The notes beneath the pieces are model-generated. The model made no database searches and was not told the origin of the DNA. It saw only the letters and a list, made by a program, of their open reading frames with translations. DNA of 64,000 bases from Aurantimonas coralicida DSM 14790 (lineage in GTDB: Bacteria; Pseudomonadota; Alphaproteobacteria; Rhizobiales; Rhizobiaceae), in contig NZ_ATXK01000002.1 in assembly GCF_000421645.1 (NCBI RefSeq), forward strand, positions 434,001-498,000, written 5' to 3'. Positions 1-64,000 of this stretch are shown in pieces; within the stretch, counting starts at the first letter, position 1; every line of letters starts with the position of its first letter. A program made the position numbers and the translations under genes.

Positions 1-1
1 C

Positions 2-655
2 CGCGCCGAGTTGGCCGGGCACCAGCACGGCGCCGGGCCGCTGCCCGCGCCAACCGTGCAATTCGTCGCCGAATGGCTGAAGGAGGCGGCGTTCGGCTGC
101 GCCATCTTTGCACCCGCCAACCTCGACAGCCTCACCATCGAGATGCTCGCCGGCCTGGTCTTCGACCTGAATGCCGAGACCCGTTTCACCAGCCTGCCGA
201 TGTTGCGCGCCGACCAGGCCTTTGCCGCGGCGCAGGCGACCACCTGGACGACCGGCTTTCCGCTGCGCAGCGGTTTCGGCCGCGGCTATCCCGACCATGA
301 TCCGCATCTGTATCGCGGCGAGCGGCTGATCGCCGACGGCGAGGCGGATCTGGCGGTGCATGTCGCCGCGCTGGACGGCCAGGACGAAATCGAGCCGGAG
401 TGGTCGGCGACGGTGCCGGTCGTCGCCTTGTGCGGCGAGGCGACCGACTGGAGCCATCCGCCGAAGATCGCCTTCGCCGTGGCGACGGCCGGCCGCGATC
501 ACGACAGCGTCCTCTACGACAACCGCTTCGGCGGCTTCGTCCCGGTCGCGGCGTCGCAGGCGGGCGAGGACGCCGGCGGGCGCATGACGGCGGCGGCCGT
601 CCTTGCGGCGATCGCCGCGCATCTGGGACAGACGACGACGGAAGCGACGGCATGA
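2..655 (+). CDS. fhcB: Formyltransferase/hydrolase complex subunit B, 3' part
   Basis: The open frame enters from the left edge, so the N-terminus lies outside the window; about 217 residues are visible. The stretch TGFPLRSGFGRG followed by PDHDPHLY resembles the C-terminal half of formylmethanofuran dehydrogenase subunit B (FwdB/FmdB/FhcB). In methylotrophic bacteria FhcB is part of the cytoplasmic Fhc complex, which converts formyl-tetrahydromethanopterin to formate during formaldehyde oxidation. The gene order fhcB-fhcA-fhcD-fhcC supports the call, with fhcA starting 25 bases after this stop. An internal TTG near position 11 is not the real start because the frame is open to the edge. Catalytic residues in the missing part cannot be judged. 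Confidence 0.85.
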   Translation, partial: RAELAGHQHGAGPLPAPTVQFVAEWLKEAAFGCAIFAPANLDSLTIEMLAGLVFDLNAETRFTSLPMLRADQAFAAAQATTWTTGFPLRSGFGRGYPDHDPHLYRGERLIADGEADLAVHVAALDGQDEIEPEWSATVPVVALCGEATDWSHPPKIAFAVATAGRDHDSVLYDNRFGGFVPVAASQAGEDAGGRMTAAAVLAAIAAHLGQTTTEATA

Positions 656-680
656 TCGTCGGACGGAAAGGGGCGTCTGC

Positions 681-2321
681 ATGCTGACGCATTTGAAGAA
701 CGGCCATGTCGTCGACCCGGCCAACGACCGGGATGGCGTGGCGGATCTGTATCTCGCCGACGGCGTCGTCGTCGATGCGCCGACGGACGGGCGCCGGCCC
801 GACGAGACGATCGACTGCAAGGGGCTGATCGTCATGGCGGGCGCCATCGACATTCATTCCCACATCGCCAGCGGTCACGTGAACACGGCGCGGCTGCTGC
901 TGCCGGAATATCACCGGGCCTTCCAGTCACGGCCGGGCTCGACCGGCCTGTCCAAGGTCGGCTGGACCACCGAGGAAACCGGCCTGCGCTACGCCGAAAT
1001 GGGGTTCACCACCGTGGTCGAGCCCGCCATGGCGCCGTCCTCGGCGCTGCATTCCCATCTCGAACTCGCCGACATCCCGATCATCGACAAGGCAACGCTC
1101 GTCGTCCTTGGCAATGACGATTTCCTGATGGCGATGATCCGCGACGGCGAGAGCGAGAGCGCCATCGCCGACTATGTCGCCTGGACGGTCTCGGCGTCGC
1201 GGGCGCTCGGCGTCAAATGCATCAATGCCGGCGGCTCCGCGGCCTTCAAGGAGAATGTCCGCAAGTTCGACTTCGATGACATCGTGCCCGATTACGGCGT
1301 GTCGTCGCGCAAGATCGTCAAGACGCTGCAGGGCGCCGTGAACGGGCTCAGCATCCCGCATCCGCTGCATGTCCATTGCAACAATCTCGGCGTGCCCGGC
1401 GATTCCGCCTCGTCGGCCGAGGCGACCATCGGCGCGGCCGAGGGCCTGCCGATGCATCTCGCCCACATCCAGTTCTACGGCTACGGCACCGAGGGCAAGC
1501 GCGGCTTTTCCTCGGTCGGGCAGCGGCTGGCCGACCTCGTCAACCGGACGCCGGAGGTCACGGTCGATATCGGCCAGGTGATGTTCGGCCAGACCGTGAC
1601 GATCTCCTCGGACGAGATGCGCCAGTTTGCCGGTCGGCCGCAGGCCAGCCCCGGCAAGACGATCATCTTCGACCACGAGGCCAATGGCGGCGGCGTGGTG
1701 CCGATGGAATACAAGCAGAAGAGCTTCTTCAACGCGCTCCAATGGGCGATCGGGCTGGAGCTGTTCCTCCTGATCGAGGACCCCTCGCAGGTGTTCTTCA
1801 CCACCGACCATCCCAATGGCGCGCCGTTCACCAGCTACCCCGACATCTTCGCGCTGCTGATGGACCGCGGCGTGCGCCAGCTATGGCTCGACGCGCTGCC
1901 GAAATCGGTGGTGCGGATGACCAGCCTGCCGGAGATCACCCGCGAATACACGCTGCGGGAGATCGCGACGATGACCCGCGCCGCCCCGGCCCGCCTGCTC
2001 GGCACGTCCGATCGCGGCCATCTGGGGGCGGGGGCCGTGGGCGACGTGGCGATCTATCGTCCCGGCCACGACAAGGCCGAGATGTTCGGCCGCGCAGCCT
2101 ATGTCTTCAAGGACGGGACGCTGGTGGTGAAGGACGGCACCGTCGTCAACCGCACCAAGGGCCGCACGCTGACGGTCCGGCCCGAGGCGGACAAGGCGAT
2201 GGCGAAACGCCTCGACCGCTATTTCGACGAACGCTTCGGTCTGCCGTCGCGCTGGTTCGAGGTGCCGGACTTTGCCATCGGCCAAGAGGATCCGTTCAAG
2301 GTGATGCCATGCCGGACGTGA
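681..2321 (+). CDS. fhcA: Formyltransferase/hydrolase complex subunit A (amidohydrolase fold)
   Basis: This 546-residue protein matches formylmethanofuran dehydrogenase subunit A. It is an amidohydrolase-like enzyme that hydrolyses the formyl-cofactor to formate in the Fhc complex. The metal-binding HSHIASGHVN motif is at residues 59-68 (H59, H61), and the late conserved Asp lies in TTDHPNGAPF (D376). I chose the ATG at 681 because GGAAAGGGG lies just upstream and homologues start at MLTHLKNGHV; the frame extends further upstream but that part is not protein-like. The last 13 bases overlap fhcD, so the two are probably translationally coupled. Confidence 0.93.
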   Translation: MLTHLKNGHVVDPANDRDGVADLYLADGVVVDAPTDGRRPDETIDCKGLIVMAGAIDIHSHIASGHVNTARLLLPEYHRAFQSRPGSTGLSKVGWTTEETGLRYAEMGFTTVVEPAMAPSSALHSHLELADIPIIDKATLVVLGNDDFLMAMIRDGESESAIADYVAWTVSASRALGVKCINAGGSAAFKENVRKFDFDDIVPDYGVSSRKIVKTLQGAVNGLSIPHPLHVHCNNLGVPGDSASSAEATIGAAEGLPMHLAHIQFYGYGTEGKRGFSSVGQRLADLVNRTPEVTVDIGQVMFGQTVTISSDEMRQFAGRPQASPGKTIIFDHEANGGGVVPMEYKQKSFFNALQWAIGLELFLLIEDPSQVFFTTDHPNGAPFTSYPDIFALLMDRGVRQLWLDALPKSVVRMTSLPEITREYTLREIATMTRAAPARLLGTSDRGHLGAGAVGDVAIYRPGHDKAEMFGRAAYVFKDGTLVVKDGTVVNRTKGRTLTVRPEADKAMAKRLDRYFDERFGLPSRWFEVPDFAIGQEDPFKVMPCRT

Positions 2322-3244
2322 CACAGGACGCGCCGTCCACGGCGATGACCCGCAATGGCGTCGTCATTGACGACACCTTCGCCGAAGCGTTTCCGATGAG
2401 CGGAACGGCCATCCAGGTCACCGCCGATTCCGAGAAATGGGCGATGGAGGCCGCGCGCTCCTTCACCGGCTTTGCCACCTCGGTGATCGCCTGCGGCTGC
2501 GAGGCCGGCATCGACCGCGTTGTGCCCGCCAGCGAGACCCGCGACGGGCGGCCGGGCGTGCGCATTCTCCTGTTCTCGATGGACAAGGACGGGCTCGCCA
2601 AGCAGCTCGGCACCCGGCTCGGCCAGTGCATTCTCACCAGCCCGTCCTCGGCCTGCTACGCCGATTTCGACAGCGAGACGCAGATCGATCTCGGCTCGGC
2701 CATCCGCTATTTCGCCGATGGCTGGCAGATATCGAAGAAATTCGCCGGCCGGCATTTCTGGCGCATGCCGGTGATGGAGGGCGAATTCCTCTGCGAGGCG
2801 ACGACCGGCATGACCGGCGACGGCGTCGGCGGCGGCAATCTCCTGTTCATGGCTCGCACCAGCGCACAGGCGCTGGCGGCTGCCGAGGCGGCGCTCGAGG
2901 CGATGCGTGAGGTGCCCGGTGCGATCATGCCGTTTCCCGGCGGGATCGTGCGCTCCGGTTCCAAGGTCGGCGGCAAGTACAAGGGCATGATGGCCTCCAC
3001 CAACGATGCCTATTGCCCGACCCTGAAGGGCGTCACCCCATCGGCTCTGACGCCCGATATCGGTTCGGTGCTGGAGATCGTCATCGACGGCCTGTCGAAG
3101 GAGGCGGTCGCCGATGCCATGCGCGCCGGGCTGAAGGCGGCGGTCGATCTCGGACCCGACAAGGGCGCCCTGCGGATCGGCGCCGGCAATTACGGCGGCA
3201 ATCTCGGACCGCATCACTTCCATCTGAAGGAGCTGGCGCCATGA
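2309..3244 (+). CDS. fhcD: Formylmethanofuran:tetrahydromethanopterin N-formyltransferase
   Basis: The 311-residue product matches Ftr/FhcD, which moves the formyl group between tetrahydromethanopterin and the methanofuran-type cofactor in the cytoplasm. Family hallmarks include the N-terminal DTFAEAFPMSGTAIQVTA region and the conserved C-terminal GNYGGNLGPHHFHLKEL end. Its length is close to that of the archaeal Ftr enzymes. The start lies inside the end of fhcA (13-base overlap) and the stop overlaps the fhcC start (ATGA). The tight fhcA-D-C packing is the usual methylotroph arrangement. Confidence 0.94.
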   Translation: MPDVTQDAPSTAMTRNGVVIDDTFAEAFPMSGTAIQVTADSEKWAMEAARSFTGFATSVIACGCEAGIDRVVPASETRDGRPGVRILLFSMDKDGLAKQLGTRLGQCILTSPSSACYADFDSETQIDLGSAIRYFADGWQISKKFAGRHFWRMPVMEGEFLCEATTGMTGDGVGGGNLLFMARTSAQALAAAEAALEAMREVPGAIMPFPGGIVRSGSKVGGKYKGMMASTNDAYCPTLKGVTPSALTPDIGSVLEIVIDGLSKEAVADAMRAGLKAAVDLGPDKGALRIGAGNYGGNLGPHHFHLKELAP

Positions 3245-4050
3245 GCGGGCTCACCTTCCGCAAGCGGGCCGAACCGGATCAGCGCATCGACCTGTCGGCC
3301 CTGATCCCGTCGCGCCTTGCCGGCCTCACCATTGCGCAGATCGCCTCCCTGCCGGTCGGCACGACCCGCTGGCTGGTCACGGTCGGCGACCTCTTCGACG
3401 TGTCGGGCGGCGATCCTGCGCAATTGCGCTTCGAGGGTGGCTCGCACCGCTTCGACCGGATCGGCGAAGGGCTCGATGGCGGTGAGATCCATGTCGAGGG
3501 CGATGCCGGCTGGCGGACCGGCCGGGTGATGAGCGCCGGACGGCTGACGGTGACGGGCTCGGCCGGCGGCTTCGCCGGTTCGGCCATGAGCGGCGGCGAG
3601 CTGCACATCGAGGGCGATGCGGGCGATTTTCTCGGCGGTCCGCTGGCCGGCGAGATGGCGGGCATGTCGGGTGGCACGATCCGCGTCGGCGGCGCGGCCG
3701 GCGAACGGGCGGCCGATCGCATGCGGCGTGGCACCATCGTCGTCGCGGGCACGCTCGGCGCCAACGCCGCCAGCCGGATGATCGCCGGCACGCTGATTGC
3801 CGGCGGCCGCGCCGCGGGCGTGCCCGGCCGCCTGATGAAGCGCGGCACGCTGATCCTGCCCGGCGGGGTCGAGCGCCTGACGCCGACCTTCCTCGACAAC
3901 GGCCCGGCCGACCTCCTGATCCTGAAGCTGATGGCCCGGGATATCGCCGCGGGGCCCGCCGGCCCGGTGCCCTTCGATGGCGCGCCCATGCGCCGGTTCG
4001 GCGGCGACACGGCGGTGCTCGGCATGGGCGAGATCTTCCTGCCGTTGTAA
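3241..4050 (+). CDS. fhcC: Formyltransferase/hydrolase complex subunit C
   Basis: This 269-residue protein resembles formylmethanofuran dehydrogenase subunit C. From about residue 75 to 215 it consists of repeated G-rich units (GGEIHVEGDAG, GGELHIEGDAGDFLGG, GGTIRVGGAAG). These are expected to form the parallel beta-helix shared by this family and the glutamate synthase alpha-subunit C-terminal domain. It is a structural subunit of Fhc with no known catalytic residues. The start overlaps the fhcD stop by four bases. It is the last gene of the fhc operon; about 170 bases without a gene follow. Confidence 0.92.
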   Translation: MSGLTFRKRAEPDQRIDLSALIPSRLAGLTIAQIASLPVGTTRWLVTVGDLFDVSGGDPAQLRFEGGSHRFDRIGEGLDGGEIHVEGDAGWRTGRVMSAGRLTVTGSAGGFAGSAMSGGELHIEGDAGDFLGGPLAGEMAGMSGGTIRVGGAAGERAADRMRRGTIVVAGTLGANAASRMIAGTLIAGGRAAGVPGRLMKRGTLILPGGVERLTPTFLDNGPADLLILKLMARDIAAGPAGPVPFDGAPMRRFGGDTAVLGMGEIFLPL

Positions 4051-4218
4051 GGCGGCGAGACTGCACAATTGCCATGCGACACGGCGCCGCCGCTCTGCTG
4101 ACTTGCCGGAGGGCGCCGCTAGTTCTGCATCCGGATGCAGCATCGCTGCGTATGTGAAGAGCGTATCCCAGTTCGACCGGGCACCGTCTGATCCCCCAGG
4201 AAGGAAACGGCCGAGACG

Positions 4219-4425
4219 ATGATTGACCTGATTTTGACCGTCTGCATGGTGAGCGACCCGTCGAACTGCCGGGAAGAGCGGCTGACCTACCAGAGCCGCG
4301 GCTCGCTGGCGCAATGCATGATGCTGTCGACGCCCTATGTCGCGGCCTGGGCCGGCGATCATCCGCAATGGACGATCAAGAGCTGGAAGTGCCACTGGCC
4401 GGAAGATCGCAAGGAAGCGATCTGA
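4219..4425 (+). CDS. Small hypothetical protein with four cysteines
   Basis: A 68-residue protein preceded by a strong AGGAAGGAAA ribosome binding site. It has four cysteines (C9, C17, C33, C58) and several aromatic residues near the C-terminus (WTIKSWKCHW). The N-terminus is weakly hydrophobic and could be a short export or membrane signal, with the cysteines then disulfide-bonded in the periplasm. That is inference; I do not recognise a named family. It is separated from fhcC by about 170 bases and lies upstream of the urt regulatory region on the same strand. Confidence 0.6.
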   Translation: MIDLILTVCMVSDPSNCREERLTYQSRGSLAQCMMLSTPYVAAWAGDHPQWTIKSWKCHWPEDRKEAI

Positions 4426-4503
4426 GCGGACAGCACCGTCTGCTGCCGCGCTGCTCACTGCGGTGAAAAACTAGGCATTGAACAAAATACAGGCAGATTT
4501 GAT

Positions 4504-4518
4504 CTGACCCAGGGTCAG
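4504..4518. promoter_or_regulatory. Perfect palindrome CTGACCCAGGGTCAG upstream of urtA
   Basis: Two 7-base arms, CTGACCC and GGGTCAG, flank a single A and form an exact inverted repeat. It lies about 75 bases upstream of the sigma-54 promoter, beside an AT-rich patch (about 4464-4503) that stands out in this GC-rich DNA. The spacing suits an upstream activator or repressor site for the urt operon. No T-run follows, so a terminator for the small upstream gene is less likely. The binding protein is unknown. Confidence 0.45.
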
Positions 4519-4591
4519 GGTAGTCGCGCAACCGGTGGCTTCACCCGCCGGATGGCCGCGTTCCCCGCCAGTCCTTCGCGCATCGCCAGTC

Positions 4592-4607
4592 TGGCACGGG
4601 GATTGCT
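4592..4607 (+). promoter_or_regulatory. Sigma-54 (RpoN) -24/-12 promoter of the urt operon
   Basis: TGGCACGGGGATTGCT matches the sigma-54 consensus TGGCACG-N4-TTGCW at every conserved base, with correct spacing between the GG and GC elements. The expected transcription start is about 12 bases downstream, some 45 bases before the urtA ATG. Urea transporter operons are commonly switched on by NtrC and RpoN under nitrogen limitation, so this element predicts nitrogen control. I did not find a convincing pair of NtrC sites; a loose candidate is the GCGCAACCGGTGGC region near 4525-4540. Confidence 0.85.
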
Positions 4608-4663
4608 CCCTGTGTGACCGGAGCCCGTCGCTGAGAGCGGGACCTGTCAACTGGAGAGCGTGA

Positions 4664-5977
4664 ATGACATCACCTATCAATTGGCTTCGTGGCGCCGTCG
4701 CCGCGACCGCGATGAGCGGCGTCGCACTGACCGGTGCCGTGGCGCAGGACGCGCCGTCCGGCGATCCGATCAAGGTCGGCATCCTGCATTCGCTGTCGGG
4801 CACGATGGCGATTTCCGAGACCACCCTGAAGGACGCCATGCTGATGCTCATCGAGGAGCAGAACGCCAAGGGCGGTCTGCTCGGGCGTCCGCTCGAAGGT
4901 GTCGTGGTCGATCCGGCCTCCGACTGGCCGCTCTTCGCCGAGAAGATGCGCGACCTCGTCTCGGCCCAGGACGTCGCGGCGGTGTTCTGTTGCTGGACCT
5001 CGGTGTCGCGCAAGTCGATCCTGCCGGTGGCCGAAGAGCTCAACACGGTCGTCTTCTACCCGGTCCAGTACGAGGGTGAGGAATCCTCGCGCAACATCTT
5101 CTACACCGGTGCCGCGCCCAACCAGCAGGCAATCCCCGCCGTCGACTATCTGATGGAGGAAGGCGTCGAGCGCTGGGTGCTGGAAGGCACCGACTACGTC
5201 TATCCGCGCACCACCAACAAGATCCTCGAGCAGTATCTAAAGGACAAGGGCGTCGCCGCCGAGGACATCAAGGTCAACTACACGCCCTTCGGCTTCTCCG
5301 ACTGGCAGACCGAGGTGTCGGCCATCAAGGAATTCGGTTCGACCGGCAAGAAGACCGCCGTTGTCTCGACCGTGAACGGCGACGCCAACGTGCCGTTCTA
5401 CAAGGAGCTCGCCAACCAGGGCATCGCCGCGACCGACATTCCGGTCGTCGCCTTCTCCGTCGGCGAGGAAGAACTGGCCGGCATCGACACCGGCCCGCTG
5501 GTCGGCCATCTCGCCGCCTGGAACTATTTCCAGTCGGTCGATACGCCCGAGAATGCCGAGTTCATCGAGAAGTGGAAGACCTTCATCGGTGACGACAAGC
5601 GCGTCACCAATGACCCGATGGAAGCCCACTATATCGGCTTCAACATGTGGGTGAAGGCGGTCGAGGCCGCTGGCACGACCGAGGCCGACGCGGTCATCGC
5701 CGCCCTGCCGGGCGTCGAGGTGCCGAACCTCACCGGCGGCATGTCAACCATGCTGGCCAACCACCACATCACCAAGCCCGTGCTGATCGGCGAGATCAAC
5801 GACGAGGGCCAGTTCGACATCGTCTCGGAGACCGAGGAACTGGTGCCGGGCGACGCCTGGTCCGACTTCCTGCCGGAATCCAAGAAGCTGACCGCCGACT
5901 GGACCGACCCGATCAATTGCGGGAACTACAACACCGAGACCGAGACCTGCGGCGGTGCTTCGGCGGAAGCCAAGTAA
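4664..5977 (+). CDS. urtA: Urea ABC transporter, substrate-binding protein
   Basis: This 437-residue periplasmic binding protein starts with a signal peptide ending near AVAQ (about residue 27). The mature part follows the UrtA/AmiC branch of the branched-chain amino acid binding family: KVGILHSLSGTMAISE at the N-terminus, then CCWTSVSRKSILPV and YPVQYEGEESSRN, and a Cys-containing tail (NCGNYNTETETCGG). It delivers urea to the UrtBC permease. GGAGAG lies seven bases before the ATG. It is the first gene of urtABCDE and sits directly behind the sigma-54 promoter. Confidence 0.95.
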   Translation: MTSPINWLRGAVAATAMSGVALTGAVAQDAPSGDPIKVGILHSLSGTMAISETTLKDAMLMLIEEQNAKGGLLGRPLEGVVVDPASDWPLFAEKMRDLVSAQDVAAVFCCWTSVSRKSILPVAEELNTVVFYPVQYEGEESSRNIFYTGAAPNQQAIPAVDYLMEEGVERWVLEGTDYVYPRTTNKILEQYLKDKGVAAEDIKVNYTPFGFSDWQTEVSAIKEFGSTGKKTAVVSTVNGDANVPFYKELANQGIAATDIPVVAFSVGEEELAGIDTGPLVGHLAAWNYFQSVDTPENAEFIEKWKTFIGDDKRVTNDPMEAHYIGFNMWVKAVEAAGTTEADAVIAALPGVEVPNLTGGMSTMLANHHITKPVLIGEINDEGQFDIVSETEELVPGDAWSDFLPESKKLTADWTDPINCGNYNTETETCGGASAEAK

Positions 5978-6013
5978 GCGGGTCCGACAGCTTCGTCCTC
6001 CCAAGACGAACCC

Positions 6014-6045
6014 GACGGGGGCGGTCCCAGGCGACCGTCCCCGTC
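6014..6045 (+). terminator. Stem-loop between urtA and urtB
   Basis: A 13-base stem (GACGGGGGCGGTC with GACCGTCCCCGTC, one mismatch) encloses a 6-base loop. No T-tract follows. This suggests a partial terminator or, more likely, a 3' stabiliser that keeps urtA transcript levels above those of the membrane genes, as is common after binding-protein genes. That role is inference. Confidence 0.55.
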
Positions 6046-6070
6046 CCCAGCGGCCCTCAGGTGGGATGTG

Positions 6071-7717
6071 ATGCAACAGTTCTTCGAGCGATGCCGGACC
6101 GGTCTCATGCTGGTCGCGGGTCTCCTGCTGGCGGCGGGACTTCTGGCGGCGCAGCCTGCATGGGCCCAGGGCGCCGACCCGGCCACGATCGTCCAGAAAT
6201 TCGGCGGCAAGCAGAGCTTCAGCGAAACCGAGGCGGTGATCGCGGAAGCGGCGGCCAGCGGCGATGCCGCCCTGGCGCCCGCCCTCAAGGCCCTGCGTGA
6301 CGGCGACCTCTACTGGCGCAAGAGCGACGAGGCCGTCTTCGTCGGCGCGGCGCGCGGCGACGAGATGGTCCTCACCGATCCGATCACCGGCGAGGCTGCC
6401 GGTATAGTCGCCAAGGCGGACGTCACCAAGGTCCGCATCAAGAATTCGATCCGCAACGCGGTCACCGCCGCCCTCGGCACCCTGACCCTGCGCGCCGCCG
6501 ATCCGGCCCAGCGGCTGCGGGCCGCCAGCACTGTGTTTTCCGACGCCGACCCCGAGATGATTGCCCCGCTGGAAGCGGCGATTGCCGCCGAGACCGACGC
6601 CGGCGTCCTGGCCCGGCTGGAAGAGGCGCGCGCTGCCGCGATCCTCGCCTCCGACCGTCCGGCCGCCGAGAAGGCCGAGGCCGCCAAGGCGCTGCAGACG
6701 CGCGGCGACCGCGAGGCGCTGAACATGCTGCGCATCTTCGCCGATGCCACCGACGATCCGGTGGCCCGCGAGGCGGCGCGCGAATCCATCGCCGGCATCG
6801 AGGCCAACATCGCCTTCTGGAACCAGATGCAGAATGTCTGGTACGGCCTGTCGCTCGGCTCGGTGCTGCTGCTCGCGGCCATCGGGCTGGCCATCACCTT
6901 CGGTGTGATGGGCGTCATCAACATGGCCCATGGCGAGATGGTCATGCTGGGCGCCTACACGACCTTCGTGGTGCAGGAGGCGATCCGCGGTTCGGCGCCC
7001 TGGCTGTTTCCCTGGTCGCTGACCATCGCCCTGCCGCTGGCCTTCCTCGTCTCCGGCTTCGTCGGTCTCGTCATGGAGCGCGGCCTGATCCGCTTTCTCT
7101 ACGGCCGGCCGCTGGAAACGCTGCTGGCGACCTTCGGCGTCTCGCTGATCCTGCAGCAGGCGGTGCGCACCGTCTTCGGCCCGACCAATCGCGAGGTCGG
7201 CAATCCCGACTGGATGTCCGGCGCCTTCGATGTCGGGTTGATGTCGATCACCTGGAACCGGCTGTGGATCATCGTCTTCGCGCTGGTCGTCTTCCTGGCC
7301 TTGCTCGCCGTCCTCAACCGCACACCGCTCGGCCTGCAGATGCGCGCCGTCACCCAGAACCGCAAGATGGCCTCGGCCATGGGCATCCGTACCCCCTGGG
7401 TCGATGCCATGACCTTCGCACTCGGCTCGGGCATAGCCGGTGTCGCCGGTGTCGCGCTCAGCCAGATCGACAATGTCTCGCCGAGCCTCGGCCAGGGCTA
7501 CATCATCGACAGCTTCATGGTCGTGGTGTTCGGCGGGGTCGGCAATCTGTGGGGCACGCTGGTCGGGGCGATGAGCCTCGGCGTGCTCAACAAGTTCCTC
7601 GAACCCTATGCCGGCGCCGTCCTCGGCAAGATCATCGTGCTCGTCCTGATCATCCTCTTCATCCAGAAACGACCGCGCGGCCTGTTCGCCCAGAAGGGGA
7701 GGTTCGTCGACGCATGA
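6071..7717 (+). CDS. urtB: Urea ABC transporter, permease UrtB (long form)
   Basis: The 548-residue protein has a signal-like hydrophobic N-terminus ending at PAWAQGA. About 220 residues of a mostly helical, Ala/Glu-rich periplasmic domain follow, and then a LivH-type permease from about residue 260 (GLSLGSVLLLAAIGLAITFG, VMGVINMAHGEM). This long N-terminal extension is normal for proteobacterial UrtB. With UrtC it forms the inner-membrane urea channel. The ATG at 6071 is preferred over the adjacent GTG at 6068, given AGGTGGG just upstream. The stop overlaps the urtC start (ATGA). Confidence 0.93.
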   Translation: MQQFFERCRTGLMLVAGLLLAAGLLAAQPAWAQGADPATIVQKFGGKQSFSETEAVIAEAAASGDAALAPALKALRDGDLYWRKSDEAVFVGAARGDEMVLTDPITGEAAGIVAKADVTKVRIKNSIRNAVTAALGTLTLRAADPAQRLRAASTVFSDADPEMIAPLEAAIAAETDAGVLARLEEARAAAILASDRPAAEKAEAAKALQTRGDREALNMLRIFADATDDPVAREAARESIAGIEANIAFWNQMQNVWYGLSLGSVLLLAAIGLAITFGVMGVINMAHGEMVMLGAYTTFVVQEAIRGSAPWLFPWSLTIALPLAFLVSGFVGLVMERGLIRFLYGRPLETLLATFGVSLILQQAVRTVFGPTNREVGNPDWMSGAFDVGLMSITWNRLWIIVFALVVFLALLAVLNRTPLGLQMRAVTQNRKMASAMGIRTPWVDAMTFALGSGIAGVAGVALSQIDNVSPSLGQGYIIDSFMVVVFGGVGNLWGTLVGAMSLGVLNKFLEPYAGAVLGKIIVLVLIILFIQKRPRGLFAQKGRFVDA

Positions 7718-8877
7718 TTCTCGCGCGCTTCCTCGGTCCCCGCATCTTCATCCTCGTCGCTGTGATCCTGGCGGCGGCAATCCTCGTGCCGCTGGCCAAT
7801 CTCTGGCTGCCGGCGGGCCATCCGCTGCATGTGCCGTCCTATGCGGTGCCGCTCTTCGGCAAATATGTCTGCTACGCGCTCTTGGCGCTCGCCCTCGATC
7901 TGGTCTGGGGCTATGTCGGCATCCTGTCGCTCGGCCACGGCGCCTTCTTCGCCCTCGGCGGCTACGCCATGGGCATGTATCTGATGCGCCAGATCGGTTC
8001 GCGCGGGGTCTATGGCGACCCGGTGCTGCCGGACTTCATGGTGTTCCTGAACTGGCAGGAACTGCCCTGGTACTGGTACGGCTTCGACCAGTTCTGGTTC
8101 GCCGCGCTGATGGTCGTGCTGGCCCCCGGCATCCTCGCCTTCGTCTTCGGCTATTTCGCCTTCCGCAGCCGCGTCACCGGCGTCTATCTGTCGATCATCA
8201 CCCAGGCGATGACCTATGCGCTGCTGCTGGCCTTCTTTCGCAACGACATGGGGTTCGGCGGAAATAACGGCCTGACCGACTTCAAGGAGCTGCTCGGCTT
8301 CTCGCTGCAGGCCGACACCACCCGCGCCGGCCTCTTTGCCGCCAGCTGCATCGCGCTGGCGGTGGCCGTGGTCATCGTCGGCTGGATCACCCGCTCGCGG
8401 CTCGGCAAGCTGATGGTCGCCGTGCGCGACGCCGAAAGCCGCACCCGCTTCATCGGCTGGCGGCCCGAACATGTGAAGCTCTTCGCCTTCACCGTCTCGG
8501 CGGTGATGGCCGGCATTGCCGGCGCCCTCTACGTGCCGCAGGTCGGTATCATCAATCCCGGCGAGTTCGCCCCGGTCAATTCGATCGAGATCGTCGTCTG
8601 GGCGGCGGTCGGCGGCCGCGGCACGCTGATCGGCCCGGTCATCGGGGCGCTGCTGGTGAATTTCGGCAAGAGCACCTTCACCGCCATCGCGCCGGAATTC
8701 TGGCTCTTCGTCCTCGGCAGCCTGTTCGTCTTCGTCACCCTGTTCCTGCCCCGCGGCATCGTCGGCACCATCGACCATGGCTGGAACGCCTGGCGTGCCC
8801 GGCGCGGCGATGCCGACCGCGAAAAGGGCGAGGCGGTCGACAAGACGCCCGTGCCGGCGCCGGGGCCGGCGGAATGA
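7714..8877 (+). CDS. urtC: Urea ABC transporter, permease UrtC
   Basis: A 387-residue LivM-family inner-membrane permease with about eight to ten membrane segments. The typical motif LDLVWGYVGILSLGHGAFFALGG-type segment lies near residues 60-85, and the EAA-like cytoplasmic loop with TRFIGWRPEHVKLFAF is in the C-terminal half. It pairs with UrtB. GGGGAGG precedes the ATG, and both ends overlap their neighbours by four bases, so translation of urtB, urtC and urtD is coupled. Confidence 0.94.
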   Translation: MILARFLGPRIFILVAVILAAAILVPLANLWLPAGHPLHVPSYAVPLFGKYVCYALLALALDLVWGYVGILSLGHGAFFALGGYAMGMYLMRQIGSRGVYGDPVLPDFMVFLNWQELPWYWYGFDQFWFAALMVVLAPGILAFVFGYFAFRSRVTGVYLSIITQAMTYALLLAFFRNDMGFGGNNGLTDFKELLGFSLQADTTRAGLFAASCIALAVAVVIVGWITRSRLGKLMVAVRDAESRTRFIGWRPEHVKLFAFTVSAVMAGIAGALYVPQVGIINPGEFAPVNSIEIVVWAAVGGRGTLIGPVIGALLVNFGKSTFTAIAPEFWLFVLGSLFVFVTLFLPRGIVGTIDHGWNAWRARRGDADREKGEAVDKTPVPAPGPAE

Positions 8878-9791
8878 CCATGATGGACCAGATGACCGAC
8901 GCCCCCGACAAGACCATGGCCACGGCAGGCGGGCCGGCCGCGCCCGCCGGCGATACGGACGCCGCACCGGCGCCGCCGATCGTCTCGCCGCACCCCTATG
9001 CCACCCAGCGTGCCGCCCTGCTGGCCGAGCGCGAAGCCCTCGGGCAGGCGCGGCGCGACACGCTGCTCTATCTCGACGGCGTCACCAAGAGCTTCGACGG
9101 CTTCAAGGCGATCAACAATCTCTCGCTGGTCATCCAGAAGGGCGAGATGCGGGTGATCATCGGCCCGAACGGCGCCGGCAAGACCACCATGATGGACATC
9201 ATCACTGGCAAGACCCGGCCCGACGAGGGCGAGGTCTATTTCGCCGGCGATGTCGACCTGACCAAGCAGGACGAGGCCGCGATTGCCAATATGGGCATCG
9301 GCCGAAAATTCCAGAAGCCGACCGTCTTCGAGAGCCACACGGTGGCCGACAACATCCGCATGTCGATGGCCGGCTCGCGCTCGATCTTCGCCGCGCTGCT
9401 GCACCGCGACAGTGCGGGCGAGCGCCAGACGGTCGCCGACATTCTGGAGACGACGCGCCTGACCACCAAAGCGGGCACGCTGGCGGCCGATCTCAGCCAT
9501 GGCCAGAAGCAGTGGCTGGAGATCGGCATGCTGCTGGCGCAGGATCCCGAACTCCTGCTGGTGGACGAACCGGTGGCCGGCATGACCGACGCCGAGACCA
9601 AGGAGACGGCGCGGCTCCTGCGCGAGATCGCCCGCACCCGGTCGGTGGTCGTCGTCGAACACGACATGCATTTCGTCCGCGCCCTCGACGTCAAGGTCAC
9701 CTGCCTCCACGAGGGCTCGGTGCTGTCCGAAGGTACGCTCGACCATGTCTCCGCCGATCCGCGCGTCGTCGAGGTGTATCTTGGCCGCTGA
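8874..9791 (+). CDS. urtD: Urea ABC transporter, ATP-binding protein UrtD
   Basis: This 305-residue ABC ATPase has Walker A (GPNGAGKTT), a signature LSHGQKQWLEIG and Walker B (LLLVDEPVAGM), with the switch His in VVEHDMHF. It is of the LivG type that drives the UrtBC channel. The first 60 residues are a low-complexity Ala/Pro/Asp extension before the ATPase domain begins at LYLDGVTKSF. The start overlaps the urtC stop (ATGA); starts two or three codons later are also possible. A 117-base gap follows before urtE. Confidence 0.93.
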   Translation: MTMMDQMTDAPDKTMATAGGPAAPAGDTDAAPAPPIVSPHPYATQRAALLAEREALGQARRDTLLYLDGVTKSFDGFKAINNLSLVIQKGEMRVIIGPNGAGKTTMMDIITGKTRPDEGEVYFAGDVDLTKQDEAAIANMGIGRKFQKPTVFESHTVADNIRMSMAGSRSIFAALLHRDSAGERQTVADILETTRLTTKAGTLAADLSHGQKQWLEIGMLLAQDPELLLVDEPVAGMTDAETKETARLLREIARTRSVVVVEHDMHFVRALDVKVTCLHEGSVLSEGTLDHVSADPRVVEVYLGR

Positions 9792-9908
9792 GATGCACCA
9801 CACGAGCCGAGACCTGGCCACGATGCGGTCCGGGGAGGGCGGAACGCGCCGCTTTGCCGGTTCGCGCGCGGCCCATCCAACATTCCCTGCAGGAGCGCCG
9901 AACGCCCC

Positions 9909-10604
9909 ATGCTGACCGTTTCGAACGTCGATCTCTATTACGGTGCGGCGCAGGCGCTGCGCGGCGTGTCGCTGAATGCCAGGAAGGGCGAGATCACCTG
10001 CGTCCTCGGCCGCAACGGCGTCGGGAAGACCTCGCTGCTGCGCGCCATCGTCGGCCAGCAGCCGATCCGCGCCGGCCAGATCGCCCTCGACGGCGACAAT
10101 CTCGGCCGCGAGGCGCCCTATACGCGGGCCCGACGCGGCATCGGCTTCGTGCCCCAGGGCCGCGAGATCTTCCCGCTTTTGACGGTGAAGGAGAATCTCC
10201 AGACCGGCTTCGCGCCGCTGAAGGGTGCCGACCGGACCATCCCCGACCATGTCTTCGAGCTCTTCCCTGTGCTCGCCGACATGCTCGGCCGGCGTGGCGG
10301 TGACCTGTCCGGCGGCCAGCAGCAGCAGCTGGCGATCGGCCGGGCGCTGGTGACACGGCCGCAGCTTCTCGTCCTCGACGAGCCGACCGAGGGCATCCAG
10401 CCCTCGATCATCAAGGATATCGGCCGGGCCATCCGCTATCTGAAGGACCAGTCCGGTCTCGCCATCCTGCTGGTCGAGCAATATCTGGATTTCTGCCGCG
10501 AGCTCGCCGATCAGGTCTACATCATGGATCGCGGCGAGATCGTCTTCGACGGTCCCGCCGAGGGTCTCGACGATCCCGAGGTGCGCCGGCATCTGACGGT
10601 GTGA
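9909..10604 (+). CDS. urtE: Urea ABC transporter, ATP-binding protein UrtE
   Basis: The 231-residue LivF-type ATPase contains Walker A (GRNGVGKTS), the signature LSGGQQQQLAIGRAL and Walker B (LLVLDEPTEGIQP). The EGIQPSII extension is typical of UrtE. It partners UrtD on the UrtBC permease in the cytoplasm. A GCAGGAGC ribosome site precedes the ATG. It ends the urt operon; no strong terminator hairpin was seen downstream. Confidence 0.94.
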   Translation: MLTVSNVDLYYGAAQALRGVSLNARKGEITCVLGRNGVGKTSLLRAIVGQQPIRAGQIALDGDNLGREAPYTRARRGIGFVPQGREIFPLLTVKENLQTGFAPLKGADRTIPDHVFELFPVLADMLGRRGGDLSGGQQQQLAIGRALVTRPQLLVLDEPTEGIQPSIIKDIGRAIRYLKDQSGLAILLVEQYLDFCRELADQVYIMDRGEIVFDGPAEGLDDPEVRRHLTV

Positions 10605-10733
10605 CTCCGATCTCCGCGATGATTGCCCTCGCTTCAGTCTTCCCGAACGGCATGTTAGAAAGGATGACACGGTCGCGGCCGATGTTCCTCGATCTGCGGC
10701 ACGTGGTGCGCTCCGCTTTTGGGAGGATACCCA

Positions 10734-11189
10734 GTGCGCTTCATCGCGACGCTTCTTGCCTGCCTTTGCCTTGCCGGTGCCAGTCAGGCGCAAACGCTGG
10801 TCAAGCCTGGCGAGATCGATCAGATCGTCGACATCGCCCGCGGCTTCGGCTCCGGGACCTTGGAAAAGGACGAGACCGAATATGTCCGGGGGCGCATCGA
10901 TGGCACGCTCTACGTGATCTTCTTCAACGACTGCAATTCCGACAGGAGCGAGTGCCAGAGCCTTCAGTTCTATGCCTCCTGGGACGGCGTCCCTGTCGAT
11001 CAGGCCGTCATCAACGGCTGGAACCGGGACAAGCGCTTTGCCAAGGCTTATATCGACGCCGAGAACGATCCGGTGCTGGAGATGGACGTCAATCTGCGCC
11101 ACGGAGTCACCCGCGGCAATCTCGAGGATACCTTCGACTGGTGGCGTCTGTCCCTGAGAGAGTTCAAGTCGGGCATCCTCAAGCTTTAG
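10734..11189 (+). CDS. Secreted YbjN-like protein
   Basis: A 151-residue protein begins with a clear signal peptide (RFIATLLACLCLAGASQAQ) and continues with a YbjN-like domain: GEIDQIVDIARGFGSGTLEKD, then a YVIFFNDCN strand with two cysteines and WNRDKRFAKAYID. YbjN-like proteins are small alpha/beta proteins of unclear, possibly regulatory, function. The GTG at 10734 is chosen because GGGAGG ends seven bases upstream; homologues also start at the signal peptide. It sits between urtE and ureD on the same strand and has no obvious tie to urea metabolism. Confidence 0.8.
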   Translation: MRFIATLLACLCLAGASQAQTLVKPGEIDQIVDIARGFGSGTLEKDETEYVRGRIDGTLYVIFFNDCNSDRSECQSLQFYASWDGVPVDQAVINGWNRDKRFAKAYIDAENDPVLEMDVNLRHGVTRGNLEDTFDWWRLSLREFKSGILKL

Positions 11190-11381
11190 GGCCACTCGCG
11201 GCTTCCGGTGGCCAGCCGTGGGGCTGGAATTCGCGCCCGGTCGCACTCTTGCCGTTCATGCCGGGACCTGCGAGCCTCGCGCCATCTCCACGCATCCCCT
11301 CGGACAGATCATCATGAGAGACGCAGCCGGCGCCCCGTCGGATCAAGCCGCTTTGCCGCGCGTCCGCGCCGGCCTGCCCGC

Positions 11382-12224
11382 ATGAGCGCGGTGCGCGACC
11401 TGCCGGTGACGGACCAGCCGGTTCCGCGCCGCATGCAGCGCTCGGAAGGGTCGGCGTCGGCGCAGTTCCGCGTCGTCGACAAGCGAACCCGCCTGCAGCG
11501 GTTGCACCAGTCCGGCTGCCTCAAGCTGCGGTTTCCGCGGCTGCCGCGCCAGCAGGCCGAGGCGATCCTCATCAACAGTTCGGGCGGCCTAACCGGCGGC
11601 GACCGGCTGGCGCAGGATTTCACCGTGGCGGCCGGGGCCGATCTCACCGTCACCACCCAGGCCTGTGAACGCATCTACCGCGCCTCCGGCGGCGATACTG
11701 CCCATGTGACGACGCGCGCTACGCTGGAAGCGAAGGCACGGCTCGCCTGGTTGCCGCAGGAAACGATCCTCTTCGATGGCGGCCGGGTGCGACGCACGCT
11801 CGAGGTCGAGGCCGCGCCGGATGCGCGCTTTCTCCTGTGCGAATCGCTGATCCTCGGCCGCGAGCTCATGGGCGAGAGCGTGACCGCGGGCCATTTCCAC
11901 GATCGCTGGCGGGTGCGGCTCGGCGGCCGGCTGGTCTTTGCCGACGACCTGCAGCTGTCCGGTGACATCGCCGCGGCGATGGCGGAGCCCGCCTCGCTCG
12001 GCCCGAACCGCGCGCTGGCGACGGTGGTGGCTCATCTGCCCGACGCCGAGGCCCGCCTCGACGGGCTGCGCGCTGCGATCGGCGAAGACGGCGGCGCCAG
12101 TCTCGTTGGTGGTCTTCTCGTCGCCCGCATCCGGGCCGCGTCCGGCTTTCATCTGCGCCAGCGGCTCGTGCCGGTGCTTTCGGGTCTGGCGGACGGGCCG
12201 TTGCCGCTTGTATGGTCGCTATGA
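11382..12224 (+). CDS. ureD: Urease accessory protein UreD
   Basis: The 280-residue protein matches UreD, part of the UreDFG chaperone that loads nickel into apo-urease in the cytoplasm. Family landmarks are [15 protein letters not shown] (about residues 66-80), [34 protein letters not shown] and GRELMGE. The ATG at 11382 is preceded by a short frame ending in an ATGA overlap; a later ATG at 11432 would lose little of the conserved part. The gene opens the urease cluster, and ureA follows 22 bases after its stop. Confidence 0.93.
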
Positions 12225-12246
12225 CGCATCTGCGAAGGAACCCGGC

Positions 12247-12549
12247 ATGCAACTGACCCCGCGCGAAAAGGACAAGCTGCTCGTCTCGATGGCCGCCATG
12301 GTGGCGCGCCGCCGGCTGGAACGCGGCGTGAAGCTGAACCATCCCGAGGCGATCGCGCTGATCACCGATTATGTGGTGGAAGGTGCGCGCGACGGCCGCA
12401 GCGTCGCCGACCTGATGGAGGCCGGCGCCCATGTGATCACGCGTGACCAGGTGATGGAGGGGATTGCCGAGATGATCCACGACGTCCAGGTCGAGGCGAC
12501 CTTTCCCGACGGCACCAAGCTGGTGACGGTGCACGAACCGATCCGCTGA
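12247..12549 (+). CDS. ureA: Urease subunit gamma
   Basis: This 100-residue protein is a full-length urease gamma subunit: [42 protein letters not shown] and the VTVHEPI end. It is a structural part of the cytoplasmic nickel enzyme that splits urea to ammonia and carbamate. GAAGGAA precedes the ATG by six bases. In most bacteria ureB follows directly; here about 1.5 kb, including a minus-strand gene, separates them. Confidence 0.97.
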
Positions 12550-12594
12550 TCCGGGCGATCTGCGGCCTGGGGCCTGCGCTACCGGACGCGTTGC

Positions 12595-12858
12595 CTATCG
12601 CCGTTCCGTTGCCGGGGCCTCGGCCAGTGTGTCCGCCTTCGCGGCGGGTTCGAGGGAGGACACGGTGATGTCCGGCTCGTCGGCTGCGACAGCGACGGGC
12701 GCGTCTCCGACGAATCGGAACCCCTGTTCGATGACGGAATAATAGGCGGGACCGGTGACGGGACCGATGGTGACAGTGCGGACCATCAGGGGCTGCGCCG
12801 GTCCGACGGGACCGAGGAGCAGACCGAGAAACGCCGCGATCAGAAGCGACCTCAGCAT
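12595..12858 (-). CDS. Small secreted hypothetical protein
   Basis: An 87-residue protein on the opposite strand to the urease genes. It begins with a typical signal sequence (MLRSLLIAAFLGLLLGPVGPAQP), and GGTTGGAG lies a few bases upstream of the ATG. The remaining 65 residues have no recognisable domain and end in a charged Ala/Glu-rich tail. It sits convergently behind ureA and divergently from hupE. No function is proposed. Confidence 0.55.
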   Translation of the reverse strand: MLRSLLIAAFLGLLLGPVGPAQPLMVRTVTIGPVTGPAYYSVIEQGFRFVGDAPVAVAADEPDITVSSLEPAAKADTLAEAPATERR

Positions 12859-13252
12859 GTGAACTCCAACCTGTTGTGCGGTTGCGCGGTCCGATCGTTC
12901 GATGCCGGACCTTTGCCTTCTTCCGCAACGTCATTATGCGACGTTTCGTTCCGCGCGCCAGCTCTTTTTGCCCAAAGCCGTTAACGCGGAGCCGAGACAT
13001 AACCCGCGAAAGTTTCATGAGTTCTTGCCGGCGCAACCATCGTTGTCGGTAGGCTTTCCGAAATCCTACAGGCCGTCCCGCCGCTCTTCGCATCTGCGAG
13101 ATCAGCGCCAGAAAGCCTTTGACACCGGGTCGGCCGGCTTCCATGATCGCGCCCGAACCCGCCGTGCCGGGTGCCCCTTTTGGGCGGTGCCGACGGCGGG
13201 CTGGACGCGACCCATATCGGGGCGCCCGTCGACCAATCTGAGGGACATCCGC
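12859..13252. other. 394-base gene-free region between a minus-strand gene and hupE
   Basis: No convincing gene was found here. It holds the divergent promoters of the small secreted gene and hupE. Visible elements are an AACGTC-N7-GACGTT inverted repeat (12927-12945), a relatively AT-rich patch around 12930-13030, and a GC-rich nested hairpin with outer arms CCGCCGT (13159-13165) and ACGGCGG (13193-13199). The hairpin would sit in the hupE leader. The hupE frame is open through this whole region but is not protein-like before 13253. Confidence 0.6.
12927..12945. promoter_or_regulatory. Inverted repeat AACGTC-N7-GACGTT
   Basis: Perfect 6-base arms with a 7-base spacer, extendable to 8 of 9 matching pairs. 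It lies 69 bases upstream of the minus-strand secreted gene and about 310 bases upstream of hupE. It could be an operator for either gene; a metal-responsive regulator would be logical for a nickel permease, but the sequence does not match the NikR consensus I know. Confidence 0.35.
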
Positions 13253-13828
13253 ATGCTCACACGCTTCGCCATTGCCGCCGCAACCCTGGCCGCCGCAACA
13301 GTGCCCGCCTTCGCCCATCTCGATCCGGTTGCGCATGGCTCGCTGGCCGCCGGCGCGTCGCATCCGCTGCTCGGCTGGGACCACGTCCTGGTCATGGTGG
13401 CCGTGGGCCTGTGGGCTGCAACGCTCGGCGGCCGTGCGCGCTTTGCCGTTCCCGCTGCTTTCGTCGGCGCCATGGGCGCCGGCTTCGTGCTGGCCCTGAA
13501 CGGTCTGTCGCTGCCCTTCGTCGAGCCGGTGGTCATGGCGTCGGTCGTCGCCCTCGGCCTTTTGGTCGCCGCCGCTGTCCGCCTGCCGGTTCCGGCCGCG
13601 GCCGCAGCCGTCGGCGCCTTCGCCCTGTTCCATGGTTCGGCCCATGGCGCCGAGCTCGGCTCGGCCGGCGCTTTCTCCTTCGGCCTCGGTTTCGTGGTGG
13701 CGACGGCCGCGCTGCATGGTGTCGGCCTGGCGCTCGGCCATTCGCTGACCGCCGGCCGCCAGCCGCTGATCGTCCGCGCGCTCGGCGCGGCCTCGGCGCT
13801 CGCCGGCCTCTACATGATCGCGGCCTGA
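13253..13828 (+). CDS. HupE/UreJ family nickel permease-like protein
   Basis: A 191-residue membrane protein with a cleavable-looking N-terminus (AAATVPAFAH), the HupE/UreJ motif HPLLGWDHVLVMVAVGLWA and a FALFHGSAHG-type segment with several histidines in about six membrane helices. This family is associated with [NiFe] hydrogenase and urease operons and is believed to transport nickel. Its place among the ure genes supports nickel supply to urease. GAGGG lies shortly before the ATG. The small membrane ORF and ureB follow on the same strand. Confidence 0.9.
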   Translation: MLTRFAIAAATLAAATVPAFAHLDPVAHGSLAAGASHPLLGWDHVLVMVAVGLWAATLGGRARFAVPAAFVGAMGAGFVLALNGLSLPFVEPVVMASVVALGLLVAAAVRLPVPAAAAAVGAFALFHGSAHGAELGSAGAFSFGLGFVVATAALHGVGLALGHSLTAGRQPLIVRALGAASALAGLYMIAA

Positions 13829-13909
13829 GCCGCGTGACGCATCCGGGCCCTGGCCCGCAGAAGACAGGGCTCGCCCGGAGACGGGCGCGCCTGAGAGAAG
13901 AGCAACGGC

Positions 13910-14032
13910 GTGCCTGAGTTCATCCGGGCGCCGCAGCCTGTCGGCGAATACGACCTGATGGCGATCGGCCCCGTGCTGCTGGTGGTTCTGGCGATCATCG
14001 CCATTCGCAAGCTCTGGAGGAATGGATCATGA
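13910..14032 (+). CDS. 40-residue single-pass membrane peptide coupled to ureB
   Basis: A GTG-started frame of 40 residues: a polar N-terminus ([15 protein letters not shown]), one hydrophobic segment ([16 protein letters not shown]) and a basic tail (RKLWRNGS). An in-frame TGA lies five codons upstream, so GTG is the only reasonable start, with GAGAGAAGAG just before it. Its stop overlaps the ureB start (ATGA), which suggests translational coupling. Positive charge after the helix predicts a cytoplasmic C-terminus. No known family is recognised. It could be a partner of the HupE permease or simply a coupling leader. Confidence 0.5.
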
Positions 14033-14334
14033 TCCCCGGCGAAATCCTCACCCCCGACGGCGATATCGTCCTCAATGACGGCGCCGAGCCGATCACGCTG
14101 ATGGTCGGCAATACGGGCGACCGGCCGGTCCAGGTCGGCAGCCATTTCCATTTCGCCGAGACCAATCCCGCACTCACCTTCGATCGCGACGCCGCGCGCG
14201 GCATGCGGCTGGATCTGGCCGCCGGTACCGCCGTGCGCTTCGAGCCCGGCCAGACCCGCGAGGTCACGCTTGTGCCGCTCGGCGGCGCGCGCAAGGTCTA
14301 TGGCTTCAACGGCAAGGTGATGGGCGCGCTCTGA
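14029..14334 (+). CDS. ureB: Urease subunit beta
   Basis: The 101-residue product is urease beta: [18 protein letters not shown], the strongly conserved [18 protein letters not shown] and [21 protein letters not shown] regions, and the YGFNGKVMG end. It packs with UreA and UreC in the cytoplasmic enzyme. The start codon overlaps the small membrane ORF; AGGA lies seven bases upstream. ureC lies 2.65 kb further on rather than adjacent. Confidence 0.97.
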
Positions 14335-14456
14335 CCGGCGCGACGCCGGCGCCGCTGAGGCGCCACCCCTGATTCCCGGCCGTGAGGACGATGGCTGCAA
14401 GCCTGGCAGATGGCACAGGCGCGGCTTGGTGCGTGCTGGAAAAGGGGGACAGGCGA

Positions 14457-15290
14457 ATGTGCGACCATTGCGTGATCGACAGCGTGAAAAGCCGGATGCT
14501 GAGCCGGCGTGGGCTCTTGGGCGGCGGGCTCGCCGCGGCCGCGGCGGGGATCGCCAGCCCGGCCTTTGCGCAGGACGTCGCCAGGCCCGCGGCAGCCGCC
14601 GCGATGCCGGCCAATTCCATCGCCGACCTGACCCATGAGCTCTATCCGGAGTTCCCGACCTTCTTCGGCGACCAGCAATTCTTCATGGAGCGGAAATTCT
14701 CCTACGCCGAGCACAAGTTCAACCTGTTCGAGCTGCGGGTGAACGAGCACACCGGCACCCATGTCGACGCGCCGCTGCATTTCTCCGCCGACGGCCAGTC
14801 GGTGGCGGAGATCCCCGTCGACAAGCTGATGGCGCCGCTGGTCGTGGTCGACATCCGCGAGAAGGCGGAGAAGGACGCGGACGCGCAGGTCACGCCCGAC
14901 GATCTGAAGGCCTGGATCGCGGCCCATGGCGACATGCCGGAAAATTGCTGCGTGGCGATGAATTCCGGCTGGGCCCGGCATCTGGACACCGACAAGTTCC
15001 GCAATGCCGACCAGGACGGCACGATGCATTTCCCCGGCTTCCATGTGGAGGCGGTGCAGATGCTGCTGGAGGGCTCGGCGGTCGGCATCGCCGTCGACAC
15101 GCTGTCGCTCGACTTCGGCATGTCGCCGGACTTCGCCGTGCATTACGCCTGGCTGCCGGAAGGCCGCTGGGGGCTGGAGTGCATCGCCGGGCTCGACGAC
15201 ATGCCGGCGACGGGGGCGACGCTGATCGTCGGCGCGCCGAAGCATCGCGGCGGCTCGGGCGGTCCGGCCCGCGTCTTCGCACTCACCTGA
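14457..15290 (+). CDS. Cyclase family protein with Tat-type signal
   Basis: This 277-residue protein belongs to the cyclase/kynurenine-formamidase-like metal hydrolase family. The family signature HTGTHVDAPLHF is present, and a second conserved stretch holds SLDFG and FAVHYAWL. The N-terminus has a twin-arginine motif (SRRGLLGGG) and hydrophobic segment ending in PAFAQ, so it is probably exported folded to the periplasm. AAGGGGG precedes the ATG at 14457. It is followed 11 bases later by a CxxC protein, and the pair interrupts ureB-ureC. Its substrate is unknown; a link to urease is positional only. Confidence 0.82.
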   Translation: MCDHCVIDSVKSRMLSRRGLLGGGLAAAAAGIASPAFAQDVARPAAAAAMPANSIADLTHELYPEFPTFFGDQQFFMERKFSYAEHKFNLFELRVNEHTGTHVDAPLHFSADGQSVAEIPVDKLMAPLVVVDIREKAEKDADAQVTPDDLKAWIAAHGDMPENCCVAMNSGWARHLDTDKFRNADQDGTMHFPGFHVEAVQMLLEGSAVGIAVDTLSLDFGMSPDFAVHYAWLPEGRWGLECIAGLDDMPATGATLIVGAPKHRGGSGGPARVFALT

Positions 15291-15301
15291 GGGGACAGGC
15301 C

Positions 15302-15700
15302 ATGGCAACGGCACCGCTGGTTTCGGATGCACAGGCCAGCCCCGAGGTGCGCGCCGTCTTCGACGACATCCGCGCGACCCGCGGCTCGGACTTCGTCAAC
15401 AATTTCTGGCGCGTGCTGGCCGCCGATCCGGCGACGCTGAAGCGGACATGGGAGGAGGTGAAGGCGGTGATGGGGGCACCGGGCGCGCTCGATCCGCTGA
15501 CCCGGGAGATGCTCTATATCGCCGTTTCGACCACCAATGGCTGCAGCTATTGCGTCCATTCCCACACGGCCGCGGCGCGTGCGAAGGGGATGACCGATGC
15601 GCAATATGGCGAGTTGCTGGCCGTCGTCGGCCTTGCCGCCAGGACCAATCAGCTGGCGCAGGCGCTGCAGGTGCCCGTGGACGACGCCTTCGAGTTCTGA
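15302..15700 (+). CDS. Carboxymuconolactone decarboxylase (AhpD-like) family protein
   Basis: A 132-residue protein of the carboxymuconolactone decarboxylase fold. It carries the AhpD-like redox motif CSYCVHSH (about residues 80-87) after LTREMLYIAVSTTNG. Such proteins are small all-helical oligomers with peroxidase or reductase-like activity. GAGGGGA precedes the ATG. It is probably co-transcribed with the exported cyclase 11 bases upstream. No signal peptide is visible, so it is expected to be cytoplasmic, unlike its partner. Confidence 0.85.
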   Translation: MATAPLVSDAQASPEVRAVFDDIRATRGSDFVNNFWRVLAADPATLKRTWEEVKAVMGAPGALDPLTREMLYIAVSTTNGCSYCVHSHTAAARAKGMTDAQYGELLAVVGLAARTNQLAQALQVPVDDAFEF

Positions 15701-15727
15701 TCGCCTTCTCAGGAGACGAGGCGTGGC

Positions 15728-16270
15728 TCAGTCGCCATTGGCCTTGGGAATGGCGCTCGGAGCGTTCGACAGGCCGCGACGAATGGAGCCCAGATCGACG
15801 GCGACGGTCGGCTTGGTAATCCGGTAGGCGCGGTCGGACCCGGCGCCGGGCGTGCCGATCGTGTCGCTGGTGCCGAAACTGGTGACCGACGAGGTGCCGG
15901 CGCCATCCTCGGAGCGTGCCAGCCCTTCGGCATTGAGGCTGTTGATCGTCGACGAACCCTCGCTCGCCAGCCCCTCGGTGGTGTTGGCGCCGAGACCGGT
16001 GCTGCCGGAACTTGCGCCCGGTGCAATCGGGTCGGTGAGGGTGGGCGATGCGCCCGTATCCGACAGGCTGGACCCCGATCCGACGCCGCCCGTGCTGCCG
16101 ATGCCGCTGGCGCCGGAGCCGGTGACGACACCGCTGCCCGCCGATCCGCCGATGCCGGACGAGCCCCCGGCACCTGAAGAGCCGCCGACGCCGCCGGAGA
16201 GCTGGGCCAGTGCGGGAGCCGCGGTCAGCACCGCCGCAATTGCGATCAGGGGGGTGAGGGATCTGCGCAT
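15728..16270 (-). CDS. Secreted Gly/Ser-rich hypothetical protein
   Basis: The 180-residue protein has a clear signal peptide (RSLTPLIAIAAVLTAAPALAQ). A low-complexity Gly/Ser/Thr region follows (GGSSGAGGSSGIGGSAGSG and similar) and covers most of its length. A short more complex C-terminus (YRITKPTVAVDLGSIRRGL) may be the functional part. AGGCAGAGG precedes the start. No family is recognised. It lies on the minus strand between ureB and ureC, 116 bases downstream of another secreted minus-strand gene. Confidence 0.65.
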   Translation of the reverse strand: MRRSLTPLIAIAAVLTAAPALAQLSGGVGGSSGAGGSSGIGGSAGSGVVTGSGASGIGSTGGVGSGSSLSDTGASPTLTDPIAPGASSGSTGLGANTTEGLASEGSSTINSLNAEGLARSEDGAGTSSVTSFGTSDTIGTPGAGSDRAYRITKPTVAVDLGSIRRGLSNAPSAIPKANGD

Positions 16271-16386
16271 GGCCTCTGCCTTCCGGTTTCACGGCGCGGG
16301 TCGGTGGGTGTCGGCGGCCCGCTGCCTCTGATCACCAACTCCGCGCGCTTCCGACCGGTTCCCGAACGCGGGCAGCGCCGCGCAGC

Positions 16387-16797
16387 CTACCGCCGGATGA
16401 TGGCGCGGTGGGAGCCGACCGAACGGCCGCGGGTCACCGCGCTGCCGCCGGCGGCACCGGGGCCCTGCCGCGCGAAGCTGCCGGCATTGATGCCGTTGAG
16501 GTCCGACCGGCCTTCGACCGCGCGTTCTGCGGTGCTCGGCTGGGCAGCGCGGCTGCGGGGCACCTTCGGCTTCAGATAACTGTCGTCGAAATTCTTGCCG
16601 TAGGCCCGCTCGGTGACCGTGTCGCCGAAGACGTCGGCGCCGCGAATGCGGGGACCGCCCGGTGCTGCGGGCGAACCGCCGATGCGCATGCCCGACGCGG
16701 ACGAGCCCGGCACGTCGCCCATCGGCCCCGGATCATAGGCCTGGGCGAGGGCGGCGCCGGGCAGAAGCAGCGCGGCGAGGAGGGCGAGGCGGATCAT
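16387..16797 (-). CDS. Secreted hypothetical protein
   Basis: This 136-residue protein starts at [19 protein letters not shown], a clear signal peptide, with AGGAG placed correctly on the minus strand. The mature part is rich in Gly, Ala, Arg and Pro and has no cysteines or recognisable domain. A longer frame exists upstream but is not protein-like. It is divergent from ureC (188 bases) and probably forms a two-gene unit with the Gly/Ser-rich gene downstream. Function unknown. Confidence 0.6.
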
Positions 16798-16985
16798 CTG
16801 GGCTCCTGAATCGGGGGCGCGCGGCCACGGCCGGCATGCGCGCCGCAGCGGCCGAATTGCCGCCAGTCTCGCGCCGATCGACAAAACCGGGAAGACAAGC
16901 TTTCGCGACCGACATATGGTCGCTGATGGTGCGCCGCAACGAGAGCGGCCGCGTCCTTAGAATTCGACCCGTCTGGAGATCGCCC

Positions 16986-18698
<1,713 letters not shown>

Positions 18699-18766
18699 GC
18701 TTTCCCGAAGAACGGCGGGGGCGACCTGAGGACGATCGGACCCGCCGCGGCCAATGGGGAGGAGCC

Positions 18767-19174
18767 ATGATGCACCGCAATGACGTTTCGATCGCCGCAC
18801 GGATCAGGGCGCTTGCGCTCGGCCTGGCGCTGGCCGCCATTGGTGCCGTCCCCGCGTTCGCGCAGGACGGAGAGCCGCTGACCCTCGATCTAGAGGGACC
18901 GGCCGAGCGCACCACCGTCACCTATCTCTGCCGGGACGCGGAGGAGGCCGAACCGGTGGAAATGGCTGTCGAATACATCAACCTGCCGTCCAACTCGCTC
19001 GCAATCCTGCCGGTAGACGGCCGCCAGACATTGTTCGTCGATGTCATGTCCGGCTCGGGCGCGAAATACGCGGCCGGCGCGATGGTCTGGTGGACCAAGG
19101 GACGGCGCGGCGACCTCTACAGCGAGATGCGCAGCGACCCGAGCCAGACGACGGTCTGCGAAGTGCGCCGCTGA
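18767..19174 (+). CDS. MliC/lysozyme-inhibitor-like secreted protein
   Basis: A 135-residue protein with a signal peptide ending at VPAFAQ. Its single domain resembles the MliC family of C-type lysozyme inhibitors: TVTYLCRD, a second strand with VEYINLPSNSLAIL, SGSGAKYAAGAMVWWTKG and a closing cysteine (TTVCEV). MliC proteins protect the envelope against lysozyme; no lipobox is seen, so it would be periplasmic and soluble. GGGGAGGA precedes two possible ATGs (18767 and 18770). It lies between ureC and ureE with no expected functional link. Confidence 0.75.
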   Translation: MMHRNDVSIAARIRALALGLALAAIGAVPAFAQDGEPLTLDLEGPAERTTVTYLCRDAEEAEPVEMAVEYINLPSNSLAILPVDGRQTLFVDVMSGSGAKYAAGAMVWWTKGRRGDLYSEMRSDPSQTTVCEVRR

Positions 19175-19187
19175 TCGGGACGGGGGC

Positions 19188-19820
19188 TCAGTCGCCATCC
19201 AGCGCCGCCGCACTGGCGTGCAGGGCCGGGTGATAGCCGGCCGCGATCGCCGCGACGCTCGGCAGCGGCGTTGCCACGGTGACCAGCCCCTCCGGCATCT
19301 CCCGCACGGCATCGTAGCCCGCCGGCGTCCAGCGCAGGAGGCGATTGTGCAGAACGAGCCAGGGCTGTCCCGCGACGATGACGAAGACGCCGTCGGGCAG
19401 TTCGCGTCCGACGCGCTCCGCCCGGCGCTGATGGCGTGTGCCCGTGACGATGCGCGCGCCATGCAGAAGGCTGTCGATCTCGCGGCTCGACGGGGTGTTC
19501 TCCAGCCCATTGCCTTCGGCGAAGGCGGAACGGTAGGCGAGGGCGGCCACGCGGCGACATTCCCAGCAGGGCCGGTGGCCGGCGGCAAGCGCCGTCGCCT
19601 CGTCGAGGAAGAACAATTCGGTGTAGCGGCCCGGCGCCATGATCTCGCGCTTGCGGCTTTTGAACGCCAGCGTGCAGACGATCCACGCCTTGTGCTTCCA
19701 GCGGCTGACGCCGAGGCGGCGCGCGCCGTCATGCAGGATGCCGCGATTGCCCATGAAATCGCCCCTGGCCCGGTCGGCAACGATCTCGCCCAGCGGGGTG
19801 ACGCGGTTCTGCAGAGCCAT
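19188..19820 (-). CDS. Conserved-looking hypothetical protein with CWECRR motif
   Basis: A 210-residue, probably cytoplasmic protein on the minus strand between mliC and ureE. It begins MALQNRVTPLGEIVADRARGD and has the stretches GNRGILHD, ELFFLDEATALAAGHRPCWECRR and WLVLHNRLLRWTPAGYD. The paired cysteines in CWECRR and nearby arginines and histidines hint at metal or nucleic-acid binding, but this is weak. AAGGGGACG precedes the chosen ATG; a longer frame exists but looks non-coding. I recognise the sequence type from related bacteria but cannot assign a function. Confidence 0.72.
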   Translation of the reverse strand: MALQNRVTPLGEIVADRARGDFMGNRGILHDGARRLGVSRWKHKAWIVCTLAFKSRKREIMAPGRYTELFFLDEATALAAGHRPCWECRRVAALAYRSAFAEGNGLENTPSSREIDSLLHGARIVTGTRHQRRAERVGRELPDGVFVIVAGQPWLVLHNRLLRWTPAGYDAVREMPEGLVTVATPLPSVAAIAAGYHPALHASAAALDGD

Positions 19821-19960
19821 GCTGCGTCCCCTTGCCCATCTGCCGACGCATTCCGCGCCATGGTTGTGCCGGCCGAAGGGCTGGTCCGGAGCCACGGGGC
19901 ACCGTATCCTCGCGGCACGCACAGTGAAACGGGCATGGCCCTTCAGAAAGAGACAGCGGG

Positions 19961-20425
19961 ATGATCGTCGGCGATACCATCAAGCGGGCTGGAGAATGGA
20001 CCACGGCGGCGGACACGATCACGCTGGACGAATCGGCGCGCCATCGCCGCCGCATGGCGATGGTCAGCGACGATGGCATCGCCTTCCTGCTCGACCTGCC
20101 GGAGGCGCTGCTGCTGGTCGAGGGTGACGCCATACTCCTGGACGATGGTCGGCTGATCGCCGTGAAGGCCAAGCCCGAGGAGCTCTACGAGATCCGCGGC
20201 CGCGACGCCCGCCACCTGCTGGCGCTGGCCTGGCAGATCGGCAACCGGCATCTGGCGGCGCAATTGCTGGACGACCGCATCCTGATCCGCCGGGACGCCG
20301 TGGTGCGCACCATGCTGGAGGGGCTGGGCGCCGAGATCGCCGAAACCGAGGCGGCGTTCGATCCAGAAGGCGGCGCCTACGAGCCGTCGGGCCATCACCA
20401 TCCGGTCGAGACGGCCCCGCTTTGA
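19961..20425 (+). CDS. ureE: Urease accessory protein UreE (nickel metallochaperone)
   Basis: This 154-residue protein matches UreE, which hands nickel to the UreDFG complex. It shows the N-terminal peptide-binding-like domain (DTITLDESARHRRRMAM) and the metal-binding domain with IGNRHLAAQL holding the conserved dimer-interface histidine. The C-terminal tail is His-poor, with only SGHHHP, so it should store less nickel than the long His-tailed UreE proteins. It is divergent from the hypothetical gene upstream (140 bases). Its stop overlaps the ureF start. Confidence 0.93.
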   Translation: MIVGDTIKRAGEWTTAADTITLDESARHRRRMAMVSDDGIAFLLDLPEALLLVEGDAILLDDGRLIAVKAKPEELYEIRGRDARHLLALAWQIGNRHLAAQLLDDRILIRRDAVVRTMLEGLGAEIAETEAAFDPEGGAYEPSGHHHPVETAPL

Positions 20426-21137
20426 GCCGGCTGACCGACGCAGGCCCGGTGTCGAAGGCGGCATCGGTCGCTTCTCCGCATCTGGCCGAACTCCTGACCC
20501 TGTTCTCGCCGGCCTTCCCGATCGGCGCCTTCGCCTGGTCGCATGGGCTGGAAACGGCGGTGGCCGAGCGCGTCCTGACGGATGGGGCTTCGGTCGAGGC
20601 CTGGGTGCGGGTGCTGCTCGATCGCGGTAGCGCCTGGAACGACGCCGTGCTGCTGGTCGAGGCCTACGCCGCGCATCAGGCAGGCGACGCGACCCGCTTC
20701 GCGGCCGTCGCGGAGCTCGCCGAGGCGCTGGCCGGCAGTGCCGAACGCCGCGCCGAGACGCTGGCGCTGGGCGCTGCCTTCGCTGAAGCCTCGCAGCCCT
20801 GGGCGGCAACAGGCGAGGCGGAGGGCTGGGAAGGCGCCGACGCCATCGCCTATCCGGTCGCGGTCGGGCGGCTCGCCGCCGATGCGGGCTTCGGGCTCGA
20901 CGAGACGCTGCTGGCCTTCGTGCACGGCTTTGCCGCGTCACTGGTGTCGGCGGCGGTGCGGCTGGTGCCGCTGGCCCAGAGCGAGGCGGTGCGGATATTG
21001 CGGCGGCTGGAGCCAGATATCCGCGCCCTGGTTGAGCGCGCGGGCCGCTCGACTCTGGACGATCTCGGCTCGGCGGCGCTAGGGTCGGACATTGCCGCAC
21101 TGCGGCACGAAACCCTTCCCACGAGGCTCTTCCGCTC

Positions 21138-21141
<4 letters not shown>
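20422..21141 (+). CDS. ureF: Urease accessory protein UreF
   Basis: The 239-residue all-helical protein matches UreF ([21 protein letters not shown] and later [21 protein letters not shown]). UreF bridges UreD and UreG and acts as a GTPase-regulating part of the nickel-loading complex. The TTG at 20422 is taken as start because it overlaps the ureE stop (TTGA); a GTG nine codons later is possible and would still leave the family domain whole. The stop overlaps ureG. Confidence 0.92.
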
Positions 21142-21766
<625 letters not shown>

Positions 21767-21770
<4 letters not shown>

Positions 21771-23104
21771 CACGGCTCTGGCTGAAGACGCCGCTGGCGA
21801 TCCTCGCGGAGGGGGCCGACGGCGGCATCGTCGTGGAAGACGGCCGCATCGTCGAACTGGTGCCGTCGGGTGGTGAGCCGCAGGTGGCGGCGGACGAGGT
21901 CTTCGACGCCGCCCGCCACGTCGTTTTGCCAGGCCTCGTCAACACCCACCACCATTTCTACCAGACGCTGACGCGGGCCCATCCGCAGGCGATCGACAAG
22001 GAGCTGTTTCCCTGGCTCCAGAGCCTCTACCCGATCTGGGCGCAGCTCGATCCGGACAGTTTCCGCCTGTCGGTGCGGCTGGCCCTGACCGAATTGCTGA
22101 TGTCCGGCTGCACCACGGCGGCCGACCACCACTATCTGTTTCCCAAGGGGCTCGAGGACGCCATCGACATCGAGGCCGAGGAGGCGGCGGCGCTCGGCAT
22201 CCGGGTGACGCTGACCCGCGGCTCGATGAATCTCAGCCAGAAGGATGGCGGCCTGCCGCCGGATTCGGTGGTCCAGGACGAGGACGAGATCCTCGCCGAC
22301 AGCGAGCGGCTGATCGGCCGCTGGCATGACCGCAGCGACGGCGCGATGACGCAGATCGCGCTGGCGCCGTGCTCGCCCTTCTCGGTGACGAAGAGCCTGA
22401 TGATGGCGAGCGCCGAGCTTGCCGACAGGCACGATTGCCGCCTGCACACCCATCTCGGCGAAACCGAGGACGAGAACCGCTTCTGTGTCGAGAGCTTCGG
22501 CTGCCGTCCGGTCGATTATCTGGAGGATGTCGGCTGGCTCGGGCCGCGCACCTGGCTGGCCCACGGCATCCATTTCACCACCGACGAATGCCGCCGGCTC
22601 GGCGCCCACAAGGTCGGCGTCTGCCATTGCCCGGCGTCGAATGCGGTGCTCGCTTCCGGCTTCTGCCCGGTGAACGAATTGCGCGCGGCAGGCTCGCCTG
22701 TCGGCCTCGGCGTCGACGGTTCGGCGTCGAACGATGCGTCGAATCTCATCGAGGCGGCGCGCCATGCGCTGATGGTGGGGCGGCTGAACTATCGCTCCGC
22801 CGAGGCGGTCACCGCCCGCGACGTGCTGGCCATGGGCACCGAAGGCTCGGCGGCCTGTCTCGGCCGGACGGACATCGGCCGGATTGCCGTCGGCATGCAG
22901 GCCGATCTCGCCCTCTTCACGCTGGACGAGCTGCGCTTCTCGGGCGCGCACGATCCGATCGCCGCGCTCGTCCTGTGCGGCGCGACCCGTGCGGACCGGG
23001 TGATGGTGAAGGGCGAGTGGCGGGTCGAGGACGGCATGCCCGTCGGCCTCGATATCGGCCAACTGCGGGCCGCGCACGGCGCGGCGGCCCTGCGCTTTGC
23101 CTGA
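21767..23104 (+). CDS. 8-oxoguanine deaminase / amidohydrolase
   Basis: The 445-residue protein is an amidohydrolase of the ATZ/TRZ group. It resembles 8-oxoguanine deaminase, which converts 8-oxoguanine to urate. Metal and catalytic motifs are [13 protein letters not shown] (H61, H63), [18 protein letters not shown] and the late Asp in [14 protein letters not shown]. The product urate would feed PuuD encoded in this window. The GTG start overlaps the ureG stop (GTGA). Related guanine or cytosine deaminases cannot be fully excluded, but a distinct guanine deaminase is present at 41112. Confidence 0.85.
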
Positions 23105-23109
23105 TCCCT

Positions 23110-23132
23110 CCGGGGCCGACTGGCGGCCCCGG
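23110..23132. terminator. Bidirectional terminator-like hairpin
   Basis: CCGGGGCCG and CGGCCCCGG form a perfect 9-base stem with a 5-base loop in the 39 bases between the convergent 8-oxoguanine deaminase and glucose dehydrogenase genes. There is no T-run, but the position and stem strength fit transcription termination from both sides. Confidence 0.65.
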
Positions 23133-23143
23133 AAGCAGGTGTC

Positions 23144-25774
23144 CTATTCGGCGGCTGCGGCCCCGTCCGGCAGCGCATAGGCGATCACGCTGTCGCCGCG
23201 CTTGGTGCCGAGCGAGCCGTGCCCGCCCGCCGCGACCAGCACATACTGCCGCCCGTCTGCGCCCTCGTAGGACATCGGCGTCGACTGGCCGCCGGCCGGC
23301 AGCCGGGCGCGCCAGAGCTGTTTGCCCGTCGTCACGTCGAAGCCGCGCACGTAATAGTCGAGCGTGCCGGAAATGAAGGCGACGCCGCCGGCGGTGATGA
23401 CCGGACCGCCGAGATCCGGCACGCCCATCTCGAAGGGCAGGGGGATCGGCGAGGAATCGCGCACCGTGCCGTTCTTGTGCATCCAAACGGTCTCGCCGGT
23501 GGCAAGGTCGGAGCCGGCGACATAGCCCCAGGGCGGCGACTGGCAGGGCAGGCCGAGCACCGAGGTGAAGGGCGACAGCTCGACCGCATAGGGCGCGCCG
23601 AAATTCTCGTTCAGCGCCGGCAGGGCGCCTTCCGGCTGCGACTTGTTGACGACGAGGTCGCTGTCATTGTCGCGCGGCACCAGCTTCGAAACGAAGGCCA
23701 GATAGGCCGGCGTCGAGAACATCACGTCGCGCACCGGGTCGATGGCGACGCCGCCCCAGTTGAACACCCCGAAATTGCCCGGATAGACCAGCGAGCCTTC
23801 CAGTGACGGCGGCGTGTAGCGGCCCTCGTAGCGATAGTTATGGAAGGCGATGCGGCAGGCGAGCTGGTCGAACAGGGTGGCGCCCCACATGTCGGTCTCG
23901 CGGATCGCCGGCGGATCGAAGGACAGCGCCGAAACCGGCTGGGTCGGCGCGGTGAAGTCCGGTTTGACGGCACCGCCGGGGACCGGGCTCTCGACCACCG
24001 GCAGGGCCGGCTCGCCGGTGCGCCGGTCGAGGACGTAGACCTCGCCCTGCTTGGTCGGCTGCACGAGCACGGGCACGCTCTCGCCCCTGATGGTCAGGTC
24101 GAGCAGCGAGGGCTGCGACGGCACGTCGTAATCCCACAGATCGTGGTGGACGGTCTGGAACACCCAGCGCACTTCGCCGGTGGCGATGTCGAGCGCGACG
24201 ACCGAGGAGGAGAAGCGCTCGACGGCATCGGAGCGGTTCGCGCCCCACTGGTCCGGGGGCTGGTTGCCGAGCGGCACATAGACCATGCCGAGCGCCTCGT
24301 CGGCCGCGGAGATCGACCAGGAATTGGGCGAGTTCGGCGTGTAGGTCTGACCTTCCGGCAGCGGCGCGGTCTGGTCCGGATTGCCCGAATCCCAGGCCCA
24401 GACGAGATCGCCCGTCTCGATGTCGTAGCCGCGGATGACGCCCGAGGCCTCGTTGGTGGAAACATTGTCGAGGACCGTGCCGCCGACGATGACGATATCC
24501 TGCGTCACGACGACCGGCGAGGTCGAGTAATAGGACCCCGGATTGACGTTCGGCATCTTCCGCCAGAGGTCGATCTGGCCGTCACCGCCACCAAAGCCGG
24601 CGCAGACGGCACCGGTGTCGAGGTTGAGGGCGATCAGCCGGCCGTCGGCGGTCGGCATGAACAGCTTGCCGTTACAGGTTTCGCTGGTGCGCGCGGCGGT
24701 CGCCGCCGCCACCGGCTGGTTGCTGGTGGGCGTCCCGCCCGGCGCGGCCGGTGCGGTCGTGGCGTCACCCGCCGCTGCCGGCTGGCCGTCGGTCTGGGGC
24801 GCGGCGAGCTGGCCGCTCTGCGCAAGCGCGGTGGCCGTGCCGGTGGGCGCGTCGGAGGCCGGCGACGTCGTATCCTCGGCCGGCGCGGCGGCCGCGTCGG
24901 CACTCGCCTGATCGGCCGTGCCCGGCGCCTGATAGGCGAGGCCCCGGCAGGTCAGGTGCTGCAGGGCGAGCTCGCCCTGGATCTGCGGATCGTAGCGCCA
25001 GATCTCCTCGCCGGTCGTGGCATCGAGGGCGATGACGTTCTGATGCGGCGTGCACAGATACAGCCGCTCGCCGATCTTCAGCGGGGTGACCTCAAAGGTG
25101 GTCTCCACCGGGTCGCCCGGCTGGGTCTCGTCGCCCGTATGGTACTCCCAGGCCACCTGGAGCCGGTCGACATTGTCCGGGGTGATCTGGTCCAGCGGCG
25201 CATAGCGCTGGCCGTAATTGGTGCGGCCGTACTGGTGCCATTCGCCGGGCGGCACGCCGAGATCGTTCGACGCGGTCTGGCGCTCCGGCAGCCGGCCCTC
25301 GACCGAGTGCAGATCGGTGAACCAGGAGATGCCGGCCACGACGAGGGCGATGACGAGGGCACCGGACAGCGCGAGACCCGATCCGCGCCGCGCCGACGGC
25401 GTCACGACGACGCCGTCCAGTGCCTGGGCCACATTGCGGCGACCGAGGCGCCGGGTGATCCACGGCAGGAGCAGGACGAGGCCGAGGATGAAGATGACGC
25501 CGCCGCGCGCTGCCAGCGGCCACCAGTCGAAGCCGACCTCCCAGATCGCCCAGACCAGCGTGCCGACGACGAGCGCGGCGTAGAGCGACAGCGCTTCAGG
25601 ACGGCGGAACTGCAGGAGCAGCGCGGTCGCCAGCATGACGAGGCCGGCGATCAGATAGTACCAGGAACCGCCCGCGACGATCAGCCAGAGGCCGCCGCCG
25701 GTGAGGAACAGGCCGGCCAGGGCCAGGATCGCGATCGTGATGAGGGAGATGATCGAGCCGGGACCGGAGCGCAT
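23144..25774 (-). CDS. gcd: PQQ-dependent membrane glucose dehydrogenase
   Basis: This 876-residue quinoprotein has about five membrane helices in the first 150 residues, then a periplasmic eight-bladed beta-propeller. It oxidises glucose to gluconolactone with PQQ and passes electrons to ubiquinone. Family motifs include EWHQYGRTNYGQRYAPLDQI, VHHDLWDYD, and GYVAGSDLATGETVW near the end. An Ala/Pro/Thr-rich insertion (about residues 284-365) lies between LTCRGLAYQ and CNGKLFMPTADGRL, where E. coli Gcd has a much shorter loop. GGACG lies six bases from the ATG. No pqq genes are present in the window. Confidence 0.93.
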   Translation of the reverse strand: MRSGPGSIISLITIAILALAGLFLTGGGLWLIVAGGSWYYLIAGLVMLATALLLQFRRPEALSLYAALVVGTLVWAIWEVGFDWWPLAARGGVIFILGLVLLLPWITRRLGRRNVAQALDGVVVTPSARRGSGLALSGALVIALVVAGISWFTDLHSVEGRLPERQTASNDLGVPPGEWHQYGRTNYGQRYAPLDQITPDNVDRLQVAWEYHTGDETQPGDPVETTFEVTPLKIGERLYLCTPHQNVIALDATTGEEIWRYDPQIQGELALQHLTCRGLAYQAPGTADQASADAAAAPAEDTTSPASDAPTGTATALAQSGQLAAPQTDGQPAAAGDATTAPAAPGGTPTSNQPVAAATAARTSETCNGKLFMPTADGRLIALNLDTGAVCAGFGGGDGQIDLWRKMPNVNPGSYYSTSPVVVTQDIVIVGGTVLDNVSTNEASGVIRGYDIETGDLVWAWDSGNPDQTAPLPEGQTYTPNSPNSWSISAADEALGMVYVPLGNQPPDQWGANRSDAVERFSSSVVALDIATGEVRWVFQTVHHDLWDYDVPSQPSLLDLTIRGESVPVLVQPTKQGEVYVLDRRTGEPALPVVESPVPGGAVKPDFTAPTQPVSALSFDPPAIRETDMWGATLFDQLACRIAFHNYRYEGRYTPPSLEGSLVYPGNFGVFNWGGVAIDPVRDVMFSTPAYLAFVSKLVPRDNDSDLVVNKSQPEGALPALNENFGAPYAVELSPFTSVLGLPCQSPPWGYVAGSDLATGETVWMHKNGTVRDSSPIPLPFEMGVPDLGGPVITAGGVAFISGTLDYYVRGFDVTTGKQLWRARLPAGGQSTPMSYEGADGRQYVLVAAGGHGSLGTKRGDSVIAYALPDGAAAAE

Positions 25775-25954
25775 CGGACGTCCTTTCGCTGTGCAGCATG
25801 TCGGACCGACCTATCGCCCTCGGCCGGCATGTCCAGCCTTTGGCGCTTTTGGCAATGCAAAATGGACGGGCTACCGGTCACAGGTGCTCTCGCCGGCTCC
25901 CGCCCGTGCGGCCCGTGCTTCGGTTGCCGGGACTAGCCCGCCCGGGGGACGCGG

Positions 25955-26461
25955 CTACCGCTCCCCCAGCACCGAATAGGGGGCCGGGTAGGTCTGCTCC
26001 TCGAGGTTCGGCTGCTCGCCGCCGCGATCGACGACGACGAAGTCGCTGGTCTGGGAGAGCGACACGAGCGGATGGTGCCAGACATTGCGGGCATAGTTCA
26101 CGCCCTGGCCTAGTGCGGCGAGGAAGGCCTCGGGCTCGCCGGGCTGGCCGTTCCGATCCGGCGCCACGACGATGAGGAACGGGACAGGCTGAAGCGGCAC
26201 GAAGGCCTGGCTGCCCAGCGGGTGGCGCTCCATCATCCGGATCTCCACCGGGAAGGCGAAGGCCTGGCCGCGAAAGATGGAGATCAGCGGACGGCCGCCC
26301 TCCGTCGCGACATCCACATGGGCGAGATCGTGAAAGCGGGTGGTGGTGCCGCCATTGATCGCGAAATGCGCAGCGCCATCGGTCTCGATGACGTTGCCGA
26401 AGGGAGCGAAGGCTTCTTTCGTGAGCGGGCGCGCGAAAAGGGTCCGGTCGGTCGCGCTCAT
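25955..26461 (-). CDS. allA: Ureidoglycolate lyase
   Basis: A 168-residue cupin-like enzyme that splits ureidoglycolate to glyoxylate and urea, the last step of this allantoin branch. Characteristic parts are [36 protein letters not shown], the FLIVVAP strand and [14 protein letters not shown]. It is the last gene of a minus-strand unit behind puuE-uraD and alc; its start overlaps the alc stop (ATGA). The urea produced would feed the urease encoded nearby. Confidence 0.94.
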
Positions 26462-27480
26462 GATGCCTTGGTACCGTAGAGGCGCAGGCGCGACACGCCG
26501 CCATCGGGGAAGATGTCGAGGCGGACATGGGTCACCGGACCAAGATCATTCACGTCGTCGAAGGTCCGCTCTTCGTCGGCCGCCAGCCTGGTTTCGTCGA
26601 GGAGCAGCGGCCATGCGGCACTTTCCGCCTCGATGGAATCGGGCGCGGGATCGGCCTCCAGCCGCGCGGCGCGCAGGCTGAAACGGTCGGGGAAATTGCC
26701 CTTGAAGTGACGGGTATCGATCAGGAGGTTGGAGATGGCGCCCGCGGTGCCGAGCTTGAGGACGCACCAGTCGTTGCCGGGTCGGCGGCGGCGGGCGGTC
26801 TCCCAGCCATCGGCCATTACCGGCGCGCGGCCCGGCGCCAGCATGTTGGCGGGTGCGCCGTAGTGGGCGTCGTTCCATGCGATGGCGGTGCCGCCATTGG
26901 TGAGCGCGGCGAGATCGACCACCTCGTCGGCGCCGACCTCGGACCAGTCCTTGGCGATGGTGCCGTAGACCCGCAGGCGCGCAACGCCGCCATCGGGGTA
27001 GATGTGCAGGCGCAGCCAGCGGAACGGGCCGGCAGCGTCGCTGGCAACGATGTTGTGGCTGTCGCCCTTCAGATCCATACGCGGCACGATGGTCTGCCAG
27101 TCGTCCTCGCCCGGCGCGTCCACCGTGTCGGCCGCTTCGAGCGCGGCTTCCGGCGGGAAATTGCCGGTGAAGAAGGCGGTGTCGATGTCGATGGCGGCGA
27201 TGGTGCCGCGCTGGCCGAGGCGGATGATCGCATGGTCGTGGCCGGGCGTGCGCTTGCGGCGCGATTCCCAGCCATCCATCCACTTGCCGTGGTCGTCGAA
27301 GCGGTCCGGGAAGAAGACCGGCGCCTCGGGCGCGATCATCCGGCTCTTGTCGGCAAAGAAGTCGTCGGTCGCGAAGGTGACCTCGGTGCCGAGCCGCGGA
27401 TGGGCGAGATCCACATAGCGCTTCAGGAGGTCGTCGGCCTCCGGAGCGGGTTCGGCGGTGATGAAGCGTTCGGAGCTCAT
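26458..27480 (-). CDS. alc: Allantoicase
   Basis: The 340-residue enzyme hydrolyses allantoate to ureidoglycolate and urea. It has the two repeated allantoicase halves: [21 protein letters not shown] and [14 protein letters not shown] in the first, then [23 protein letters not shown] in the second. Each half ends in a DGGV(A/S)RLR(V/L)YGT strand. The start overlaps the puuE-uraD stop by four bases. A longer open frame continues upstream but corresponds to the fusion gene in another frame. Confidence 0.95.
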
Positions 27481-28922
27481 GCTGCGTCCTCGAAAATCTG
27501 GGCGATGCGCAGGCGGGCGATGCGCTCGACCTGCCGGCATGCGGTGGCGAATTCGGTGGCCTGGTCGTTGTCGACCCGCGCCTCGAAGGCGGCGAGGATG
27601 TCGTCTTTGGTTAGGCCTTTCACGGCGATGATGAAGGGAAAGCCGAAGCGCGCGACATAGCGCGTATTGAGATCGGTGAAGCGGGCGAGCTCCGCCTCGC
27701 TCAGCCGGTCGAGGCCGGCGCCGGCCTGTTCGGATTTCGACTGCTCGGTCAGGTCGCCGGCCAGCGCCAGCTTGCCGGCGAGATCGGGATGCGCCTTGAG
27801 GATGCCCAGCCGCTCGTCCCAGGAGGCGAGGCGGAAGGTCTGGATCATCGCGGCCGCAAGGCCTTCCGCCGTGTCGTTGGCGGCGCCGAGACCACGCGTC
27901 AGGGTGCGCTCGGCGATGAAGGGCGAATGCTCGAAGACCGAGCCAAACACGTCCACGAAGGCCGTTTTCGACAATCGGCTCGGCCGCCAGGGCGCGGCAT
28001 GCGGAAAGCGCTCGCGCCAGTGGCGGGCAATGTCGATCCGCCGCGCGACCCAGACGTCGGGCTTCGACTGGACATAGTCGAGGAAGCGGGCCAGCGCCGC
28101 GGCGCGGCCGGGCCGCCCGACCAGCCGGCAGTGCAGGCCGATATTCAGCATCTTCGCCTGGCCGGCCTCGCCCTCCGCATAGAGGACGTCGAAGGCATCC
28201 TTCAGATAGGCGAAGAACTGGTCGCCGGAATTGAACCCCTGCGGGGTGGCGAAACGCATGTCGTTGGTGTCGAGCGTGTAGGGAACGACCAGAAGCGGCC
28301 CGGACTCTGTCTCCTGCCAGTAGGGCAGGTCGTCGGCATAGGCGTCGGAGGCGTAGAGGAAGCCGCCCTCTTCGGCGGCCAGCTCCAGCGTGTGCTGCGA
28401 GGAGCGGCCGGTGTACCAGCCGAGCGGGCGTTCGCCGGTGATCGCCGCATGCAGCGCGATGGCGTCCTGCATGTCCCGGCGCTCGTCCTCGCGGTCGTAG
28501 TCCTTGTATTCCACCCATTTCAGGCCGTGCGAGGCGATCTCCCAATCGGCCTCCTGCATCGCCGCGACCACGTCCGGGTTGCGCGCGAGCGCGGTGGCCA
28601 CGCCATAGACCGTGACCGGCATGGCCCGTTCGGTGAACATGCGCCAGAGCCGCCAGAAGCCGGCGCGCGAACCGTATTCGTAGATCGATTCCATGTTCAT
28701 GTGGCGCATGCCCGGCCAGGGCTGGGCGCCGACGATCTCCGACAGGAACGCCTCCGAGGCCGCGTCGCCGTGGAGGACGGAGTTCTCGCCGCCCTCCTCG
28801 TAATTGACGATGAACTGGACGCAGATCCTGGCGTCGCCACTGCCGCCCGGATTGGGCCATGCCGGGGCGGGGGGCGTGCGGCCGTAGCCGAGAAGGTCGC
28901 GCGGGTAGCGGGGTGATGTCAT
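27477..28922 (-). CDS. puuE-uraD: Allantoinase PuuE fused to OHCU decarboxylase UraD
   Basis: A 481-residue bifunctional protein. Residues 1 to about 305 are a polysaccharide-deacetylase-fold allantoinase (YPRDLLGYGRTPP, SVLHGDAASE, NMESIYEYGSRAGFWRLWR, SHGLKWVEY). The last 165 residues are a UraD-type 2-oxo-4-hydroxy-4-carboxy-5-ureidoimidazoline decarboxylase (FEHSPFIAERTL, ILKAHPDLAGKLA with its catalytic His, SKSEQAGAGLD, RFGFPFIIAVKG). It therefore links OHCU to S-allantoin and on to allantoate. GGAG lies a few bases before the ATG. It heads the alc-allA unit. Confidence 0.93.
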   Translation of the reverse strand: MTSPRYPRDLLGYGRTPPAPAWPNPGGSGDARICVQFIVNYEEGGENSVLHGDAASEAFLSEIVGAQPWPGMRHMNMESIYEYGSRAGFWRLWRMFTERAMPVTVYGVATALARNPDVVAAMQEADWEIASHGLKWVEYKDYDREDERRDMQDAIALHAAITGERPLGWYTGRSSQHTLELAAEEGGFLYASDAYADDLPYWQETESGPLLVVPYTLDTNDMRFATPQGFNSGDQFFAYLKDAFDVLYAEGEAGQAKMLNIGLHCRLVGRPGRAAALARFLDYVQSKPDVWVARRIDIARHWRERFPHAAPWRPSRLSKTAFVDVFGSVFEHSPFIAERTLTRGLGAANDTAEGLAAAMIQTFRLASWDERLGILKAHPDLAGKLALAGDLTEQSKSEQAGAGLDRLSEAELARFTDLNTRYVARFGFPFIIAVKGLTKDDILAAFEARVDNDQATEFATACRQVERIARLRIAQIFEDAA

Positions 28923-29001
28923 GCAGGCTCCGTCAGTCTGCACAAGAGATAGCCCGAACCCGGTCGTCTCTGGAAGCGTCGGTGAGAGACGCCGCGAAGG
29001 G

Positions 29002-29676
29002 TCAGCGGCGACCGCCCACCTCGTCGATATGCAGCAGCATGTCGGCGGGGTCCTCGTAGACCCGGAAGGCGCCGGCCCGCTCCAACTCGTTGGTGCCGTA
29101 GCCGCCGGACAGCAGCCCGACGCCGAGCGCCCGGCAGCGCTGCGCGGCCAGCATGTCCCAGATCGAATCGCCGACGACGATGGTGGTGTCGGTCGCAACG
29201 CCCAGCTTCTCGGCCGCGGCGATGAACAGGTCGGGATCGGGCTTGGCGTATTTGACCAGGTCGCGGGTGATCACCGGCACCTTGTCCGGATCGACGCCGA
29301 GCCGGTCGAGATTGTGCCGCGCGGTCTCCATCCGGCCGCTGGTGGCGATCGCCCATTTGACGCCCGCCTCGGTCAGCGCCGCCAGGAGCTCTTTCGCGCC
29401 GGGCAGCGGGCGCACCATGTGGGCGTGCCGGCCATAGGCCTCCGCATGGAGCTTGCGCAGGCGCTCCGAGGTCTCCTCGGTGATCTCGCGGTCGGTCTCG
29501 CGCAGCAGCTGGTTGGTGAACAGCCCGCCGCTCATGCCGATCTTGCGGTGAATGCGCCAGACCGACAGGGCGATGCCCTCCGAATCGAGCGCCTCCTGCC
29601 AGGCGATGACATGCTGGTAGACGCTGTCGACGAGGGTACCGTCGAGGTCGAAGAGGAAGGCCGGTCCGTCACGCAT
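29002..29676 (-). CDS. HAD-superfamily hydrolase (phosphatase-like)
   Basis: The 224-residue protein has all HAD motifs: FLFDLDGTLVDS (motif I, nucleophile Asp), ATSGRM (motif II), the motif III lysine in YAKPDPDLF and VVGDSIWDM (motif IV). The helical cap follows motif I, as in phosphoglycolate phosphatase and beta-phosphoglucomutase relatives. The substrate is unknown. It lies upstream of puuE on the same strand (79-base gap) and is divergent from uraH, so it may be co-transcribed with the allantoin genes. A phosphoglycolate or nucleotide phosphatase role is possible but unproven. Confidence 0.88.
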   Translation of the reverse strand: MRDGPAFLFDLDGTLVDSVYQHVIAWQEALDSEGIALSVWRIHRKIGMSGGLFTNQLLRETDREITEETSERLRKLHAEAYGRHAHMVRPLPGAKELLAALTEAGVKWAIATSGRMETARHNLDRLGVDPDKVPVITRDLVKYAKPDPDLFIAAAEKLGVATDTTIVVGDSIWDMLAAQRCRALGVGLLSGGYGTNELERAGAFRVYEDPADMLLHIDEVGGRR

Positions 29677-29846
29677 GTTCTGGCTCCATTGGTGTCGGCC
29701 ATCCCCGCGGAACGGCTGTCACGGGGGATGTGTGGCGCCAAGGCGCTGCGGCGAGTGGATTATTGTGCAGCGCCCCGCTTTACGGCTCCGCACCGGGCGG
29801 TGCAGGATGCTGACCGGATGGTCAAAAAAGCAATGGAACGGCCTCG
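29677..29846. promoter_or_regulatory. Divergent control region between HAD/allantoin genes and uraH-xdh genes
   Basis: These 170 bases must hold the promoters for the minus-strand HAD-puuE-alc-allA unit and the plus-strand uraH-xdhABC-transporter unit. A GCACC-GGGC-GGTGC inverted repeat (29790-29803) lies 44 bases before the uraH ATG, and a GCGCC-AA-GGCGC repeat lies further upstream. The first resembles the half-sites of NtrC operators but has a 4-base rather than 5-base spacer. No sigma-54 promoter was seen here. Confidence 0.45.
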
Positions 29847-30215
29847 ATGGGCGAAGCAGATCAGGCGCGGCTGACAACGCATGTGCTGGATACGAGTCTC
29901 GGTCGTCCCGGCTCCGGCATCGCCGTGGCGCTGACCCGGCTCGGCCCGGACGGCAGCCGCACGCTGGTCGCCGAGGCCGTGACCAATGCCGACGGGCGCT
30001 GTGACGCGCCGCTGATGGCGGGCGACGCCTTCGCGATCGGCGAATACGAGCTGGTCTTCGCGGCCGGCGCCTATTTCGACGCCATGGGCATCGACCTGCA
30101 GGAGCCGAAATTCCTCGGCGACGTGGTGCTGCGCTTCGGCATCGCCGAACGCACCCATTATCACGTGCCGCTGCTGCTCTCGCCCTTCGGCTATTCGACC
30201 TATCGGGGGAGCTGA
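29847..30215 (+). CDS. uraH: 5-Hydroxyisourate hydrolase (transthyretin-like)
   Basis: This 122-residue protein matches HIU hydrolase, which converts 5-hydroxyisourate to OHCU. Hallmarks are LTTHVLDTSLGRPGSGI near the N-terminus, the internal NADGRCDAPL and the C-terminal tetrapeptide YRGS that separates HIU hydrolases from transthyretins, with active-site His in HYHVPLLLSPFGYSTY. The ribosome site is weak. The stop and the xdhA start share one base, so the genes are coupled. Confidence 0.95.
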   Translation: MGEADQARLTTHVLDTSLGRPGSGIAVALTRLGPDGSRTLVAEAVTNADGRCDAPLMAGDAFAIGEYELVFAAGAYFDAMGIDLQEPKFLGDVVLRFGIAERTHYHVPLLLSPFGYSTYRGS

Positions 30216-31717
30216 TGACGGCGATCTCCGCCCGGCCGATCCGCTTCGTCCTCAACGGCGAGGAACGCACCGTCCAGGGCGTCGCGACGACGACGACGCT
30301 GCTGGAATATCTGCGCCGCACCGAGCGGCTGACCGGCACCAAGGAAGGCTGCGCAGAGGGCGATTGCGGCGCCTGCACGGTGCTTCTGGCCGAATCCGAC
30401 GGGGCGGGCGGCCTGCATCGCCGGGCCGTGAACGCCTGCATCCAGTTTCTGCCGGCAATGAACGGCCGCGCCATCGAGACCGTGGAGCATATCGGACGCG
30501 ACGGGCCGCATCCGGTGCAGACCGCGATGGTCGAGCGTCACGGCAGCCAGTGCGGCTTCTGCACGCCCGGCTTCGTCATGCAGCTTCATGCGGGCTGGCT
30601 GACCGGCGCGATCTCGGACCGGGCATCGGTGAAGGACATGATCGCCGGCAATCTGTGCCGCTGCACCGGCTACGGTCCGATCATCGATGCCGGTCTCGAT
30701 CTGGCCGCCGAGCCCGTGCCCGACAGGCGGGCAGAGGACGCGGTCCTCTCCCGCCGCCTGCGCGTCATCGAGGGCGACGCGGTCTTTGCCTATGAGAAGG
30801 ATGGGGGCCGCTGGTTCGCGCCGACCAATGTCGACGATCTCGCCGACCTCTATGCCGAGCATCCCAACGCCGTGCTGGTCGCCGGAGCGACCGATGTCGG
30901 CCTCTGGGTCACCAAGCAGCATCGTGAGCTGCCGACCCTGATCGATGTCAGCCATGTCCGCGACCTGCGGGTGATCGAGGAAGCCGGCGGTCGGGTCTAT
31001 TTCGGCGCGGCGGTCACCCATCGCGAAGCCCGCGACATCCTCGCCGACATTCATCCGGATCTCGGCGAGATGCTCCGCCGCTTTGCCGGCTACCAGATCC
31101 GCAATGCCGGCACGGTCGGCGGCAACATCGCCAACGGTTCGCCCATCGGCGATCTGCCACCCTGCCTGATCGCGCTCGGCGCGGTGCTGCATCTGCGCAA
31201 GGGCGACGATTTCCGCCAGGTGCCGCTGGAAGACTTCTTCCTCGAATATGGAAGGCAGGACCGCGCCAAGGGCGAGTTCGTCATCGCCGTCGAAGTGCCG
31301 CGACTCGAGGACGGCCAGCGCTTCTTCGCCCACAAGATCTCCAAGCGGCTGGATTCCGACATTTCGGCGGTCATGGCCGCCTTCCGCCTGACGGTCGAAG
31401 GCGAGGGGCCGGGCGCGCCGGTCACCGAAGCGCGGCTGGCCTTTGGCGGCATGGCGGGCGTTCCCAAGCGCGCCGCGCGGGCCGAGGCGATACTGGTCGG
31501 GCGACCGCTTGTCCCCGACGCCATCGAAGCCGCCGTCGCCGCGCTGGCGGAGGATTTCACGCCGCTGACCGACATGCGGGCCTCGGCCGGATACCGTCTG
31601 AAGACCGCGCAGAACCTGTTGCGGCGCTTCCTTTCTCAGGAAGGGGACGCGCCGCGCATGGGGCTGGCCGAAATTCTGCCGGAAGCGGTTGGCGAAACGG
31701 TCGGTGCGGCATCATGA
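30215..31717 (+). CDS. xdhA: Xanthine dehydrogenase small subunit (FeS/FAD)
   Basis: The 500-residue subunit carries the plant-type [2Fe-2S] cluster (C46, C51, C54, C75) and the second cluster (C113, C116, C148, C150; QCGFCTPGF and NLCRCTGYGP). An FAD-binding domain follows (VAGATDVGLWVTKQHRELP, AGYQIRNAGTVGGNIANGSPIGD) with its C-terminal flavoprotein part. It moves electrons from the molybdenum site to NAD in cytoplasmic hypoxanthine and xanthine oxidation to urate. GGGGGAGC precedes the ATG. The stop overlaps xdhB (ATGA). Confidence 0.96.
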   Translation: MTAISARPIRFVLNGEERTVQGVATTTTLLEYLRRTERLTGTKEGCAEGDCGACTVLLAESDGAGGLHRRAVNACIQFLPAMNGRAIETVEHIGRDGPHPVQTAMVERHGSQCGFCTPGFVMQLHAGWLTGAISDRASVKDMIAGNLCRCTGYGPIIDAGLDLAAEPVPDRRAEDAVLSRRLRVIEGDAVFAYEKDGGRWFAPTNVDDLADLYAEHPNAVLVAGATDVGLWVTKQHRELPTLIDVSHVRDLRVIEEAGGRVYFGAAVTHREARDILADIHPDLGEMLRRFAGYQIRNAGTVGGNIANGSPIGDLPPCLIALGAVLHLRKGDDFRQVPLEDFFLEYGRQDRAKGEFVIAVEVPRLEDGQRFFAHKISKRLDSDISAVMAAFRLTVEGEGPGAPVTEARLAFGGMAGVPKRAARAEAILVGRPLVPDAIEAAVAALAEDFTPLTDMRASAGYRLKTAQNLLRRFLSQEGDAPRMGLAEILPEAVGETVGAAS

Positions 31718-34140
31718 TCGATGAAACCCGCATCCAGGATCGCGGTGCGGCCGGCGAGCCGGCGCCCGCCGAACTCGGCGAGCAGCCGCCGGGCGAGGCC
31801 CGCGCCATTCGGGGCGGCGTCAGCGCGGCGCTCGCCCATGACAGCGGCGCCAAGCATGTCTCCGGCGCCGCCCGCTATATCGACGACGATCCGGAACTGC
31901 CGGGCACGCTTCATATCTTCATCGCCATGTCCGAGCGCGCCCATGCCCGCATCCTCTCGATGGATCTCGATGCGGTGCGCGCCGCACCGGGCGTTGTGGC
32001 GGTGCTGACGGCAGCCGACATTCCCGGCCAGAACGACTATTCGCCGGTCTTCGGCGACGATCCGATCTTCCCGCCGCTCGAAGGCGAGGGCGCCGTCGTC
32101 CAGTATGTCGGCCAGCCGATCTTCGCCGTCGCCGCCGAGACTGTCGCGGCGGCAAGGGCCGCGGCGAAATGCGCGACGATCGCCTATGAGGATCTGCCGG
32201 CGGCGATCGATCTCGACGCGGCGATCGCCATGGCCGACGAGGCCGGCGAGGATCTGCTGCCGCCGCACGAGATGCGGCTCGGCGATGCCGAGGCGGTGCT
32301 CAACACGGCCGATCAGCGCCTGCGCGGCCGGATCGAGATCGGCGGCCAGGACCATTTCTATCTGGAAGGTCAGATCGCCTCGGCGATCCCGGGCGAGGAC
32401 GGCGACGTCCTGGTGCGCTCATCGACCCAGCATCCCTCGGAGGTCCAGCACAACGTTGCCAAGATGCTCGGGATTCCCGACCATGCGGTGACCGTCGAGG
32501 TGCGGCGCATGGGCGGCGGCTTCGGCGGCAAGGAAAGCCAGCCGGCACTGTTCGCCGCCGTCGCGGCGCTGGTGGCGGTGAAGACCGGCCGGCCGGCCAA
32601 ATGCCGGCTCGACCGCGACGACGACATGGTCATGACCGGCAAGCGCCACGAGGTGCGGATCGAGTACGATCTCGGCTTCGACGCCGATGGGCGGATCGAA
32701 GCCGTCGATTTCGCCCATTTCGTGCGCTGCGGCTATTCCAAGGACCTGTCCGCGGCGATTGCCGACCGGGCGATGTTCCACGCCGACAACGCCTATGCGC
32801 TGCCCGCCGCGCGCATCCATTCGCGGCGGCTGAAGACGCATACGGTCTCCAACACGGCGTTTCGCGGCTTCGGCGGTCCGCAGGGCATGGTCGGCATCGA
32901 GCGCGCCATGGACCGGATCGCCTTTGCCACCGGCCTCGATCCGCTCGACGTGCGCAAGCGCAATGTCTATCCGGCGCCCGGCAGCGGGACCGGCCCGGCG
33001 TCGACCCCCTACCACATGCCGGTGACCGATTCGGTCATCGGCGAGATCCTCGAGGAACTGGAGGCGAGCTGCGCCTATCGAGCCCGGCGCGAAAAGATCG
33101 CGGCCTTCAACGCCGCCAATCCGGTACTGAAGAAGGGGCTTGCCCTGACGCCGGTGAAGTTCGGCATCTCCTTCACCACCAGCCATCTCAACCAGGCCGG
33201 CGCCCTCGTCCATGTCTACAAGGACGGCTCGGTGACGCTGAACCATGGCGGCACCGAGATGGGGCAGGGGCTGTTCACCAAGGTGGCGCAGGTCGTCGCC
33301 GAGGAATTCCAGATCGACATCGACCGGGTGAAGATCACCGGCACCACCACAGGCAAGGTCCCCAATACCTCGGCAACCGCCGCCTCGTCCGGCTCGGATC
33401 TCAACGGCATGGCAGCGCAGGCGGCCGCGCGCACCATCAAGGACCGGCTGATCGACTATGCCGTGGAGCGCTATCACGTGCCCCGCGACCAGGTCGTGTT
33501 CGAGGCCAACCGGGTGCGGATCGGCAATGCCGAGAAACGCTTCTCCGATCTCGTCGGCGAGGCCTATCTGGCGCGCATCTCCCTGTCCTCGACTGGCTTC
33601 TACGCCACGCCGGGCATCAGCTACGATCGCGACAATGCCCGCGGCACGCCCTTCTATTACTTCGCCTATGGGGCGGCCTGTTCGGAAGTCGTGATCGATA
33701 CGCTGACCGGCGAGTACCGGCTCTTGCGCACCGACATTCTCCACGATGTCGGCCGGTCGCTGAACCCGGCCATCGACCGGGGCCAGATCGAGGGCGGCTT
33801 CATCCAGGGCATGGGCTGGCTGACCATGGAAGAGCTCTGGTGGGACGAAGCCGGACGGCTCAGGACCCATGCGCCCTCGACCTACAAGATCCCGACGGCC
33901 AACGACCGGCCGGACGATTTCCGCCTGGCGATCTGGGAGAAGGGCGAGAACCGTTCCGAGACGATCTATCGCTCCAAAGCCGTCGGCGAACCGCCCTTCA
34001 TGCTGGCGATCTCGGTGTTCTCGGCCCTGACCGATGCGATCATCGCGGCGGGTGACGGCCGGGCCTTCCCCGATCTCGACGTGCCGGCGACGCCCGAGCG
34101 GGTGCTGGCGGCCGTAGACAGCGTGCGGGGCGCCGCATGA
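31714..34140 (+). CDS. xdhB: Xanthine dehydrogenase large subunit (molybdopterin)
   Basis: An 808-residue molybdenum hydroxylase subunit. Molybdopterin-contact motifs are RRMGGGFGGKES, TAFRGFGGPQGM and GGTEMGQGLFTKVAQV. The catalytic glutamate lies in AVGEPPFMLAISVFSAL near the C-terminus. The first 35 residues are a nonconserved Glu/Pro/Ala-rich lead before the conserved SAKHVSGAARYIDD-like region. With XdhA it oxidises hypoxanthine and xanthine. Both ends overlap neighbouring genes by four bases. Confidence 0.96.
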   Translation: MIDETRIQDRGAAGEPAPAELGEQPPGEARAIRGGVSAALAHDSGAKHVSGAARYIDDDPELPGTLHIFIAMSERAHARILSMDLDAVRAAPGVVAVLTAADIPGQNDYSPVFGDDPIFPPLEGEGAVVQYVGQPIFAVAAETVAAARAAAKCATIAYEDLPAAIDLDAAIAMADEAGEDLLPPHEMRLGDAEAVLNTADQRLRGRIEIGGQDHFYLEGQIASAIPGEDGDVLVRSSTQHPSEVQHNVAKMLGIPDHAVTVEVRRMGGGFGGKESQPALFAAVAALVAVKTGRPAKCRLDRDDDMVMTGKRHEVRIEYDLGFDADGRIEAVDFAHFVRCGYSKDLSAAIADRAMFHADNAYALPAARIHSRRLKTHTVSNTAFRGFGGPQGMVGIERAMDRIAFATGLDPLDVRKRNVYPAPGSGTGPASTPYHMPVTDSVIGEILEELEASCAYRARREKIAAFNAANPVLKKGLALTPVKFGISFTTSHLNQAGALVHVYKDGSVTLNHGGTEMGQGLFTKVAQVVAEEFQIDIDRVKITGTTTGKVPNTSATAASSGSDLNGMAAQAAARTIKDRLIDYAVERYHVPRDQVVFEANRVRIGNAEKRFSDLVGEAYLARISLSSTGFYATPGISYDRDNARGTPFYYFAYGAACSEVVIDTLTGEYRLLRTDILHDVGRSLNPAIDRGQIEGGFIQGMGWLTMEELWWDEAGRLRTHAPSTYKIPTANDRPDDFRLAIWEKGENRSETIYRSKAVGEPPFMLAISVFSALTDAIIAAGDGRAFPDLDVPATPERVLAAVDSVRGAA

Positions 34141-35012
34141 GCGTCGCGGCCGCCCTGCGCGCGGCGCTTGCCGCGGGTGATCCAGCCGTCCTCGTCACGG
34201 TGACGGAGGTTCGCGGCTCGACCCCGCGCGAAGCCGGCGCGGCGATGCTGGTCACGGCGGACGGCATGGCCGGCACGATCGGCGGCGGGCGGCTGGAATT
34301 CGAGGCCATCGAACGCGCCCGCATGATGCTGGAGGCCGGTGAGGACACGGCTCAGATGGACGTGCCCCTCGGCCCCGAGATCGGCCAGTGCTGCGGCGGC
34401 CGCGTCCGGCTCGACCTTGCCCCCGCCGACGATGCCGCGCTGCAGGCCTTGACGAGGGACGACGAAGTCCGGCGCGCAGCCCAGCCGACCGTGCTGATCT
34501 TCGGTGCGGGCCATACCGGGCGCGCGCTGGCGACGGCGCTGGCGCTGCTGCCCTTCTCGGTGCGGCTCGTCGACAGCCGGCCGGAGACGCTGCACGGCCT
34601 GCCCGACACCGTCACGACGGTCGCCGCCGCGCTGCCCGAGGCCGAAGTGGACGCCGCACCCCCGGGCGCCGCCTATGTGGTGATGACCCACGAGCACTCG
34701 CTTGACTTCCTCATCGCCGGCGCGGCGCTGGCGCGCGGCGATGCCGCCTATGTCGGTATGATCGGCTCGGCGACCAAGCGCGAGCGGCTGCGCCGCGATC
34801 TGGAAGCCGCCGGATGTGGCGGCGACATCGATCGGCTGACCTTGCCGATCGGCGGTGCTGCGGTGCGGGACAAGCGGCCCGAAGTGATCGCCGCGCTGAC
34901 GGCTGCCGAGCTGGCGACCTGCCTGCTTTCCAGTCAACAGGAAATAGTGATCGATCGCTTTGCAGCTGCGTCTGCGCGGTGCAATAGTGCGCCAGTCCGA
35001 TCAACGAGGTGA
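34137..35012 (+). CDS. xdhC: Xanthine dehydrogenase accessory protein XdhC
   Basis: The 291-residue protein is XdhC, which binds molybdenum cofactor, helps its sulfuration and inserts it into XdhB. It has the N-terminal region (VTVTEVRGSTPREAGAAMLV, TIGGGRLEFEAI, IGQCCGGRV) and a Rossmann-type C-terminal domain (VLIFGAGHTGRALATAL, AAYVVMTHEHSLD, YVGMIGSATKRERL). The last 25 residues appear nonconserved. The stop overlaps a possible GTG start of the transporter ATPase, linking the xdh operon to the BMP-type transporter. Confidence 0.95.
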   Translation: MSVAAALRAALAAGDPAVLVTVTEVRGSTPREAGAAMLVTADGMAGTIGGGRLEFEAIERARMMLEAGEDTAQMDVPLGPEIGQCCGGRVRLDLAPADDAALQALTRDDEVRRAAQPTVLIFGAGHTGRALATALALLPFSVRLVDSRPETLHGLPDTVTTVAAALPEAEVDAAPPGAAYVVMTHEHSLDFLIAGAALARGDAAYVGMIGSATKRERLRRDLEAAGCGGDIDRLTLPIGGAAVRDKRPEVIAALTAAELATCLLSSQQEIVIDRFAAASARCNSAPVRSTR

Positions 35013-35023
35013 CCCGCTCCGCC

Positions 35024-36565
35024 ATGGCGCCACGGCTGCAGCTTTCCGGTATCACGAAGCGCTTTCCGGGCGTCGTCGCCAACGAGGCGGTGTCGTTTTC
35101 CGTGGCGCCCGGAGAGATTCACGCCCTCCTGGGTGAGAACGGCGCCGGCAAGTCGACCCTCGTCAAGATCATCTACGGTGTCCAGAAGGCCGATGAGGGC
35201 GAGATCGCCTTCGACGGCCACGCGGTGTCCATCGACTCGCCGCGCGAGGCGCGGGCCCTCGGCATCGGCATGGTGTTCCAGCATTTCTCGCTGTTCGAGG
35301 CGATGACGGTGCTGGAGAACATCGCGCTGGGCATGGACAACCCCCCGCCGCGCCGCGAGCTGGAGGCCGCTGTCCGCGACGTCCTCGAGACCTACAAGCT
35401 CACCCTCGACCCGCACCGCTACGTCCACACCCTGTCGGTGGGCGAGCGCCAGCGCATCGAGATCGTGCGGGCTCTGTTGCAGCGCCCGAAGCTGCTGATC
35501 ATGGACGAGCCCACCTCGGTGCTCACGCCCCAGGAGGTGGAGCAGCTCTTCGACACGCTGCGGCGCCTCGCCTCCGAGGGCTGCTCGATCCTCTACATTT
35601 CCCACAAGCTGCACGAGATCAAGGAACTCTGCGGATCGGCGACCATCCTGCGCGGCGGCAAGGTGGTCGCCACCTGCGATCCGCGCGCCGAATCGGCGCG
35701 CTCCATGGCCGAGCTGATGATCGGCGGCAGCCTGAAGGATCTGGCGCCGCGCGAAGGCGAATGCTCCGGCGCCAACCGGCTGGTGGTCGAGGCGCTGTCG
35801 ATGGCCGGCGAGCCGCCCTTCGGCACCAGCCTCGCCGACGTCTCCTTCGCGGTGCGGGCCGGCGAGATCTTCGGCATTGCCGGCGTCGCGGGCAACGGCC
35901 AGAACGAGCTTCTCTCGGCACTGTCGGGCGAGCGCGCCGACTATGAGGGCGGGGCGATCACCCTCGACGATACGCCGATCACCCACCTCTCGGTGACCGG
36001 GCGCCGTGTCGCCGGCCTGGCGACCCTGCCGGAGGAACGCAACGGCCACGCCGCCGTGCCGGGGCTTTCGCTCGCCGAGAACGCCATCCTGTCGGCGCGC
36101 CGACGCAAGGGGCTGGTGTCGGGCGGCATCATCCGCGCCGGGGCCGCACGCCGCTTTGCCGCCGCGGTCATCGACGCCTTTTCGGTGAAGGCCACCGGTC
36201 CGGCGGCCTCGGCCGCCAGCCTGTCGGGTGGCAATCTGCAGAAATTCGTCATGGGCCGGGAGATCATGCAGGAGCCGGCGGTACTGGTCGTCTCGCAGCC
36301 GACCTGGGGTGTCGATGCCGGCGCGGCCTCCTTCATCCGCCAGGCGATGGTCGATCTGGCCGGCAAGGGCACGGCGATCGTCGTGGTCAGCCAGGACCTC
36401 GACGAGCTTCTGGAATTCTGCGACCGCATGGCGGTCATCAATGGGGGACATCTGTCGGATGCGATGGAGGTGAAGGGCATTTCGGTCGAACGGGTCGGGC
36501 TGCTGATGGGCGGTGTCCATGGCGAGGCCGATCAGCCGCCGGCCACCGCGGAGCGGGCCGCCTGA
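35024..36565 (+). CDS. BMP-family ABC transporter, duplicated ATP-binding protein
   Basis: A 513-residue protein with two ABC ATPase domains. The first is complete: GENGAGKST, LSVGERQRIEI, LLIMDEPTSVL. The second is degenerate: a Walker A-like GVAGNGQNEL, LSGGNLQKFVMGREI and a Walker B with Ser replacing Asp (VVSQPTWGVD), as usual in this subfamily. It energises purine nucleoside or base uptake in related BMP systems. The ATG at 35024 fits homologue starts; a GTG at 35009 overlapping the xdhC stop is the alternative. The stop shares one base with the next gene. Confidence 0.93.
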   Translation: MAPRLQLSGITKRFPGVVANEAVSFSVAPGEIHALLGENGAGKSTLVKIIYGVQKADEGEIAFDGHAVSIDSPREARALGIGMVFQHFSLFEAMTVLENIALGMDNPPPRRELEAAVRDVLETYKLTLDPHRYVHTLSVGERQRIEIVRALLQRPKLLIMDEPTSVLTPQEVEQLFDTLRRLASEGCSILYISHKLHEIKELCGSATILRGGKVVATCDPRAESARSMAELMIGGSLKDLAPREGECSGANRLVVEALSMAGEPPFGTSLADVSFAVRAGEIFGIAGVAGNGQNELLSALSGERADYEGGAITLDDTPITHLSVTGRRVAGLATLPEERNGHAAVPGLSLAENAILSARRRKGLVSGGIIRAGAARRFAAAVIDAFSVKATGPAASAASLSGGNLQKFVMGREIMQEPAVLVVSQPTWGVDAGAASFIRQAMVDLAGKGTAIVVVSQDLDELLEFCDRMAVINGGHLSDAMEVKGISVERVGLLMGGVHGEADQPPATAERAA

Positions 36566-37695
36566 TGGCCTTCGTTCTCGAACCGCGGCGTGAGCCGAGC
36601 CGGGCCATGATGCTGGCCGCCCCGGTGATCGCGGTCGCCCTTACCCTCGTCGTCGGTGCGCTGCTGTTCACGCTGCTCGGCCATAACGGCGCGCTGGCGG
36701 TCTACGAGATCTTCGTGCGGCCGCTGTTCAATCCCTATCGCTGGCAGGATCTGCTGGTGAAGGCCGCGCCGCTGGCGATCATCGCCACGGGCCTCGCCAT
36801 CGGCTTTCGCGCCAATGTCTGGAACATCGGCGCCGAGGGGCAGTACATTCTGGGCGGCCTCGCCGGCACCGGCATCGCGCTCGCCACGCTCGATCTCGAC
36901 GGCGGCTGGGTCCTGCCGCTGATGGTCGTCGCCGGCATCCTCGGCGGCATGGCCTGGGCGGCGGTGCCGGCCTTTCTCAAGACGCGGATGAACGTCAACG
37001 AGATCCTGTCGAGCCTGATGCTCAACTACGTGGCGATCCAGCTCCTGTATTATCTGATGCGCGGGCCGTGGAAGGACCCGATGGGCTTCAACTTCCCGCA
37101 GACGGCGATGTTCTCGGCGGCGCAGACGCTGCCCGTCGCCGTGCCGGGTACGCTGATCCATCTCGGCATCCCGATCGCCGCGGCGTTGGCGCTGACCGCC
37201 TGGTTCCTGATCGCCCGCTCGATAACCGGCTTCCAGATCCGCGTCGTCGGCCTTGCCCCGCGCGCGGCGCGCTATGGCGGCTTCCGGCAATCCTCCACCG
37301 TCTGGCTGGCGCTGATGGTCGGCGGCGGCATGGCCGGGCTTGCCGGCATCCTCGAGGCCAGCGGTCCCTTCGGGCAGATGGTCCCGCAATTTCCCACCGG
37401 CTACGGCTACACGGCGATCATCGTCGCCTTTCTCGGCCGGCTCAATCCGCTTGGCATCCTGCTCGCCGCACTCGTGCTGGCGCTGACCTATGTCGGCGGC
37501 GAAAGCGCCCAGACGGCGCTCGGCCTGCCATCGGCGGCCGCGGGCGTCTTCCAGGCAATGATGCTGTTCTTCCTGCTGGCGACGGACATTCTGGTGCGCT
37601 ACCGGCTGGCGTGGCGCCGGCCGGCCGCCGGCCATCCGCTGCCGGCGGCCGGCCAGGGCGCAACCAAGACCCGCGCGGAGGCCGCGACCGCATGA
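36565..37695 (+). CDS. BMP-family ABC transporter, permease 1
   Basis: This 376-residue inner-membrane permease of the nucleoside/branched-chain type has about nine helices. It carries GFRANVWNIGAEGQYILGG near residue 85 and the transporter loop TRMNVNEILSSLMLNYVA. The C-terminal 30 residues form a hydrophilic Ala/Gly-rich tail. It forms the channel with the next permease. It overlaps the ATPase gene by one base and the second permease by four. Confidence 0.92.
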   Translation: MAFVLEPRREPSRAMMLAAPVIAVALTLVVGALLFTLLGHNGALAVYEIFVRPLFNPYRWQDLLVKAAPLAIIATGLAIGFRANVWNIGAEGQYILGGLAGTGIALATLDLDGGWVLPLMVVAGILGGMAWAAVPAFLKTRMNVNEILSSLMLNYVAIQLLYYLMRGPWKDPMGFNFPQTAMFSAAQTLPVAVPGTLIHLGIPIAAALALTAWFLIARSITGFQIRVVGLAPRAARYGGFRQSSTVWLALMVGGGMAGLAGILEASGPFGQMVPQFPTGYGYTAIIVAFLGRLNPLGILLAALVLALTYVGGESAQTALGLPSAAAGVFQAMMLFFLLATDILVRYRLAWRRPAAGHPLPAAGQGATKTRAEAATA

Positions 37696-38618
37696 CCCTT
37701 GCGCTGTTCATCACCATCCTGATGACGGTCGCCGCCGCCGCGACCCCGCTGTTGATCGCGGCGCTCGGCGAACTCGTCGTCGAGAAGTCCGGCGTCCTCA
37801 ATCTCGGCGTCGAGGGCATGATGCTGATCGGCGCGGTCACCGGTTTTGCCGTGGCGTCGGTCACCGGCGTGCCGGCGGTCGGCGCAATCGCCGCCATGGG
37901 CGCAGGCGCGCTCGCGGCCCTGATCTTCGCCGTCCTGACCCTGAGCCTGATGGCCAACCAGGTCGCGACCGGACTGGCGCTGACGATCTTCGGCACCGGC
38001 GTCTCGGCGCTGCTCGGCGCACCCTATGTCGGCATCACCACGACGCCCCTCGGCCCGGTCTTTCCGGACGCGCTGGCGGCCGACCCGATCTGGCGGATAC
38101 TCTTCGGTCATTCGCCGCCGGTCTATGCGGGGCTTCTCCTGACGCTCGGCGTGTGGTGGTTCCTGAAACACAGCCGGCCGGGGCTGATCCTGCGCGCCGT
38201 CGGCGAGAGCGACAGCGCCGCCCATTCGATCGGCTATCCGGTGCTGAAGATCCGTTATCTGGCGGTGCTGTTCGGCGGCGCCATGGCCGGTCTCGGCGGC
38301 TGCTATTATTCGCTGGTGCTGACGCCGATGTGGGCCGAGCGACTGACCGCCGGGCGCGGCTGGATCGCCATCGCGCTGGTGGTCTTCGCCTCCTGGCGAC
38401 CGGGCCGGGTGCTCGCCGGGGCGTATCTCTTCGGCGCGGTGATCACGCTGGAGCTGCAGGCCAAGGCGGCCGGGCTCAATTTCTTCGCGCCCGAGCTTCT
38501 GGCGAGCCTTCCCTATCTGGCGACGGTGCTCGTCCTGGCAATCATTTCCGCCGGCCGGCGCGGGGCCGGTACGGCGGCGCCGGCCTGTCTCGGCCAACCC
38601 TTCAGGGCCAGTGCCTGA
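37692..38618 (+). CDS. BMP-family ABC transporter, permease 2
   Basis: The 308-residue permease shows the family signature GELVVEKSGVLNLGVEGMMLIGA near the N-terminus and SLMANQVATGLALTIFGTG further on, with about eight to nine membrane helices. It pairs with permease 1. The short C-terminal tail (ACLGQPFRASA) is nonconserved. It is separated from the binding-protein gene by 31 bases. Confidence 0.92.
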   Translation: MTLALFITILMTVAAAATPLLIAALGELVVEKSGVLNLGVEGMMLIGAVTGFAVASVTGVPAVGAIAAMGAGALAALIFAVLTLSLMANQVATGLALTIFGTGVSALLGAPYVGITTTPLGPVFPDALAADPIWRILFGHSPPVYAGLLLTLGVWWFLKHSRPGLILRAVGESDSAAHSIGYPVLKIRYLAVLFGGAMAGLGGCYYSLVLTPMWAERLTAGRGWIAIALVVFASWRPGRVLAGAYLFGAVITLELQAKAAGLNFFAPELLASLPYLATVLVLAIISAGRRGAGTAAPACLGQPFRASA

Positions 38619-38649
38619 ACCCGTTCACGAACACGAAAAGGAGTCCCAG

Positions 38650-39738
38650 ATGTTCGACACCACCAGACGCCGACTGATGGCCGGAGCCGTCGGGCTCGCC
38701 GCCACCGCAACCTTCGCCCTGCCGGCCTTCGCGCAGGACGGCAAGGACACCGTCAAGGCCGCCTTCGTCTATGTCGGTCCGATCGGCGATTTCGGCTGGA
38801 CCTACGCCCACGACCAGGGCCGCAAATATCTCGAGGAGAAGCTCGGCGACAAGGTCGAGACCTCCTATGTCGAGAACGTCGCAGAAGGCCCGGACGCCGA
38901 GCGCGTCATCCGCCAGCTCGCCCAGGAAGGCAACGACATCATCTTCACGACGTCGTTCGGCTTCATGAACCCGACCATCAAGGTGGCCAAGCAGTTCCCG
39001 GACGTGAAGTTCGAGCACGCGACCGGCTACCAGACCGGCTCGGACAACATGGGCCTGTACAATTCGCGCTTCTATCAGGGCCGCGCCGTGCTCGGCACGA
39101 TCGCCGGCATGATGTCGGAGACGGGCAAGGCCGGCTACATCGCCTCCTTCCCGATCCCCGAGGTGGTGATGGGCATCAACGCCTTCACCCTGGCGGCCCG
39201 CAAGGTCAATCCGGAGTTCACCACCCAGGTCGTCTGGGTCTCGTCCTGGTACGACCCGGCCAAGGAAGCCGACGCCGCCAAGGCGCTGCTGAGCCAGGGT
39301 GCCGACGTCATCACCCAGCACACCGACTCGCCGGCTCCGCTGCAGGCCGCCGAAGAGGCCGGCGCCATCGCCTTCGGCCAGGCCTGGGACATGACCAGCT
39401 TCGCGCCGAACGCCCACATGACCGCGATCGTCGACCAGTGGGGTCCCTATTACGTCAAGCGGGTCGAGGCGCTGCTGGACGGCACCTGGGAAGCCGACAA
39501 TGTCTGGCTCGGCATGGCCGAGGGCGAGGTCGAGATGGGCCCGTTCAACGACAAGATGCCCGATGATGTGAAGGCCGCCGCCCAGAAGATCGTCGACGAG
39601 ACCAAGGCCGGCAATTACGAGATCTTCACCGGACCGATCAAGGATCAGGCCGGCGAGGAGCGCGCTGCCGAGGGTGAGGTCATCCCCGACGGCGACCTCC
39701 TCAAGATGGATTGGTATGTCGAGGGCGTGCAGAACTGA
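38650..39738 (+). CDS. BMP-family ABC transporter, substrate-binding protein
   Basis: A 362-residue periplasmic binding protein of the basic-membrane-protein (PnrA-like) family. A Tat/Sec-like signal (TTRRRLMAGAVGLAA, ending ALPAFAQ) is followed by AAFVYVGPIGDFGWTYAHDQGR, AQEGNDIIFTTSFGFMNP and GADVITQHTDSPAPLQAAEEAG. The family binds purine nucleosides or related compounds. AAGGAG precedes the ATG. Its position after xdhABC and before puuD and guanine deaminase points to a purine base, urate or nucleoside as ligand, which is inference. Confidence 0.92.
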   Translation: MFDTTRRRLMAGAVGLAATATFALPAFAQDGKDTVKAAFVYVGPIGDFGWTYAHDQGRKYLEEKLGDKVETSYVENVAEGPDAERVIRQLAQEGNDIIFTTSFGFMNPTIKVAKQFPDVKFEHATGYQTGSDNMGLYNSRFYQGRAVLGTIAGMMSETGKAGYIASFPIPEVVMGINAFTLAARKVNPEFTTQVVWVSSWYDPAKEADAAKALLSQGADVITQHTDSPAPLQAAEEAGAIAFGQAWDMTSFAPNAHMTAIVDQWGPYYVKRVEALLDGTWEADNVWLGMAEGEVEMGPFNDKMPDDVKAAAQKIVDETKAGNYEIFTGPIKDQAGEERAAEGEVIPDGDLLKMDWYVEGVQN

Positions 39739-39754
39739 TCACGCCTTGAGTTGC

Positions 39755-39780
39755 GGAGCGGTCCCGTCGCGGACCGTTCC
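39755..39780 (+). terminator. Stem-loop after the binding-protein gene
   Basis: GGAGCGGTCC and GGACCGTTCC pair over ten bases (one G-U) around a 6-base loop, 16 bases after the stop. There is no T-run. It may be a partial terminator or a 3' stabiliser between the transporter genes and puuD. Confidence 0.5.
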
Positions 39781-39852
39781 GGCCAGCCTGTCGGCGGCGG
39801 AGCGTCCCTCTGGACCTTTCGCCGCCGTTTTCACGTAAGGGACGTTTCGCCG

Positions 39853-41115
39853 ATGTGGACCTATTTTGCCGAATGGCTGGGCTTCGCCGTGCGTTGGGTG
39901 CATGTGATCACCGCCATCGCGTGGATCGGCTCGTCCTTCTATTTCATCGCCCTCGATCTCGGCCTCAGGCGCTCGCGGCAACTGCCGGAAGGCGTCGGCG
40001 GCGAGGCCTGGCAGGTGCATGGCGGCGGCTTCTACCATGTGCAGAAATACATGGTCGCGCCGGGCCACATGCCCGAGGATCTGACCTGGTTCAAATGGGA
40101 GAGCTACGCCACCTGGCTGTCGGGGGCGGCCCTCCTGTTCCTGGTCTATTACGTCGGGGCCGAGCTCTATCTGATCGACCCGAGCCGCGCCGACCTGCCG
40201 GTCTGGGGCGCGACGGCCATCGGTATCGGCGGACTGGCGCTTGGCTGGCTGGTCTATGACGGGCTCTGCAAGTCGCCGCTGAAGAACAACGACACGGCGC
40301 TGCTGGCGGCGCTGTTCGTCTATGTGGTGCTGGCGAGCTATCTCTTCGCGCAGGTGTTTTCCGGCCGCGGCGCCATGCTCCACACCGGCGCGATGATCGC
40401 GACGATCATGACCGCCAACGTCTTCCTGACCATCATCCCGAACCAGACCATCGTCGTCGCCGACCTCAAGGCCGGGCGCACGCCGGAGGCGCGGCTTGGC
40501 AAGGAGGCCAAGCAGCGCTCGCTGCACAACAACTACCTGACCCTGCCGGTCATCTTCCTGATGCTGTCGAACCACTACCCGCTGGCCTTCGCCACCGAGT
40601 GGAACTGGGCGATCGCCGGGCTGGTGCTCCTCATCGGTGCGGTGATCCGGCATTTCTTCAACACCATGCATGCGACCGGCCGGCAGCTCTGGTGGTGCTG
40701 GGCCGTCGCCGGCGTGCTGTTTGCCGCCGTCATCACTTTGTCCGGTGCGCCCGGCTGGAGCAACGAACCCGCTGCCGCCGAGGAGGGCGCCGGCCGCCGC
40801 TGGGACGGCGACCCGCAGCTGGCGCTGGCGGCCTCGCCCCATTTCGAGGACGCGCAGGCCATCGTCATGGCGCGCTGCTCCATGTGCCATGCCGACGAAC
40901 CGCTCTGGCCCGGCATCGGCCACGCGCCCGGCAATGTGCGGCTGGAGACGGCCGACGAGATCATCCACTTCGCGCCGCTGATCGAGCGGCAGGCGGTGCG
41001 CAGCCATGCCATGCCGCCCGGCAACGTCACCGGTCTCGAGCCGGCCGAGCGCGAGACGCTGGCGGCCTGGATCGCCTCGGGTTCCGGCCTCTACGTGGCA
41101 GGAGCCTCACGGTGA
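39853..41115 (+). CDS. puuD: Urate hydroxylase PuuD (membrane, cytochrome c type)
   Basis: The 420-residue protein has eight predicted membrane helices (WVHVITAIAWIGSSFYFIALDLGLR at the start, AMLHTGAMIATIMTANVF, NNYLTLPVIFLMLSNHYP). A C-terminal cytochrome c domain with one CxxCH (ARCSMCHADEPLWPG) follows. PuuD converts urate to 5-hydroxyisourate and passes electrons to the respiratory chain, without producing hydrogen peroxide. AAGGGACG lies before the ATG. The stop overlaps the GTG of guanine deaminase. No soluble uricase is encoded in the window, so this would be the urate-oxidising step. Confidence 0.93.
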   Translation: MWTYFAEWLGFAVRWVHVITAIAWIGSSFYFIALDLGLRRSRQLPEGVGGEAWQVHGGGFYHVQKYMVAPGHMPEDLTWFKWESYATWLSGAALLFLVYYVGAELYLIDPSRADLPVWGATAIGIGGLALGWLVYDGLCKSPLKNNDTALLAALFVYVVLASYLFAQVFSGRGAMLHTGAMIATIMTANVFLTIIPNQTIVVADLKAGRTPEARLGKEAKQRSLHNNYLTLPVIFLMLSNHYPLAFATEWNWAIAGLVLLIGAVIRHFFNTMHATGRQLWWCWAVAGVLFAAVITLSGAPGWSNEPAAAEEGAGRRWDGDPQLALAASPHFEDAQAIVMARCSMCHADEPLWPGIGHAPGNVRLETADEIIHFAPLIERQAVRSHAMPPGNVTGLEPAERETLAAWIASGSGLYVAGASR

Positions 41116-42503
41116 AGCGCCCCGGTGGCGGCACCGCGCTCCGGGCGCGGCTTCTGTGGTTCGACGCCGATCCGGCCGAGGAGGGCGAGGCGCGTGCCGT
41201 GCGCTATGTCGCGGACGGCATCGTCGTCGTAGAGAACGGCGTCATCCGCGAGGTGGGCGAGGCAGCCGATATCCTGCGCCGGTTGTCGCCCGACACGACC
41301 CTCGTCGACCACCGTCCGCATCTGCTGATGCCGGGCTTCATCGACCCGCACCTGCACATGCCCCAGACCCAGGTCATCGCCTCCTATGGCACCGAACTGA
41401 TGGAATGGCTGGCGAAATACACCTTCCCGGAGGAAAGCCGCTACGGCGATCCGGTCGTCGCCGAGGCCGCCTCGCGCTTCCTCTTCGACGAATTGCTGGC
41501 CAACGGCACCACCACCGCCGGGGTCTATTGCACCAGCCATCCCGAAAGCGTCGACGCCTTCTTCGCCGAGGCCGGGCGGCGCGGCATGCGCATGGTCGCC
41601 GGCAAGGTGATGATGGACCGCAACGCCCCCGCGGCGCTGCTCGACACGGCCGAGACCGGCTACCAGCAGTCCAAGGCGCTGATCGAGCGCTGGCATGGCA
41701 AGGGCCGGCTCGACTATGCCATCACGCCGCGCTTCGCGCCGACCTCCACCGAGGCGCAGCTGGAAGCCTGCGAGACGCTGGCGGGCGAGTATCCCGAGCT
41801 GCATATCCAGACGCATTTGTCCGAGAACGCCGCCGAGATCGCCTTCGTGCGCGAGGCGTTCGCCTGGTCGAAGGACTATACCGAGGTCTACGAGCGCTAC
41901 GGCCTCGTGCGGCCCAAGGCGATGTTCGGCCATTGCATCCATCTGTCCGAGCGCGAACGCGGCGCCCTGGCGGCGGGCGGGGCGACGGCGGTGTTCTGCC
42001 CGACCTCGAACCTGTTCCTTGGCTCCGGCCTGTTCGATCTCGCCGGCATGCGCGAGGCCGGTATCCTTTCCGGCATCGCGACCGATATCGGCGGCGGCAC
42101 CAGCTATTCCATGCTGCGGACCGCATCCGAAGGCTACAAGGTGCTCGCCCTTGCCGGCCAGCGTCTGCCGGCCTTCGACGCCTTCCATATGCTGACCGCC
42201 GGCAATGCGGCCGCCATGGGCCTCGACAATCGCATCGGCCGGATCGCGCCGGGCATGGAGGCCGATTTCGTCGTTCTCGACAGCCACGCGACCGCCGCCA
42301 TGCGCCGGCGCATGGAGCGGGTCGAGACGCTGGAGGAGGAGCTCTTCGCGCTGATCGTGCTCGGCGACGACCGGGCGACGGTGGCGACCTATGTCGAGGG
42401 TCGCCGCGCCTATGACCGGGCGCTGCCCGCACGCACCCTACCGCCGCGCGCCGATCCGGCGCTGATGCCCGCAACCGGCAGCCAGGGCGAGGCACCACAG
42501 TGA
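41112..42503 (+). CDS. guaD: Guanine deaminase
   Basis: This 463-residue amidohydrolase converts guanine to xanthine and ammonia. The metal motif PGFIDPHLHMPQTQVIASYG is typical of guanine deaminase; further motifs are HIQTHLSENAAEI, FGHCIHL, FCPTSNLFLGSGLF and the late Asp in GIATDIGGGTSYSML. The GTG start overlaps the puuD stop (GTGA). Its product is the substrate of XdhAB encoded upstream. Confidence 0.94.
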   Translation: MKRPGGGTALRARLLWFDADPAEEGEARAVRYVADGIVVVENGVIREVGEAADILRRLSPDTTLVDHRPHLLMPGFIDPHLHMPQTQVIASYGTELMEWLAKYTFPEESRYGDPVVAEAASRFLFDELLANGTTTAGVYCTSHPESVDAFFAEAGRRGMRMVAGKVMMDRNAPAALLDTAETGYQQSKALIERWHGKGRLDYAITPRFAPTSTEAQLEACETLAGEYPELHIQTHLSENAAEIAFVREAFAWSKDYTEVYERYGLVRPKAMFGHCIHLSERERGALAAGGATAVFCPTSNLFLGSGLFDLAGMREAGILSGIATDIGGGTSYSMLRTASEGYKVLALAGQRLPAFDAFHMLTAGNAAAMGLDNRIGRIAPGMEADFVVLDSHATAAMRRRMERVETLEEELFALIVLGDDRATVATYVEGRRAYDRALPARTLPPRADPALMPATGSQGEAPQ

Positions 42504-42645
42504 GCGCATGGTTCGGGGGCCGCGCAACCGGCTGAAATTGCTGGCTGCACCATAAAAGTCGCTGCAATGCCGCGACATGACGCCATTGCCGTCTATCTCT
42601 TCTCCAGACCATGCCGCCCGGGCGGCGCTGGAGAAGGAACATCGG

Positions 42646-43494
42646 ATGCGACTAGTACGATACGGCGAGGCCGGCAACGAGAAGCCGGGACTGATCGACG
42701 ACGATCACGTGCTGCGGGATCTGTCGGAGGATGTCGGCGACATCGCCGGCGAATTCCTCGGCCGGGCCCAGATGGAGCGAATCCGGGCGATTGATCCCAA
42801 GAGCCTCGCCAAGGCCGACCCGTCGCACCGCATCGGCTCGCCCGTCGGCCGCGTCGGCAATTTCATCGCGGTCGGGCTCAACTACAGCGACCACGCCAAG
42901 GAGACCGGCGCCGACATCCCGAAGGAGCCGATCCTTTTCAACAAGGCACCCTCCTGCATCGTCGGTCCCCATGACGACGTCGTCGTGCCGCGCGGCTCCG
43001 ACAAGCTCGACTGGGAGGTCGAGATCGCCGTCGTGATCGGCGACGAGGCCAGCTACGTCTCGGAGGCCGATGCGATGGATCACGTCGCCGGCTTCTGCCT
43101 CTGCCACGACGTTTCCGAGCGCAGCTTCCAGATCGAGCGCGGCGGCCAGTGGATGAAGGGCAAGAGTGCCCCGACCTTCGGCCCGCTCGGCCCCTGGCTG
43201 GTGACGCCCGACACGCTGGGCGACCCGCAGGCCGTCGATCTCTGGCTCGACGTCAATGGCGAGCGCATGCAGACCGGCTCCACCGCGACGATGATCTTCG
43301 GGGTCCGCACGCTGGTCTCGTACATCTCGCAGTTCATGCGGCTGATGCCCGGCGACGTCATCACCACCGGCACGCCGCCCGGTGTCGGCATGGGAATGAA
43401 GCCGCCGGTCTTCCTGAAGCCGGGCGATATCGTCACCCTGGGCGGCACCCATCTGGGCGAGCAGCGTCAGACCGTCCGCGCCGCCACCGCCTGA
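42646..43494 (+). CDS. Fumarylacetoacetate hydrolase family protein
   Basis: A 282-residue FAH-family enzyme. Motifs include FIAVGLNYSDHAKETGADIP, the metal ligands in LDWEVEIAVVIG (E and E) with the Asp in CHDVSERSFQ, and ITTGTPPGVGMGM. Such enzymes cleave C-C bonds of beta-diketones or act on 2,4-diketo-3-deoxy-sugar acids; database entries sometimes call them ureidoglycolate lyases, but a true AllA is present here. GAGAAGGA precedes the ATG. It lies 142 bases after guaD with its own possible promoter and is followed by a strong hairpin. Confidence 0.88.
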   Translation: MRLVRYGEAGNEKPGLIDDDHVLRDLSEDVGDIAGEFLGRAQMERIRAIDPKSLAKADPSHRIGSPVGRVGNFIAVGLNYSDHAKETGADIPKEPILFNKAPSCIVGPHDDVVVPRGSDKLDWEVEIAVVIGDEASYVSEADAMDHVAGFCLCHDVSERSFQIERGGQWMKGKSAPTFGPLGPWLVTPDTLGDPQAVDLWLDVNGERMQTGSTATMIFGVRTLVSYISQFMRLMPGDVITTGTPPGVGMGMKPPVFLKPGDIVTLGGTHLGEQRQTVRAATA

Positions 43495-43499
43495 GCGGA

Positions 43500-43533
43500 C
43501 CGTCCCGCCTGCAACGGATGCGGGGCGGGACGG
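43500..43533 (+). terminator. Terminator-like hairpin after the FAH gene
   Basis: CCGTCCCGCC and GGCGGGACGG form a perfect 10-base stem with a 14-base loop, starting six bases after the stop codon. It probably ends the purine gene block and separates it from the glgE operon. No T-tract follows. Confidence 0.65.
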
Positions 43534-43708
43534 AACATTGCGCCTGCGGGCGGCTTTCTTCTTCGACGGCGGCGCTGCCCGGTCGCTTTGCCGTCACCGC
43601 GAAAGGAACCGCGGAAGAGGGGATCGATACCGCACCGGGCGCGTTTGTCGACTTCGATGCCGCCCTGACGTTCCGGGGAACGGCTTTCCGATCTGGGGAA
43701 GGATTTTC

Positions 43709-45748
43709 ATGGCCAAGGCAGTCCAGCCCGCGCGCGCATCCCGTACGTCCCGCAAGGCGGCAGAGGCTCCGACCGGCGAGGCGGCCCTCCTGGCGCTCGC
43801 GCAGAACCGCATCGCGATCGAGACGGTCACCCCGGAAATCGATGGCGGGCGTTTCGCGGTGAAGCGGCTGGAAGGCGAACCGCTGGTCGTCGAGGCAGAC
43901 GTCTTTTCCGATGGCCATGACAAGATCGCCGCTGCCGTCATCTACGGGCCGGCCGATGCCGAGGACTGGGACGAGACCCCGCTGATCTTCGTCGAGAACG
44001 ATCGCTGGTCGGCCGAGATCGTCTTCGAGAAGCCGGGCCCGTATCGCTTCTCGGTCATTGCCTGGCGCGATCTGCACGCGACGTGGCGCGACGAGGCGAA
44101 GAAGAAGCGCGATGCCGGCAAGCTGACCGATCTGGAACTGACCGAGGGGCGCGAACTGGTTCGCGCGGCCCGCGAGTCCGGCCGGGGCACCGGGGCGCAG
44201 CAGGACGGGATCTTGCGGCTGCACGAGAAGCTTGAAGCGTTGCAGGCCAAGGGCGACGCCGACGGCCAGTATCATCTGCTGCAGGACCCCGAGACGATCG
44301 CGCTGCTGGCCGTCGCCGGACAGCGCACCAACCTCTCGCGCTATCCGGGCAACGTCCCGGTCTGGGTGGATCGCACGGCGGCGGGCTTTTCCGCCTGGTA
44401 CGAGCTGTTCCCGCGCTCCCAGTCCGGCGATGTCGATCGCCACGGGACCTTCGACGACGTCATCGACCGGCTGCCCGACATTCAGGAAATGGGCTTCGAC
44501 GTCCTCTATTTCCCGCCGATCCATCCCATTGGCACCGCCAACCGCAAGGGTCGCAACAACACCCTGACGCCCAGCCCCACCGATCCCGGCAGCCCATATG
44601 CCATCGGTTCGCCCGAGGGCGGCCACGACGCGATCCACCCGGAGCTCGGCAATTTCGAGGATTTCGCCCGGCTGGTCTCGCGGGCGCGCGACCACGGGCT
44701 TGAGGTCGCCATCGACTTCGCCATCCAGTGCTCGCCCGACCATCCATGGATCAGGGAGCATCCGGAGTGGTTCGACTGGCGGCCGGACGGGACGATCAAA
44801 TACGCCGAGAACCCGCCGAAGAAGTACGAGGACATCGTCAACGTCCATTTCTACCGCGGCGCGCTGCCGTCGATCTGGTACGCCCTGCGCGACATCGTGC
44901 TGTTCTGGCTGGACAAGGGCGTGCGGATCTTCCGCGTCGACAATCCGCACACCAAGCCGTTTCCCTTCTGGGAGTGGATGATCGCCGAGGTGCGCCGTGT
45001 CGATCCCGGCGCGATCTTCCTCGCCGAGGCCTTCACCCGGCCCAAGGTGATGAAGCGGCTTGCCAAGGTCGGCTACAACCAGTCCTATTCCTACTTCACC
45101 TGGCGCAACACCAAGGCGGAGCTGGCCGAATATCTGACCGAACTGACGCAGGAAGAATGCGCCGAGTACATGCGGCCAAATTTCTTCGTCAACACGCCGG
45201 ACATCAACCCGGTCTATCTGCAGGTCAGCGGCCGCCCCGGCTTCCAGATCCGGCTGGCGCTGGCGGCTTCGCTCGGCGGCAATTACGGCGTCTATTCCGG
45301 CTTCGAGCTGTGCGAATTCCTGCCCGTGCCGGGCAAGGAAGAATATCTCAACTCCGAGAAATACGAGATCCGCGCCTTCGACTGGAAGGCCGAGGGCAAC
45401 ATCCGCGAGGACATCGCCTTCTTCAACCGGATCCGCCGCGAGGAGCCGGCGCTGCAGGATTTCCGCAGCCTCGCCTTCTACAATTTCTGGAACGACCAGG
45501 TCCTCTATTACGGCAAGCGGACGCAGGATCGCTCCTCCTTCCTGCTGTTCCTCGTCAATCTCGATCCGCATTCGGCGCAGGGCGGTCATTTCGAGGTGCC
45601 GATGTGGGAGCTCGGATTGCCCGACGACGGCACGGTCCGGGTCACCGACATGGTCGACGGACGCGAGTTCGCCTGGCACGGCAAGATCCAGCACTGGTGG
45701 CTGAATCCGCAGGAACGGCCTTACGCGGTCTTCAAGATCTCACGCTGA
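43709..45748 (+). CDS. glgE: Maltose-1-phosphate maltosyltransferase GlgE
   Basis: The 679-residue GH13_3 enzyme extends alpha-1,4-glucans using maltose 1-phosphate. The nucleophile is D411 in FRVDNPHTKPFPFWEW and the acid/base E440 in FLAEAFTRPKVM; the N-terminal domain is involved in dimerisation in characterised GlgE. Other family segments are YFPPIHPIGTANRKGRNN and GSPYAIGSPEGGHDAIHPELG. GGGGAAGGA precedes the ATG at 43709; the frame is open further upstream but not protein-like. It is the first gene of glgE-treS/mak-glgB. Confidence 0.95.
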   Translation: MAKAVQPARASRTSRKAAEAPTGEAALLALAQNRIAIETVTPEIDGGRFAVKRLEGEPLVVEADVFSDGHDKIAAAVIYGPADAEDWDETPLIFVENDRWSAEIVFEKPGPYRFSVIAWRDLHATWRDEAKKKRDAGKLTDLELTEGRELVRAARESGRGTGAQQDGILRLHEKLEALQAKGDADGQYHLLQDPETIALLAVAGQRTNLSRYPGNVPVWVDRTAAGFSAWYELFPRSQSGDVDRHGTFDDVIDRLPDIQEMGFDVLYFPPIHPIGTANRKGRNNTLTPSPTDPGSPYAIGSPEGGHDAIHPELGNFEDFARLVSRARDHGLEVAIDFAIQCSPDHPWIREHPEWFDWRPDGTIKYAENPPKKYEDIVNVHFYRGALPSIWYALRDIVLFWLDKGVRIFRVDNPHTKPFPFWEWMIAEVRRVDPGAIFLAEAFTRPKVMKRLAKVGYNQSYSYFTWRNTKAELAEYLTELTQEECAEYMRPNFFVNTPDINPVYLQVSGRPGFQIRLALAASLGGNYGVYSGFELCEFLPVPGKEEYLNSEKYEIRAFDWKAEGNIREDIAFFNRIRREEPALQDFRSLAFYNFWNDQVLYYGKRTQDRSSFLLFLVNLDPHSAQGGHFEVPMWELGLPDDGTVRVTDMVDGREFAWHGKIQHWWLNPQERPYAVFKISR

Positions 45749-45776
45749 CACCAATCTTTCGGGAAGCAGCCTCTCC

Positions 45777-49096
<3,320 letters not shown>

Positions 49097-49100
<4 letters not shown>

Positions 49101-51325
49101 CGCTGACGAGTTCCTCATCGCGCGGAGCGGCCGCTTCGACCGACCATCGCGCCGACGCGCATCAGATCGATGCCATCGGCCGCGGCATCCACGGCGATCC
49201 CTTCGGCGTGCTTGGGCCGCGCAAGGCCGACGGCGGCACCATTGTGCGCGTCTTCCGGCCGGGCGCCGAGACGGCCGCGGTCGTGGACAGGACGGGCAAG
49301 CTCCTGGGCGAGCTGGAAGCGGGCGGTGCCGACGGCTTCCATTCCGGCTACGTGTCCGGCCTGAAACCGGACGACGCCTATCGCCTGCAGTTCACGCATG
49401 GCGGCGAACGCTGGCAGGAAGAGGACACCTATCGCTTCGGCACGGTGCTGGGCGAGCAGGACGTCTATCTCCTGGCGGAAGGCAATCACTACCGCCTCTA
49501 TGAAAAGCTCGGCGCCCATCCGACCGTCATGGACGGCGTCGAGGGCACGGCTTTCGCGGTGCTGGCGCCGGCCGCCCGGCGCGTGTCCGTGGTCGGCAAT
49601 TTCAATTCCTGGGATGGCCGCCGCCATGTCATGCGCAAGCGCCACGAGTGCGGCGTGTGGGAATTGTTCATCCCCGCCGTCGGGCGCGGCGAGGTCTACA
49701 AATACGAGATCATCGGCGCCGACGGAAACCTTTTGCCGCTGAAGACCGATCCGGTCGGCTTCCTTCAGGAGATGGCGCCGTCGACCGGCTCCATCGTCGA
49801 CGGTCTCGTCGAGCACGAATGGAAGGACGACGAGTTCCAGGCCCATGCGGCCGACTGGCAGGATCGCGAGAAGCCAATCTCGATCTACGAGGTGCATCTG
49901 GGGTCCTGGCGGCGGGGTCCCGACAACGCCTATCTCGACTATGACGAACTGGCCGCCGAGCTCGTACCCTATGTGCGCGACATGGGCTTCACCCATGTCG
50001 AGTTGCTGCCGGTTTCCGAGCATCCCTTCTACGGGTCCTGGGGCTACCAGCCGATCGGCCTCTACGCGCCGACCTCGCGCTTCGGATCGCCCGCGGGCTT
50101 CGCACGCCTCGTCGATGCGCTGCATCAGGCCGGCATCGGGGTGCTCCTCGACTGGGTTCCGGGGCATTTCCCGACAGACACCCATGGCCTCGGCCAGTTC
50201 GACGGCACCGCGCTGTACGAGCATCCCGATCCGCGTCGCGGCTTCCACAAGGACTGGAACACGCTGATCTACGATTACGGCCGGCCGGAAGTGGAGAACT
50301 TCCTGGTCGCCAACGGCCTCTACTGGCTCGACCGCTTCCACATTGACGGCCTGCGCGTCGATGCGGTCGCCTCGATGCTGTATCTCGACTATTCGCGCGA
50401 GCACGGCGAATGGGAGCCCAACATCCATGGCGGGCGCGAGAATCTCGAGGCCATGGCGTTCCTCAAGGACACCAACGAGCGGGTCGGCGAGTACTATCCC
50501 AAGGCGACCACCCATGCCGAGGAATCGACCGCCTTCCCGGACGTGTCACGCCCGACCTTCGCCGGCGGCCTCGGCTTCCACTTCAAGTGGAACATGGGCT
50601 GGATGCACGACACCCTGCATTACATGCAGGAAGACCCGATCAACCGGCGCTACCACCACCACCACATGACCTTCGGCATGGTCTACGCCTATTCGGAGAA
50701 CTTCGTCCTGCCGCTGAGCCATGACGAGGTGGTCTACGGAAAGGGCTCGCTGCTCGGCAAGATGCCGGGCGACGAGTGGCAGAAATTCGCCAATCTGCGC
50801 GCCTATTTCGGCTTCATGTGGACCCATCCCGGCAAGAAGCTGATCTTCATGGGCGGCGAGTTCGGCCAGGTCGGCGAGTGGAACCACGACCGCTCCCTCG
50901 ACTGGCATCTCCTGGAGCAGCCCGGTCACGAGGGCATGCGCCGCCTCGTGCGCGATCTCAACACCATGTATCGCGAGATCCCGGCGCTCTACGAACTCGA
51001 CTGCGATCCGGCCGGCTTCGAATGGGTCGACACGTCGAATGTCGAGCAGAGCGTCATCGCTTTCATGCGCAAGGACCGCGCGGGCAACCCGGTGCTGATC
51101 GTGTCGAACTTCACGCCGGTGCCGCGCCATGAATACCGCATCGGCGTGCCGCTGCCCGGCCGCTGGGTCGAGCGCCTGAACACCGATTCGGAGATCTACG
51201 GCGGCTCCAATGTCGGCAATATGGGCGGCAAGGACGCCGAGGAGGTGTCGGTGCACGGCCGGCCCTACTCGATTCCCCTGTCGCTGCCGCCGCTCGGCAC
51301 CATCGTCCTCGTGCAGGAAGGCTGA
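49097..51325 (+). CDS. glgB: 1,4-alpha-glucan branching enzyme
   Basis: The 742-residue protein has two N-terminal CBM48-like regions ([34 protein letters not shown]) and a GH13 catalytic barrel with nucleophile D422 ([11 protein letters not shown]) and E475 (AEESTAFP), plus [13 protein letters not shown]. It adds alpha-1,6 branches to the glucan built by GlgE. It is translationally coupled to treS-mak. A hairpin and then a TPP riboswitch follow. Confidence 0.96.
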
Positions 51326-51340
51326 GCCGCCGGAAGGCTG

Positions 51341-51363
51341 GACGGCGGCCGGTCGCCGCCGTC
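51341..51363 (+). terminator. Terminator-like hairpin after glgB
   Basis: GACGGCGGC and GCCGCCGTC make a perfect 9-base stem with a 5-base loop, 15 bases after the glgB stop and before the TPP riboswitch. It lacks a T-run but marks the likely end of the glucan operon. Confidence 0.6.
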
Positions 51364-51413
51364 CCGTCGCGGACGCTGCTGACATGAGGGCGGCGACCGC
51401 GTAGAACCGAATG

Positions 51414-51497
51414 CGTGACGGGGGCGCCCGCCGGAAACGGCGGGCTGAGATGCACCCTTCGAACCTGACCCGGATAATGCCGGCGGAGGGAGTCGCG
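51414..51497 (+). promoter_or_regulatory. TPP riboswitch (THI element)
   Basis: The conserved THI-box core is present: GGGGCGCC, a short helix, CTGAGATGCACCCTTCGAAC, then CTGACCCGGATAATGCCGGC and GGAGGGA. Outer arms CGTGAC (51414-51419) and GTCGCG (51492-51497) form P1. It binds thiamine pyrophosphate and represses the downstream gene, here thiD, 55 bases on. Confidence 0.96.
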
Positions 51498-51530
51498 GCG
51501 GGGTCTCTCACATGCTCCGTCGGGCCCGTC

Positions 51531-51547
51531 GTCGGCCAGGAGCCGAC
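51531..51547 (+). promoter_or_regulatory. Hairpin presenting the thiD ribosome binding site in its loop
   Basis: GTCGGC and GCCGAC form a 6-base stem around a loop holding most of the AGGAG ribosome site (51538-51542), five bases before the thiD ATG. It is placed to act as the translational expression platform of the TPP riboswitch. The pairing is seen; the switching role is inference. Confidence 0.5.
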
Positions 51548-51551
51548 CGCG

Positions 51552-52364
51552 ATGCCAAGCCAGTCCACCATCCGCAATGTTCTCTCGATCGCCGGCTCGG
51601 ACCCCTCCGGCGGGGCCGGCATCCAGGCCGATCTGAAGACCTTCGCGGCGAACGGCGTCTACGGCATGGCCGTGATCACCGCGCTGACCGCCCAGAACAC
51701 GCGGGGCGTCAGCGGCGTCGAACTGGTCTCGCCCGACTTCGTCACCCGCCAGATCGATGCGGTCTTCGCCGATATCCGCGTCGATGCGGTGAAGATCGGC
51801 ATGATCGCCACGGCCGAAATCGCCCATGCTGTCGCCGATGCGCTGAAGCGGCACCAGGCGCGGAACGTCGTTCTCGACCCGGTCATGGTCGCGAAGGGCG
51901 GCGATCGCCTGCTGGCCGAGGAGGCCGTGGCGGCATTACGCAGCGAACTCGTACCCCTTGCCGACATGATCACGCCGAACCTGCCGGAAGCCGCCGTGCT
52001 GCTCGATGTTGCGGAAGCCACCGACCGGGACGAAATGGAGGCGACCGCGACCCGCCTGCAGGCGCTGGGCTGCGGCTCGGCGCTGTTGAAGGGCGGCCAT
52101 CTGAGCGGCGACGACAGCCCGGATCTGCTGGTGACGGCAACGCAGCGCGAATGGTTCGAGGGCGTGCGCCTCCAAACCCGCAACACCCATGGCACCGGCT
52201 GCACCCTGTCCTCGGCGCTGGCGGCGCAGCTCGCGCTGACCGGCGACGCGTTCGCGGCGGTGAGGGTCGCCAAGGCCTATGTCGCGGGCGCCATCGGCGC
52301 GGCGGACCGGCTGGGCGTCGGATCGGGGCACGGTCCGACGCACCATTTCCACCGTCACTGGTAG
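51552..52364 (+). CDS. thiD: Hydroxymethylpyrimidine/phosphomethylpyrimidine kinase
   Basis: This 270-residue ribokinase-fold enzyme phosphorylates HMP and HMP-P in thiamine synthesis. Motifs are [60 protein letters not shown] and the anion-hole/catalytic [20 protein letters not shown] lies before the ATG. It follows a TPP riboswitch and stands alone rather than in a thi operon; a GGDEF gene converges 13 bases after its stop. Confidence 0.95.
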
Positions 52365-52377
52365 CCGGGCGCTTGGC

Positions 52378-53565
52378 TCAGGTGGCCTGCAGCAGGGCGT
52401 CGTCCGCGGGCGGTCCATCCACCGGGGCGTCTACCACGACGGCCTCGACGCGGTCGCGGCCCATGGATTTCGCCCGGTAGAGCGCCTGGTCGGCGGCAGT
52501 GAGCAGGCCGTTCAGGTCGCGGTTCGCCTCGTTGGTGGCCACGCCGGCACTGACGGTGGCCGCGATCGACCGGCCGCCGACCGTGCGGGCCTGGTTGGCA
52601 AATCCGCGCACGATCGCCCTTGCGATGACCGCCGGCTCGTGCTTGTCGCGTCGCCGGACGAGGGCGGCGAACTCCTCGCCCCCGAGACGGGCGAAGACGT
52701 CGGTCGGACGCAGATGGTCGGCGGTGCTGTCGACGAACAGCTTGATGACCTCGTCGCCGCAGCCGTGCCCGTGATCGTCGTTGATCTTCTTGAAGCGGTC
52801 GAGATCGAACAGCAGCAGGGCGACGTCGCCGGCATCGGCGTCGTTGAGAAGCGCGGTCGCCTTGGTCGTGAAGGCCCGGCGGTTGTCGATGCCGGTCAGG
52901 AAGTCGGTTTCCGACAGGCGGCGAAGAGACTGCTCATGCCGCCCGCGCACCATGGCAATGACGAGATAGGTGCTCACGCCGATCATCAGGATGGCCTGGG
53001 TCATCACCAGCGTGAACAGGAAGCCGGTCATCAATTGCTGGTCAGCTATGGCGGCTGGCAGGCCAACCAGCACCACGCGCAGGGCGCAGAACAGACCATG
53101 GGCACCGAAGGCCGCGCTGAGGATCAGCGCCGGCCCGCTGCGGGCCGTCGGGTTGAGCAGGGTCAGCGCGATGGCCAGCGAATAGAAGGCGGCGATGGTC
53201 GAGATCACGGCGACCCGGGCCTCGATGCTCTCTGCCGCCGGGGACAGCCCGTAGAACAGCAGCCAGACGACCGGCCCGGCATACCACCAGAGGCTGGTTT
53301 TCACATCGCAGAACCGGGCGAAGCCGACATAGAGCAGCGCATAGCCTGCGAGCAGCAGCGCATTGGCCCCGCCGATGGCCACCGCATAGAATTCGAACAC
53401 CCGCAGCGGCGCCGTGGCCGCAGCCAGCGCGATCAGGCCCATGCCGGCGCTCCAGTACAGCAGCGCCGTCTCGCGCAGATTCCGCCACTCGACCAGATGG
53501 CAGAGGCTGGCGCTGAGACAGAGCGCGCTCAGGACAAGGAGCATCGTGGGGGTATGGATCTGCAT
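52378..53565 (-). CDS. Membrane-bound GGDEF diguanylate cyclase
   Basis: The 395-residue protein has six to seven membrane helices in residues 1-205, then a GGDEF domain. The active-site motif is GGEEF (295-299), and an inhibitory I-site R286-P-T-D289 lies exactly five residues upstream, so it should make c-di-GMP with product inhibition. LSETDFLTGIDNRRAF and LFDLDRFKKINDDHGH are typical. It lies on the minus strand downstream of the transglutaminase gene and convergent with thiD. The start is preceded only by a weak ribosome site. Confidence 0.9.
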   Translation of the reverse strand: MQIHTPTMLLVLSALCLSASLCHLVEWRNLRETALLYWSAGMGLIALAAATAPLRVFEFYAVAIGGANALLLAGYALLYVGFARFCDVKTSLWWYAGPVVWLLFYGLSPAAESIEARVAVISTIAAFYSLAIALTLLNPTARSGPALILSAAFGAHGLFCALRVVLVGLPAAIADQQLMTGFLFTLVMTQAILMIGVSTYLVIAMVRGRHEQSLRRLSETDFLTGIDNRRAFTTKATALLNDADAGDVALLLFDLDRFKKINDDHGHGCGDEVIKLFVDSTADHLRPTDVFARLGGEEFAALVRRRDKHEPAVIARAIVRGFANQARTVGGRSIAATVSAGVATNEANRDLNGLLTAADQALYRAKSMGRDRVEAVVVDAPVDGPPADDALLQAT

Positions 53566-53657
53566 GTGCCCGCGAAAAACGAAGATGACGTAGGGATACT
53601 AGCGCGAAAGATGTCGACGCTTCGTTACGACTTGCAACGATGAGTCCGCAATAAGTC

Positions 53658-54554
53658 TCAGTCGCTCGCGGCGGTGGCGCCTTCCAGCGGGACCACGTCG
53701 ACGGCATGCGAGGTCTGCTGGTGGCCCGCGGTCACAACGACACCCGCGACCGGGGCGACATCGTCATAGTCACGGCCCATGGCCACGATGATGTGGCCCC
53801 GTTCCACCGCGACGCCGTTGGTCGGGTCGAACCCGACCCAGCCGGCATCCGGGCCGAGCCACGCGGCGGCCCAGGCATGCATGGAATCGGCGCCTTCGAG
53901 GCGCGGCTGCCCCGGCGGCGGCTCGGTGCGCAGGAAGCCGCTGACATAGGCCGCGGGAATGCCGGCGCCGCGCAGGCCCGCCACCATCACATGAGCAAAG
54001 TCCTGGCAGACGCCGCGGCGGCGCGCAAAGGCTTCGGCGATGCCGGTGCGCACGTCCGTCGCGCCGGGCTCGTAGGCGAAGTCGTCCTGGATGCGCCGCG
54101 CCAGCGCGAGGACGCCGGGTCCCGCCTGCGGCGACTCGTCGAGGCTCGAAGCGGCATAGGCGGTGATGTCGCCGGCCGGCACGATGCGGCGACTGCGGCC
54201 GAGAAAATGGATCGGCGACAGCGCGTCGCTGCCGCGCCAGGTGATCGCGGCGTCGGCGATGGCATCGGCCGTCGGCGTTGCCGCTAGGTCCACCGGTGCG
54301 CGGTCGACCCGCACGCGGGCGCGCATATCGACCGCCAGTTCGCCATGCGGTCGGCGGAACGCCACGTCCTCGACCGGATTGCCGAAGAAATCATGCTCGT
54401 GATGATGCTCGTCGGGATCGGGCGAGACGGCGACCGTCGAGGTGAGGACGCGCTGGCCGCTGTCGTCGCGGGGCCGCACATAGAGGAGATGGCGGGCATC
54501 GGCGACGGCGGAGGGATAGGCGCAGCCGATCTGCAGGCGGATGTCGTAGATCAT
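53658..54554 (-). CDS. Transglutaminase-like cysteine peptidase
   Basis: A 298-residue protein with an N-terminal bacterial transglutaminase-like beta domain (IRLQIGCAYPSAVADARHLLYVRP) and a transglutaminase-like core. The catalytic triad is C183 (GVCQDFAHVMVAGLR), H226 (SMHAWAAAWL) and D243 (GFDPTNG). In this family the activity is predicted to be peptidase or amide-bond exchange. No signal peptide, so cytoplasmic. Its start overlaps the stop of the ATP-grasp/alpha-E gene, as expected for a functional pair. Confidence 0.9.
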   Translation of the reverse strand: MIYDIRLQIGCAYPSAVADARHLLYVRPRDDSGQRVLTSTVAVSPDPDEHHHEHDFFGNPVEDVAFRRPHGELAVDMRARVRVDRAPVDLAATPTADAIADAAITWRGSDALSPIHFLGRSRRIVPAGDITAYAASSLDESPQAGPGVLALARRIQDDFAYEPGATDVRTGIAEAFARRRGVCQDFAHVMVAGLRGAGIPAAYVSGFLRTEPPPGQPRLEGADSMHAWAAAWLGPDAGWVGFDPTNGVAVERGHIIVAMGRDYDDVAPVAGVVVTAGHQQTSHAVDVVPLEGATAASD

Positions 54555-56944
54555 TCCGGGCCGCCCCCGTCGGTCGGGGTGGCCGGGCCGGCCATCAGAT
54601 AGCGGCGTCCGATCAGGTCCGACAAAAGGCCGAGATCGCCGGCGACACGTTCGAGGAAGGCGGTGTCCACTTCCGCCGCCTCGGCGGTTTCCAGCCGGAC
54701 CTTGAGGCGCGCCACACGGCGAAACAGCATGTCCGGCGTCTCGCCGGACTTCACGCCCGGCAGTTCCACCAGCCGCGCCTCCAGATCGTTCACCTGGAAG
54801 GCGAGCGAACGCGGATTGAGCGGATCGAGAAGCGTGAGGTCGACCACCGTCTCCTGCGACAGATCCACCGAATAGCGGCGGCGATAGGTGACGCGGCTGT
54901 CGGTGAATTCGAGGAGGGCTTCCAGTGCGCCCTCGGGCGGCGCGTCCCGCATCAGTGTCGCCGCGATCAGCGCCGACATCTGGCCGCGCTCGATCCGCCG
55001 GCCGCATTGCATGAAGCGCCAACCGGTGAACTGGTACATGTTCTCGCGCACGAGGCCCGTGAAGCCCGACAGCCGCGTCAGGATCTGGCTGGTCAGCGCC
55101 ACGATGTCCCCGTCATCGTCGGCGATGGCCTGTTCGATCAGCTCGACGATCTCGTTCAGGCTGCGCCAGCCATCGGGCGAAAACCGGTCGCGGATGCGCG
55201 AGGCGGTGCTGGCGGCCTGGCGGGCCAGCATCAGGAGGCCCGTTGCCGGGTCTGCCGGCGGGATCGAGACGCCGAGCCCTGACAGAAGCGTTGCGACACT
55301 GGCCTCCACCTCGGCCAGCCGCTGGCCTTCACCGGCCCGCGCCGCGTAGAGCCGCAGAAGCCGGGTGGCAACCTCGCAGCGTTCGGCATAGCGGCCGAGC
55401 CAGTAGAGATTGTCGGCGGCCCTTGCCGGCAGAGCCCCCGGCAGCCGCCGCAGGAAACGATCGCCCGAGCCGAGCAGCGTGACCGGGCTCGCCGGCGTTT
55501 CGGAAGGGATCCAGACGTCGGTGGAACGGCCACCCTTCTGCATGGAGACGACGCGGGCGTCGCGGGAATCGGCGATGCGGGCAAAGCCGCCCGGCATGAC
55601 GTGCCAGCCATCCTCGTCGCGGGCGAGAAAGACCCGCAGGGTCACCGGTCGTGGTTCCAGCACACCATCGACGAAGGCGGGCGCGGTGGACAGGCGGGCG
55701 ATCTCCTGGCCGACCAGCCGGAACCCCTCCGCAACGAGGCGCGATCCGCTGTCGCCGGTGTCGAAGGCCGGTCCGGCATCGCCGGTCGCAGCCGATGGCG
55801 GGAACGCGTCGGCCAGTTGCAGCCGGTCGCGATGCGCCGCGACATGGGCCCGCTCCGCCTCCTGGCCGCACCACCATGTCGCAACCGTCGGCAGCGCCAG
55901 CCGGTGGCCGATCAGCGCCTCGGCCAGCGGTTCCTGGAACGCCATCAAGGCGCGGCTCTCCAGAATGCCCGAGCCCGGCGCGTTGACCATCGCCAGCGTC
56001 CCGGCACGGACCGCGCGCAGCAGGCCGGGCGTGCCGATCCGCGAGCCGGCGAACAGCTCCAGCGGGTCGCAGAAATCGGCGTCGAGCCGGCGCCACAGGA
56101 CGCGGATGGCGCGGGTGCCGTCGACGGTCCGCACGTCGACGCGGTCGCCATGCACGACGAGGTCGCCGCCTTCCAGCAACAGGAGACCAAGATAGCGGGC
56201 GAGATAGGCCTGTTCGTAATAGGTGTCGTTGTGGGGCCCGGGGGTCAGGAGACCGATGCGCGAGGCGTCGGGACCGGCCAGCCTGTAGAGGCTGTCGCGG
56301 AAACGCTGGAAGAAGCCGGCCAGCCGCTCGACATTCATGTCGCGGGTGAGTTCGGGGAAGGCCTTGGCCGTGGCGACGCGGTTTTCCAGCGCGAAGCCGG
56401 CGCCGGACGGCGCCTGGGTGCGGTCGCCCAACACCCACCAGCGCCCGTCGGGGCCGCGGCCGAGATCCATGGCGATGAAGCGGATCAGCGGTTCGCCGGA
56501 CAGTCCCTGGTCGGCGACGGGCCGCAGGAATTCCGGGTTCTGGCCGAGGATCGGGCCGGGCAGGGTGCCCTCGGTGATCAGCCGGCGCTCCCCGTAGAGG
56601 TCGGCCAGCAGCCGTTCCAGGAAGTCGGCACGCTCGACCAGACCGTCCGACAGGCTCTGCCACTCCGCCGGATCGAGCACCAGCGGCGGCTGCGACAGCG
56701 GCCAGTCGCGCTCCACCTCGCTGGCGTCGCCATAGACCCGGTGGAAGACGCCGGCTTCGCTGAGATATTGCCGGGCGCTGCGGAATCGCGCGTCGCGCTC
56801 GCCATCCGCCATGCTCCCCAGGGCATCGATCAGCGGCCGGTAATGCGGGCGCACCGAGCCGTCCCGCGCCAGCATCTCGTCATGGCCGGTGCCGACAAGG
56901 GCGGCGTAGCGGGCGAGAACGGACGCGGGATCACGGAACTGCAT
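54551..56944 (-). CDS. Circularly permuted ATP-grasp fused to alpha-E domain
   Basis: The 797-residue protein joins two units that are usually separate genes. Residues 1 to about 480 are a circularly permuted ATP-grasp (type 2), with DFLERLLADLYGERRL, GDRTQAPSGAGFALENR, LTPGPHNDTYYEQAYLARYLG and NAPGSGILESRALMAF. Residues about 485-797 are an alpha-E helical domain (AADNLYWLGRYAERCE, MYQFTGWRFMQCGRRIERG, DSRVTYRRRYSVDL). ATP-grasp enzymes of this class are predicted to form amide bonds, perhaps on a peptide. AGGAG lies rather far (14 bases) from the ATG. It is coupled to the transglutaminase gene and divergent from the sodium channel. Confidence 0.9.
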   Translation of the reverse strand: MQFRDPASVLARYAALVGTGHDEMLARDGSVRPHYRPLIDALGSMADGERDARFRSARQYLSEAGVFHRVYGDASEVERDWPLSQPPLVLDPAEWQSLSDGLVERADFLERLLADLYGERRLITEGTLPGPILGQNPEFLRPVADQGLSGEPLIRFIAMDLGRGPDGRWWVLGDRTQAPSGAGFALENRVATAKAFPELTRDMNVERLAGFFQRFRDSLYRLAGPDASRIGLLTPGPHNDTYYEQAYLARYLGLLLLEGGDLVVHGDRVDVRTVDGTRAIRVLWRRLDADFCDPLELFAGSRIGTPGLLRAVRAGTLAMVNAPGSGILESRALMAFQEPLAEALIGHRLALPTVATWWCGQEAERAHVAAHRDRLQLADAFPPSAATGDAGPAFDTGDSGSRLVAEGFRLVGQEIARLSTAPAFVDGVLEPRPVTLRVFLARDEDGWHVMPGGFARIADSRDARVVSMQKGGRSTDVWIPSETPASPVTLLGSGDRFLRRLPGALPARAADNLYWLGRYAERCEVATRLLRLYAARAGEGQRLAEVEASVATLLSGLGVSIPPADPATGLLMLARQAASTASRIRDRFSPDGWRSLNEIVELIEQAIADDDGDIVALTSQILTRLSGFTGLVRENMYQFTGWRFMQCGRRIERGQMSALIAATLMRDAPPEGALEALLEFTDSRVTYRRRYSVDLSQETVVDLTLLDPLNPRSLAFQVNDLEARLVELPGVKSGETPDMLFRRVARLKVRLETAEAAEVDTAFLERVAGDLGLLSDLIGRRYLMAGPATPTDGGGPE

Positions 56945-57019
56945 GCTTTTTCGTAAAACTCCTGACCAGATGGGCTATAGCCGCATTCGCTCTCTGGACC
57001 TAGCAAGAGATTGGACACC
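56945..57019. promoter_or_regulatory. 75-base divergent region between ATP-grasp/alpha-E and channel genes
   Basis: This short gap must carry both divergent promoters and is richer in A and T than its surroundings (TTTTTCGTAAAACTCC). No clear -35/-10 pair or operator was recognised. The compactness suggests shared regulation of the two genes. Confidence 0.4.
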
Positions 57020-57808
57020 ATGCGCGCACACCTCGCCAGCCTGCTGCGCTCGCGCCGCTGGGAATACTTCATCATCACCGTCATCGTGATCAACGCGATC
57101 ACGCTCGGCCTCGAGACCGATCCCTGGATGATGGCGACCTTCGGCTCGCTCCTGGTGGCGCTCGACCAGACGATCGTCGTCGTCTTCGTGATCGAGATCT
57201 GCCTGCGCATCTACGCCTTCGGGTGGCGGTTCTTCCGCGATCCCTGGAGCCTGTTCGACTTCGCCATCGTCGCGATCGCGCTGATGCCGGCGACCGGACC
57301 GCTGACGGTGCTGCGTGCCCTGCGCATCCTGCGGGTGATGCGGCTGATCTCGGTGGTGCCGTCGCTGCGCCGGGTCATCGGCGGGCTGATCGCTGCGCTG
57401 CCCGGCATGGGCTCGATCGTCGTCCTCCTGCTTCTGGTCTTCTACGTCTTCTCGGTGATGGCGACCAAGCTCTACGGCGCGACCTTCCCCGAATGGTTCG
57501 GCAGCATCGGCGCGTCGATCTACACGCTGTTCCAGGTGATGACGCTGGAGAGCTGGTCGATGGGCATCGTGCGGCCGGTGATGGAAGCGCACCCCCATGC
57601 CTGGCTGTTCTTCGTGCCGTTCATCCTGTCGACGACCTATGCCGTCCTGAACCTGTTCATCGGTGTCATCGTCTCGGCCATGCAGGAGGAGCATCAGGCC
57701 GTCGTCGAGGCCGAACAGGAGCAGGTGCACGACGAGAACATGCAGGTGCTTGCCGAGTTGCGAGCCCTGCGCAGCGAGCTTGCGGAGATCAAGACGCGGC
57801 TCACCTGA
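57020..57808 (+). CDS. Voltage-gated sodium channel (BacNaV, NavAb-like)
   Basis: A 262-residue single-repeat channel with six membrane helices. S4 carries four gating arginines at three-residue spacing (R99, R102, R105, R108). The selectivity filter TLESWSM (175-181) and the following GIVRPVM resemble the sodium-selective NavAb of Arcobacter as I recall it. The C-terminal 40 residues (EEHQAVVEAEQEQVHDENMQ) should form the four-helix coiled coil that holds the tetramer. The ATG at 57020 is preferred to the TTG three codons earlier. Confidence 0.93.
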   Translation: MRAHLASLLRSRRWEYFIITVIVINAITLGLETDPWMMATFGSLLVALDQTIVVVFVIEICLRIYAFGWRFFRDPWSLFDFAIVAIALMPATGPLTVLRALRILRVMRLISVVPSLRRVIGGLIAALPGMGSIVVLLLLVFYVFSVMATKLYGATFPEWFGSIGASIYTLFQVMTLESWSMGIVRPVMEAHPHAWLFFVPFILSTTYAVLNLFIGVIVSAMQEEHQAVVEAEQEQVHDENMQVLAELRALRSELAEIKTRLT

Positions 57809-57822
57809 AACGGCGGGCCGAT

Positions 57823-57860
57823 CCGGCAGGCCCGCCCGTGGTGTGCGGTAGGCCTGCCGG
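57823..57860. terminator. Convergent terminator-like hairpin
   Basis: CCGGCAGGCC and GGCCTGCCGG form a perfect 10-base stem with an 18-base loop between the convergent channel gene and the DUF2126 gene. An overlapping GCGGGCC/GGCCCGC pairing is also possible. It probably ends both transcripts. Confidence 0.55.
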
Positions 57861-57878
57861 TATCAGGGTGATCGCGAC

Positions 57879-60800
57879 CTAGGCAAGGCCGGCGGGACGC
57901 CGCAGGTCCAGCGTCGTTGGGAAGGTCGCGTTGGGCCGCTCGCCGATCGGCTCGTAGGTGCCGGGCGTGTGGCCGATTTCCTCGAAGCGGGCGAGACGCC
58001 GGGCCTCGGCCTCGTAGGAATTGACCGGAAACGTATCGTAGTTGCGACCGCCCGGATGGGCGACGTGATAGACGCAGCCGCCCAGCGAGCGCTTCGACCA
58101 TCGATCGTAGATGTCGAAGGTCAGCGGCGCGTCGACGGGCAGGGTCGGATGCAGCCCCGAGGCCGGCTGCCACGCCTTGAAGCGCACGCCCGCTACCGCA
58201 TCCTTGCCGCTGCCGGTCGGCGTCATCGGTACTTCGCGGCCGTTGCAGGTGAGCATGTGGCGCGCCGGGTCGAAGCCGCTCATCTTCGCCTGCAGCCGCT
58301 CGACCGAGGAATCGACGAAGCGCACCGTGCCGCCGATGGCGCCCGTCTCGCCCATCACATGCCAGGGCTCCAGCGCCTGGCGCAGTTCCAGCGTGACACC
58401 GCTGCGCTCGATCCGGCCGCAGAAGGGGAAGCGGAACTCGGCCTGCGCCTCGAACCACTCGGCCCGCATCGGATAGCCGGCCGCGCCGAGATCGGCGAGG
58501 ACGTCGGTAAAGTCCTGCCAGACGAATTCCGGCAGCATGAAGCGGTCGTGCAGGGTGGTGCCCCAGCGCACGAAGCGGCCGGTCTCCGGCGTCTTCCAGA
58601 ACTTGGCGATCAGCGCCCGGATGAGGAGCTGCTGGGCCAAGCTCATCCGCGCGTCCGGCGGCATCTCGAAGCCGCGGAATTCGACGAGGCCGAGGCGGCC
58701 CGTCGGACCGTCGGGGGAGAACAGTTTGTCGATGCAGATCTCGGCTCGGTGGGTGTTGCCGGTCACGTCGATCAGGAGGTTGCGGAACAGCCGGTCGGTC
58801 ATCCATGGCGCCACGGAGGTGGAATCCTCCGGGATCTGCGCCATGGCGATCTCGAGCTCGTAAAGCTGGTCGTGGCGCGCCTCGTCGATGCGGGGCGCCT
58901 GGCTCGTCGGTCCGATGAACAGGCCGGAGAACAGATAGGACAGCGACGGATGGCGCTGCCAGTAGAGGACCAGCGACTTCAGGAGGTCCGGCCGCCGCAG
59001 GAAGGGCGAATCCAGCGGCGTGGCGCCGCCGACGACCACATGGTTGCCGCCGCCGGTGCCGGCATGCTTGCCGTCGATCATGAACTTGTCGGTGCCCAGC
59101 CGCGACTGCCGCGCCTCCTCGTAGACGGCCGTGGTGATGTCGACGCTCTCGCGCCATGACGCGGCGGGATGGACATTGACCTCGATGACGCCCGGGTCGG
59201 GTGCGACGCGGATGACGTTGAGCCGCGGATCGGCCGGCGGGGCATAGCCCTCGATCTGGATCGGCAGGTTTTCCGCTTCCGCCACCTCCTCGACTGCGCC
59301 GAGAAGGTCGAGATAGGCCTCGGCGGTCTCCAGCGGCGGCATGAACACGCATAATTTGCCGTCGCGCGGCTCGATGGCGATGGCGGTACGCACCGCGCCC
59401 AGAATGGCATTGGGGCTCGGCTCGGCCGGGGCCGCCGGCGCTGCGGTGCCAGAAGTCGACGTCATGCCGGCGCTGCCCGCCGACTGGCGCATCGTGCCGG
59501 CAGGGCCGTCCATTGCCTGCTCGGCCGTGTCGTCCCGCTGGCTCTGCATCTCGACGCGGCCGTACTGGGTGCGGTTTTGCGGCGGCAGCGGCGGGAAGGG
59601 CTGCATCGGGTCGGCCGGGTGGATGTAGGGATAGTCCTTCGGCTCCAGATGCGGGATCGCGCCGAGCGGCAGGCGATAGCCCAGCGCACTGTCGCCGGGG
59701 GCGAGGAACAGATGCCCGCGCCGGGTCGTCCAGCGCTCCGACTGCCAGCGCAGGGCGCGCTCGCCGCGTCCCTGCCACGCCTGCACCGGCAGGACATAGC
59801 CGGTCGGCTTGGACAGGCCGCGCGAGAACACCGTCGCCAGACGGGCGCGCTCCTCCGGGTCCTCGAGCTTGGAATCGGTCGGCTCGACATTTTCGGGAAG
59901 CTGCGCCTCGCGGGCGAGCCAGTAGGCGGAGTCCTCATAGGCCGGCGCGGCGTAGTCGGGCGACACGCCGATCGCCTCGGCGACCTTGCGCGACAGGCGC
60001 TCGGCCTCTTCGGGCCCGACCGGGCGCGCCTCGGTCTCACGCGCCACCAGTTCGGCGTTCTTCCAGACCGGCACGCCGTCCTTGCGCCAGTAGAGCGAGA
60101 AGGTCCAGCGCGGAAGGGTCTCGCCTGGATACCACTTGCCCTGGCCGTAATGCAGGAAGCCGCCGGGCGCGAACCGGTCGCGCAGGCGCCGGATCAGGTC
60201 GTCAGCGAGGCCCCGCTTCATCGGGCCGGTCGCGTCGGCGTTCCATTCCGGCGACTCGAACTCGTCGATCGAGACGAAGGTCGGCTCGCCGCCCATGGTC
60301 AGGCGGACGTCGTTCTCCACCAGTTCGCGGTCCACCTTTTCGCCGAGCGCGTCCAGCGCCTGCCAGCTCTCCTCGGAGAAGGGGTAGGACACGCGCGGCC
60401 GCTCGGAGATGCGGTCGACGGTCATTTCGAAGTCGAATTCGACCTCGGCGAAGCTGACGACGCCCGAGATCGGCGCGGCCGAGCGGTAATGCGGCGTCGC
60501 GGCCAAAGGCACATGGCTCTCGCCGGTCATCAGGCCGGAGGTTGGGTCGAGGCCGATCCAGCCGGCTCCGGGCAGATAGACCTCGGCCCAGGCGTGCAGG
60601 TCGGTGAAATCGACATCGGTGCCCGTGGGACCGTCGAGGGCGACCTGGTCGGGCTTCAACTGGATCAGATAGCCGGAGACGAAGCGGGCGGCGAAGCCGA
60701 GATGACGCAGGACCTGGACCAGCAGCCAAGACGTGTCGCGGCACGAGCCCGAGCGGTTCTGCAGCGTTTCGTCCGGCGTCTGAACGCCCGGCTCCATGCG

Positions 60801-61280
60801 CACCAGATAGGTGATCTCCTGCTGCAGCGTCCGGTTGAGGCCGACGAGGAAATCCACCGTATGGGTTTCGCTGCGGTCGAGCTCTTCCAGATAGCGGGTC
60901 AGCAGCGGACCGGCCGGCTCGGCGCCGAGATAGGCGGAGAGGTCGGTCTTCAGCGGCTCCTCGTACTGGAACGGCCAGGCCTCGGCCGCTTCCTCGACGA
61001 AGAAGTCGAACGGATTATAGACCGTCATGTCGGCCAGGAGATCGACCTCGATGCGGAATTCCGTGGCTTCTTCCGGGAACACCAGACGCGCGAGGTAGTT
61101 GCCGAATGGATCCTGTTGCCAGTTGATGAAGTGGTTTTCGGGCAGGATCTTCAGCGCGTAGGACGGCACCCTGGTGCGCGAATGCGGTGCCGGCCGCAGC
61201 CGGATGACCTGCGGGCCGAGCCTGACGGGGCGGTCGTAGCGGTAATGGGTGACATGGTGCAGGGCTGCTAGGATCGACAT
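57879..61280 (-). CDS. Transglutaminase-like/DUF2126 protein
   Basis: This 1133-residue protein starts with a transglutaminase-like region (1 to about 290): the beta domain ([23 protein letters not shown]) and a triad C180 ([14 protein letters not shown]), H229 ([10 protein letters not shown]) and D245 (GLDPTSG). Residues about 310-1133 are DUF2126, with [49 protein letters not shown] and a late [14 protein letters not shown]. The last two resemble an amidoligase active region of the glutamine-synthetase fold, which is inference. It is predicted to work with the ATP-grasp/alpha-E pair, and probably in the cytoplasm. The start at 61280 fits homologues; the ribosome site is weak. Confidence 0.9.
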
Positions 61281-61374
61281 CGGAACTTTCGTGCAGGTCA
61301 CTCGGAACGCGGCGGGGCGGATGCTGCAGACGTTCCTTGACCATAAGGCCGGGACGGTTCCCGGCAAGCTCTCC

Positions 61375-61393
61375 CATCCCCCTGCAGGGGATG
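61375..61393. promoter_or_regulatory. Inverted repeat CATCCCC-N5-GGGGATG in a divergent promoter region
   Basis: Perfect 7-base arms with a 5-base CTGCA centre lie in the 223-base gap between the DUF2126 gene (minus) and the metallopeptidase gene (plus), followed by an AT-rich ATTTATTT patch. It could be an operator controlling both genes. No protein-like frame occupies the rest of the gap. Confidence 0.4.
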
Positions 61394-61503
61394 CGGACCG
61401 ATTTATTTGCCTCCGGCGCCACAAAGCCGGAACCTGCCGCCCATCGGCGCATTGATGCGCGCTGGCTGCTAACGCCACGTCAGGCGCCGCAAAGGTATTG
61501 AAG

Positions 61504-62601
61504 ATGAAGCTGTTTTCCTGTCCGTCCTGCTCGCACACCGTGTTCTTCGAAAACACCGTCTGCGAGCGCTGCAATCACGCGCTCGGCTACGAGCCGCAGG
61601 CCAACCATATCCTGGCGCTGGAGGCCGACGACGGGATCTGGAAGTCGGTCGGCGCCTACAGTGATGCCGGCCGCTGGAAATACTGCCAGAACAGCGAATA
61701 CGGCGTCTGCAACTGGCTGATCCCCGGCGACAGCGCCGACAGCCTGTGCGCCGCCTGCCGGCACAATGTCACGGTGCCCGACCTCGGCGATACCGAGAAG
61801 GTCGATCTGTGGCGCAGCATGGAGATCGCCAAGCACCGGATGATCTACACGGCGATGCGGCTCGGCCTGCCGCTGGTGACCCGCGACGAGGACGATGAGG
61901 GCCTGGGCTTCGACTTCCTGTCGAACGATCCCGGCACCAACGAATCGGTGATGACCGGCCACGACGACGGGCTGATCACCATCGCGCTGGTCGAGGCGAA
62001 CGATGCCGAGCGCGAGAAGCGCCGGACATCGATGGGCGAGCCCTACCGCACGCTGCTAGGTCATTTCCGCCACGAGGTCGGCCACTGGTACTGGGACCGG
62101 CTGGTCCGCGACGGCGGTGCGCTGGACGCCTGCCGGGCGATCTTCGGCGACGACACGGTGGATTACGGCGACGCGCTGCAGACCCACTACGCCAACGGCC
62201 CGAAGCCGAACTGGCAGGACGAATATGTCTCGTCCTATGCCGGTGCCCATGCCTGGGAAGATTTCGCCGAGACCTGGGCGCATTACTTCCACATTGTCGA
62301 TACGCTGGAGACCGGCCGCAGCTGGGGCGTCATCGTCAATCCGCGGGTCGACGAGGCCGGGCTCCTCAGCACCCGGATCGATTTCGACGTCTTCGCGGAA
62401 GGTGTCACGACGCAGGAAATCGCCGGGGCGTGGCTGCCGCTGTCGGCGGCACTGAACTCGTTCAACCGCTCGATGGGGCATCAGGATCTCTATCCCTTCG
62501 TGCTCTCCGAAACGGTGATCGGCAAGCTCGGCTTCATCCACGATCTGGTCCATGGCCGGATCGGCAACGCGACGGGCAAGGCCGGCGCGCACCGCGGCTG
62601 A
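61504..62601 (+). CDS. Zinc-ribbon metallopeptidase
   Basis: The 365-residue cytoplasmic protein has an N-terminal zinc ribbon (CPSC at 6-9, CERC at 20-23), a second Cys group (C61, C69, CAAC at 82-85), and a zincin-like domain with H190-E-V-G-H194-WYW. The further acid-rich [13 protein letters not shown] probably supplies the third ligand. It fits the putative zinc-binding metallopeptidase family of unknown substrate. AAAGG precedes the ATG; a TTG two codons earlier is possible. It is divergent from DUF2126 and may be part of the same peptide-processing set. Confidence 0.88.
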
Positions 62602-62798
62602 CGAGCAGGTCGCGACCATCGAAATTACCGGGCGCGGACCGGTCCGGCGGTGGCACAAATGCCATTCGCGTGAGTTAGGCTGATGCGGGCCGGAGACGGA
62701 AGCAGCGTTGGTCGGCAAGGCGGTCGCAGCGACACGACCAGCCACCGCGTGCAGCGCGGCCGGACCGCATCGGCCCATGGAATTGACGGGACAGGCAT

Positions 62799-64000
62799 AT
62801 GACAGGCGGCAATCGTTTCTCCTTCGACACGTCCTGGGGCACACGGCACGGGGATGACGGGACCGTCTTCCGGCTCTGGGCGCCCGGCGCCGGACATGTC
62901 GATCTCGTCATTGGACGCCAAGGCGGTGAGAACGACTTCCTTGCAATGGAGAAGGACGCCGCCGGCTGGTGGCGGGTCACGACCGATCAGGTTGCCGTCG
63001 GTGGCGGCTACGGTTTCCGCGTCGATGACGGCATAGTCGTTCCCGACCCCGCGGCGCGCGCCCAGATGGGCGACGTGCACGGCCTGTCGAAACTGGTCGA
63101 TCCACGATCCTATGCCTGGAAGACTGCCGACTGGGCCGGCCGGCCCTGGGAAGAGGTGGTCTTCTACGAACTCCACACCGGCACCTTCACCGAGGCCGGC
63201 ACCTTCGAGGCGATGATCGAGCGGCTCGACTATCTGCGGGACCTCGGGATCACCGCGGTCGAGCTGATGCCCGTCGCCCAGTTCGGCGGCCGCCGCGGCT
63301 GGGGCTATGACGGCGTGCTGCTCTACTGCCCGCACGAGGTCTATGGCGGCGTCGACGGTCTCAAGCGGCTGGTCGACGCGGCGCATGAGCGCGGCCTGAT
63401 GGTCTTCCTCGACGTCGTCTACAACCATTTCGGACCCGACGGGAACTACATCGGCTCCTATGCGCCGGAGTTCTTCCACGAGGAGATCCACACCCCCTGG
63501 GGCGCGGCGATCGCCTATGACGAAGCGCCGGTGCGCGAGTTCATGATCGACAATGCGCTCTACTGGCTCGAGGAATACCGGATCGACGGCCTGCGCCTCG
63601 ACGCGATCGACTCAATCAAGGACACCACCGACACCCCGCTGGTGAAGGAACTGGCCGCGCGGGTCCGGGCGGCCTTTCCCGATCGCCACGTGCATCTGAC
63701 CACAGAGGACGACCGCAACATCACCTGGCATGTCGCCCGCGACGAGGCCGGGCAGCCGGCGCTGGTCTCGGGCGAATGGAACGACGATTTCCATCATTGC
63801 GCCCATGTCATCGCGACCCATGAATACGACAATTACTACGCCGACTATGTCGGCCACAGCGTCGAGCAGATGGCCAAGTGCCTGGCCACCGGCTTCGTCT
63901 TCCAGGGCGAGTATTCCGAGCATCGCGGCCACGAGGTGGGCGAGAATTCGGCGCATCTGCCACCGACGGCCTTTGTCAATTTCGTCCAGAACCACGACCA
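62799..64000 (+). CDS. treZ: Malto-oligosyltrehalose trehalohydrolase, 5' part
   Basis: The frame runs from an ATG at 62799 to the right edge with no stop (about 400 residues seen), so the C-terminus is missing. It matches TreZ: a CBM48-like N-domain (GTVFRLWAPGAGHVDLVI), FYELHTGTFTEAGTFEAMI, VYNHFGPDGNYIG, the nucleophile D268 (GLRLDAIDSI), E303 (LTTEDDRN) and the final NFVQNHDQ region. TreZ releases trehalose from maltooligosyltrehalose made by TreY. GGGACAGG precedes the ATG. It may supply trehalose to the TreS-maltokinase-GlgE route, so treY or glgX may lie just outside. Confidence 0.93.
   Translation, partial: MTGGNRFSFDTSWGTRHGDDGTVFRLWAPGAGHVDLVIGRQGGENDFLAMEKDAAGWWRVTTDQVAVGGGYGFRVDDGIVVPDPAARAQMGDVHGLSKLVDPRSYAWKTADWAGRPWEEVVFYELHTGTFTEAGTFEAMIERLDYLRDLGITAVELMPVAQFGGRRGWGYDGVLLYCPHEVYGGVDGLKRLVDAAHERGLMVFLDVVYNHFGPDGNYIGSYAPEFFHEEIHTPWGAAIAYDEAPVREFMIDNALYWLEEYRIDGLRLDAIDSIKDTTDTPLVKELAARVRAAFPDRHVHLTTEDDRNITWHVARDEAGQPALVSGEWNDDFHHCAHVIATHEYDNYYADYVGHSVEQMAKCLATGFVFQGEYSEHRGHEVGENSAHLPPTAFVNFVQNHD

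Follow-up and report, generated by a model that had tools for sequence, protein, structure and literature searches.

A circularly permuted (CP) ATP-grasp protein fused to an alpha-E domain in Aurantimonas coralicida DSM 14790 has, by alignment, lost the magnesium- and ATP-binding residues of its intact relatives. The fusion gene lies in a 64,000-nt stretch of contig NZ_ATXK01000002.1 (GCF_000421645.1, positions 434,001-498,000, forward strand), here called the window, together with genes for a DUF2126 protein, a transglutaminase-like protein, a metallopeptidase and an ion channel (Table 1). We consider it probable, if well short of certain, that this block represents a branch, marked by DUF2126, of the predicted ATP-grasp/alpha-E/transglutaminase system and that its fused ATP-grasp serves as a partner and not as the maker of acyl-phosphates.

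Table 1. Genes of the block and its surroundings in the window
Feature	Position	Strand	Basis
Membrane-anchored GGDEF protein, between GlgB and transglutaminase genes	52378-53565	-	
Transglutaminase-like protein	53658-54560	-	Pfam
CP_ATPgrasp_2 (residues 87-458, 3.6e-119) + Alpha-E (505-783, 8.1e-55), 797 aa	54551-56944	-	Pfam
Ion_trans channel, antisense between DUF2126 gene and fusion gene	57011-57808	+	Pfam
Bact_transglu_N + Transglut_core + DUF2126, one chain, 1133 aa	57879-61280	-	Pfam; DUF2126 1332 bits
Zn_ribbon_DZR_6 + Peptidase_Mx metallopeptidase, divergent from DUF2126 gene	61498-62601	+	Pfam
Flanking genes: to one side TreS/maltokinase and GlgB; to the other TreZ, truncated where the window ends			

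All five block genes (53658-62601) match their Pfam families well above cut-off. This agrees with a sequence-only reading of the same DNA, which had named the five within 9 kb and had taken ATP-grasp and alpha-E to be one polypeptide; both domains do lie in a single 797-aa chain. The open reading frame listed for the transglutaminase-like gene spans 53658-55022, and its homologous part starts at the ATG at 54560, giving a 10-base overlap with the end of the fusion gene. Homologues of the DUF2126 protein begin at the same Met, and the metallopeptidase gene has a further in-frame ATG at 61504. A plus-strand reading frame at 52279-53643 was rejected as a gene, the true gene there being the minus-strand GGDEF gene. 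No NCBIfam model matches the four system proteins. An anti-phage or phage origin was also rejected, as PADLOC gave 0 matches for five proteins and PHROGs one weak match for four. Upstream in the window (31714-39738) are genes for a xanthine-dehydrogenase-type subunit, XdhC and Bmp/ABC transporter components, which suggests that purines are used as a nitrogen source.

ATP-site residues of the fused ATP-grasp

CP ATP-grasp proteins were divided into type A, the standalone intact form, and type B, the fused form. Residues were compared in an alignment of 44 intact type A rows (43 of them different) and 103 fused type B rows, from which matches shorter than 1000 bases had been dropped. Labels came from the best-matching query or from identity to the window protein and were set before the scripted residue counts; the motif difference between the types was first noticed in a smaller set and then counted in the full alignment. 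Glu158, Asn160, Lys319 and Lys366 are each kept in 44/44 type A rows. Among the 103 type B rows, Glu occurs at the first of these sites in 3, Asn at the second in 0 (Arg in 97), Lys at the third in 3 (Arg in 71) and Lys at the fourth in 7. Any of the four is retained in just 12 of the 103, and never more than two of the four together. A fifth site, Lys465, is Lys in 43/44 type A rows versus 16/103 type B rows. In the window fusion, Gly173, Arg175, Arg331 and Ala378 replace Glu, Asn, Lys and Lys. A tree of 99 rows built by a quick method splits the two types at a branch with support 100, with three long type B branches flagged.

The predicted structure places these differences in a known fold. 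The model of the fused protein (pLDDT 85.5, pTM 0.84) has as its best solved match 3n6x (E 7e-28), a putative glutathionylspermidine synthase from Methylobacillus flagellatus, and its ATP-grasp part matches the glutathione/glutathionylspermidine synthetase-type ATP-grasp fold. This nearest solved structure is of the intact type and carries LEDN and ADDK, where the window protein has GDR and ESR. The circularly permuted fold is shared with glutathione, glutathionylspermidine and trypanothione synthetases. For the last of these, a modelling study of the Leishmania major enzyme assigns two Mg ions to Asp330, Glu344 and Asn346, and the ATP phosphates to Lys513 and Lys548 (PMC3581523). Mapped onto the alignment columns by motif order and spacing, as distinct from a residue-level structural alignment, the Mg and ATP sites described in that study are gone in nearly all fused rows. 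The sequence-only reading had treated the fused ATP-grasp as an amide-forming enzyme, a role against which this loss of ATP-binding residues on alignment argues; that reading had itself listed such a loss as refuting its proposal. No description of ATP-site loss in the fused ATP-grasp was found in a literature search that covered sources other than Iyer et al. (2009).

Gene order, co-occurrence and neighbours

A scan of relatives confirmed at least 588 loci, and the best 80 named ones were compared; all are at least 63% identical, so distant members are under-represented. The closest named relatives, among the matches listed, are Aurantimonas species, the DUF2126 protein being 87% identical to that of A. 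marianensis. Gene order could be followed in the 72 of the best 80 loci whose sequence runs on for 3.6 kb or more beyond DUF2126, and in 68 of these 72 the DUF2126 gene, the fusion gene and the transglutaminase-like gene follow one another on the same strand. The three genes, in that order, form the conserved core. The four exceptions (L047, L058, L095 and L104) have DUF2126 without the fusion and the transglutaminase. Two loci with a window-like neighbourhood (L133, which appears to be the genome of L047, and L134) have lost the fusion and transglutaminase genes and keep the GGDEF neighbour beside DUF2126. Beyond the core trio, no gene family is present in more than 22 of the best 80 loci (genes shorter than 60 aa were not called).

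Co-occurrence was counted in 101 genomes of the family and 299 genomes of the phylum. In the family sample DUF2126 is found in 51 genomes, the fusion in 50 and both in 49. The fusion is missing from two of the 51 DUF2126 genomes, and one genome (G069) keeps the fusion without DUF2126, which we count against the main reading. Every DUF2126 genome has a CP ATP-grasp match (51/51 in the family, 84/84 in the phylum), and such matches extend overall to 84 of the 101 family genomes, one of them (G089) with a fragment alone, and to 161 of the 299 phylum genomes at E 0.001 (157 above cut-off). DUF2126 is thus nested inside the genomes that hold a circularly permuted ATP-grasp. Genomes with Peptidase_Mx also have the CP ATP-grasp, in 47/47 cases in the family and 45/46 in the phylum, and 40 of the 47 in the family have DUF2126 as well. 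By Fisher's test the co-occurrence of core genes and metallopeptidase in relatives is far above chance, in values that ignore shared descent and are not to be read as probabilities. Families, core order and co-occurrence agree in placing the block in the predicted amide-bond system, as first proposed.

A gene cluster in mycobacteria may be similar to this one. The control genome of Synechococcus elongatus has matches to DUF2126, CP ATP-grasp and alpha-E. Separately, Mycobacterium leprae ML2678 combines a transglutaminase with PF09899 (DUF2126) and is described as having no known function (PMC11597610), so DUF2126 is not confined to Proteobacteria.

The metallopeptidase, which the sequence-only reading had included in the set, proves to be a recurrent partner by both adjacency and co-occurrence. 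It lies beside the core in 10 of the best 80 loci (from at least 588 relatives). Its gene is within about 6 kb of a DUF2126 or CP ATP-grasp gene in 14 of the 47 family genomes that have it and, in the phylum, in at least 14 of 46 genomes from nine families, beside both A and B; in the remaining genomes it sits elsewhere. The HExxH...E motif is well kept: the Glu of HExxH is present in 26/27 rows, and the two His residues and the Glu that is the third ligand are present in 27/27. The standalone transglutaminase-like protein likewise has an intact triad (Cys185, His228, Asp245), found in 100/100 standalone rows. In a Boseongicola locus (L095, 13331-14365) a metallopeptidase gene lies on the opposite strand directly after DUF2126, where the fusion would be expected. 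Of the phylum genomes with Amidoligase_2, 8/11 also have Peptidase_Mx; in the three whose positions were compared (G116, G149 and G168) it is far from Amidoligase_2 or on another contig.

The ion channel, named by the same reading as part of the set, was rejected as a system member: an Ion_trans gene occurs in two of the best 80 named loci (L044 and L045), and in L142 besides, and the L043 contig ends before that place. The channel and the glucan genes are lineage-specific neighbours.

The intact second locus and the DUF2126 protein

A second locus, outside the window and missed by the sequence-only reading, was identified on contig C7 of the same genome. It encodes a standalone, intact CP ATP-grasp, then a second alpha-E protein, then a proteasome-family match of the Anbu type, and it has no transglutaminase. 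Our survey of this type A locus took in 81 genomes, our own included, out of the 84 in the family that have a CP ATP-grasp match (all but G043, G077 and the fragmentary G089). Alpha-E lies beside it in 81/81. A transglutaminase does so in 30/30 genomes without DUF2126 versus 40/51 with DUF2126. The other 11, which include our genome and its genus mate, look like one clade, and the transglutaminase was therefore probably lost in one event. Anbu is at the A locus in 58/81 genomes, and 21 of the 23 that lack it (one of which, G084, had just 1.9 kb searchable) carry DUF2126. These counts fit, without proving it, the idea that the DUF2126 locus can take over some of what the A locus provides.

Types A and B also occur together in one fetched region, some with Anbu, in 15 of 27 DUF2126 regions from other families (L128, L130, L139, L146-L149, L152, L153, L156-L160 and L162); the 27 are not a random sample, having been selected to span diversity or because a metallopeptidase or ATP-grasp gene lay close by. 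Two regions, L150 and L151, contain no B but unite DUF2126 with an A-type ATP-grasp, alpha-E, transglutaminase and Anbu; the L151 genome has one CP ATP-grasp match and the L150 genome has two.

The DUF2126 domain of the window protein is full length, covering profile positions 3-826 of 826 (score in Table 1). The transglutaminase-like domain of the same chain has the triad Cys180, His229 and Asp245, present in 110/110 rows. The structural model has a mean pLDDT of 69.6; in Foldseek its N-terminal part matches transglutaminase folds, and the next group, in a ranking that leaves out very-low-probability hits, comprises GmaS, 4hpp and GlnA, all weak (E 0.1-0.7, probability up to 0.66). This structural likeness to glutamine synthetase/GmaS fold enzymes had no counterpart in sequence profiles: comparison of the DUF2126 profile with GS, GCS2 and Amidoligase_2 gave no support, and since the positive control, GCS2 against GS, failed too, that comparison is void. 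Residues E700, N702, N746, H747, R797, E847, E867 and R869 are invariant in 41 DUF2126 sequences, in an order that we take to be typical of the glutamine-synthetase fold, and the Pfam description of DUF2126 likewise is amidoligase. The model gives weak support to a glutamine-synthetase fold for DUF2126, and its predicted activity as a glutamine-synthetase-like amidoligase is plausible.

Nitrogen regulation and possible function

Published physiology of related clusters points to nitrogen. In Burkholderia cenocepacia, cluster I35_5080-83 is reported to encode DUF404/407, DUF403 and two transglutaminase-like proteins and to depend on NtrC and sigma-54, with log2 changes of -6.0 to -9.4 in an ntrC mutant under nitrogen limitation (PMC5491218). 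We infer that I35_5083, described as a large transglutaminase-like protein, is the DUF2126 protein. Pseudomonas putida transcripts on nitrate versus ammonium rise about 16- to 22-fold for PP_2688 (CP ATP-grasp; log2 3.99) and PP_2685 (proteasome-like; log2 4.44), and in reporter strains under nitrogen depletion the PP_2688 promoter was up 3.7-fold and the PP_2685 promoter was unresponsive (PMC8050072). In Bradyrhizobium, a sigma-54 site is given for a CP_ATPgrasp gene (PMC13207237). These published nitrogen-responsive clusters are compared here without A/B typing of their ATP-grasp. A search for sigma-54-like sites upstream of the genes in the window and of our genome's A locus returned none. 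Elsewhere, near-matches to such sites appear modestly enriched: sites with at most one mismatch precede 4 of 36 A-type genes versus about 0.2 expected (control rate 0.5%), and sites with at most two mismatches precede 14 of 107 DUF2126 genes versus about 5 expected.

The closest known system is the Anbu operon, or ATP-grasp/alpha-E/transglutaminase system, as described in PMC6376114 and PMC5666114, which has the same families and a proteasome-like peptidase. In the window, however, ATP-grasp and alpha-E form one chain without ATP-site residues, DUF2126 and Peptidase_Mx are added, and Anbu and the intact ATP-grasp are on another contig. Pfam found no Anbu among the block's genes, and the block is therefore classed as a branch of the system and not as an Anbu operon. 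For Yersinia it is reported that the ATP-grasp released phosphate from ATP, that Anbu showed no peptidase activity and that no complex of the operon proteins was detected (PMC6376114). No substrate of Anbu, alpha-E or these ATP-grasp proteins is reported in the literature found. RloABC of Pseudomonas aeruginosa (PMC12239564) is similar in combining an ATP-grasp with a transglutaminase-fold protein and a peptidase, and in having one enzyme-like member that is inactive. As described in that source, its transglutaminase is the inactive, membrane-bound part and its peptidase is a retropepsin, whereas in the window both transglutaminase triads are intact and it is the ATP-grasp that has degenerated.

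Without its ATP-using residues, the fused ATP-grasp probably leaves the joining chemistry to its partners, and catalysis likely shifts to the intact A copy and DUF2126. In the proposed mechanism the fusion would no longer make acyl-phosphates and would instead bind substrate, or play a structural/regulatory part, for the intact ATP-grasp/alpha-E pair on contig C7, for DUF2126, or for both. Additional amide bonds would be formed, with use of ATP, by the glutamine-synthetase-like domain of DUF2126. The two Cys-His-Asp (transglutaminase-like) domains would move amide bonds or cut them, and hydrolysis or trimming of the product would fall to Peptidase_Mx and Anbu. By analogy with the published clusters, the product is most likely a conjugate of peptide or isopeptide type that cells make or recycle under nitrogen shortage. 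A more specific picture is offered tentatively and may well be wrong: a widespread two-locus ligase in which the dead ATP-grasp, joined to alpha-E, is a regulatory or substrate-holding subunit for the intact copy, DUF2126 is a second amidoligase and the product is a nitrogen-storage isopeptide dismantled by Anbu and Peptidase_Mx when nitrogen is scarce.

It is possible, though we doubt it, that the system modifies proteins, tagging them with peptides or amino acids that Anbu and Peptidase_Mx would take off again, and does not make a free small peptide. Tagging and untagging are among the roles proposed in print for the Anbu operon (PMC6376114), and the lack of any further gene family above 22 of the best 80 loci beside the core trio (within the 60-aa calling limit) is consistent with this. 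However, NtrC control and the correlation of these domains with urea domains and amino-acid metabolism in marine metagenomes (PMC3597751) suit the handling of metabolites equally well.

Less probable still is that the fused ATP-grasp remains an enzyme with changed chemistry, using Arg in place of the metal-binding Asn, or another nucleotide or donor. Some pseudo-kinases have proved to have other activities. On either reading the fused protein is under purifying selection and has not decayed: compared with Aurantimonas endophytica, dN is about 0.18 and dS about 0.68 for its ATP-grasp part, with much the same for alpha-E and Peptidase_Mx, and between 100 and 102 of 102 rows retain the Arg and the Glu-Arg motif of alpha-E. 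In the ATP-grasp domain, the first acidic metal ligand, at the Asp145 site, is retained as Asp or Glu in 103/103 type B rows (51 Asp, 52 Glu), Arg148 is retained in 100/103, and many further columns do not vary across 41 fused sequences. The predominance of Arg at the Asn160 and Lys319 sites would also suit altered catalysis. On the other side, most rows have lost the E-x-N pair along with the two lysines that bind phosphate, and genomes can drop the fusion and keep DUF2126, whereas no sampled DUF2126 genome is without a CP ATP-grasp match. We therefore continue to prefer a partner role for the fused protein.

A role in alpha-glucan or trehalose metabolism, with the block inserted in that cluster, is very improbable as a general function: TreS/GlgB and TreZ flank the block in the window's clade, the downstream genes of Rhizobium-like loci include GlgB (preceded in 16 loci by a conserved 820-aa gene, which is of phosphorylase type in the one of the 16 checked by Pfam), and P. 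putida treY rises on nitrate (log2 2.19) along with the ATP-grasp and proteasome-like genes (PMC8050072), but the window's GlgB, TreS and TreZ have no match in the Mesorhizobium, Bosea, Bradyrhizobium, Methylobacterium, Devosia or Rhodobacteraceae-type named loci. In a Henriciella locus (L100) there is a single TreS-like hit, at 33%. The glucan/trehalose setting noted in the first reading stands for the window itself; a general link does not, the cases among fetched loci being only Rhizobium-like or Aurantimonas-like.

The system is of a known predicted kind, and what appears to be new here is the ATP-site loss in its fused ATP-grasp, which makes the idea of a pseudo-ligase partner clearly testable. 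The A/B distinction shows which proteins to assay, namely the intact copy and DUF2126. The nesting of DUF2126, the recurrent metallopeptidase and the published nitrogen control narrow the condition under which a product should be sought, for a system whose CP ATP-grasp match is widespread in the sampled genomes of both family (84/101) and phylum (161/299).
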